Shown here piece by piece: positions 1-38,811 of a stretch of 38,811 nucleotides of DNA. The stretch spans positions 1 to 38,811 of the forward strand of contig JAJZKM010000008.1 in NCBI GenBank assembly GCA_021804085.1. The letters are read 5' to 3'. How positions within the stretch are numbered: the first letter of the stretch is position 1; each line of letters begins with the position of its first letter. This stretch comes from a bacterium (GTDB lineage Bacteria > Patescibacteriota > Saccharimonadia > Saccharimonadales > UBA4665). Below the pieces are notes generated by a model. It ran no database searches. It saw only the letters and a list, made by a program, of their open reading frames with translations, and was not told the DNA's origin. Both the position numbers and the translations under genes were made by a program.

Positions 1-1
1 G

Positions 2-163
2 GATTGGTTGATTTGGTATAACACAGAACGGCCTCATTGGACTCTTAGATTAAAAAGCCCCATGAAAGCAATGCTAGATGGGTTACAATTAGAAGGACGG
101 CAGTCCAATATGTTATGGACGGATACATTAAAGTTCTTATGCTGTTGTGACATAATATCCTAA
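2..163 (+). pseudogene. 3' end of an integrase-core (IS481-like) transposase, cut by the window edge
   Basis: Frame 2 reads DWLIWYNTERPHWTLRLKSPMKAMLDGLQLEGRQSNMLWTDTLKFLCCCDIIS*, with the WYNxxRPHxxLxxxSP C-terminal signature of rve-type transposases. Upstream part is outside the window, so intact vs remnant cannot be decided. Confidence 0.6.
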
Positions 164-1029
164 TGCAACCTGTAATCTCTCTATCCTCTATCAGTAAACG
201 ATTTGGGCATAAACAAGCACTAAAGAATGTCTCACTAACTGTAACTCAAGGAGAGATATTTGGATTCCTAGGTCCAAATGGAGCTGGCAAAACTACCACT
301 ATACGTTGCATGATGGATTTTATACGTCCTGATACAGGTAAGGTTGAGATATTAAACAAAACTATTGCAAATAGTCCCGATATTAAGCAGTACATTGGTT
401 ACTTTGCTGCCGAGAATCAACTTCTTGAAAAATGGGACGCGAAACAACATATTGAATTTTACTGCTCCATGAAGCAGGCCGATAAATCTGCTTATAAGTT
501 TCTTGAGGAGCTGGATTTAGACGATAGTATACCAGTCAGACATATGTCCACGGGTAATAGACAGAAGCTTGGCTTCATACTCGCGCTAATAGGAAACCCT
601 AGACTTCTTATTTTAGATGAGCCAACCCGGGGCCTAGACCCGCTTTTACAAAACGAGGTTTATAAAATACTTAAGGATTATGTAGCTACTGGCGGAACCG
701 TATTTATATCTTCCCACAATTTAAATGAGGCTGAGTATTTATGTTCAAATGTGGCTGTTATAAGAGAAGGTAGGATTGTCGCCGATAAAAGTCTTGCAGA
801 TATTCACAATTTGAAAACATATATAATCTCTGTGACTTTCAAAAAAGCTGGATTTAAAATACCCAAAGCTAACAACATTCAAATTGTAAGCGAAGATGGT
901 CAAAGCCTTGTCATAAAATTACAGGGAAATGTTGCGCCCTTACTAAAAGAATTAAGTCAAAATGAACTGATTGATATTGAAGTTACCCACGCCTCTCTGG
1001 AAGATGTGTTTATGGAGTTCTATAAATGA
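163..1029 (+). CDS. ABC transporter ATP-binding protein (ABC-2 type exporter)
   Basis: Walker A GPNGAGKTTT, signature-like MSTGNRQKLG, Walker B LLILDEPTRGLDP, H-loop SSHNLNEAE. Confidence 0.93.
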   Translation: MQPVISLSSISKRFGHKQALKNVSLTVTQGEIFGFLGPNGAGKTTTIRCMMDFIRPDTGKVEILNKTIANSPDIKQYIGYFAAENQLLEKWDAKQHIEFYCSMKQADKSAYKFLEELDLDDSIPVRHMSTGNRQKLGFILALIGNPRLLILDEPTRGLDPLLQNEVYKILKDYVATGGTVFISSHNLNEAEYLCSNVAVIREGRIVADKSLADIHNLKTYIISVTFKKAGFKIPKANNIQIVSEDGQSLVIKLQGNVAPLLKELSQNELIDIEVTHASLEDVFMEFYK

Positions 1030-1826
1030 AAGCTGTGATTGTTGCTCGTAGAGAACTCAGCTTAAGGCGCAATAGTGTAATTATATTTTGCATTATTGTG
1101 GCGTTCTTGGCGGTTCTCTACACTTCAATTTATCCAGCACTACAACACCAAGCCTCCCAATTAATAAATTCTATAGGTAATGTATATAAATATGTAGGGG
1201 TGGTGGGCACAGTATCTTTCAGTACGCTGCAAAGCTATATGGCTCTAGAAATGTTTGCGATAACTTGGCCTATACTAGTTACGGTTTTTGCTGCCAGTCT
1301 TTCGGGAGCTGCTATATCTGGAGAGATAGAGAAAGGTACACTAGGTATGCTCTTAGCTTTACCCTTAAAACGTACGACTATATATTTAGGAAAGTATCTG
1401 GCTGGGATTATTTCGATAGCCATTTTTGTCATAACTACAATAACTCCCATAATACTAATAGCTAAAATCGGTCACATAAACTTAGAGTTTAACCATTTTG
1501 CTATGACAGCTCTCCTGTGCTTTTTATTTGGTACGGCTGTGTATAGTTTGGCGCTATTCTTTTCTGCTCTTTTAAATGAAAAAACTTATCTATATGGTCT
1601 GATAGGCAGTATATTATTTATGATGTATGTAATTAATGCAGTGGCAGTTCTTAAACCTTCTCTTGTTGCCCTTAAGTATTTTTCGTTTTTTCATTATTTT
1701 AATGTAAACGGTTCTTTAGTAAACAACCATATATCAAATTCGTCGTATTTAATTTTTATTTCTGTATCGGTGTTTTCAACTGTAATAGGTGTCCTAATAT
1801 TAAAATATCGTAATTTTATTATTTAA
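1026..1826 (+). CDS. ABC-2 type transporter permease
   Basis: Multiple TM segments; ATGA overlap with the ATPase gene; GEIEKGTLGMLLALPLKRTTIYLGKYLAG typical of ABC-2 permeases. Confidence 0.88.
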   Translation: MKAVIVARRELSLRRNSVIIFCIIVAFLAVLYTSIYPALQHQASQLINSIGNVYKYVGVVGTVSFSTLQSYMALEMFAITWPILVTVFAASLSGAAISGEIEKGTLGMLLALPLKRTTIYLGKYLAGIISIAIFVITTITPIILIAKIGHINLEFNHFAMTALLCFLFGTAVYSLALFFSALLNEKTYLYGLIGSILFMMYVINAVAVLKPSLVALKYFSFFHYFNVNGSLVNNHISNSSYLIFISVSVFSTVIGVLILKYRNFII

Positions 1827-2108
1827 TAAGATGTCATCAATAAATAAATGGACTTGAATTTTGATTACTGCTATGGTTCTCAGTTATACAGGGCGGGAAC
1901 GACTAGGGGGTAGTATAAAACACCTAGCTAACAGATAAAGCAAAGCCTAAATCCCTAATAATAGCGGTTCTGACTTCTCGGACTGCGAAGTACCAAACAG
2001 TAATTAGTTTCTAATACATCTTTCAGGTTGGTTCTGACATTTTAGTACTTTTGCAATGAGTAACCTCTAACTCCTTACAGTAGGTTCTACTTCCTATAAT
2101 CGCTATGG

Positions 2109-2345
2109 CTAGAAGCCTCTATAAGCGTCTTTGCGGTGGCGAACTCTGACAACTATGACAAGTAGTTCGTATTTGTAAATCTGATAAACAATTCGATAGG
2201 TCCCTTGCCTTATACGATAGATGTTATTTGAGCCTTTGATTTTTTTGCTTCATCAGGCATAGGGTTTACATAAAGGTCATCAATTATTTCTATAATTTTA
2301 TTCCTTAGCTTCGCATTGGCAGTTATTGAGATAGTCTCAATATTC
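2109..2345 (-). pseudogene. Frameshifted RelE/ParE-family toxin remnant
   Basis: Minus strand reads AKLRNKIIEIIDDLYVNPMPDEAKKSKAQI, then (one frame shift) YRIRQGTYRIVYQIYKYELLVIVVRVRHRKDAYRGF* (stop at 2109-2111). This matches the RelE/ParE core YRIRxGdYRIvYqI...vvrVgHRkdvY. 5' boundary approximate. Confidence 0.7.
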
Positions 2346-2399
2346 GGTATATATAGTTGCCAAACCACTAAATGCGTTAATCATGACGCAAGCAGTTTT

Positions 2400-2735
2400 A
2401 AGTTAGCTAAGTGGTGGCAGTTCTTGCTTGAGTCCATCAAACCAACGCTCCATGAAGTCGTTCTGCCAGGTACTATCCTTGTTGCTAGCACTAAACCATA
2501 TCTCCAGACGTTCGCAGAGTAATTGGTGTTTGTAGCTCAAGTACTCGGAGCCTTGGTCGCCGCGCTAGATGGCTGGAGCTTGGTGCTTGCTCAAAGCATC
2601 CAGTAGTGCCGAGTAAGCTAGCTCCTGTGGTTAGCGCCAAGTCACCAGCTAACAACCTGTAAATATGTGACGTTTTCTTTAATTTGAACCAAAAAATCGA
2701 CGTGTAATCAACTTTACAGGTTTTTATTAGTACAT
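2400..2735 (-). pseudogene. Degenerate IS3-family-like transposase (OrfB/integrase core) remnant
   Basis: Minus-strand reading ELAYSALLDALSKHQAPAI*RGDQGSEYLSYKHQLLCERLEIWFSASNKDSTWQNDFMERWFDGLKQELPPLS*, with an upstream shifted-frame VDYTSIFWFKLKKTSHIYRLL. Internal TAG and frame changes. Boundaries approximate. Confidence 0.7.
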
Positions 2736-2797
2736 TAAGTAATACTGTTAAGTACGGTATAGCAACCGTAAAAGGCAATTTAAGAGGAGGGCTTTAA

Positions 2798-2938
2798 ATG
2801 TCTGAAATTGAAGCAGAATTAATAACTCAACAATTTGAAAAATGGGACAACAAACGAGCCAAGCATGAATTTATTGAAAGAATGGAACGAAAGATGTTTA
2901 AGAGAGATAAAGCTTTTCATAACTTTCGCTCCAAATAA
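2798..2938 (+). CDS. Small basic protein of unknown function (46 aa)
   Basis: MSEIEAELITQQFEKWDNKRAKHEFIERMERKMFKRDKAFHNFRSK*; strong SD (AAGAGGAGGG) 8-10 nt upstream; immediately followed by a terminator hairpin. Not in the supplied ORF track. Confidence 0.6.
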   Translation: MSEIEAELITQQFEKWDNKRAKHEFIERMERKMFKRDKAFHNFRSK

Positions 2939-2960
2939 ATAATTCACGTCTCATTAAACA

Positions 2961-3001
2961 CATAACCGTATCAAGAAGTTTGGTACGGTTATGTTTTTGT
3001 T
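2961..3001 (+). terminator. Rho-independent terminator
   Basis: Perfect 10-bp stem CATAACCGTA / TACGGTTATG followed by TTTTTGTT. Confidence 0.8.
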
Positions 3002-3569
3002 AGAAATGTATTTTCCACATTAGATCATCTAGCAAGTCTTTACGAGCTTTTTCCATAGGTATATGAGAAGACAGGATAGATATGATTTTTTGTTCATCAC
3101 GAGGATCGTAATAAGCATTTACGACCAAACCAAAACGTTTTAGTGGAACCAATACCACGCTCGAAAACGCCCCTCTTTTGTTTAAAGAAAACGAGCGTAA
3201 ATCATCGTAGGAAATTAACCTTTCGTCTATATGAATACCTTTACTGTCAATTTGGTATCTTCGATCTCGCGGGCGTTTGGAGCCGTAAAACAGCAGTACC
3301 ATACCAACAACAAACAAGGTCCCAGTGGATATTTTATCCTTTGTTAGAATCCAGACTATTGCGGCTAAGATGATGGTAGCTAGTGTAACTAAAGCAAACC
3401 ATAGAAAACTCTTTTGATGTGCTACAAATTCACTAGCACTCCAACTTACAGAACCTTCTGATCCACTTGGTGGTATTGTGCTAAAGAGTGGATCGATTTG
3501 ATTACTTACTTCAACTTCGTTCGGAGTTATGTAGCCATCTTTATTATTGGAATCTTGCATTAAATACAT
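3000..3569 (-). CDS. Membrane protein with PH-like (YcxB-type) C-terminal domain, function unknown
   Basis: Two TM segments (FLWFALVTLATIILAAIVWIL; TGTLFVVGMVLLFYG), then YQIDSKGIHIDERLISYDDLRSFSL, resembling bacterial PH-like domains. Confidence 0.65.
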   Translation of the reverse strand: MYLMQDSNNKDGYITPNEVEVSNQIDPLFSTIPPSGSEGSVSWSASEFVAHQKSFLWFALVTLATIILAAIVWILTKDKISTGTLFVVGMVLLFYGSKRPRDRRYQIDSKGIHIDERLISYDDLRSFSLNKRGAFSSVVLVPLKRFGLVVNAYYDPRDEQKIISILSSHIPMEKARKDLLDDLMWKIHF

Positions 3570-3780
3570 TTAATCAAATAAAAACCTTGAAGCCAAACCG
3601 GTTAAGTTAAATAAATAGAAATTAATGATTTCTAATTTTATGACAAACTCTACGTAAGGCACATGGTATAACAAAATTCCACTTATACCTCAAAACTCTT
3701 TCTTCAAAAATAAACAAATATGGTTGGCTTTTACTTTGTTCGTGCCCTGTGTGTGCCTGGAACACGTTCAAGCTCTATTC

Positions 3781-3873
3781 TGGCGGAGAGAGAGGGATTT
3801 GAACCCTCGCGAGGGATTGCTCCCCCCTATCGGTTTAGCAAACCGACCCCTTCAGCCACTTGGGTACCTCTCC
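3781..3873 (-). tRNA. tRNA-Ser (anticodon GCT), CCA encoded
   Basis: Reverse complement GGAGAGGTACCCAAGTGGCTGAAGGGGTCGGTTTGCTAAACCGATAGGGGGGAGCAATCCCTCGCGAGGGTTCAAATCCCTCTCTCTCCGCCA: class II fold with long variable arm, anticodon loop TTGCTAA. Confidence 0.95.
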
Positions 3874-4083
3874 AGACAATTTATCATTATCGATAGGTTA
3901 TTATATCAGTAAACCGGCATAAGAAATAAAAAATTAGCTAGTATTATCATTTCAACAAGGCGCGTTATTGATTTATTTTTAAAACAAATCTGTAAGAAGT
4001 TTAAAGAAATAAGATTTAAAGCTAAGCCATTAAACAAATTCTGCCGATACTTTTATTGTTTCTGGCATAAATGAATATCTACG

Positions 4084-4175
4084 TGGCGGAAGGGGTGGGA
4101 TTTGAACCCACGGTACCGCTTGCGCGGCACGACGGTTTTCAAGACCGATTCCATAAGCCGCTCGGACACCCTTCC
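4084..4175 (-). tRNA. tRNA-Ser (anticodon TGA), CCA encoded
   Basis: Reverse complement GGAAGGGTGTCCGAGCGGCTTATGGAATCGGTCTTGAAAACCGTCGTGCCGCGCAAGCGGTACCGTGGGTTCAAATCCCACCCCTTCCGCCA: class II fold, anticodon loop CTTGAAA. Confidence 0.95.
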
Positions 4176-4260
4176 ATAGCGACAGTAGAAAATTATATCA
4201 GATTACAAATTAAAAATACCATTGTTGTTATTATTGTGTTGTAAATAAACATCTAGATTA

Positions 4261-4290
4261 TTGCCATAAAACTTACCTCTAAGCTATACT
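4261..4290 (+). promoter_or_regulatory. Putative sigma-70-type promoter of hsp20
   Basis: TTGCCA (4261-4266), 18-bp spacer, TATACT (4285-4290); leader of about 60 nt with AAAGGAGGG SD before ATG 4355. Confidence 0.4.
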
Positions 4291-4354
4291 GTAATCAACA
4301 TAAAAAGGCAAGAACGTCTAAACACAAAACAACTCTAAAGGAGGGTATTATTAT

Positions 4355-4846
4355 ATGGCACGTCGAAATCACGATGATGATTTGCTGCTAGAGGAAGATG
4401 AGTTGACTGCTGCCTTTTTGGGCGAAGATAGCAATTCAGGATCCTCTATGGTTACGGAAAATATACAAACGTCTGCTGGTAACCCAGCTGATGAACAATG
4501 GGACGAGGATGAAGCTTCAGTTCCAGGACAACTAGCGGTAGACGTATATGAAACCAAGGAACGTTTAGTTGTTAAAGCTCGAACAGCTGGCGTTAATAAA
4601 AACGAACTAGACGTTAGTATTTCTGATAATCAACTGACGATACGCGGCACATTAAGTGCTGGTAACGAAGATGATGTTGAGAACTACTTTCTTCAAGAAT
4701 GTTATTGGGGAGAATTTTCTCGCACTATCGCACTACCTGTTCCGGTAAAAGAAGATGAGATCGAAGCCGTGTTGAAAGATGGCGTTCTTACTATAAGCTT
4801 TGGAAAAGTTAAGCAAGACACTGTCAAGAAAATACAGGTATTATAG
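4355..4846 (+). CDS. Hsp20/alpha-crystallin family small heat shock protein with acidic N-terminal extension
   Basis: C-terminal alpha-crystallin core (LAVDVYETKERLVVKARTAGVNKNELDVSISDNQLTIRG...FSRTIALPVPVKEDEIEAVLKDGVLTISFGK). Confidence 0.92.
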   Translation: MARRNHDDDLLLEEDELTAAFLGEDSNSGSSMVTENIQTSAGNPADEQWDEDEASVPGQLAVDVYETKERLVVKARTAGVNKNELDVSISDNQLTIRGTLSAGNEDDVENYFLQECYWGEFSRTIALPVPVKEDEIEAVLKDGVLTISFGKVKQDTVKKIQVL

Positions 4847-4872
4847 ATATTCTATAAAGACAGACAATAAAG

Positions 4873-4914
4873 AAACACCTCGAGTTTTATTTCCTCGAGG
4901 TGTTTCTTTTTATT
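4873..4914 (+). terminator. Rho-independent terminator between convergent genes
   Basis: Perfect 12-bp stem AAACACCTCGAG / CTCGAGGTGTTT followed by CTTTTTATTTT. Confidence 0.85.
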
Positions 4915-4927
4915 TTACTCTAAAATC

Positions 4928-5374
4928 TTAAAAACGAATAAATCCAGAGCTACCAACTAATTGGTTAGAAGTATTTAATACCCAATGTACCAATACTTGA
5001 GCTAATGCAACTATTACTAAACCCACGACTGCAAAAAGCAAAGTGTTTTTTGCTGACTGGACACTGCCACTCTCGCCACCAGAGCTTATGTATCGAAAAC
5101 CGCCATAAATGATCATAATTACAGCTACAATACCCACCACTACAGACAATATGTTTACGACAGTCGACGCAGCACTCTTGATACCACCACCTATGGTAGA
5201 ACCAGAACCGCATGTAGTTTGTCCTCCTGTTGCATCGTTTACTCCACTATTAACTTCACTCTGGATCTCAGTACATGCTGTTGCCGCTGATGCCGCCACA
5301 GGAATCAGCATAGGCATGCTAAATGCAAAAACACTTAAAATTACGGTAATATAAATCCTTATTTTTCCTATCAT
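4928..5374 (-). CDS. T4SS pilin-like small membrane protein (paralog 1)
   Basis: N-terminal signal segment; core ILSVVVGIVAVIMIIYGGFRYISSGGESGSVQSAKNTLLFAVVGLVIVALAQVLVHWVLN; two TM helices typical of VirB2/TrbC-like pilins. Confidence 0.8.
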   Translation of the reverse strand: MIGKIRIYITVILSVFAFSMPMLIPVAASAATACTEIQSEVNSGVNDATGGQTTCGSGSTIGGGIKSAASTVVNILSVVVGIVAVIMIIYGGFRYISSGGESGSVQSAKNTLLFAVVGLVIVALAQVLVHWVLNTSNQLVGSSGFIRF

Positions 5375-5409
5375 GTTGGTATCTTACCCCTTATTTTTCA
5401 TTCTTACTT

Positions 5410-5892
5410 TTATATTAACACGAGATGGCGCAAAATCAATAGTGATAGTGGTTGAAAATTAATTAGGCTACTTGCGACATTAATCGATGAGTTTAATACC
5501 CAATGAACTAAAACCTGGGCAAGGGCAGCAACCACCAAGCCTAGAAGAGCATAAGCAATCGTCGTTTTGGCTGAAGATACAGATTGTTGATTTCCGCCCG
5601 AAGTAACAAAACGAAGTCCGCCAATTATTATCATAATCACTGCAATCACGCCCAGGACATAGCTTAAAATATTTATCGTAGTTCTAACAGCGCCTTTGAG
5701 GCTAGAGCCACCTGTTCCACAACCTTGTGTGTTTCCACTAAGCTCCGCTATTCCCGCACAAGCTCCAGCGCTTGCGTTAGTTAATGTACTGATAGTATTG
5801 TTTGGTATCGATGCTGCAAAAACCTCTATATGCATAGAAGTCATCAACATAAACACTGAAAGGACAGTAGCAAAAAATATTGATATTCTCAT
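5410..5892 (-). CDS. T4SS pilin-like small membrane protein (paralog 2)
   Basis: Signal segment; core ILSYVLGVIAVIMIIIGGLRFVTSGGNQQSVSSAKTTIAYALLGLVVAALAQVLVHWVLN. Confidence 0.8.
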   Translation of the reverse strand: MRISIFFATVLSVFMLMTSMHIEVFAASIPNNTISTLTNASAGACAGIAELSGNTQGCGTGGSSLKGAVRTTINILSYVLGVIAVIMIIIGGLRFVTSGGNQQSVSSAKTTIAYALLGLVVAALAQVLVHWVLNSSINVASSLINFQPLSLLILRHLVLI

Positions 5893-5900
5893 ATTCTTCC

Positions 5901-6308
5901 TTATTTATAGCTGTTTAAAACAAATATTACTATGGTTTGGGCCAACACCACGATCACAATACCGACTAAAGCCCCAACTATACTTTTTTTAGCACCAGCC
6001 ACAGAACTTGAATCACCACCACTTGTGACAAACCTAATTCCACCAACTATCAGCATGATCACTGCGGCTGTCCCGGTTATGTAAGAGAGAACATTTATGA
6101 CATCCTTGATAATTTCGATGACAACATTAGTATTACTTCCATTCTGTATAGAGACGTTCTTACACACAGAGGTATTTTGAGCTATTTCACCTTTTTGGCA
6201 AATAGGCAGATAGGTGGAGTCTGCGGACGCGGCAATTGGAATACCTAGGGACACAAAAGCGATAAGTCCGAGAATCACAATTGAAATTAATAAATATAAT
6301 TTATTCAT
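5901..6308 (-). CDS. T4SS pilin-like small membrane protein (paralog 3)
   Basis: Signal segment; core VLSYITGTAAVIMLIVGGIRFVTSGGDSSSVAGAKKSIVGALVGIVIVVLAQTIVIFVLN. Confidence 0.8.
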   Translation of the reverse strand: MNKLYLLISIVILGLIAFVSLGIPIAASADSTYLPICQKGEIAQNTSVCKNVSIQNGSNTNVVIEIIKDVINVLSYITGTAAVIMLIVGGIRFVTSGGDSSSVAGAKKSIVGALVGIVIVVLAQTIVIFVLNSYK

Positions 6309-6622
6309 TTTATAAAGCTAATCGCCAACGTTACAATTGATTCGGCAAAAAGAGCAACCACAAGTCCTATAACAGCATACAGTATTGTGTCTTTGGCCTC
6401 TTGCATAGATTTAGGGTCTCCTGAAGATATGGTATACCTGAACCCGCCAATAACAACAAACAGTACAGCAATAGCAGCCAATATTCCAAAAAACATTTGT
6501 AATATAGTATGAAGCTCGCTTGACGATGCGGACACTGTTGGAATATTGGTCTTATAGCAATTTCCCCCAACACCATATTCGCTCCCTGAACATAAACTAG
6601 AGATTGTTGTAAGGTAATGCAT
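6305..6622 (-). CDS. T4SS pilin-like small membrane protein (paralog 4)
   Basis: Core GILAAIAVLFVVIGGFRYTISSGDPKSMQEAKDTILYAVIGLVVALFAESIV; ATGA overlap with paralog 3; no obvious cleavable signal peptide. Confidence 0.75.
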   Translation of the reverse strand: MHYLTTISSLCSGSEYGVGGNCYKTNIPTVSASSSELHTILQMFFGILAAIAVLFVVIGGFRYTISSGDPKSMQEAKDTILYAVIGLVVALFAESIVTLAISFIK

Positions 6623-6624
6623 TA

Positions 6625-7098
6625 TTATGCTCCAAGCCCTTTTGCAATAAAAGTAACTAAAAAGGCGGCAGAAATAGCAATCAATAACCCGACTAGGGAA
6701 TATATTATTGTATTTAACGCCTGAGCAGTTACTTCGGGGGTGCCCATACTTGTAGTGTATCTAACCGCCGCGTAAATTATCATAACAACTGCAGCGATTC
6801 CTGCTACCCTAAGAAGAATTTCTATTATTGCCGCAACAATTAACCAAATATCCGCTATGTTATTTATTACTGGAACACACGAAGTGTTGAACCCCATATC
6901 TCCTTGTATCGTTTCTTGGCGCATAGGTAAAAACTCGTACCACGTAGGAAGTCCAAATATTGATGTGTTGTTTTTGCAGCTGACATTAAATGCTGCGACA
7001 GTTGTTTGCGCAAATGTCTTGCCAAAGAAAACAAAAGGTACCATCACGAGAATTGCGAAAACACTAATAAATTTATACTTAAGCATCTGGTTGCTCAT
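6625..7098 (-). CDS. T4SS pilin-like small membrane protein (paralog 5, diverged)
   Basis: Signal segment ending FAQT; core RVAGIAAVVMIIYAAVRYTTSMGTPEVTAQALNTIIYSLVGLLIAISAAFLVTFIAKGLGA. Confidence 0.75.
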   Translation of the reverse strand: MSNQMLKYKFISVFAILVMVPFVFFGKTFAQTTVAAFNVSCKNNTSIFGLPTWYEFLPMRQETIQGDMGFNTSCVPVINNIADIWLIVAAIIEILLRVAGIAAVVMIIYAAVRYTTSMGTPEVTAQALNTIIYSLVGLLIAISAAFLVTFIAKGLGA

Positions 7099-7529
7099 AA
7101 TCCAAAAACACCCGCCGGTACAATGTAGTTAAGGATGGCATAAATAAAAAGAAATAATATAAGTGCCGTAAACGAACTCTGAATCCGCTTTGATGCGGCA
7201 GCAACTGCTTGTGGATTACCAGATGAAAAGATATATTGAATACCAGCAACAGTAATCGAAGCAATTATTACCAGACCAACACCGTCAGAAAGCAATCGAA
7301 TAATAGAAAACAATAAATCTAAAATAGGATTACCTTTGCCAACACACCCAAAATCTATACTTGTCTTAACTGTATCGCTTCCACTACCGCAGACATAGGT
7401 TGCGGCAAAGTGACTATTCGAGATAGGTAAAGCATAGGTCGTAGCTGTGGAGTGAAAAAAACTAATCGCCATGATCATCAACGATATGACTGTTAGGGGT
7501 TGCAGAATGGTTATTTTGATTTTGTTCAC
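7095..7529 (-). CDS. T4SS pilin-like small membrane protein (paralog 6, most diverged), GTG start
   Basis: Core GVGLVIIASITVAGIQYIFSSGNPQAVAAASKRIQSSFTALILFLFIYAILNYIV; ATGA overlap with paralog 5; GTG at 7527-7529. Confidence 0.7.
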   Translation of the reverse strand: MNKIKITILQPLTVISLMIMAISFFHSTATTYALPISNSHFAATYVCGSGSDTVKTSIDFGCVGKGNPILDLLFSIIRLLSDGVGLVIIASITVAGIQYIFSSGNPQAVAAASKRIQSSFTALILFLFIYAILNYIVPAGVFGL

Positions 7530-7547
7530 TTATGTTACCTAGTTAAG

Positions 7548-7556
7548 ATTCTATCA
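7548..7556 (-). promoter_or_regulatory. Extended -10 (TGATAGAAT) of the pilin operon
   Basis: Minus strand TGATAGAATCTTAACTAGGTAACATAAGTG: TGn + TAGAAT, 18 nt before the GTG start. Confidence 0.5.
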
Positions 7557-7610
7557 TTTTATGACGTGACGCAAAAGATAGTATATTTTGCTATTCTTAT
7601 TCTTATTCTT

Positions 7611-7619
7611 TGATATTAT
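7611..7619 (+). promoter_or_regulatory. Extended -10 (TGATATTAT) of the machinery operon
   Basis: TGATATTAT directly abuts the first ATG (7620) and lies 9 nt before the next in-frame ATG (7629). Confidence 0.5.
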
Positions 7620-7628
7620 ATGAATTAT

Positions 7629-10600
7629 ATGTTTCGAAAAAAAACAAAAAGATTTGTTACGCTACTGTTTCTCTTTTTGTTGGTCGTAATAACAGTATTT
7701 GGCCCGCTTGTTAAAAACGCATTAGCAGCCACAACATCAGGTCCACCAAACAACAGCACCGTTGATGTAACTAATGGCCCTGTGGTTAATTTGAACTGGG
7801 TTAATGAGTGTTATATATCTGGATCTATCATCTATACTGACCAATACGGAAATCAGCGAACAACCAATCTGGTCTTAAACAATGCAAACTGTATACAAAA
7901 CTGGGATCAGAACGGGATAAAGAGTAAAAACGTAGTACGATCGGGTCATACTTATGAATCAAACGGCAATACTTGCCAGAATGTCTCGTCACAATCCTAT
8001 CTTAAAATAAGTGCCTATGTACCCGCAGAAATAGTAACCGTTGGAACTCTTTATTATAATCTACCAGGTCTTAACTCCTCTTGTGGGAGTATAGACTTAA
8101 GCTCTCCCGGTTCTGGTATTCATATAGGTCAACCACAAAACGCTAATATAGTGTTCGCCATATACGGCAACAGCATAGTCCGCGTAGATAACAGTAGTTA
8201 TTTTATTTTTAATCAATCATCCTCTAATAAAAATTTATACGTTTTGAATTCTGGTGGAATCTGTAGTGATCGTATTTATGTTAACTCCCAAAATAATGCT
8301 ACCTTATGGAATTTACAGCCAAGTTCAGGTTCTGGCAATAATCAGCTCCCGGCAAATATTGAAGCTGACGGCTGCAGCGTATCTAATGATAATACGGATA
8401 TCGATGGTCCTGCAGGGGCAACCAACAACGCTAATTGTCAAACTCAATCACCTTCTGTTCTAGGTTCGATTAATCCTGTTAATGACAGTAACTTTAACAA
8501 CACATGTTCTTATCACCCCGAAAATGCAAACGGAAGTTATCCCCTTAATTTGGGTGGATCTTCAAATTTAGTTAATATAACAAACCCTTCTGCGTCCTCA
8601 TCAACTCCATCGTGTATTTCCGGAGGAGCGTTTGCCTGGCTACTCTGTCCAATTATTAATGCCCTAACAGGAGCAGAAACATATATCGAAAATCTTGTCT
8701 CGTATGCTCTTGCCACTCCACCAATTGACCTAAACCCCAACGCATGTGTTGACGGAAGTACAGGTGCGGGCCAAAATTATACAGCGTGTATATATAATGT
8801 ATGGTCAGAATTTAGGGTTTTTGGAAATATAGTCTTAGTAATAGCTCTTTTGGTGGTAGTTTTTGCAGAAGCCATGGGTGGTGGTGGTTTTGAGGCATAT
8901 GAAATAAGAAAAATTTTACCTAGGATTTTATTGGCCGCCATACTTATCAATATATCGATTTACTTAATGGCTGGATTGGTCGACATAACAAACATAATTG
9001 GTAAGGGGATTTTCGGTATAATTACAGAACCTTTTAAGGCAAGTGGTGAATATGCACTTCACTTTAACACTTCAGGGGGTAACTTCTTATTTGGTACGGG
9101 TGGCTTAATGGCAATCTTCACTGCTGGAACTTTTTGGCTTCTGTTTGCCCATGGCGGTAGTGCCGCTATTGGTGATGCTATAGGTTTTTTGGTTATGTTT
9201 GCTATTGTGCCCGCTGTATTAGCCTTGCTTGGTGTACTTTTAACTATCTTTTTCAGATCAATATTAATAGTGCTGCTTTTAATGGTGTCTCCTGTTGCAT
9301 TTGCGTTATATTGTCTACCCAATACTGAACAATATTTCCACAAATGGCTCAACCTATTGACGAAAACCTTAATGGTTTATCCGGTCGTGATGGTTATCTT
9401 CGCTATGTGTGACATTGGGGCGGTTGTCGTAACTACCTTTACCACTATTACTTGGTTAGGAGATCTTTTGGCCATAGTTGCTGTTACCGCACCTTTATTT
9501 TTGGTTCCTTTTGCCTTTAAGTTTGCTGGAGGAACAATTACCGCTATGCATGGAGCAATAACTAATATAGCCAATAAAGCCCATGCGGGCATGTTGGGTG
9601 ACCCCAACGATCCATACAGCATGCAAAATCGAACCAAACGAAAGTTTGCTGTCCGGCGAAACGATGCTGGTCTAACAGGCTCCCAACTAGGAACCAGAAT
9701 CAATCCTAGACAGATATACTCCAAAGATGCTAGAGAAAGAGCTAAGTCTCGACTAAGTGCTCAAAAACAAGCCGGTCTCGAAACATTAAGACGACAGGGC
9801 CAAGAGAGTCCGTTGTGGCACATATATCAAAATGATTCTGAAGTTAATAAAGTGCTAGCGGAGCACAGAAGCGCAGGGGAAGCCAGAAATGCTTTGAATA
9901 ACTGGAGAGACACAAATCTACGGGGAGCTTCTGACGACCAAAAGGAATTAATCAATAAAAAATATACTAGCAAAATGTCAGCAATCGCGGCGGCAGAAAA
10001 AATTGGCTTCAATTCTGCCACTAGACGCGCAGCATTACTTAATCCAAACTATATTAAATTTGAAGCTGCTGAGGGTGAAGAAGGGTGGAATAAGGCTGTA
10101 GGTATTATGCACGACATAAGCGGTGGTGATGAGTTTCAGTTTCGCTCAATAATGAATGAGTATCGAGCACAAGCAAAGGCGGCTGGCCGATTTGACCAAT
10201 TGGGCAACAAAGAAGGTAATGTCAGTTATGATGGTCAGGCAGCGTGGAACGACCAAAGCTTGTATAACATTGCTCAGGGAAGTCCAAAAACTGTTCGTGG
10301 TAGCAGCAACTACTATGCTGGTGTAATCAATCGGGCTAGTGCAGGCACTTTGGAAGAAAATGGCCGAGATGCTAGTTTCTTTGCAGAAGCAAAACGCAGA
10401 GGTCTCAATAAGCCTGAAGATGTCAAAAAGATTGCACTTAATTCCGCTGGAATATTTTACAACGAACTCGGGGTTGTTGGTAACGCTGGTTCGGGAATAA
10501 TGCGTGACGAAGCCCTGGCAGCTCAGCGCCGGATAAGACAAATGTTAGATATAGCAACACAGCCCGACGGAGGAATTCAGACTATACTAAACTCAGAAGA

Positions 10601-10661
10601 TGTGAAGCAAGGTACTAGAAACCCATCAGGTCCAATAAATCAACCCAACTCTAACCCATGA
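7629..10661 (+). CDS. VirB6/TrbL-like polytopic T4SS membrane protein with secretion signal and large charged C-terminal domain
   Basis: ORF 7620..10661; N-terminal signal (MFRKKTKRFVTLLFLFLLVVITVFGPLVKNALA), Cys-containing N-terminal domain, central multi-TM block (VFGNIVLVIALLVVVFAEAMGGGGFEAYEIRKILPRILLAAILINISIYLMAGLVDITNI...), hydrophilic C-terminus. Start 7629 preferred because 7620 abuts the -10. Confidence 0.75.
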   Translation: MFRKKTKRFVTLLFLFLLVVITVFGPLVKNALAATTSGPPNNSTVDVTNGPVVNLNWVNECYISGSIIYTDQYGNQRTTNLVLNNANCIQNWDQNGIKSKNVVRSGHTYESNGNTCQNVSSQSYLKISAYVPAEIVTVGTLYYNLPGLNSSCGSIDLSSPGSGIHIGQPQNANIVFAIYGNSIVRVDNSSYFIFNQSSSNKNLYVLNSGGICSDRIYVNSQNNATLWNLQPSSGSGNNQLPANIEADGCSVSNDNTDIDGPAGATNNANCQTQSPSVLGSINPVNDSNFNNTCSYHPENANGSYPLNLGGSSNLVNITNPSASSSTPSCISGGAFAWLLCPIINALTGAETYIENLVSYALATPPIDLNPNACVDGSTGAGQNYTACIYNVWSEFRVFGNIVLVIALLVVVFAEAMGGGGFEAYEIRKILPRILLAAILINISIYLMAGLVDITNIIGKGIFGIITEPFKASGEYALHFNTSGGNFLFGTGGLMAIFTAGTFWLLFAHGGSAAIGDAIGFLVMFAIVPAVLALLGVLLTIFFRSILIVLLLMVSPVAFALYCLPNTEQYFHKWLNLLTKTLMVYPVVMVIFAMCDIGAVVVTTFTTITWLGDLLAIVAVTAPLFLVPFAFKFAGGTITAMHGAITNIANKAHAGMLGDPNDPYSMQNRTKRKFAVRRNDAGLTGSQLGTRINPRQIYSKDARERAKSRLSAQKQAGLETLRRQGQESPLWHIYQNDSEVNKVLAEHRSAGEARNALNNWRDTNLRGASDDQKELINKKYTSKMSAIAAAEKIGFNSATRRAALLNPNYIKFEAAEGEEGWNKAVGIMHDISGGDEFQFRSIMNEYRAQAKAAGRFDQLGNKEGNVSYDGQAAWNDQSLYNIAQGSPKTVRGSSNYYAGVINRASAGTLEENGRDASFFAEAKRRGLNKPEDVKKIALNSAGIFYNELGVVGNAGSGIMRDEALAAQRRIRQMLDIATQPDGGIQTILNSEDVKQGTRNPSGPINQPNSNP

Positions 10662-12976
10662 GCCAAGAAAATAACGGTTTATACGACTTTCAACCCAACA
10701 AAAGAAACATAAACAAACATGCTGGTGTTGCGGAGTCACTTAAAGAGCAAGAAAACAAAGCGTCAGACAGCGCACGAGACTCAGAGAATTTTAAAGAAAA
10801 TTTAGGTTCAGATGGCCTATACAAAAAAGAGAAAGATTCATCGATTAGCGATTCTTCTCAAAAAAGCATGAAAATGCCACAGAAAATGAAAAATATTTTT
10901 TGGGGCACAAAAAAAAGGAAAATCGCCACCTCCAGTACTGGTATTGTAGGATCAATTGTTAGTGTTGTTTTTTCGATGATTTTTCTAGCTGCAGGTCCTG
11001 CTCAATTAATTCAGCTATCTAATATTCTTGGTGGTGATTTGTCTACTATGGATGGAGCCACCTCATTGCGATATAGTAGTTTATTGCGTTATTCTGGATC
11101 TCAGGACATCGGAGAAACAAGATTAGGTGTTCTAGGGAAACTCTACTTAAGACCCCAGCTCAAGGCTATGGAAGATATTGGTGTTACATTCAACACTAAT
11201 TCGTCTGGGGGACTAAAAAGTACAACCATTGACACAGAAAAATACACAAATAGCATTTCAGACGTCAAAGGCTATACTCCTGAAGAACTAAGATCCTATT
11301 TGGCAGACAATATAAGTGGATTAAATCTTTCTGAGATTACCAATAATGGAGACGGGACTTTGACAATAGGAGGTTCTTCGGCTGAACTTACAACAAGCCT
11401 ATCGAGATCAATCGTCAATTCGTTTACCGACGACTTGCCAAGTAGCAAGATTCTTACTGCCATGACTAAACGTGTTTTTAAGGACTATTTTGATGCTCCT
11501 TCACTATTTCATCCATATAAGGTTATTAAGTCCAAAACTAGACAAGCTATCACAAAAATTACAGATAAAGCAGAAGAGGAAAAGTCTGTAAAGGAAGATG
11601 TTGTCGACCCTGAAGCGCAGGCAACTAATTTAACTAATATAAAAAGTAATTTAGATTCGTTTTTTAAAGATTCTAGTGCAGGAAAAGCCATCACCAAGGC
11701 ACTACTAATCACTGCTTTCGCCTGTACTATACGTTCTGCGGCTAAATATGTAGTTGAGTTTAATAGGGCTGCAATAGTACTTCCAGCGGCACTGGAAGCG
11801 GTTCGCCTAGTTTCTGCGGGTAATCAAGTTGAGTCTGGTCAAAACGTGTCGCTTTCTCAGGTCGGAGCTACAGTTGGAAGTTTCGTTAATAGTAGCGGCC
11901 AATCCATCTGGAGCGCAAAGTCTCTGCAGGTAACGGCAAACATGGCCAATCCATCAGGTCCTAATTTACCCACTCAATATGCGCAAGCTTTTTCTGGAAA
12001 AACCACTGCGAACAATATTATAAACGGAATGGATGCCGGAGGCGCCATAGTTGGTTTTGCGTGTAGCCCGATCGGGCAAGTTATTCAGGGGCTTACTGGA
12101 TTAATTGCTCTTTTATCCGCCGTACCAACCGATGGTACGTCTCTAGCAGGTTTTTATGCGGTTAAGGGTACTGAGCTTGGAACCACAATGGTTCTCTTTA
12201 TGTCTTTGCAAAAAATTTTAGAAAAGGTATTTGAAGATAAGGCCGTAGTCCCTGCAGTTCTTAGTGGACCACTGGGCGGCAACTTAATGGCATATGGGGC
12301 CAGGGAGGCTGGAAATATGGGTGCTCGTTCGGAAGGAGGGGTTGCATTGTCTAGTTCTGACACCCAAAAAGTAGTTGCGTATGATCAGTCCCAAAGTAAA
12401 AAACAATTTTCTTCACAAGATTTCTTCGCAAGAATCTTTAACATTGATAGCAATAATTCCCTTTTCGGAAAACTTGCTGATTATATTCAGCCAAGCATTA
12501 AAAGCGTTGGTGACACTTTTTTGGGATTATTTAATTTTGGTCATATTTTTTCAGGAATTGTATCTTCCATATTGCCTAAGGCTAGCGCCGCCAGTACTCC
12601 ATATAACTGGGAATTTCCCTTATATGGCATACCATCAAGTATTCTAGATAGTAGTGATCCAACCATGCAAAACCCTTACGCAAACGCAAACGAAGTTAGT
12701 CAACTACTGAACACACAGTCTACAGAAGCTCAAAACATGATAAACCGCGCGAACACTTGTTTTGGTGTCAGTATTGAAAAAATATCAGGACAGTGGTCTG
12801 TGATCCCACAAAGTGATGTTAACCCTGACACTTCATCATATATAAACGCAGACTGCAACAACCTAAGTGATAATAACTGGCAGAGAATAATTCTGTTTGT
12901 TTTGGATTCACGAACAATGGATGCATATGCCTGTTATAGAGGAAATCAGCAGTCATGCAGCAATACAGGATTTTAA
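10658..12976 (+). CDS. Large T4SS-associated membrane protein, function unknown
   Basis: ATGA overlap with the VirB6-like gene; basic N-terminus, TM at STGIVGSIVSVVFSMIFLAAGPAQLIQL, further hydrophobic segments. Confidence 0.7.
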   Translation: MSQENNGLYDFQPNKRNINKHAGVAESLKEQENKASDSARDSENFKENLGSDGLYKKEKDSSISDSSQKSMKMPQKMKNIFWGTKKRKIATSSTGIVGSIVSVVFSMIFLAAGPAQLIQLSNILGGDLSTMDGATSLRYSSLLRYSGSQDIGETRLGVLGKLYLRPQLKAMEDIGVTFNTNSSGGLKSTTIDTEKYTNSISDVKGYTPEELRSYLADNISGLNLSEITNNGDGTLTIGGSSAELTTSLSRSIVNSFTDDLPSSKILTAMTKRVFKDYFDAPSLFHPYKVIKSKTRQAITKITDKAEEEKSVKEDVVDPEAQATNLTNIKSNLDSFFKDSSAGKAITKALLITAFACTIRSAAKYVVEFNRAAIVLPAALEAVRLVSAGNQVESGQNVSLSQVGATVGSFVNSSGQSIWSAKSLQVTANMANPSGPNLPTQYAQAFSGKTTANNIINGMDAGGAIVGFACSPIGQVIQGLTGLIALLSAVPTDGTSLAGFYAVKGTELGTTMVLFMSLQKILEKVFEDKAVVPAVLSGPLGGNLMAYGAREAGNMGARSEGGVALSSSDTQKVVAYDQSQSKKQFSSQDFFARIFNIDSNNSLFGKLADYIQPSIKSVGDTFLGLFNFGHIFSGIVSSILPKASAASTPYNWEFPLYGIPSSILDSSDPTMQNPYANANEVSQLLNTQSTEAQNMINRANTCFGVSIEKISGQWSVIPQSDVNPDTSSYINADCNNLSDNNWQRIILFVLDSRTMDAYACYRGNQQSCSNTGF

Positions 12977-12977
12977 A

Positions 12978-14255
12978 ATGAAACGGCTTATTAATAATAT
13001 TGCTAAAGTTATTTTTATTTTAATAATTGCCCTTGTTGTGACAAATGTACCTGGCGCGGTGGTCGATGGACTAAGCCAAAGTCAAGTTAATCTTTTGCAG
13101 TCAAATATTCTTTATTTTGATTCTAGTAACTACGCCTGTTCGGGAAGCACTAGTGCTGGCAACAGCCTTGACTCATGGATGCAGGCAGAAGCAATCATGG
13201 AAAGTGGCAACAATCCAAAGTCTAACAGTGGAGATTTGGCATATGGAAAATATCAAATAATTCCTAGCACCTGGGAAGGGTACGCCGTTGCTTTTTACCC
13301 TCCAGCCGAAAAATATCCAACCGCAAATCTCGCTCCATCAAATATTCAGGACGCGCTTGTGTATCTAGCAAACATACCTGTTTATAAAGAGTTTAACGGG
13401 GATCCTTTCTGGTTAGCTGTTAACTGGTATAGCCCCACTGACGACCAATACTATCCCAACAAAAACGCACCTGGACTTAACGCAATTCCAGACCCAGGTG
13501 CCGGCAATAAGACTACTGTGTTTGATTATGCTACCAGCATAGCCAACGCAGTAAGCACGGGCAACCTTAACAATACGACACTAAGTTCTGTAAGCTTATC
13601 TTATTCATCTGCGCCTAATTTCTCCACCTATCTAGCTCAAGATGGTGGAGCTCCAACCGCGCGAACCTCCACTGCAACTAGTTTAACTTCAAACAATTGT
13701 AGTTCATCGTTAGCTAATGACTGCCAAATAGGTTCGGGAAGCTCTAAGACGGTAACCGGTCCAAATGCCGCCATTCTGTGTGAGGCGGAACAATACTCTG
13801 GAATATATTATCTATGGGGGGGTGGTCATGGATATAACTCTTTCAGGTTAAAGTGTCCCGAATCGTCAATATCGGCAGCGGCTAGTACAAGTACTGCTTC
13901 AAACCCCGGTAACTGCGCGACTGACTGTAGTGGTCTAGTAAGTGTTGCTGTAGACGCTGTATATAACCAAGATTTTAACTGGATAGTTTCAGAAACTAAC
14001 GGAGCAATGGAAGGAGGTGGTTCGCAGTACTGGCAACAAATTCCCATATCCCAGGCTCAAGCGGGAGATATTGTTACGCACTATGCTCCTGGAGATGGAC
14101 ATGTTGAGATTGTGGAGTCCGTAAACGGTAATACTGTTTACACTTTTGGTTCACATGAGCCTGGGGTACAGACTGGGCCAGCAACACCCCCAGGAAATAT
14201 TAATTACTGGAACGGAGGTGCTTGGCGCTATATAGGGCCAGGCAGTAATTCATGA
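12978..14255 (+). CDS. Bifunctional secreted peptidoglycan hydrolase: transglycosylase-like + NlpC/P60 domain
   Basis: Start at ATG 12978 (MKRLINNIAKVIFILIIALVV...). Transglycosylase-like SWMQAEAIMESGNNPKSNSGDLAYGKYQIIPSTWEGYA; NlpC/P60 YLWGGGH...DCSGLVSVAV...AQAGDIVTHYAPGDGHVEIVES. Confidence 0.85.
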   Translation: MKRLINNIAKVIFILIIALVVTNVPGAVVDGLSQSQVNLLQSNILYFDSSNYACSGSTSAGNSLDSWMQAEAIMESGNNPKSNSGDLAYGKYQIIPSTWEGYAVAFYPPAEKYPTANLAPSNIQDALVYLANIPVYKEFNGDPFWLAVNWYSPTDDQYYPNKNAPGLNAIPDPGAGNKTTVFDYATSIANAVSTGNLNNTTLSSVSLSYSSAPNFSTYLAQDGGAPTARTSTATSLTSNNCSSSLANDCQIGSGSSKTVTGPNAAILCEAEQYSGIYYLWGGGHGYNSFRLKCPESSISAAASTSTASNPGNCATDCSGLVSVAVDAVYNQDFNWIVSETNGAMEGGGSQYWQQIPISQAQAGDIVTHYAPGDGHVEIVESVNGNTVYTFGSHEPGVQTGPATPPGNINYWNGGAWRYIGPGSNS

Positions 14256-14671
14256 AAAATACTTTAATAGTATTATCGGTTGTTTTCTTTATTTTTATAA
14301 TTAGCTTTTTAGTTAAGGACACTCTGCTGGGTGGAGCAAAATATGTAACGCTTAGCAATGAGCCAATATACGTGGCGGTTTCAGCTGGTTTAAAAAGTAA
14401 ATCTCACGAAAACTATACACCTATAGAAGGAAAAGACTACACTATAACGTCGACGCATTTTTTGAACAACAATTCGTGGATAGTTGTCGGCGTTCAACCA
14501 GTCGGAGCATCGGCGGATCCGGGTTTAATGGTATTGCATAAAATAGGCAATTCCTATGTAAGTGTAATCGGATCAGTTGGTTCTGTATCTAACTCTCTTT
14601 TGGGGGGTGTAATCGTAGGCCAACTTCCGCCAAATGTCATTAATTATATTAAAAATTTAAACAATGATTAA
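14252..14671 (+). CDS. Small membrane-anchored protein, T4SS operon
   Basis: ATGA overlap with preceding CDS; N-terminal TM (TLIVLSVVFFIFIISFLV) and a globular C-terminus. Confidence 0.7.
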   Translation: MKNTLIVLSVVFFIFIISFLVKDTLLGGAKYVTLSNEPIYVAVSAGLKSKSHENYTPIEGKDYTITSTHFLNNNSWIVVGVQPVGASADPGLMVLHKIGNSYVSVIGSVGSVSNSLLGGVIVGQLPPNVINYIKNLNND

Positions 14672-15239
14672 TAATATTCAATTAAAGATAAAATTTTTAC
14701 TAGTTTTTATTATAATTTTATTGGTCTTGGGCACAGTATATAACCTAATAGATGCTATTTACATAAATCAAGTCACTGGAACATTGATAGCTAACTCTCC
14801 CGGGAACTTTCTAACCATAGAGCAGGGGAAAGATAAACTAGTTAACCTAGGGTGGTCGACGGCGAAAGTAAAGCTTCGTCCAGGATCGTATCTACTCTTG
14901 GCTAGCTCTGGCCACTCTCAAACAAGTAGTTCATTTTCTATAGTAGCCAAAAAAACAACCGTAAAGAGTATTAGTATTAAAAAAACGCTTAGTCCCGAGT
15001 ATTTAATCTCTAGCGTTGATGGAAATAAACTGATAGCTAGTTTGCCATTTATTGGTCCAAATTTTAACTACGAAATAAACTACAAATATCAAATTATGCA
15101 AAAAGCTAATTTACCAATAATTGTTATAACGGCACCAAACACCACTTATCGCAACGATGCACTTAATGTTATTAAAGCTCTTGGGTTTAATCCTTCAGTA
15201 CTTAATATTCAATATGTCGTAGCCACTCCAAGCCCATAA
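14664..15239 (+). CDS. Membrane-anchored protein with PEGA-like beta domain, T4SS operon
   Basis: 8-nt overlap with previous CDS; N-terminal TM; GTLIANSPGNFLTIEQGKDKLVNLGWSTAKVKLRPGSYLLLASSGHSQTSSSF resembles PEGA-type domains. Confidence 0.65.
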   Translation: MINNIQLKIKFLLVFIIILLVLGTVYNLIDAIYINQVTGTLIANSPGNFLTIEQGKDKLVNLGWSTAKVKLRPGSYLLLASSGHSQTSSSFSIVAKKTTVKSISIKKTLSPEYLISSVDGNKLIASLPFIGPNFNYEINYKYQIMQKANLPIIVITAPNTTYRNDALNVIKALGFNPSVLNIQYVVATPSP

Positions 15240-15248
15240 TTTACTATA

Positions 15249-15280
15249 TAAAATCAAAATGGTGATTTTACTTATTTTTG
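15249..15280 (+). terminator. Weak Rho-independent terminator
   Basis: Perfect 8-bp stem TAAAATCA / TGATTTTA, loop AAATGG, followed by CTTATTTTTG. Confidence 0.45.
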
Positions 15281-15396
15281 TAACTGGGCAATACTTATGC
15301 TTACTACAAAATATGCTCTGTTAAACAAAAAACGGATCGATTAAAGGTAGTGTCTATGTCATAATTCATAGATCGATATATCTAACAACTTTACTC

Positions 15397-15405
15397 TGTT
15401 ATAAT
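15397..15405 (+). promoter_or_regulatory. Perfect extended -10 (TGTTATAAT) upstream of the prgI-like gene
   Basis: TGn + consensus TATAAT, only 8 nt before ATG 15414; no SD sequence between. Confidence 0.6.
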
Positions 15406-15413
15406 TAAAACCA

Positions 15414-16325
15414 ATGGCTACTTATAAACTAATTCAGGACATTGAAGCAGAAGACCACATATTGGGACCACTGACCCTTAGGCAGTTTATATATTCTCTT
15501 GTTACTTTATTTTTAGTATATTTGTGTTTTGTGGTAATTCAAAAGCATGTGGTTTTCTTGTTGGCGCTTTTTCTACCCCCTACACTAATATCTGGCCTCT
15601 TTGCCTTTCCCTCAAAGAGAGATCAACCAACTGAACTTTGGGTCTTAGCTTTACTTGTTTATGCATTGAAGCCACGCGTGCGCGTATGGAGTCAAAGTGG
15701 CGTAAAAGAATTTCTCACCGTAACAGCCCCCCCAAAGCAGGAAAACCCTTTAACAAAAAATTTATCCGGTGACGAAATAAAAAACAAACTAGAGTCGTTA
15801 GCGATGACAATTGACACCCGTGGGTGGTCATTGAAAGACTCTACTTATCAACTTCAAGCGAACGATACTTCGTCGGATAGATTATTGCAAACATCAGACC
15901 TGCCTAGCCCGGTGGAATCTGATGCCCAAGATGACGATGATATGTTTGACAATACGAATAGTGGTGCATCATTTATGGATCAAATGATAAAACATAAAGA
16001 CGAAGAAAGACATCGAGCTCTTTTTGAGGCTATGAACACTACCCAAAACCCTCAAACAACTAAAGAAAACGAAAGCATTATTAGTGAGAAGTTAAAATCG
16101 CTGCGCCTAGACTCCCAACTCTCGACTTCAAATCTAAAAACATTCCCGGTAAAGTCTTCGGTAGATTCTGAGGTTCATAACAAGGAAAAAGAACAAGTTG
16201 CGACAGAAACACACGCAGATCCTGATAAAATCAGTTTTGCGCTCAATAATAGCAATAACCTAACCATAAAAACATTGGCTAATGAAGCAAGTAAGGCAAA
16301 TGAGGTTACCATAAAGCTACGTTAG
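15414..16325 (+). CDS. PrgI-family T4SS inner-membrane protein with long hydrophilic C-terminus
   Basis: N-terminal YKLIQDIEAEDHILGPLTLRQFIYSLVTLFLVYLCFVV and second TM match the two-TM PrgI family; located directly before VirB4 genes. Confidence 0.8.
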   Translation: MATYKLIQDIEAEDHILGPLTLRQFIYSLVTLFLVYLCFVVIQKHVVFLLALFLPPTLISGLFAFPSKRDQPTELWVLALLVYALKPRVRVWSQSGVKEFLTVTAPPKQENPLTKNLSGDEIKNKLESLAMTIDTRGWSLKDSTYQLQANDTSSDRLLQTSDLPSPVESDAQDDDDMFDNTNSGASFMDQMIKHKDEERHRALFEAMNTTQNPQTTKENESIISEKLKSLRLDSQLSTSNLKTFPVKSSVDSEVHNKEKEQVATETHADPDKISFALNNSNNLTIKTLANEASKANEVTIKLR

Positions 16326-16344
16326 TAGTGGCAAATATTAAATC

Positions 16345-17205
16345 ATGAATCCACAACAAATAAATAACAATCAGGAATACTCAACTACACAAGCCTCTGG
16401 CCCAGTAGCTCAGCCAGAAAGTGTCACTCGCCAACCTTTAATACCGTTCATCAAGAACACAAAGACCAGTAAATCTAACCCTAATAGCACCCAGAACATG
16501 CTTGAAATTGCAGAAATTCGAGATGGTATAGTTATAATGAATGACGGTAGTTTTCGTTGTGTGCTTATGGTCAAAAGTATTAATTTTGACCTAATGAGTC
16601 AGCAAGAACAAGAGGCTGTTGAGTTCTCTTATCAGGGTTTTTTAAATTCGCTAACTTTTCCTATTCAAGTTTTTATACGCACCCAAAGAATAGACATGCA
16701 GCCATACATTGATAAACTAGAAAAAATACGAAGCGAACATGACAATATGCTTTTAGCCATGTTGATGGACGACTATATAGACTTTATTGATTCATTAAGT
16801 CAACAAACAAATATTATGGATAAAAAGTTTTATGTGGTCATACCGTTTTATAGCACTGCAATCGACGAGTCAAAAACTTTATCACAAGGAAAAAACTTTG
16901 TTAGCGGTCTTGCAGATATGTTTAGTAATAAAAAAACTCATATAGTTATAAACGAGACTAAGTTAGAGGCGGCGAAAACCGAACTAAGAAATAGGGCTCA
17001 ATCGATACTTGGGTCTCTGTCGCAGGCCGGCATTCAAGGATTGCCGCTAGACACCCAGGAATTAATTGAGTTGTTTTATGGTGTTTATAATCCAGACACA
17101 GCCACGAGACAGGAACTCTCCGACATAAATAATCTTACGGCGGACGTAATTACGAAAGGGGTAGGTACGGCAATTCAGCCACACCTACAAAAGGAACTAC
17201 AATAA
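16345..17205 (+). CDS. VirB4/TraC N-terminal-like domain protein
   Basis: EIAEIRDGIVIMNDGSFRCVLMVKSINFDLMSQQEQEAVEFSYQGFLNSLTFPIQVFIRTQRIDMQPYID is characteristic of the VirB4/TraC N-terminal region; followed 2 nt later by the ATPase gene. Confidence 0.8.
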   Translation: MNPQQINNNQEYSTTQASGPVAQPESVTRQPLIPFIKNTKTSKSNPNSTQNMLEIAEIRDGIVIMNDGSFRCVLMVKSINFDLMSQQEQEAVEFSYQGFLNSLTFPIQVFIRTQRIDMQPYIDKLEKIRSEHDNMLLAMLMDDYIDFIDSLSQQTNIMDKKFYVVIPFYSTAIDESKTLSQGKNFVSGLADMFSNKKTHIVINETKLEAAKTELRNRAQSILGSLSQAGIQGLPLDTQELIELFYGVYNPDTATRQELSDINNLTADVITKGVGTAIQPHLQKELQ

Positions 17206-17207
17206 CA

Positions 17208-19118
17208 ATGGGTTTATTTAAAAAAAAGGTGGATCCTATAGCTGTGGCTGGACAACAGAGGGCAAAAGAGGCTCAAGAAGTTCAGGAGGCGTTTCAAAAA
17301 GGTATAACTGCTCTACGAGATTTTATAGCTCCAAGTTCATTGGTTTTAAATAATTCTTTTTTTCAAATAGGAACCAGGTTCGCAAGAAGCTATTACGTAT
17401 ACGGCTATCCAAGACAGGTTTACACGGGATGGTTAGGGGGTCTTGTTAATCTAGATGAGGTTTTAGATATAAGTATGTATATCTATCCTGTTGAAAGTCA
17501 GGTTGTTCTCCAAAATCTTCGCAAAAAAGTTACCCAACTCGAAGCTGGAATACAAATAGATATGGAAAAAGGTAAGGTTAGAGACCCAGGAAAAGAGGTA
17601 GCAATTAGAGATGCTGAAGAAATGCGAGACAAACTTCAGGTTGGTGAAGAGCGTTTCTTTAGGTTTGGTCTATATTTTACTATCTATGCAAACTCAAAAG
17701 ATGAACTAGAGTTCGTATCGCACAAAGTCGAAACCATACTAGGACAACAGCTTATATATAGCAAACCCGCCACTTCTCAACAAGAACAGGGGTTTAATTC
17801 TACTATTCCCCAACTAACCGACAAACTCCAAATTCGCAGAAACATGAGCACCGGAGCCCTTAGCACTAGCTTTCCTTTTACTTCGGCTGATCTTAGCCAG
17901 GAAAACGGTATTTTGTACGGAGTTAATATGCATAATTCTGGGTTAGTTATTTTTGACCGTTTCTCTCTTGAGAACGGTAATTCGGTTGTTTTTGCTAAAT
18001 CTGGTGCTGGAAAATCATTTACCGTTAAACTTGAGGCTTTACGTTCATTAATGTTTGGTTCTGAAATAATAATCATTGATCCAGAAAATGAGTATCAACG
18101 ACTCTGTGAGGCTGTTGGAGGGTCATATGTTAGGTTGAGCCTAAATAGCTCAGTTCGTCTTAACCCATTTGATTTACCAGGGGTTGTGGATGACGAAGAA
18201 GCTGACAACGCCTTAAAATCTAACCTTATTACTTTGCATGGTTTATTACGCTTAATGATGGGAGGTGCTCAAACTCAGATGATGGGGGGTGCTGCAGCCC
18301 TCATTCCAGCCCTATCCCCCTCAGAAGAGGCTGACTTGGATGGAGCACTTATAGACACTTATGCTAAGGTTGGAATAACTAACGATCCTTTAACCCATAC
18401 AGGAACTCCTCCTACAATACCTATTTTGTATGACATTTTGCTTCATATGGGAGGAAATGGCCCCCAGTTGGCACAGCGGTTAAGAAAATATACCAGTGGG
18501 ACTTTTGCTGGGATTTTTAGCCATCAATCCAACATAGACATCAATAATCCTATGACGGTGTTTAATGTTCGAGATTTAGAAGATGAGCTTCGTCCGGTTG
18601 CGATGTATATTATCCTAAACTATATTTGGAATAAGACTAAAACAGACAAGAAAAAAAGAATTCTAATAGTTGATGAGGCCTGGCAGTTGATGAAATACGA
18701 AGACTCGGCCAGTTTTCTTTTCAGCTTGGCTAAACGTGCAAGAAAATATGGACTTGGAATAACCACCATCACCCAGGATGTGGAAGATTTTATGGGAAGT
18801 CGTTTGGGTAGAGCTATAGTATCCAACTCGTCAATGCAATTCTTAATGAAACAGTCTCCTTCGGCGGTTGATGTTCTGGCTGATGTTTTTAAACTAACAT
18901 CTGAGGAGAAAAAAAGATTAAGTCAGTTTCCGGTTGGTCAAGGATTATTTTTCGCTGGATCCAACCATGTTCATATACAGGTAATAGCTAGTGCTACGGA
19001 AACTTCTCTAATTTCAACAACTCCAAAATCGATTCAGAACCAGGGATCAATTAATCTCAACACTTCCTCGGACAGTGGAGAGATTAGTATGTCTAATACT
19101 CCTAGTCCTAGTTTATAG
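17208..19118 (+). CDS. VirB4-family T4SS ATPase
   Basis: Walker A AKSGAGKSFTVK, IIIIDPENEYQRL, Walker B RILIVDEAWQLMK, ITQDVEDF motif. Confidence 0.93.
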   Translation: MGLFKKKVDPIAVAGQQRAKEAQEVQEAFQKGITALRDFIAPSSLVLNNSFFQIGTRFARSYYVYGYPRQVYTGWLGGLVNLDEVLDISMYIYPVESQVVLQNLRKKVTQLEAGIQIDMEKGKVRDPGKEVAIRDAEEMRDKLQVGEERFFRFGLYFTIYANSKDELEFVSHKVETILGQQLIYSKPATSQQEQGFNSTIPQLTDKLQIRRNMSTGALSTSFPFTSADLSQENGILYGVNMHNSGLVIFDRFSLENGNSVVFAKSGAGKSFTVKLEALRSLMFGSEIIIIDPENEYQRLCEAVGGSYVRLSLNSSVRLNPFDLPGVVDDEEADNALKSNLITLHGLLRLMMGGAQTQMMGGAAALIPALSPSEEADLDGALIDTYAKVGITNDPLTHTGTPPTIPILYDILLHMGGNGPQLAQRLRKYTSGTFAGIFSHQSNIDINNPMTVFNVRDLEDELRPVAMYIILNYIWNKTKTDKKKRILIVDEAWQLMKYEDSASFLFSLAKRARKYGLGITTITQDVEDFMGSRLGRAIVSNSSMQFLMKQSPSAVDVLADVFKLTSEEKKRLSQFPVGQGLFFAGSNHVHIQVIASATETSLISTTPKSIQNQGSINLNTSSDSGEISMSNTPSPSL

Positions 19119-20151
19119 GCTCATTTTCTATTCGAATAATATTTTTAGGTATTAAGTTTTTCACCAACACGGTTGTGGTTATAACCGTCTGACGATCTTC
19201 TATAAGAGAAGCTAGGGTTGCGGACCTTTTTTGATCTAGTTCACTAAAAACATCATCTAGAAAAATTATAGGTTCAACCCCTAGGTGTTTTTGGATATTT
19301 TCTGCTTCCAGGGTTTTTAGTGCTATAGCTATAGTTCTAGTTTCGCCTCTTGAAGCAATAAATGACGGCTGCTTGTTGTCTATTAATATCTCTAAGTCGT
19401 CACGATGTGGACCGTAACTAGTATGTAGTCTAATTAAGTCTTTAGGCATGTTTTGTTCTAGTTTAGATAGCATTTGGCTTTCATAAGAGCCAAACCCGAT
19501 ATTTGATAAATACCTAAGTGATATTAGCTCTTTGCGGCCAGAAATGGCACCATAGACATCGCTTATATTATCACCTAGGTCTTTTATTAGTTCCGTGCGA
19601 CACGCAGCTATAACCCCTCCTAAATGGCTTAAACGAACGTTCCATGGGAATATGTTTATTTTGTTAGCCGTGCCGCTTTTTAGAAGATAGTTTCTCTGTC
19701 TAAGTGTTTTAGAATAGTCGTTTCTGGTCTTTTTAAACCCTGGTTTAATATTATTGAGAATATTATCTAAATAATTGCGTCTTATTTCGGGAGATCCGGT
19801 AATAAGGTTTGTGTGGCTTGGTTCAAATAGAACCGTAGGTATTATTTGGTTTGATCCTAAACGATGGTATGTTTTTCCATCAATAATAAAGTCTTTTTTA
19901 AGGGGTTCTATTTTAACAACTCTTTTTGTGTTAAACGTGTCTAGATCTATTCTCGCCCACTTTTTGTGGTGCATAATTAATTCACTGTCTGGTGCTCGAT
20001 ACGATCTCCCGGAACATGCGACAAATAAAGCTTCTAGGAGATTGGTTTTACCACTTCCGTTAGGACCAATAATAATATTTACCCCGGGGCTAAAAGTAAA
20101 AAACGAATCTTTATGTGATCGGTATTGTTGAAGTCTTACTTCGGCGATCAT
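19108..20151 (-). CDS. recF: DNA replication/repair protein RecF
   Basis: IIGPNGSGKTNLLEALF, TSYGPHRDDLEI, SRGETRTIAIALK, FLDDVFSELD; adjacent to dnaN. Confidence 0.95.
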   Translation of the reverse strand: MIAEVRLQQYRSHKDSFFTFSPGVNIIIGPNGSGKTNLLEALFVACSGRSYRAPDSELIMHHKKWARIDLDTFNTKRVVKIEPLKKDFIIDGKTYHRLGSNQIIPTVLFEPSHTNLITGSPEIRRNYLDNILNNIKPGFKKTRNDYSKTLRQRNYLLKSGTANKINIFPWNVRLSHLGGVIAACRTELIKDLGDNISDVYGAISGRKELISLRYLSNIGFGSYESQMLSKLEQNMPKDLIRLHTSYGPHRDDLEILIDNKQPSFIASRGETRTIAIALKTLEAENIQKHLGVEPIIFLDDVFSELDQKRSATLASLIEDRQTVITTTVLVKNLIPKNIIRIENEPIN

Positions 20152-20159
20152 TCAGTTTT

Positions 20160-21251
20160 CTAGCTCTTTAAGGGCATTATTACATGATGATAGTTAGGAG
20201 CTTTTGGATCATATAATAAGGTTGGTTCCAGCTTGCCATTAAAGCCAAAAACTACGTTCTCACCAGAAATTACATTTAGTGCGTCCAGGAGGTATCTAGA
20301 GTTTAGTGTTATATCACCTGAACCTTTAACTTTACCGTTTACTGTCGCTGTATTCTCTCCTAACTGAGAGGCTACGGAGTGGATATTTAGTGTATTTTTT
20401 TCCTCATTTAGCTCGATCGTAACACTACCTGCACTTTCTCTAGCGAAAAGAGCGGATACTTTAGTTACGTTTAATAGCTCATTTTTCTTAAGTTCAATTG
20501 TTGACGTAAATTTATTAGGGATTAGTTTTTGGTAGTCTGGGTAGTTTCCATTAACTAAACGGGTTGTGAGTTCACTTTCTCCGGTTTGAAATAATATTTG
20601 CTGATCGTCGTGTGTAACAACAACCTCACCATCATAATCACCTATAACCCTAAGCAGGTCATTTATAGCATTTGCTGGAACTAGTACAGATATGTCGTTG
20701 CTCGATTTTCCTATTTCTTTTTCTGCTAATCGGTAACTGTCGGTAGCTGCAATATATAGCTTCTTGTCTTTGGTGTGTATATATATACCAGTTAAAACCT
20801 GTCTAGTTTCGTCATTACTGGCAGCAAAAACAACCTGCTGTAATCCTTTTTTCAAAACTAGTGAGTTAATTTTCCAACTCTGTCCGTTGTTAATTAATGG
20901 CATAACAGGAAAATCATCAGCAATAATACCGTTCACTATGGAGTGGTATTGATCAGTGTTGATATCAAGCTTAGTACCGTTTAATTCTAAATCTATGACT
21001 CCTTGAGGTAGGCTATTTACAAATTCTTGCATTAGCTTTGATGGTACTGTTATCGCTCCTTCTTCTTGAATTTTCGCACCGATGTGATGAACAATTGCTA
21101 TATCTAGATTTGTAGCTAATAAACTTAGCCGATTTTTAGTTGTTTTAATTAGCACGTTAGCTAGTATCGGAAGGGTATTGTGACTGTTAGCAATTCTTCC
21201 GACAGAAGAAAGGGCACGATTTAGGTTTTCTTGGGTTACTTGTAATTTCAT
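20160..21251 (-). CDS. dnaN: DNA polymerase III subunit beta (sliding clamp)
   Basis: MKLQVTQENLNRALSSVGRIANSHNTLPILANVLI...; C-terminal YHHVIMPLKS; between dnaA and recF. Confidence 0.97.
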   Translation of the reverse strand: MKLQVTQENLNRALSSVGRIANSHNTLPILANVLIKTTKNRLSLLATNLDIAIVHHIGAKIQEEGAITVPSKLMQEFVNSLPQGVIDLELNGTKLDINTDQYHSIVNGIIADDFPVMPLINNGQSWKINSLVLKKGLQQVVFAASNDETRQVLTGIYIHTKDKKLYIAATDSYRLAEKEIGKSSNDISVLVPANAINDLLRVIGDYDGEVVVTHDDQQILFQTGESELTTRLVNGNYPDYQKLIPNKFTSTIELKKNELLNVTKVSALFARESAGSVTIELNEEKNTLNIHSVASQLGENTATVNGKVKGSGDITLNSRYLLDALNVISGENVVFGFNGKLEPTLLYDPKAPNYHHVIMPLKS

Positions 21252-21314
21252 ATTCTAAAATTCCTCTCTAATTAACTATTAAACAAAAACAATATATTAA
21301 TATATTTAGTTTTA

Positions 21315-21320
21315 ATTATA
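21315..21320 (-). promoter_or_regulatory. Putative -10 (TATAAT) of dnaN
   Basis: Minus strand ...CACCCCCTATAATTAAAAC..., 63 nt upstream of the dnaN ATG. Confidence 0.35.
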
Positions 21321-21334
21321 GGGGGTGTGAAAAG

Positions 21335-21397
21335 TGTGTATAAAAACTTCTTTAGAGAAGTTAAAATAACCACAAAGACAGTGATTTTGGTGGTTAT
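21335..21397. promoter_or_regulatory. dnaA-dnaN intergenic structured element: DnaA-box-like site plus two adjacent inverted repeats
   Basis: TGTGTATAA (21335-21343; reverse complement TTATACACA fits TTWTNCACA); AACTTCT-TTAG-AGAAGTT (21345-21362); ATAACCAC ... GTGGTTAT (21366-21397). Confidence 0.45.
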
Positions 21398-21518
21398 AAA
21401 ATGTGTTAAATAAGTCTTAAGTTGCACAATAGACTGTAGAAAAAACAACTCCTTCCGTTTTTTATCAATAGTTTGTGCACAGAATTGGTAAGCATATAAA
21501 CATATTTTAAACATCTTA

Positions 21519-22868
21519 TTAGGCATATAACCGCTCCTTTATTTCAGATATAGCGCTTCTTAAAGAGGAATCTAGTTGTGCGGCTTTTTGGATCTTCTCT
21601 ACCGAATGAATTGCAGTTGTGTGGTCTTTTCGACCTAGCTCGCGAGCTATTTTAGGAAAGCTTAAATGAAGTTCACTTCTAAGGATATACATAGCTATTT
21701 GTCTTGGAATTACTATATCTTTATCTCTTTTGGGACCAAGAATATCTTCTACAGGAACCTGAAAATGTTTAGCGGTACGTTCAATGATCTGTTTGGCAGA
21801 AAGGTGTTTTGGTCGATTATGGCTATTACCAAGAACACTCACCGCTATATCTACATTGGGTTCCAACGATCTCATTTCACAAAACGCCAGTAATTGATTT
21901 AGTGCACCTTCAAGCTCTCTAACATTTGTATTAATGTTGGTTGCTAAATAATCTACGACATCATTTGGCAGAAAAACGTCATTTGTTTGAGCTTTAATTT
22001 GGATTATTGCACAACGGGTTTCAAAGTCCGGGTTTTGCATGTCTATGCTCATTCCCCAGGCAAAACGACTTAATAGTCTTTCTTCGAGGGTTGGGATATC
22101 TTTCGGTAGCCTATCAGAACTAATAATTATTTGTTTATTGGCTTGGTGAAGGGAATTAAAGGTGTGAAAAAACTCTTCTTGAATTTTCTCTTTTCCGGCA
22201 ATGAATTGAATATCGTCAACAATTAAAACATCAGCAGATCGGTAATGAGTAGCAAATTCGTTGGTTTTGCGAGTGCGTAACGACTCAACAAACTCCTGAA
22301 CAAACTGTTCGGTAGTAATATAAAGAACCTTAAAGCCCGGATTGTTTCGCACTAGCTCATTACCAACAGCTTGAACTAAATGGGTTTTTCCTATACCAAC
22401 TCCACCATAAAGAAATAAAGGATTATATTTATTGCCTGGCACTGCAGCAATAGATTGACAAGCGGCGAAAGCAAGCTCGTTAGCAGCACCAACGACAAAA
22501 TTATCAAAACTATACCGCTCATTTAAACCCTGCCTGTATGCCTGAGATATAGAACTATTATTAGACATACGATTGGGTTCGATTTTTTCACTTAAAATCG
22601 GTTCAATTTCTAGATTCTTAGCCTCAGGGGCAACAATTTTGTATTCAATTCTGTTAGGTGTTATGCCATTGTTTTTTAGAGTTGTAATAAATATATCGTT
22701 AAACTTTTTCTCAAGTTGTTGTTTTATAAATATATTTGGCACACCGATAATAATTAGTTCGTCACTTTGTTGAACTAAGCTGGTGTTTTTAAACCAGGTC
22801 ATATAGTTCGCTCGAGAAACCGACAATTCAATTTCTCCCAAAACCGCCTGCCACAAAGGACTAGTCAT
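21519..22868 (-). CDS. dnaA: Chromosomal replication initiator protein DnaA
   Basis: YNPLFLYGGVGIGKTHLVQAVGNEL, DVLIVDDIQFIAGKEKIQEEFFHTFN, C-terminal helix-turn-helix ...ARELGRKDHTTAIHSVEKI. Confidence 0.98.
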   Translation of the reverse strand: MTSPLWQAVLGEIELSVSRANYMTWFKNTSLVQQSDELIIIGVPNIFIKQQLEKKFNDIFITTLKNNGITPNRIEYKIVAPEAKNLEIEPILSEKIEPNRMSNNSSISQAYRQGLNERYSFDNFVVGAANELAFAACQSIAAVPGNKYNPLFLYGGVGIGKTHLVQAVGNELVRNNPGFKVLYITTEQFVQEFVESLRTRKTNEFATHYRSADVLIVDDIQFIAGKEKIQEEFFHTFNSLHQANKQIIISSDRLPKDIPTLEERLLSRFAWGMSIDMQNPDFETRCAIIQIKAQTNDVFLPNDVVDYLATNINTNVRELEGALNQLLAFCEMRSLEPNVDIAVSVLGNSHNRPKHLSAKQIIERTAKHFQVPVEDILGPKRDKDIVIPRQIAMYILRSELHLSFPKIARELGRKDHTTAIHSVEKIQKAAQLDSSLRSAISEIKERLYA

Positions 22869-22925
22869 TTCTTTTTTACTCTCTGTTCTCTCTTGTGAAA
22901 TTAAGTTTATTCCTAAAACCTAAGT

Positions 22926-23041
22926 TTTTCCACACCCAAAAATTTCTTCACTAACATATTCTACTAAACTGAGGTAAGTTTATGCACATGCGTTTTGGAT
23001 ATCTATAAAACTGTGGTTAAAGTTTGTTTGATAGTGGAAAA
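22926..23041. promoter_or_regulatory. Putative oriC / DnaA-box cluster between dnaA and rpmH
   Basis: TTTTCCACA (22926-22934) and TTATGCACA (22980-22988) match TTWTNCACA; TGTGGTTAA (23012-23020) and AGTGGAAAA (23033-23041) are one-mismatch reverse-strand sites. Confidence 0.55.
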
Positions 23042-23094
23042 CTTGCTAAGATTAGTGGGCTAAATATTGTTATTTTCACTAAAAAAGGAATTTT

Positions 23095-23232
23095 ATGCCA
23101 AAGCGAACCTATCAACCAAAAAAACGACAACGATCTAAAGAACATGGCTTTCTGAAAAGAATGTCAACTAAAGACGGACGAAATATTTTGGCTCGTCGTC
23201 GACAAAAAGGACGTTCTCGACTTAGTGCCTAG
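23095..23232 (+). CDS. rpmH: 50S ribosomal protein L34
   Basis: [45 protein letters not shown]; between dnaA and rnpA. Not in the supplied ORF track. Confidence 0.97.
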
Positions 23233-23249
23233 GACCATAAGATTGTTCT

Positions 23250-23588
23250 ATGCTTAGTAGACATAGCCGTTTCCATGGGCATAAATCACTCAACTTTGTT
23301 TATCGAAACGGAAAAAGCACGAGAGACCCTAGGGTTACACTACGTTATGTGGTAAACTCACGACAAGATTCTTGTCGTGTAGCTGTTGTGGTGTCTAAAA
23401 AAGTTAACAAGTCTGCTGTTAAACGCAACCGGATTAGACGTCGTATCTATGAAGTTGTAGCTAATGAAAAAATAAAAGGAAACTACGACCTTGTTTTTAG
23501 TGTTTATAATGATGAGCTAGGAAATATTAAGTTCGAAGAGCTAAGATCGACAATAAGAAATTTACTTATTAATGCAGGGGTAATTTAA
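23250..23588 (+). CDS. rnpA: Ribonuclease P protein component
   Basis: HKSLNFVYRNGKSTRDPRVTLRYV...VAVVVSKKVNKSAVKRNRIRRRIYEVV signature, following rpmH. Confidence 0.95.
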   Translation: MLSRHSRFHGHKSLNFVYRNGKSTRDPRVTLRYVVNSRQDSCRVAVVVSKKVNKSAVKRNRIRRRIYEVVANEKIKGNYDLVFSVYNDELGNIKFEELRSTIRNLLINAGVI

Positions 23589-23678
23589 TAATCAACAATA
23601 TATGGCTTAAATTAAGACCGAAACGTGACCTGTCTGCTATAGTATTTTAAGAGAAAGTATAGATTAACCTAGAAATAT

Positions 23679-24641
23679 ATGTTTACAACGATTGTAGTTA
23701 AGCCACTTTTCAACCTGTTGGTAGCTATTTATGCCCTAATACCAGGACATAATTTTGGTGTATCGGTGATTATTTTTACCTTAATAGTTCGTTTAGCGAT
23801 GTGGCCTTTAGTAAAAAAACAACTACGTCAAGCTAAAGTGATGCGTGAACTCCAGCCAAAACTTAAGGAAATTAAAAAAAAGGCAGGTGGTGACAGACAA
23901 AAAGAATCATTAATGTTAATGGAGTTGTATAAAGAAAAAGGGGTTAATCCTATTGGATCAATTGGTATATTAATCCCCCAATTTATTATTCTTTTTGGAC
24001 TTTATGATGCTTTGCGCCAGGTTGCATCTAACTCGAATACACTTATAACTCTATCTTATAGCAGCATACATAACTTACCTTGGATGCAGACCTTGTCGCA
24101 TAATATTCATCTTTTTGACGATACGCTTTTTGGGGTGGTCAATTTAAGTAAAAGTGCAAACTCCAGTGCCGGTGTTTATTGGCCAGCGATGATTATTGTG
24201 CTAGCTAGTGCCATAGCCCAATATTTCCAAAGCAAACAATTGATGCCCTCCCAAAAAGACGCTCGTAAGTTGCGGGATATCCTTAAGGATGCGGGTAGTA
24301 GTGGTGAAAAAGCCGATCAATCAGAAATCAGCGCCTCGGTCGCTAAGAGCACTCGTTTCTTGTTACCAGTTATGATCTTTATAGTGACCGTAAACTTACC
24401 AGCAGCACTATCCTTATATTGGTTGGCTGGAGGAATTATTGCTTTTGGACAACAATGGTTGGTTCTACATAAAGATGAAGAAGAACTTGAGGCAATCGCC
24501 GACACGTCCAGTAGAGATCTAGCTAAAATTCCCGAAGGTCAAGTTGTCGAAGAGCCTGAGGGTGTCGCAAAAAAAAATAAAGCTAAGAACAAAAACACTT
24601 CCCAGAAGTCTAAACCTAAAAAAGGGAAAAAGAAGAAATGA
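23679..24641 (+). CDS. yidC: Membrane protein insertase YidC/Oxa1 family
   Basis: FGVSVIIFTLIVRLAMWPLVKKQLRQAKVMRELQPKLKEIKKK, IPQFIILFGLYDAL; Lys-rich C-terminus; follows rnpA. Confidence 0.95.
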   Translation: MFTTIVVKPLFNLLVAIYALIPGHNFGVSVIIFTLIVRLAMWPLVKKQLRQAKVMRELQPKLKEIKKKAGGDRQKESLMLMELYKEKGVNPIGSIGILIPQFIILFGLYDALRQVASNSNTLITLSYSSIHNLPWMQTLSHNIHLFDDTLFGVVNLSKSANSSAGVYWPAMIIVLASAIAQYFQSKQLMPSQKDARKLRDILKDAGSSGEKADQSEISASVAKSTRFLLPVMIFIVTVNLPAALSLYWLAGGIIAFGQQWLVLHKDEEELEAIADTSSRDLAKIPEGQVVEEPEGVAKKNKAKNKNTSQKSKPKKGKKKK

Positions 24642-25102
24642 ATAAAGAAATTGACGAAGCTATTGTTTATGCTAAAAAATATCTTGAAGACCTACTATCT
24701 TTCTTTACTCTAAATCTTGATGTTTATGCAACTAGTGACGATGAGGTAATTCAACTCAGTGTACCAAGCACCCATTTGAATGGATTTTTAATCGGGCAAA
24801 AAGGAGAGAATATGCGATCATTGCAATATTTAACCTCTACTGCTCTAAAAAACAACGGATATGACTATAACAGGGTTAATGTTGATATAGCTGACTACAA
24901 GAAGCAACGTGCCGATCGACTGAAGGTTAGGGCAGAAGAGTGGATTGATAAGGTCAAGAAAGACAAACAACCACTAGAACTAGAACCAATGAATGCTGCC
25001 GATCGTAGGGTACTACACCAACTTGCGGCTGAACATGGTCTAAAGAGTGAATCTGCCGGTAATGGCCGCGAGCGACATATTATCCTGGACTACCAAGACT
25101 AA
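24638..25102 (+). CDS. jag: KH-R3H RNA-binding protein (Jag/KhpB family)
   Basis: KH: GFLIGQKGENMRSLQYLTSTAL; R3H: LEPMNAADRRVLHQLAAEHGLKSESAGNGRERHIIL; ATGA overlap with yidC. Confidence 0.93.
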   Translation: MNKEIDEAIVYAKKYLEDLLSFFTLNLDVYATSDDEVIQLSVPSTHLNGFLIGQKGENMRSLQYLTSTALKNNGYDYNRVNVDIADYKKQRADRLKVRAEEWIDKVKKDKQPLELEPMNAADRRVLHQLAAEHGLKSESAGNGRERHIILDYQD

Positions 25103-25229
25103 ATAGTTTTCATATATCTTTCAAGGGTTTGCTTGGTCATTCTTTCCTAAGAATATTGTTTTCTTGCCTATGATCATTCCTAAGTGCATTAGAAGTTTTG
25201 ATGTGATATAGTTTCTATACACAAGGCCT

Positions 25230-27287
25230 ATGAGAAAAGTAAAAATTTTAGTAAGAACCTCTGCTAAGGTTGCCCGAAAAATAGTTCGAGGTGATTTAAG
25301 CTACAAAGATAAAAATATTATCGAATTAACCAACGCCCTCGTTAAACTATTAGTTGAGTCCGGACCGAAAAACACACTGGTTCGTATTAAAAAAGAAATT
25401 CTTTCAATAGATAAAACACTCGGTAACAACTTAGTATTTCCAAACGGTTTAATTACAGGTGTGAGTAAAGATGCTATAAAAAAATGGTATAAGACTAGCC
25501 ATCACCTAACCACAATCGTAATACCAAGCTACAATGATTTTGAATTACTGAAGCCATGCATAGAAAGTATTAAAAAAACCGTAGACAAGGATAAAGTTAA
25601 TGTCGTAGTTGTTGATGATTACTGCAAGCCAAGCTTTAGGAAACAACTAAAAACAATTGAAGACGAACAGATTAAGGTTATATATAGAAAAACCAACGGA
25701 GGGTTTGCAAAAGCCGTCAATACAGGGCTTAAGGCAGTAAACAAAAATAGAGACGTGGTGCTTCTAAATAGCGATACAATAGCACATGATGGATGGCTGG
25801 AGGCTTTACAGTACGGTGCTTACGAATTTGGTGTTGATACAGGGATTGTAGGGCCAAAGCTTCTCTATCCTGATGGAAGAATTCAAAGCGCTGGTTCCTA
25901 TAGGAACACGGAATCGCCCAAATGGTTCGATCATTATTATCGTTTCCAAGATAAAAATTACGGTCCTGCTAATATTCCGCAATACTGCTTGGCGGTAACA
26001 GGAGCTTGTATGTATATAAAAAGAGGGTTCATGGAGCATGTCGGAATTCTTGATGAGAAATTCTCTTTTGCTTTTGAAGACGTAGATTTATGTTTAAGGG
26101 GGTGGGAAGAAGGCTATAGGTCTTTGTATTTTCCTGCAGCAACGTTGACCCATGTTGAATCGGCAACTAGACCCAAAAACAAAAACATATCGGAAAAAGA
26201 AAAACGTTCAATTGAATATTTCTGGGAAAAATGGAGTAAATGGTTTGACAACAGAAATGTATACGATTCACAAGGAAAATTGAGGATTATATTTGTTCTG
26301 CAATCAATGGGTATGAGCGGAGGAATAAGATCAATATTTGAGATATCCAACATGCTTTCTAAAAGAGACTTTAGTGTCGAAATATGGGGATTAGATTCCA
26401 AAAATAGACCTTGGGATATATCTGATAAGGTAAAAATAAGGACATTTAAGGACTACGAACGTCTAACCGCAGCCCTGTCAAAAGAAGAAGCCATTAAAGT
26501 CGCTACTTGGTGGGAAACTTCTCATCCTGTTTGGTTAGCCTCGGTCACAAAAGGGATACCAGTATATTTTATTCAGGAAATCGAAACCTGGTTTTATCCA
26601 AAAGACATAGTGTCTCAGTCGACAGTATTATCTTGCTATAGAAAAGAATTTAATAATTTAACAGAATCTAGTTATAACCAAAAAGAACTGAAAGAGATGG
26701 GTTTATTGTCAACACTAATACCATTGGGATTTGACCAAGACACATATAAGCCTCTAAATATTAAACGAGACACAAAAACTTTACTGGCAGTAGGAAGGAG
26801 CTTCTTTCAGAAGAATTTTAAACTTACGTTTGATGCCTGGAAAACACTTGGTGATAAAAGACCAAACATGGTTCTTTTTGGAATAGAACCGGAAATAGCC
26901 AAACAAGATGCAAGAATTAAATATATAACAAGACCAACAAATAAAGAGGTTAACGAGCTGTATAACAAAGCTACGGTTTTCGTGCAGACATCAAAGCACG
27001 AAGGCTATTGTCTTCCGATATTAGAAGCGATGGCAACAGGATGCCCTGTCATATGTACTGACGCACATGGCAACAGAGACTTTTGTGTTAAAGATAAAAA
27101 CTGTTTGATGGTAGAGCAAGGCGACATTGAAGGCCTAGCTAGAACCATAAACGACTTGATTGCCAATAAAGACTTGCAAGCTAAGTTATCTAAAGAGGCA
27201 CTTAATACTGCCGAAAACTTCAAATGGGAAGTTGTAATCAACAGATTTGAAAAGTACTACAAAGAACTGGCGGCTAGCAAAAAATGA
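25230..27287 (+). CDS. Two-domain glycosyltransferase (GT2 + GT4-type)
   Basis: GT2: TTIVIPSYNDFELLKPCIESI...VVVDDY...VVLLNSDTIAHDGWL; C-terminal GT4-like VFVQTSKHEGYCLPILEAMATGCPVICTDAHGNRDF. Confidence 0.9.
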   Translation: MRKVKILVRTSAKVARKIVRGDLSYKDKNIIELTNALVKLLVESGPKNTLVRIKKEILSIDKTLGNNLVFPNGLITGVSKDAIKKWYKTSHHLTTIVIPSYNDFELLKPCIESIKKTVDKDKVNVVVVDDYCKPSFRKQLKTIEDEQIKVIYRKTNGGFAKAVNTGLKAVNKNRDVVLLNSDTIAHDGWLEALQYGAYEFGVDTGIVGPKLLYPDGRIQSAGSYRNTESPKWFDHYYRFQDKNYGPANIPQYCLAVTGACMYIKRGFMEHVGILDEKFSFAFEDVDLCLRGWEEGYRSLYFPAATLTHVESATRPKNKNISEKEKRSIEYFWEKWSKWFDNRNVYDSQGKLRIIFVLQSMGMSGGIRSIFEISNMLSKRDFSVEIWGLDSKNRPWDISDKVKIRTFKDYERLTAALSKEEAIKVATWWETSHPVWLASVTKGIPVYFIQEIETWFYPKDIVSQSTVLSCYRKEFNNLTESSYNQKELKEMGLLSTLIPLGFDQDTYKPLNIKRDTKTLLAVGRSFFQKNFKLTFDAWKTLGDKRPNMVLFGIEPEIAKQDARIKYITRPTNKEVNELYNKATVFVQTSKHEGYCLPILEAMATGCPVICTDAHGNRDFCVKDKNCLMVEQGDIEGLARTINDLIANKDLQAKLSKEALNTAENFKWEVVINRFEKYYKELAASKK

Positions 27288-28093
27288 CAGAGTTAATTAA
27301 AAACTACTTTAAACCTAGCAACATTTCATTAATAAGGGAGTTGGTGGCAAGTGATTTTAAACTACGCTACCAAGGCTCTGTGCTTGGATATCTTTGGTCT
27401 CTACTTAGGCCATTATTTATGTTCGGCGTGCTGTATATTGTATTTACTCATGTTATTAGAGTTGGAGATAAAGTACCGTACTATCCCTCATACCTCCTAT
27501 TAGGTTTAGTATTATGGACGTTTTTTATTGAATCGACGGTTGGAGGTATGAATGCTATTACAGGTCACGGTGACATGATTAGAAAGGTCAGCATCCCAAA
27601 ATATCTAATAGTAATAAGCACCATGCTATCAGCCTTTGTTAACTTTAGCCTTAATATGGTTGTGGTGTTGATTTTTATGATTTTTGGGCACGTACCTTTT
27701 ACGCTTACCATATTACTTGCACCGCTAGTAATCATAGAGCTTATGATTTTCAATTTAGTTATATCTTTCTTGCTTTCAGCCCTATATGTTAAATTCAGGG
27801 ATCTCAGTCATATATGGGATGTAGTTTTGCAGGCGCTTTTCTACGCCGCTCCTATAATCTATTCTTTGGCAATTGTTCCAAAGAGTATTATAAAAATAGA
27901 TGCTATCGATCCTATGACTCAGATATTTCAGGATATGCGTTACTTAATGATTACTAAAAAAACACTTACATCGGAAGGAGTTTTTCACTCTTTAGTTGGA
28001 CTAATAATACCTTTGGTCATAATTGCTGCGATTGGATTATTTTCAGTCTGGTACTTTAAGAAAAGTTCTCCTAAATTTGCCGAGGATCTTTAA
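27284..28093 (+). CDS. Polysaccharide ABC exporter permease (Wzm/TagG-like)
   Basis: LVASDFKLRYQGSVLGYLWSLLRPLFMFGVLYIVF typical of ABC-2 polysaccharide export permeases; ATGA overlap with the GT gene. Confidence 0.9.
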   Translation: MTELIKNYFKPSNISLIRELVASDFKLRYQGSVLGYLWSLLRPLFMFGVLYIVFTHVIRVGDKVPYYPSYLLLGLVLWTFFIESTVGGMNAITGHGDMIRKVSIPKYLIVISTMLSAFVNFSLNMVVVLIFMIFGHVPFTLTILLAPLVIIELMIFNLVISFLLSALYVKFRDLSHIWDVVLQALFYAAPIIYSLAIVPKSIIKIDAIDPMTQIFQDMRYLMITKKTLTSEGVFHSLVGLIIPLVIIAAIGLFSVWYFKKSSPKFAEDL

Positions 28094-28096
28094 AGA

Positions 28097-29317
28097 ATGA
28101 AGAAAAATAATAAAGACATAGCTTTATCTATAAAAGGTATATATAAAGACTTTTTATTGCCCCATGAAAGAAAAAACTCTTTAAAAGAATATGCTTTGCA
28201 TTTTTCTAAACCATCTTACGAAAAACAGCATGCACTGGAGGATATATCTTTCGAGGTTCAAAGAGGGGAGTTTTTTGGCATTGTAGGCCGAAACGGTAGC
28301 GGTAAAAGTACTCTACTTAAGATCATAGGTGGTATTTATCAACCAACCAAAGGATCTATAAATGTTAATGGTACATTGACTCCATTTATTGAGCTAGGTA
28401 TAGGATTTAATCCTGAGCTATCCGGACGAGACAACGTATATCTAAATGGCGCAATACTTGGGCTGACAAGAAAAGAAACACAAAATAAATACCAAGAAAT
28501 AGTAGGCTTCGCTGAACTAGAGAATTTTATGGACCAAAAGCTCAAGAACTATTCGTCAGGTATGAGCGTTAGGCTTGCTTTTTCTATTGCAATGCAAGCA
28601 CATAATGACATTCTCTTAATTGATGAAGTTTTGGCTGTCGGCGATGAAAGATTTCAGCGCAAAAGCCTTGAGGTTTTTGAACAAATAAAAAAAGAAAAAA
28701 AGAAAACAGTTATTTTTGTTAGCCACGATATGCAGACTATTCAGCAATTCTGTGACAGGGCAATGGTTATTCATGATAGCAAACTTCATTTCATAGGAGA
28801 TTCGGCAAGAGCAGCTATGGAGTATAAAAAACTTAACTTTCCTGATACCGTTCAAGAAATAACCTCAGATGAATATGATTCATCAAGAAAAGATCAAAGA
28901 CAAGGAACTGGACGGGCAAGAATTACTAAGTACGAGGTACTAGACGAAAAGGGTAAACAGGATAATATTATTAGTTTTGGCAAAAGTTTTTCCATAAAGT
29001 TTCATTATGAAACATATGAAGATCTAGATAATTTAGTTTTTGGTGTGTCCATAAAAGATAAAGACGGTAAAGCCATCTATGGTCCAAACACTAAAGAAAC
29101 TAATGAAAAAATCAACTTTAAAAAAGGTGAACATGTGGTCACTATGACAGTAAATGAAAACGTTATATCTCCGGGAGTTTATGTAATAGAGGCGGGTTTA
29201 TTTGATGAAACACAGACAATCTGTCATGACTATGTTAAAATTAAAAATGCAATAACTTTTGTTGGATTGGAAAGGCATGGCTATGTTTACGTTCAACCCA
29301 AGTGGACAATTGAGTGA
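28097..29317 (+). CDS. Polysaccharide ABC exporter ATPase with C-terminal Wzt-like carbohydrate-binding domain
   Basis: GIVGRNGSGKSTLLKIIGGIYQPTKG, YSSGMSVRLAFSIAM, ILLIDEVLAVGD; about 150 aa C-terminal beta domain (ARITKYEVLDEKGKQDNIISFGKSFSIKFHYE...). Confidence 0.92.
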   Translation: MKKNNKDIALSIKGIYKDFLLPHERKNSLKEYALHFSKPSYEKQHALEDISFEVQRGEFFGIVGRNGSGKSTLLKIIGGIYQPTKGSINVNGTLTPFIELGIGFNPELSGRDNVYLNGAILGLTRKETQNKYQEIVGFAELENFMDQKLKNYSSGMSVRLAFSIAMQAHNDILLIDEVLAVGDERFQRKSLEVFEQIKKEKKKTVIFVSHDMQTIQQFCDRAMVIHDSKLHFIGDSARAAMEYKKLNFPDTVQEITSDEYDSSRKDQRQGTGRARITKYEVLDEKGKQDNIISFGKSFSIKFHYETYEDLDNLVFGVSIKDKDGKAIYGPNTKETNEKINFKKGEHVVTMTVNENVISPGVYVIEAGLFDETQTICHDYVKIKNAITFVGLERHGYVYVQPKWTIE

Positions 29318-30149
29318 TCTAACGGAAACAATTTTTGACCTTGATAAATACAGCGATTTAGATCCGACTTTCGTAAGCCGCTATTTAGTCCAAGCTTCGA
29401 TACTTAAAGCCTATAAAGCCAGTAATAAAATAGAAAAATTACGCATTTTAGATGTTGGTGGCGCAGGATCACTCATCAAGGAATTCATAGATGTAAATTT
29501 GTATATTATAGACCCTAAGCCTAACGATAATAATGATAAAAATTATACCGTCGGAAACGCGCTAAACATGCCTTTTAGTGACAATGAGTTTGATGCTGTA
29601 ATAACGTGCGATGTGTTAGAACATATAAAAAAAGAAGACAGGGGCCAATTTATAAAAGAATGTTGTAGAGTTAGTAAAGAGCTTGTTGTTATTGCGGCAC
29701 CATTTAATCTTACGGGCGTAAGGCTAGCCGAAATATCTGCCAATAATTTCTATAAAAAACTGACAGGTGAAAATCATGTTTGGCTTCAAGAACATCTTCA
29801 AGATGAACTACCAGAACTTTATCAAACTAAAAAACAACTAGCCGAACTAGATATGAGTAATGGTCATTTTTCTCATACATCGCTAGACTACTGGCAATTG
29901 TTAACCAGGATTAGTTTTTTTATGGGGCTAAAAACCAAAGAGCCCATTCTAGCCAATGACATAAAAAGCATAAACAGTTTTTATTTAGATAAAATAATGA
30001 CCAAAGACTTTTCTGTAACTGGGTACAGGAGCTTTATTGTTGCAAATAAAAAAGACAGAGTAAGTATTAAAAAAGAAAACGACAGGTATGAGCCAGAACT
30101 GGAAAATGTTTTTGCTTTATTATCGGAAACAATACTGGATTTGATATGA
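29277..30149 (+). CDS. SAM-dependent methyltransferase (class I)
   Basis: LRILDVGGAGSLIKEF...MPFSDNEFDAVITCDVLEHI. Track start 29259 is TTG; first ATG 29277 (MAMFTFNPSGQ) preferred, overlapping the ATPase gene by 41 nt. Confidence 0.85.
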   Translation: MAMFTFNPSGQLSDLTETIFDLDKYSDLDPTFVSRYLVQASILKAYKASNKIEKLRILDVGGAGSLIKEFIDVNLYIIDPKPNDNNDKNYTVGNALNMPFSDNEFDAVITCDVLEHIKKEDRGQFIKECCRVSKELVVIAAPFNLTGVRLAEISANNFYKKLTGENHVWLQEHLQDELPELYQTKKQLAELDMSNGHFSHTSLDYWQLLTRISFFMGLKTKEPILANDIKSINSFYLDKIMTKDFSVTGYRSFIVANKKDRVSIKKENDRYEPELENVFALLSETILDLI

Positions 30150-32059
30150 AGAAGACAATCCAGCATATAAAATCTTATTCTCCGGTAGTAAAAAAAGAGA
30201 GTCACGATAGGTTAAGAGATCAACTAGCTTTTTTCACTGATAGAACAATAAATCTTGAAGCACAAAATAAAGAATGGGCAAAAGAGGTTAGGGAGCTAAG
30301 GCTTGAGATACAGAGAATAAAAGAGTATGAGAAATGGATAATTTTTAATTACCCAAAGAAAGAAGAAATAAGGACTCAACAAGATAACTCGCAAAACTTT
30401 AAATACAGACCTTTAATATCCATAATTCTGCCTGTTTACAACACAAATCCTGAATACCTAAGAGTTTGCATAGAGTCGGTGATTAACCAAAGTTATTTTA
30501 ACTGGGAGTTATGTATAAATGACGATGCTTCTACAAAAAAGGAAACAATAGAGGTTCTAAAAGAATATTCAATAAACCCTAAAATAAAACTAAGTGTATC
30601 TGAAAAAAATGGACACATTAGCGTTGCCAGCAATGAAGCTATAAGTATGGCAGAGGGGGAATTTATTGCTCTCTTGGACCATGACGATTTTCTCTGGCCA
30701 AACGCTCTATACGAAGCGGTTAAGTTATTACAGGTACACCCGGACGCAGATTTAATCTATAGCGATGAAGATAAAATTGATGATGATGCTAATAATTTTC
30801 TACACTTTTCCCCATATTTTAAGCCGGATTGGAGCCCACATCTGCTAGAGTGCATTAATTATATTGCTCATTTTTCGGTTTTAAGGACTAAGCTTGTTCG
30901 TAAGGTAGGGGGTTTCGATCGCACATTGGTTGGAGCCCAGGATTGGGACTTATTCCTGAGACTGACAGAGCAAACCAACAAAATATACCACGTACCTACC
31001 ATTCTTTATAGCTGGCGGGCTCATGATCTGTCTACGTCAAAAGACATGGCAGTGAAATCTTATGCAAAGAAGAACCAAACTAGGGCTATAAGGTTACACC
31101 TAAATAGGATAGGAACTAACAACTATCAATTTATTGACGATATTGACCATGGCGGTATTTATGTAATCTATAAGCCGAAGAAGGAATTCAAGGTATCTAT
31201 AGTAATTCCAACAAAAAATAAAAAAGCTTATCTAGAAAGATGCCTCAGCAGCATAATCAATAAATCTACTTACTCTAACTATGAAATACTAATAGTAGAT
31301 ACGGGATCAAAAGAGCAAGAAACCAAAGATTATTATGAACATCTAAAGGTAGCTCATTCTAAAAGAATTCGTATAGTTTACTGGAAACACTCCCCCTTTA
31401 ATTATTCAGAGGCCTGTAATTTTGGTGCAAAGAGAGCAAAAGGGGAATATTTGATTATGCTTAATAACGATACAGAAGTTATTACACCGAACTGGATACA
31501 GTACATGTTAGGCTATGCACAACAAGACAAAATTGGTGCAGTTGGAGTAAGACTACTATACCCAGAAGCAGATCAAATACAGCATAGCGGGGTAACTATA
31601 GGTATTGGTGCAGAAAAACCCGTAGCTGGCCATCCTGGTTTGGGAATAGACGATCATTCTTGGGATCACGTATCTTCTACATATATAAATACCGTAAGGG
31701 ACGTAACTGCTGTAACGGCAGCGTGTCTTATGGTTTCTAGAGATAAGTTTTTTCAAATTAATGGTTTTGCCCCAGAACTTAGGGTAACATTTAATGATGT
31801 AGACTTAAATTTACGTTTAATGGATTTTGGCTACACCAATATATACCTTCCTTTTGTAAAACTTTATCATCACGAATCTATATCTGTAGGGCGCGCATTC
31901 CAAGACAGAGATATGAAAGAACTACAAGAAGCCTCTATGTTAATGAGAAAAAAGTGGAGTGGAGTAATCGATAAAGACCCATTTTACAACAAAAACTTCT
32001 ATAAACTAAGCTCTAATTTTGGCTTAGACATCTATACGAAAAAAAATAAAAGTATATAA
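30146..32059 (+). CDS. Tandem GT2-domain glycosyltransferase
   Basis: Two GT2 cores: PLISIILPVYNTNPEYLRVCIESV...LLDHDDFLWPNALY and KVSIVIPTKNKKAYLERCLSSI...IMLNNDTEVITPNWI. Confidence 0.92.
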   Translation: MKKTIQHIKSYSPVVKKESHDRLRDQLAFFTDRTINLEAQNKEWAKEVRELRLEIQRIKEYEKWIIFNYPKKEEIRTQQDNSQNFKYRPLISIILPVYNTNPEYLRVCIESVINQSYFNWELCINDDASTKKETIEVLKEYSINPKIKLSVSEKNGHISVASNEAISMAEGEFIALLDHDDFLWPNALYEAVKLLQVHPDADLIYSDEDKIDDDANNFLHFSPYFKPDWSPHLLECINYIAHFSVLRTKLVRKVGGFDRTLVGAQDWDLFLRLTEQTNKIYHVPTILYSWRAHDLSTSKDMAVKSYAKKNQTRAIRLHLNRIGTNNYQFIDDIDHGGIYVIYKPKKEFKVSIVIPTKNKKAYLERCLSSIINKSTYSNYEILIVDTGSKEQETKDYYEHLKVAHSKRIRIVYWKHSPFNYSEACNFGAKRAKGEYLIMLNNDTEVITPNWIQYMLGYAQQDKIGAVGVRLLYPEADQIQHSGVTIGIGAEKPVAGHPGLGIDDHSWDHVSSTYINTVRDVTAVTAACLMVSRDKFFQINGFAPELRVTFNDVDLNLRLMDFGYTNIYLPFVKLYHHESISVGRAFQDRDMKELQEASMLMRKKWSGVIDKDPFYNKNFYKLSSNFGLDIYTKKNKSI

Positions 32060-32094
32060 TTATACAATCAGGATAAGCATTATTTATATAGGTA

Positions 32095-32634
32095 ATGAAA
32101 AATAAAAAACTAATAATATTCATAAGTATAATTATTACTGCTATTGCATTAGCGGGTTTCATGTATTTATCGACAACCTCAAAGAAAACTAGCTACAATT
32201 CTGGATCTTCTAGTACTACAGCTCAGATACCTTCGAAGATTTCACCACAAAAAAATCAGTCAAACAGTAGTCAAACAGCAAATCAGACAAATAACACATC
32301 GATTAATAATTCATCGCAAACAAGTGCAACCCTAACTACTCCAACAGGTAATTTTGTAAGCAACCACAACCCCAATAGTAGTGATCCGCGCCAACTTAAT
32401 GAAATATCCGTATGTTATACGACACCCGGAGCTTATTGTAATATTCAATTTAATAGCGGTAATTCAACAATTTCTTTAGGCGAACAACTGGTTGGCTCTA
32501 GTGGCAGCGTAACTTGGAATTGGAATATTAATAATATTGGGCTCTATCAGGGAAAATGGACTATAACGGCCGTAGCAACTCTAAATGGTCAAAGTAAAAA
32601 AGCGGTAGATCAAATTCCGCTGACAATTCAATAG
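32095..32634 (+). CDS. Secreted/membrane-anchored Ser/Thr/Asn-rich protein with C-terminal beta domain
   Basis: N-terminal TM; low-complexity S/T/N/Q linker; C-terminal Ig-like segment SVTWNWNINNIGLYQGKWTITAVATLNGQSKKAV. Confidence 0.65.
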   Translation: MKNKKLIIFISIIITAIALAGFMYLSTTSKKTSYNSGSSSTTAQIPSKISPQKNQSNSSQTANQTNNTSINNSSQTSATLTTPTGNFVSNHNPNSSDPRQLNEISVCYTTPGAYCNIQFNSGNSTISLGEQLVGSSGSVTWNWNINNIGLYQGKWTITAVATLNGQSKKAVDQIPLTIQ

Positions 32635-32635
32635 G

Positions 32636-35509
32636 ATGAAGAAACTAGAAAAAATATTATTACTACCTATACTCGTTTTTTCTATAACTGCATTGCTTAG
32701 TGTTTATTTTATAAATCCAGCAAGTGCCCAATTCGATCCTAATAATCTTATTGATGACAGTGTATTTAGCAACTATAATTCTATGTCTGCTGCAAGCATA
32801 GACTCATTTTTAAATAATAATTTCCCAAGCAGTTGCATAAGTACTAATAACGGTTTTTCAGCACCAACCCCTACTGGTTATTCGCCCTCTACTGGATTTA
32901 CTTTTGGAACTGATACATCGGCCGGTAATATAATTTACGATGCCGCCCAGGCTTATCAGATAAATCCACAAGTGATTCTAGCTACCTTAGAAAAAGAACA
33001 GACTCTAGTTTCAGGATCAACTGGTTGTTCTACATTGCAATATACCGGAGCTATGGGAAATGATTGTCCAGATGGTGGAACAACATACAACTATAGTGGT
33101 TTTGAACTTTATAGCATTAATGGCACTCCAGTGGATAGCGTATCAGGAACTTGCGTAGACAATCAGGCATCGGCTGGTTTTTCTGAGCAGGTAATATCTG
33201 CTGCTTGGAAACTAAAATTTATGCAGGAAAGGTCAGATGGAAATGTTAACTGGGCCATTGTTAATTCCCAATGGGATAACTTGGATGACCCATCTACATG
33301 TTTTTATCCATACATGACATCTGGCTATCGCCAAGGTGCAGAAACAGGAACTACGGCTTGCACAACTCCAACTTACTATGATGGTTATGCAACTATAGAC
33401 GGAACATCAGTATTTATTAGTAATGGAGCGACCGGTGCTCTTTATACCTATACGCCGCATTTGCCAGGAAATGAAAACTTTGTAAATATCTTTACGCAAT
33501 GGTTCGGTCCAACTACAGGTGAAGGGTATACATTGGCTACCTCTTATGATTCCAATGGTGACTCAAGACAATGGGTTATATACCACGGAATGAGACAATT
33601 AGTTCCAGATACTCAGACTCTAGTAGCTTGGGGGCTTCAAAACGTGCAGTTAATGCAGTGGTCTGGCACGTATCTAGGCTCTTTTCCAATTAACCCATTA
33701 CCATTAACTAGACTAATGAGGCCCGATGGTTCACTAAATGTTTATTTTGTCGATAGCGGTAAGGCCTATTTGATTCCAAACCCACAAATGCTTAATGCTT
33801 GGAATTTTAATCCAGCAGCAATTAATGATGTTAGTACGTATCTTGCTCAACTTCCTGTATATTCGGGTGATCTTACGTATTCAGTCCAAAGCTCTGTAGC
33901 TGGTAGTAATGTCTATATGGTAGATGGAGGTTCCATTAGGCCATATGCTTCATCTAATATCCAGGCTGCCTGGGAGGGAGATAATGCCGGTGTTACTACG
34001 CTATCATCAGATTATATAAGCGCGATGGGCCAGGGTTCGGAGATTACCAGCAATAAAATTAGCGACGGGACCCAAACATATCTTGTAGACAATGGACAAA
34101 AGCTGCCCGCCACAAGTCAGGTTGCACAACTCTATCCTGGTTCTATAACCTCTGTATCCTCGGCTACTATTAACAGATTGAATACGGGTCAACAGGCAAG
34201 CCAATTTATCGTACAATACGGGTCAACAGGCGTATATTTAGTTGATAATTCAACTAAATACGGTATTCCGACTCCCAGTATTCTGTCCGCCTGGGCAGGC
34301 AATACTAACCCAAATGTTACCTATGTTGACCAAGGTTTCCTGAATTTACTAAATACAGGCAGCATGCTTAATACAGACGAAGCCAACTCTAACGGCCAAA
34401 TATATCTAATGAATGGTACAAATGCACTTCCGATTCCTTCCTCGCTTGATGCTACATACAACACACCTAATGGGACTTTTAGTGTTAGCAGTGCTCTTAT
34501 GTCTATGTACGCAAGCAGCTCCACGGCTACTTATATATTGAAAGCTTTTAATTCACCTACGGTATACGTGTTGGACAACGGAACACTACACCCGATATTC
34601 TCTCCAAATGATCTTCAGCTTTGGGATAACGAAAATACAAACAATATTACCAGCGTTAATTCAATTGCGCTAAGTCAGTTTAATGTTGGCTATCCCATAG
34701 GTAGCTTTATAACCGATAACACAAATAATTATCTTATAGCTAATGGTGCAAAAAGGCTGGTATCTAACCAAGTTGCAACTAATTGGGGACTGGCTAACCC
34801 AGTATATATAAGCGACAATACTCTAAATAATATTCCAACAGGGAGCAATCTTAATGATCATTTTCAATTTGATGGTAACTACTATATGGTTTCAGGTGGT
34901 GTGGCCTACATGACGGTCGATCCAAATATAGCGAGCGAATGGGGTATTGGTAGCGGTTCACCTGTTCTTGATCCAGCTGCAGTAAACGAATATCTTCAAC
35001 TAAACATGCTAACTCGTTTTGTTCGTTCAAGTCTTCCAGGTGACACAAGATTGTTTATAGCCAATAATGGAGTTTTGTACTACCTATCTCCTTACCAGGC
35101 AAGTAACTTAGGTTTAGTTGCTGGAATGCCTATGGCTGCAGTGAATCCAGGGTTAATTACACCTAATATAACTGACTGGACGGCTGTTATGGTGCAAGAT
35201 GCCAGTGGCAAAGATTATGTTATTAATGCTGGGCAAAAGATGTTATTTCCAAACCAGGGAACCATAAACTATTGGACTAACGATGGCACCTATACACCAC
35301 CTGTAGTTACGAACGGCTTCCTAAATCTTTTACCGACTAGCACTAACACTATAGAGAGGGGAATCATAGGCAGTTCTCCTGCTGCATACGATGTTCTCGG
35401 TGGCGTAAAACACTGGATATTATCCCCGACAACCGAATCCTTGTACGCACCAATTCAGCCTGTAAGTGACTCTTTAATTAATAGTCTGCCTAGTGGTTAT
35501 GACCTGTAG
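32636..35509 (+). CDS. Large secreted protein: N-terminal lysozyme-like/hemagglutinin-related domain plus about 12 repeats of about 52 aa
   Basis: Signal peptide ...NPASAQ; AYQINPQVILATLEKEQTLVSG catalytic-like Glu region; then repeated (V/T)Y(L/M)VDNG-x-K-x-(L/I)P-x(n)-AW-x(n)-V-x(n)-L-x-x-(L/I)-x-x-G units to the C-terminus. Confidence 0.7.
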   Translation: MKKLEKILLLPILVFSITALLSVYFINPASAQFDPNNLIDDSVFSNYNSMSAASIDSFLNNNFPSSCISTNNGFSAPTPTGYSPSTGFTFGTDTSAGNIIYDAAQAYQINPQVILATLEKEQTLVSGSTGCSTLQYTGAMGNDCPDGGTTYNYSGFELYSINGTPVDSVSGTCVDNQASAGFSEQVISAAWKLKFMQERSDGNVNWAIVNSQWDNLDDPSTCFYPYMTSGYRQGAETGTTACTTPTYYDGYATIDGTSVFISNGATGALYTYTPHLPGNENFVNIFTQWFGPTTGEGYTLATSYDSNGDSRQWVIYHGMRQLVPDTQTLVAWGLQNVQLMQWSGTYLGSFPINPLPLTRLMRPDGSLNVYFVDSGKAYLIPNPQMLNAWNFNPAAINDVSTYLAQLPVYSGDLTYSVQSSVAGSNVYMVDGGSIRPYASSNIQAAWEGDNAGVTTLSSDYISAMGQGSEITSNKISDGTQTYLVDNGQKLPATSQVAQLYPGSITSVSSATINRLNTGQQASQFIVQYGSTGVYLVDNSTKYGIPTPSILSAWAGNTNPNVTYVDQGFLNLLNTGSMLNTDEANSNGQIYLMNGTNALPIPSSLDATYNTPNGTFSVSSALMSMYASSSTATYILKAFNSPTVYVLDNGTLHPIFSPNDLQLWDNENTNNITSVNSIALSQFNVGYPIGSFITDNTNNYLIANGAKRLVSNQVATNWGLANPVYISDNTLNNIPTGSNLNDHFQFDGNYYMVSGGVAYMTVDPNIASEWGIGSGSPVLDPAAVNEYLQLNMLTRFVRSSLPGDTRLFIANNGVLYYLSPYQASNLGLVAGMPMAAVNPGLITPNITDWTAVMVQDASGKDYVINAGQKMLFPNQGTINYWTNDGTYTPPVVTNGFLNLLPTSTNTIERGIIGSSPAAYDVLGGVKHWILSPTTESLYAPIQPVSDSLINSLPSGYDL

Positions 35510-35554
35510 ATTTTAGCAAACATTTATAATAGTTATTAACAAGTTGTCGTAAGA

Positions 35555-35996
35555 ATGACAAAATTTAATCAGTATGATATAGCCCAGGAGTTATTAATTG
35601 TAGTCGGGGATTTGTGGCAAGTCAGTACCACTGAGCAAGCAGTAATTTGGCAAGAAATGTTTGCAACTCGGCATAAGTGCTAAGAAAACTTCATCAGGGA
35701 AATAACGGATTGAATGGACCCTAAGCAACATAAGAGAATAGTTGTGATATGTCCACGGCAGGCTCAGAGGTGCCTACTACCAGCTAAACAAACTAATTCA
35801 TCATAACCAGCTATTCACCTACCTAGATGGAAAACTACTAGAGGAAGTCGGGCGACCAATACCTAGAACAACCAACTATATTGAGGGCGACATTAACTCT
35901 CAGCTAAAAGAAAAGCTTAAACCGCACCGAGACTTAAGCCAGACTCATCAACAGTGCTCAGTGTATTGGTGTTTCTACAGCCGAACTAGAGACTAA
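35555..35996 (+). pseudogene. Frameshifted IS256-like (IS1249-type) transposase remnant
   Basis: Frame a: MTKFNQYDIAQELLIVVGDLWQVSTTEQAVIWQEMFATRHKC*; after a shift YYQLNKLIHHNQLFTYLDGKLLEEVGRPIPRTTNYIEGDINSQLKEKLKPHRDLSQTHQQCSVYWCFYSRTRD*, the TTNxIEGxxNxxLKxxLxxHR...WC signature. Confidence 0.7.
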
Positions 35997-36056
35997 AAAT
36001 ACCCAACAAAATATCCTATAGTTTAAGTTTCTTAAATTATGCTAGCAGTGACCTGT

Positions 36057-38765
36057 CTACCAAACCAAAGGGGTTGCCCCAGGAAAACCATACTGGAATT
36101 CTTGGTTGGGTGCACCGCCAGTATTACTGTCTCTTAATGCCCAAGTACCATTTGAACTAACTGACCCTATTGTGGTTATACCATTTCCCAGCCAATCTCC
36201 GACAACTGGGTAGCCAGGCGTGAATCCATAATTAAATGATATATCTGCAGGGCCTCCACTATTGGTATTTCTTAAGTACCAATTATTACCACTCGTTACA
36301 ACACCAATTGAGTCATAACCTTTACCGGTCCAGTCACCCACAACAGGTGTAGATCCGTATGGACCAAATTGAAAAGGCGTTATATCTGGTGCTCCTGCAC
36401 TGTTAGAGTTTCTTAAGTACCAAGTATTATTTGCTGTCACTACGCCTACAGTATCTATCCCATCTCCATTCCAGTCGCCACAAACGGGCTTATCTCCAGG
36501 TGATCCGTAGTTAAACGTTAGATCTGCAGTGCCTGTAGTGTAGCTAGCTCTCATATACCAAGTTCCGCCCGAGTAGATGACTGGAAGTTTAACACCAGGT
36601 TGATTAGGGTCCCAGGCGCATAGTAGTTCATAGGTAGGGAATCCATAGCCAAATGTTTTATCTGCCGCACCTGAAATTAGGTAGTCCTTTAGGAACCAGG
36701 TTGCCCCATTAGTTAAGGCTGGCTTGGATGCGTTAACAACAACACACTTAGAGAATTCAGATGTTTCTGCCGGGGTAGAACCTATCATGTATGTAGCCGT
36801 AGCAGTAACATAGCTATTACCCGGTATAATTTGTGAAGTTTTAAACCCAAAGGAAGTGTTACCAAATTGATCAGTTGATACTTGTTCAGAACCTATATAA
36901 TTTTGTCCTTGACCATAATTTCTAGGTGGTCCTGCCGTACAACCACTGCTGTAGAAAAACTGCAACTGAAAGCTAGAGTTAGGTATTGAATTTAATTCTC
37001 CGCCAATTACTGTAGAGGAAGCGGTGGTGTTAGCGGCGTATACATTAGGAAAGTTTTGTAACTGATTAGCTCCGGAGTGTGGACCACCTGGGGTATTGAG
37101 CGTTACCGATCCGGTATCCCCAAGGTCTATGCCTAGGATACCATTAGCATCGATAGAGTTGTTTAAGATGGCCGTATCTATGCCGGCTGCTACTGCTACG
37201 CCACTGGCCGTATTACCAAAGCCCAACATACCAATTGTGTTTTGATCAATTCTATTCCCAGTAGAATCTGAACCAGCGACAATAATACCATTACCACCAT
37301 TGCTTGCAATATAGTTTTCTCCGGAAGTAGTGCCGTTTCCAATAAGGATGTTTGGAGTATTAAGAATACCAATGCCATCAATAGTGTTACCTATTGCGCC
37401 AGTACCACTGGCATTAAGACCTATATAGTTTCCTAAAATTTGGTGTCCATAACTCTCGGGGTCGGTAATAAATATTCCATTCTGCCCGTTGCCGGATATT
37501 AAGTTGCAGGCTCCGTTACATCCATAGCCCGGGGTTGTTCCATCAGTTCCGCCAATAATATCGTTGTTTGCGCCAAGATCACCTGGCGACTCGCCTATTC
37601 CAATACCCATCTTAGAGTTGCCGACACCGCCAGTACCTGCAGCGTTGGTGCCTATGTAGTTACCTTCTACTTTATTGCCAGTGGCTGCCGATCCAGTTAA
37701 AAATACTCCAGCTCCACCATTGCCCGAGAATACATTTCTTGATGACGGGGAGGTGCCCCCGGCAGTATTATTAGCAGTTTCATTAATCTCTAATCCTATG
37801 TTTACGTTACCAATACTTCCCGATCCACTTACATCAGTTCCAACATAGTTACCTTCAACTACACTGCCCGATACTCCCGTGTGCCAAAGACCCATTCCAT
37901 TAGCTCCGTTACCCGAAACTAGATTACAAGCTCCAGTACAACTGCCTCCTGGTGAAGTACCCGCTGTTCCACCTATAACAGTGTTTTGTATAGTGCCACC
38001 ACCAGCATCGTTAACCAAAATACCATCAGCTCCGTTGCCAATACTACCCGTTCCGCTTTCATTTACGCCTACATAGTTTCCTTCAACTGTATTATTAGAA
38101 GCTGTTCCACCATTTTGTGCAGTAATATCTATGCCATTTTGAGAGTTTCCAGCAACAATATTTCTGTCTGCCGGGCTAGTTCCACCTATCAGATTACCGG
38201 AAGCGCTTGCAGCCGAAGTGCCGGAAAATATTCCAATTCCATCACCACCGTTACCTTCGTTTACAGTGCCTGTAGGGTCGGTACCTATGTAATCGTTCTG
38301 AACTGTAACATTACTAGTGTCAATAAATATGCCTTGATCACTAAATTTATTGATAATTAGTCCCTTAAGTATGCTTCCTTGACCACTACCAGTTACATAT
38401 AGACCAATGGCACCTGATCCGGCACCAATTCCACTTATTTCCACCAAAGGCGAACCGTCGTAACCGAGCTGACTGGTGCCGTCGACGGTAACAGTATTAG
38501 TGATAGCGGGCAAGGGAGAAGTAGGAATAATCTGAACTAGACCACTACCTATGTCAAAATTAATAGTATTATTGCCCGGAGTACTATTTGAATCAATAAT
38601 GGCCTGTCTTAATGAACCAGAACCACTGTCATTAGTGTTGGTTACTGTAAAGGTGGTGCTTGCACTTGCTATTGAGGTGGTTGCATATAGTGACAATACA
38701 AGAACTGCAGAGATGATTATTGGCGCGCCAGGAATTAAACCCTTATGAATATATTTTTTTAGCAT
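36057..38765 (-). CDS. Secreted right-handed beta-helix protein with C-terminal WYLRN/GDW (FG-GAP/VCBS-like) repeats; putative surface adhesin
   Basis: Signal peptide; VTNTNDSGSGSLRQAIIDSNSTPGNNTINFDI; many GN(Y)(V/I)G(T/L)...GNG..GI...NLISGNG repeats; C-terminal units TWYLRNSNSAGAPDITPFQFGPYGSTPVVGDWTGKGYDSIGVV. Confidence 0.8.
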   Translation of the reverse strand: MLKKYIHKGLIPGAPIIISAVLVLSLYATTSIASASTTFTVTNTNDSGSGSLRQAIIDSNSTPGNNTINFDIGSGLVQIIPTSPLPAITNTVTVDGTSQLGYDGSPLVEISGIGAGSGAIGLYVTGSGQGSILKGLIINKFSDQGIFIDTSNVTVQNDYIGTDPTGTVNEGNGGDGIGIFSGTSAASASGNLIGGTSPADRNIVAGNSQNGIDITAQNGGTASNNTVEGNYVGVNESGTGSIGNGADGILVNDAGGGTIQNTVIGGTAGTSPGGSCTGACNLVSGNGANGMGLWHTGVSGSVVEGNYVGTDVSGSGSIGNVNIGLEINETANNTAGGTSPSSRNVFSGNGGAGVFLTGSAATGNKVEGNYIGTNAAGTGGVGNSKMGIGIGESPGDLGANNDIIGGTDGTTPGYGCNGACNLISGNGQNGIFITDPESYGHQILGNYIGLNASGTGAIGNTIDGIGILNTPNILIGNGTTSGENYIASNGGNGIIVAGSDSTGNRIDQNTIGMLGFGNTASGVAVAAGIDTAILNNSIDANGILGIDLGDTGSVTLNTPGGPHSGANQLQNFPNVYAANTTASSTVIGGELNSIPNSSFQLQFFYSSGCTAGPPRNYGQGQNYIGSEQVSTDQFGNTSFGFKTSQIIPGNSYVTATATYMIGSTPAETSEFSKCVVVNASKPALTNGATWFLKDYLISGAADKTFGYGFPTYELLCAWDPNQPGVKLPVIYSGGTWYMRASYTTGTADLTFNYGSPGDKPVCGDWNGDGIDTVGVVTANNTWYLRNSNSAGAPDITPFQFGPYGSTPVVGDWTGKGYDSIGVVTSGNNWYLRNTNSGGPADISFNYGFTPGYPVVGDWLGNGITTIGSVSSNGTWALRDSNTGGAPNQEFQYGFPGATPLVW

Positions 38766-38776
38766 AAGCTAGTTAA

Positions 38777-38785
38777 ATGATAACA
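38777..38785 (-). promoter_or_regulatory. Extended -10 (TGTTATCAT) of the beta-helix protein gene
   Basis: Minus strand TTGTTATCATTTAACTAGCTTATG: TGn + TATCAT 11 nt before the ATG. Confidence 0.5.
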
Positions 38786-38811
38786 AAAAACGAAAAACTT
38801 TTCATATAATT

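Follow-up and report, generated by a model that had tools for sequence, protein, structure and literature searches.

Patescibacteria carry a chromosomal type IV secretion system (T4SS) that has been described in several studies. Together, these report a site near dnaA and six divergent VirB2-like pilins, with neither a coupling protein nor a relaxase recognised (PMC10633639, PMC12102498, PMC12857230). In Ca. Southlakia epibionticum the pilin series and other T4SS genes are essential (PMC10633639), and the array of strain ML1 is composed of six divergent VirB2-like pilins (PMC12857230), while VirB2 arrays of 2-11 genes were found in a survey (PMC12102498). The role of the Saccharibacterial T4SS has been termed completely unknown (PMC11665869). 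No pilus of the system is reported in the cited Saccharibacterial T4SS literature, and a thick pilus visible in N. lyticus by cryo-ET was judged unlikely to be the T4SS pilus (PMC12206443).

The locus considered here is found in a 38,811-nt stretch of DNA (the window), where six adjacent minus-strand pilin genes, referred to as P1-P6, span positions 4928-7529 and diverge from a plus-strand operon encoding VirB6-like, PrgI, TrsD and VirB4 proteins (Table 1). An earlier note, made from the sequence alone, had described these diverging plus-strand genes, all of which are present where it placed them, and had assigned the DNA to an epibiont lineage, which agrees with a genus shared with MAGs named Candidatus Saccharibacteria. 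The T4SS block lies between hsp20 and recF-dnaN-dnaA, an arrangement kept across Saccharibacteria, and the recF-dnaN-dnaA order matches in most named relatives. The locus is the origin-proximal Saccharibacterial T4SS, which is derived from the Gram-positive MPF_FATA type. Because this same Patescibacterial T4SS is already published (PMC10633639, PMC12102498, PMC12857230), a new kind of system is unsupported. The six-pilin module was missing from several same-genus genomes (one of them 97% complete); most of those checked also lacked dnaN, i.e., the origin region is absent from these bins, and therefore loss of the module is not concluded.

Table 1. Features of the T4SS locus and its flank in the window (T4SS, type IV secretion system).
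Feature	Position	Strand	Details
P1, T4SS pilin, 148 aa, last array gene, proposed major pilin	4928..5374	-	PF18895 42.1 bits
Proposed P1 promoter and leader	5387..5439	-	TTGATT 5439-5434, 19-nt spacing, TATAA 5414-5410, G-rich run 5390-5387
P2, T4SS pilin, 160 aa, closest paralogue of P1	5410..5892	-	PF18895 40.5 bits
P3, T4SS pilin, 135 aa	5901..6308	-	PF18895 37.9 bits
P4, T4SS pilin, 105 aa	6305..6622	-	PF18895 58.6 bits
P5, T4SS pilin, 157 aa	6625..7098	-	PF18895 31.5 bits
P6, T4SS pilin, 144 aa, first array gene, most diverged	7095..7529	-	PF18895 29.2 bits
VirB6-like, 1013 aa, membrane helices and a long ectodomain at the N-terminus	7620..10661	+	most relatives have a homologue at this site
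Large membrane protein, 772 aa, no known family	10658..12976	+	homologues in 20 other related genomes
VirB1-like wall hydrolase, transglycosylase-like and CHAP/NlpC-like	12897..14255	+	sub-threshold Pfam matches; homologues in 8 loci
sm1, small membrane-anchored protein, 139 aa, no family	14252..14671	+	homologues in 4 relatives
sm2, small membrane-anchored protein, 191 aa, no Pfam match	14664..15239	+	homologues in 8 loci
PrgI/VirB3-like	15414..16325	+	PF12666 38.3 bits, cut-off 27
TrsD / VirB4 N-terminal-like	16345..17205	+	NF041427 E=4.5e-9, NF045971 E=3e-8
VirB4 ATPase	17208..19118	+	NF045971 357.4 bits; PF19044 99.5 bits
recF, dnaN, dnaA flank (origin region)	19108..22868	-	ORFs named by sequence

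Among the plus-strand genes, the VirB6-like protein has no Pfam match and owes its name to its position and homologues. The large membrane protein, also without a Pfam match, has homologues that are mostly found directly downstream of VirB4 in relatives; the idea that this gene and the VirB1 and sm genes are absent from relatives was rejected, since there they sit after VirB4. Matches of the VirB1-like protein to Pfam are below cut-off (Transglycosylas E=3.5e-5, CHAP E=0.002), and its listed start (12897), which overlaps the preceding gene, may be too early. The match of the TrsD-like protein to NF041427 falls below that model's own cut-off; the gene adjoins VirB4, and TrsD was found in 79 of the 93 loci scanned. 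VirB4 passes NF045971, a model based on the CD1110 family of conjugative elements (cut-off 325 bits), and matches the solved VirB4-like 4ag5 (phmmer E=8e-45).

The identification of the six minus-strand ORFs as T4SS pilins, proposed in the earlier note, is confirmed by Pfam PF18895 (T4SS_pilin; cut-off 26.6 bits), the gathering score of which is passed by all six (29.2-58.6 bits; 105-160 aa). Across the whole genome this profile finds the same six pilins and two more at a second locus. The other part of the profile check suggested at the time gave the opposite result: the TrbC/VirB2 profile PF04956 (cut-off 27.9 bits) is passed by none, with P1, P3 and P4 at 22-24.8 bits and no match for P2, P5 and P6. 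Identity among the pilins of one array is low (22-58%), the length of the ectodomain varies, and most pilins have signal-peptide-like N-termini. The core of P1 is the most conserved of the six (between-genome core identity 57%), and the short P4 slot is seen in nearly all arrays. In P5, the alignment shows an ectodomain motif, FxGhPxWYxYL, kept between two cysteines, and both the invariant Trp motif and the Cys pair lie outside the membrane. In AF2 models of P1 and P5 the N-terminal part is followed by a hairpin of two helices, ahead of which P5 has a beta hairpin. Foldseek searches of the PDB with both models gave no significant match, short helical hairpins being uninformative; a profile search of solved chains returned nothing for P1 and, for P5, only weak calcium-channel helices, which were discarded for the same reason.

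The main result concerns the conservation of the individual pilin positions (slots) among 54 distinct complete arrays, where L063 and L120, apparently one locus in two assemblies, were counted once. Exactly six pilin domains are present in 40 of these arrays, five in 6 and seven in 8, and the count of six holds even where neighbouring pilins have fused into one ORF. The fusions hint that P4-P5 and P5-P6 are preferred neighbours. Slot order is kept among the arrays compared, and slot HMMs found P4-P5-P6 in order in 18/23 further arrays; in distant arrays, with 5-7 domains, the slots are less clear. The best match in another genome belongs to the same slot for 97% of P6, 96% of P5, 91% of P1 and 76% of P4 sequences. 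In IQ-TREE trees based on 75 columns, P6 (100/99), P5 (99/96) and P4 (88/95) each form a single clade, and P3 falls in one clade in 27 of 29 cases, requiring two changes on the tree. P1 and P2 cluster partly by genome, are not separated beyond their own family, and duplicate or convert within lineages. Judged from these sequences, P6, P5 and P4 are each a single ancient group of orthologues and P3 comes close to being one; the only dynamic slots are the pair P1/P2. The six slots are not all strictly orthologous, because P3 needs two changes and P1/P2 are unseparated outside their own family, but the array is a largely fixed, ordered subunit set across many families. No such statement was found in the cited Patescibacterial T4SS literature, relative to which the finding of fixed, ordered pilins in many families is new.

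P1 is also set apart by its upstream region. The P2-P1 gap has a median of 68 nt, compared with -4 to 7 nt at the other pilin junctions. The motif TGnTATAA is found upstream of P1 in 24/47 cases (shuffles: mean 1.0, maximum 5) and GAAAGG in 27/47 (mean 0.3, maximum 2), while ahead of P2-P6 both are found in 0/145 in the training arrays. These data point to a promoter-like leader that is wide, carries an extended -10-like element and a strong Shine-Dalgarno sequence, and belongs to P1 alone, in about half of the arrays. The copy in the window is weaker, i.e., without the TG and without GAAAGG, and the proposed promoter and leader overlap the 3' end of P2. A strict -10 scan of P1 leaders gave 9 matches versus 8.4 expected; it required T at position 6, and the TATAA[A/G] form was therefore missed. 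An RNA structure as the explanation of the leader was ruled out (mean folding z-score +0.4). The P1-only leader and strong ribosome-binding site suggest that P1 is made in excess over the other pilins.

On balance, we lean towards an origin-proximal T4SS with fixed, ordered pilins, P1 serving as the major pilin and P3-P6 (and P2) as dedicated minor subunits. Here, P1, made in excess, would form the body of the structure, and P3-P6 (and P2) would reside at the tip, base or initiation complex. The minor subunits may dock on VirB6, with VirB4 driving the machine and the wall hydrolase opening a path, and, through contact with the host bacterium, the structure would allow material to be exchanged. 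More tentatively, the product may be a heteromeric VirB2-type pilus or pore, i.e., one in which a separately expressed major pilin is joined by four or five minor subunits of ancient origin. To our knowledge, described VirB2-type pili have one pilin each, and such a heteromeric pilus or pore would therefore be a new architecture in the T4SS superfamily, essential for epibiosis. A heteropolymeric structure, where polymerisation is a prediction, is favoured over a switchable one. The earlier note had raised both: the former, suggested by the diverged subunits, is supported by the slot orthology and the P1-only leader, whereas the latter is unsupported, as the array contains no direct, inverted or tandem repeats or switching signals of note and P4-P6 are fixed orthologous groups.

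As regards cargo, it is possible, albeit rather unlikely, that the machine imports host nucleic acid like archaeal Ced/Ted and thereby feeds a nucleotide-dependent epibiont, a reading that is compatible with the fixed-subunit model. As in Ced/Ted (PMC9905601), the VirB2/VirB4/VirB6 set is free of a relaxase, and the T4SS was proposed as a nucleotide route in Saccharibacteria on the grounds that their competence machinery is not required (PMC11665869). VirB4 gives a partial match, below cut-off, to DNA_import_CedB (E=2.5e-18), but CedB similarity is common to VirB4 ATPases in general, and export of protein is equally possible (PMC10633639).

Somewhat less probable is that the pilins, instead of polymerising, assemble on VirB6 as extra translocon subunits, in a mixed ring within the membrane or a pore layer. 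The genome carries a second T4SS, of six genes, in which a pilin domain (passing PF04956 at 35.5 bits) is fused to the N-terminus of VirB6, an arrangement conserved in 13 further module-2 loci; archaeal CedA (VirB6) likewise resembles its own pilin (PMC9905601), and no T4SS pilus was identified in N. lyticus by cryo-ET (PMC12206443). Excess of P1 over the other pilins, as its leader and ribosome-binding site suggest, and the signal-peptide-like N-termini argue against such a ring.

A reading of the array as a store of surface pilin variants that serve host range or evasion, suggested in a 2025 survey from the parallel with Bartonella and Anaplasma, is improbable, as is the switchable version raised in the earlier note. 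The low identity within arrays, the variable ectodomain lengths and the duplication or conversion of P1/P2 would fit such a store, but P4-P6 each form one group across many families with their order kept, the P5 ectodomain is conserved, and notable repeats are lacking. Fixed slots thus argue against antigenic diversity, and for P3-P6 this reading is already disfavoured.

Neither a coupling protein nor a relaxase is encoded in the T4SS locus, and TraG-D_C and the PF03432 relaxase were not found in the whole genome (81% complete). Genome matches to the coupling-protein profiles PF02534 and PF10412 are all below cut-off; the weak PF02534 matches on contigs 24 and 6 were read from sequence as a DEAD-box-like helicase and a GspE/PilB-like ATPase and set aside. 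A VirD4/TraD/HerA-like ATPase of 738 aa is encoded on contig 19, i.e., the lack of a coupling protein claimed in the earlier note applies to the locus and not to the genome, while its view that this is no plain conjugation module agrees with the absence of the PF03432 relaxase here and its presence in 1/61 related genomes. That the locus is what remains of an integrative conjugative element, or a module of one that still works, is already disfavoured and very improbable given this PF03432 distribution and the conserved place of the block between hsp20 and recF-dnaN-dnaA; the CD1110-family match of VirB4 and the distant VirD4/TraD-like ATPase would point to such an element.

Parasitic Saccharibacteria need this T4SS to live on host bacteria, and the fixed, ordered slots turn an open question about the system into definite tests, i.e., of the major slot, of the tip and base slots, and of the need for each.

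The T4SS of Ca. Southlakia epibionticum ML1 (SEML1_0006-0019, PMC10633639) is, by its description, similar to that of the window in its pilin series within the cluster, its Gram-positive-like composition and its epibiont lineage, and in neither locus is a coupling protein or a relaxase recognised; the large membrane protein, VirB1, sm1 and sm2 genes are found after VirB4 in ML1, but between VirB6 and PrgI in the window. The Patescibacteria-clade T4SS (PMC12102498) shares with the window TrsD, PrgI, VirB4, a pilin array, the origin-proximal site and the rarity of relaxases. There, arrays were read as possible versatility for host adaptation, whereas positional orthology here indicates a mostly fixed set, to which the promoter-like P1 leader is added. 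Archaeal Ced/Ted (PMC9905601) have, like the window, a VirB2-like pilin, VirB6 and VirB4 without a relaxase, and their pilin/VirB6 homology parallels the pilin-VirB6 fusion of the second module. In contrast, one pilin is named per Ced/Ted system and six are found in the window, and Ced/Ted import DNA, which for the T4SS of the window is a candidate role. In the minor pilin cassettes of type IV pili and the T2SS, one major subunit is combined with several conserved, ordered minor subunits; this logic is like that proposed here, but the fold is unrelated to that of the VirB2-type two-helix proteins of the window.

The six minus-strand genes P1-P6 (P6 being the first gene of the array and P1 the last) encode pilins that occupy largely fixed slots, i.e., set positions within the ordered array, and the genes around them are parts of a type IV secretion system (T4SS). 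The earlier note described the ORFs, their strand and the operon diverging from them correctly, and all six ORFs pass the T4SS-pilin profile PF18895 (T4SS_pilin). P1, P3 and P4 additionally show resemblance to the TrbC/VirB2 model, all scoring below its cut-off. PrgI scores over the cut-off of its own profile, and VirB4 exceeds that of the CD1110 model, a profile from a conjugative element family; VirB4 also has a match in 4ag5, a VirB4-like chain of solved structure. The gene just before VirB4 is TrsD-like, and recF, dnaN and dnaA adjoin the T4SS block. The source genome is a 652-kb assembly that is 81% complete, and its relatives from the same genus have matches to contigs that carry the label Candidatus Saccharibacteria.

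The composition of the array was compared between VirB4-linked loci taken from 33 relatives and a second set of 80 named loci, most of them from Saccharibacteria; pilins were detected with an iterated profile seeded with domains from the window and the second locus. After exclusion of arrays truncated at a contig or locus edge, and of contigs shared by both sets, 32 + 23 arrays remained; L063 and L120 appear to be the same locus from two assemblies, so these represent 54 distinct arrays. Six pilin domains were found in 40 of them, five in 6 and seven in 8. In some arrays two neighbors, P4-P5 or P5-P6, are fused into one ORF with two pilin domains, so that several arrays have five genes, yet six domains. 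The short slot is P4 in nearly all arrays. When slot-trained profiles were applied to the second set of 23 arrays the same order was recovered, with the P4-P5-P6 end present in 18/23 and P3-P4-P5-P6 in 13/23.

Individual slots can also be followed between genomes. The best match in other genomes was found in the same slot for 97% of P6, 96% of P5, 91% of P1 and 76% of P4 sequences; best matches of P3 and P2 often belonged to the P1/P2 group. A FastTree analysis grouped P6, P5 and P4 in 29/29 cases each (P4 together with one P3) and P3 in 27/29. With IQ-TREE (16 genomes, 75 columns only) single groups were obtained for P6 (100/99), P5 (99/96) and P4 (88/95), while P3 needs two changes and P1 and P2 are intermixed, with within-genome pairs in some families. 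The P5 ectodomain carries a slot-specific motif, FxGhPxWYxYL, flanked by two cysteines. A store of variants would not be expected to show this orthology pattern of the slots, and a search of the array for repeats found none.

Among the slots, P1 stands out in its leader. The P2-P1 junction has a median length of 68 nt; the other junctions overlap or almost touch. A TGnTATAA element is found ~40 nt upstream of the P1 start in 24/47 arrays (shuffle mean 1.0) and GAAAGG ~14 nt upstream in 27/47 (shuffle mean 0.3). Ahead of P2-P6 in the training arrays these elements occur in 0/145 cases, i.e., P1 alone has both. The window P1 carries a weaker form, TTGATT-19-TATAA, within the end of P2. Conservation of the core is also highest in P1 (57%), which, judged from sequence, is probably the major subunit.

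In relatives, the usual gene order is hsp20, [P1-P6], VirB6, PrgI, TrsD, VirB4, large membrane protein, VirB1-like, the small membrane-anchored proteins sm1 and sm2, and recF-dnaN-dnaA. The window differs in that the group from the large membrane protein to sm2 sits between VirB6 and PrgI, relocated with respect to most relatives; in two same-genus relatives VirB6 is placed after VirB4. Eight MAGs (G005, G008, G010, G011, G014, G015, G016 and G056) gave neither a dnaN match nor an origin-proximal VirB4. Their origin region seems to have been lost in binning, and claims of absence from such MAGs are therefore unsafe.

The same genome harbors a second T4SS, referred to as module 2 (the window T4SS being module 1), which is compact and located beside glycolysis genes. 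Its pilin-VirB6 fusion (430 aa) scores over the cut-off for both PF18895 and TrbL_4. The six genes are complete and ordered in 11/16 other fetched loci, and most of the others are truncated where the contig or the locus ends. Matches to a VirD4/TraD/HerA-like ATPase were found in 41/41 genomes searched, with 1-4 per genome. In two relatives (G012 contig 5 and G052 contig 37) the coordinates place this ATPase directly after the second VirB4, so that module 2, and not module 1, may be the one served by a coupling-type ATPase.

In a phylum-wide search, T4SS_pilin was found in 139/143 Patescibacteria genomes (1-17 per genome). Both in one P6 and in other Patescibacteria, pilin domains also form part of very long ORFs (714-3312 aa). 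The window further encodes two large secreted-looking proteins, possibly surface proteins, the 902-aa one with many beta-helix-like repeats.

Locations of T4SS-related and neighboring features
Feature	Location	Description
Relocated group	window 10658-15239	large membrane protein, VirB1-like, sm1, sm2
Secreted-looking protein	window 32636-35509	957 aa
Secreted-looking protein	window 36057-38765	902 aa
Second T4SS	L011:6178-11099, contig 8 of the genome	pilin, pilin-VirB6 fusion, PrgI, TrsD-like, VirB4, CHAP protein
VirD4/TraD/HerA-like ATPase	L015:550-2766, contig 19	738 aa
Long-ORF pilin domains	G124 contig 1:86515	
Long-ORF pilin domains	G065 contig 86:11220	
Long-ORF pilin domains	G079 contig 1:505966	
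Long-ORF pilin domains	L040:8647-10791	

The window T4SS is a member of an already described system, since such T4SSs have been reported in three studies. In Ca. Southlakia epibionticum the T4SS is essential and includes a series of pilin subunits, without recognizable coupling or relaxase proteins (PMC10633639), and the array of this organism consists of six divergent VirB2-like pilins (PMC12857230). In a survey of 3,035 Patescibacteria genomes, VirB2 arrays comprised 2-11 genes, relaxases were rare and a location near dnaA was described (PMC12102498).
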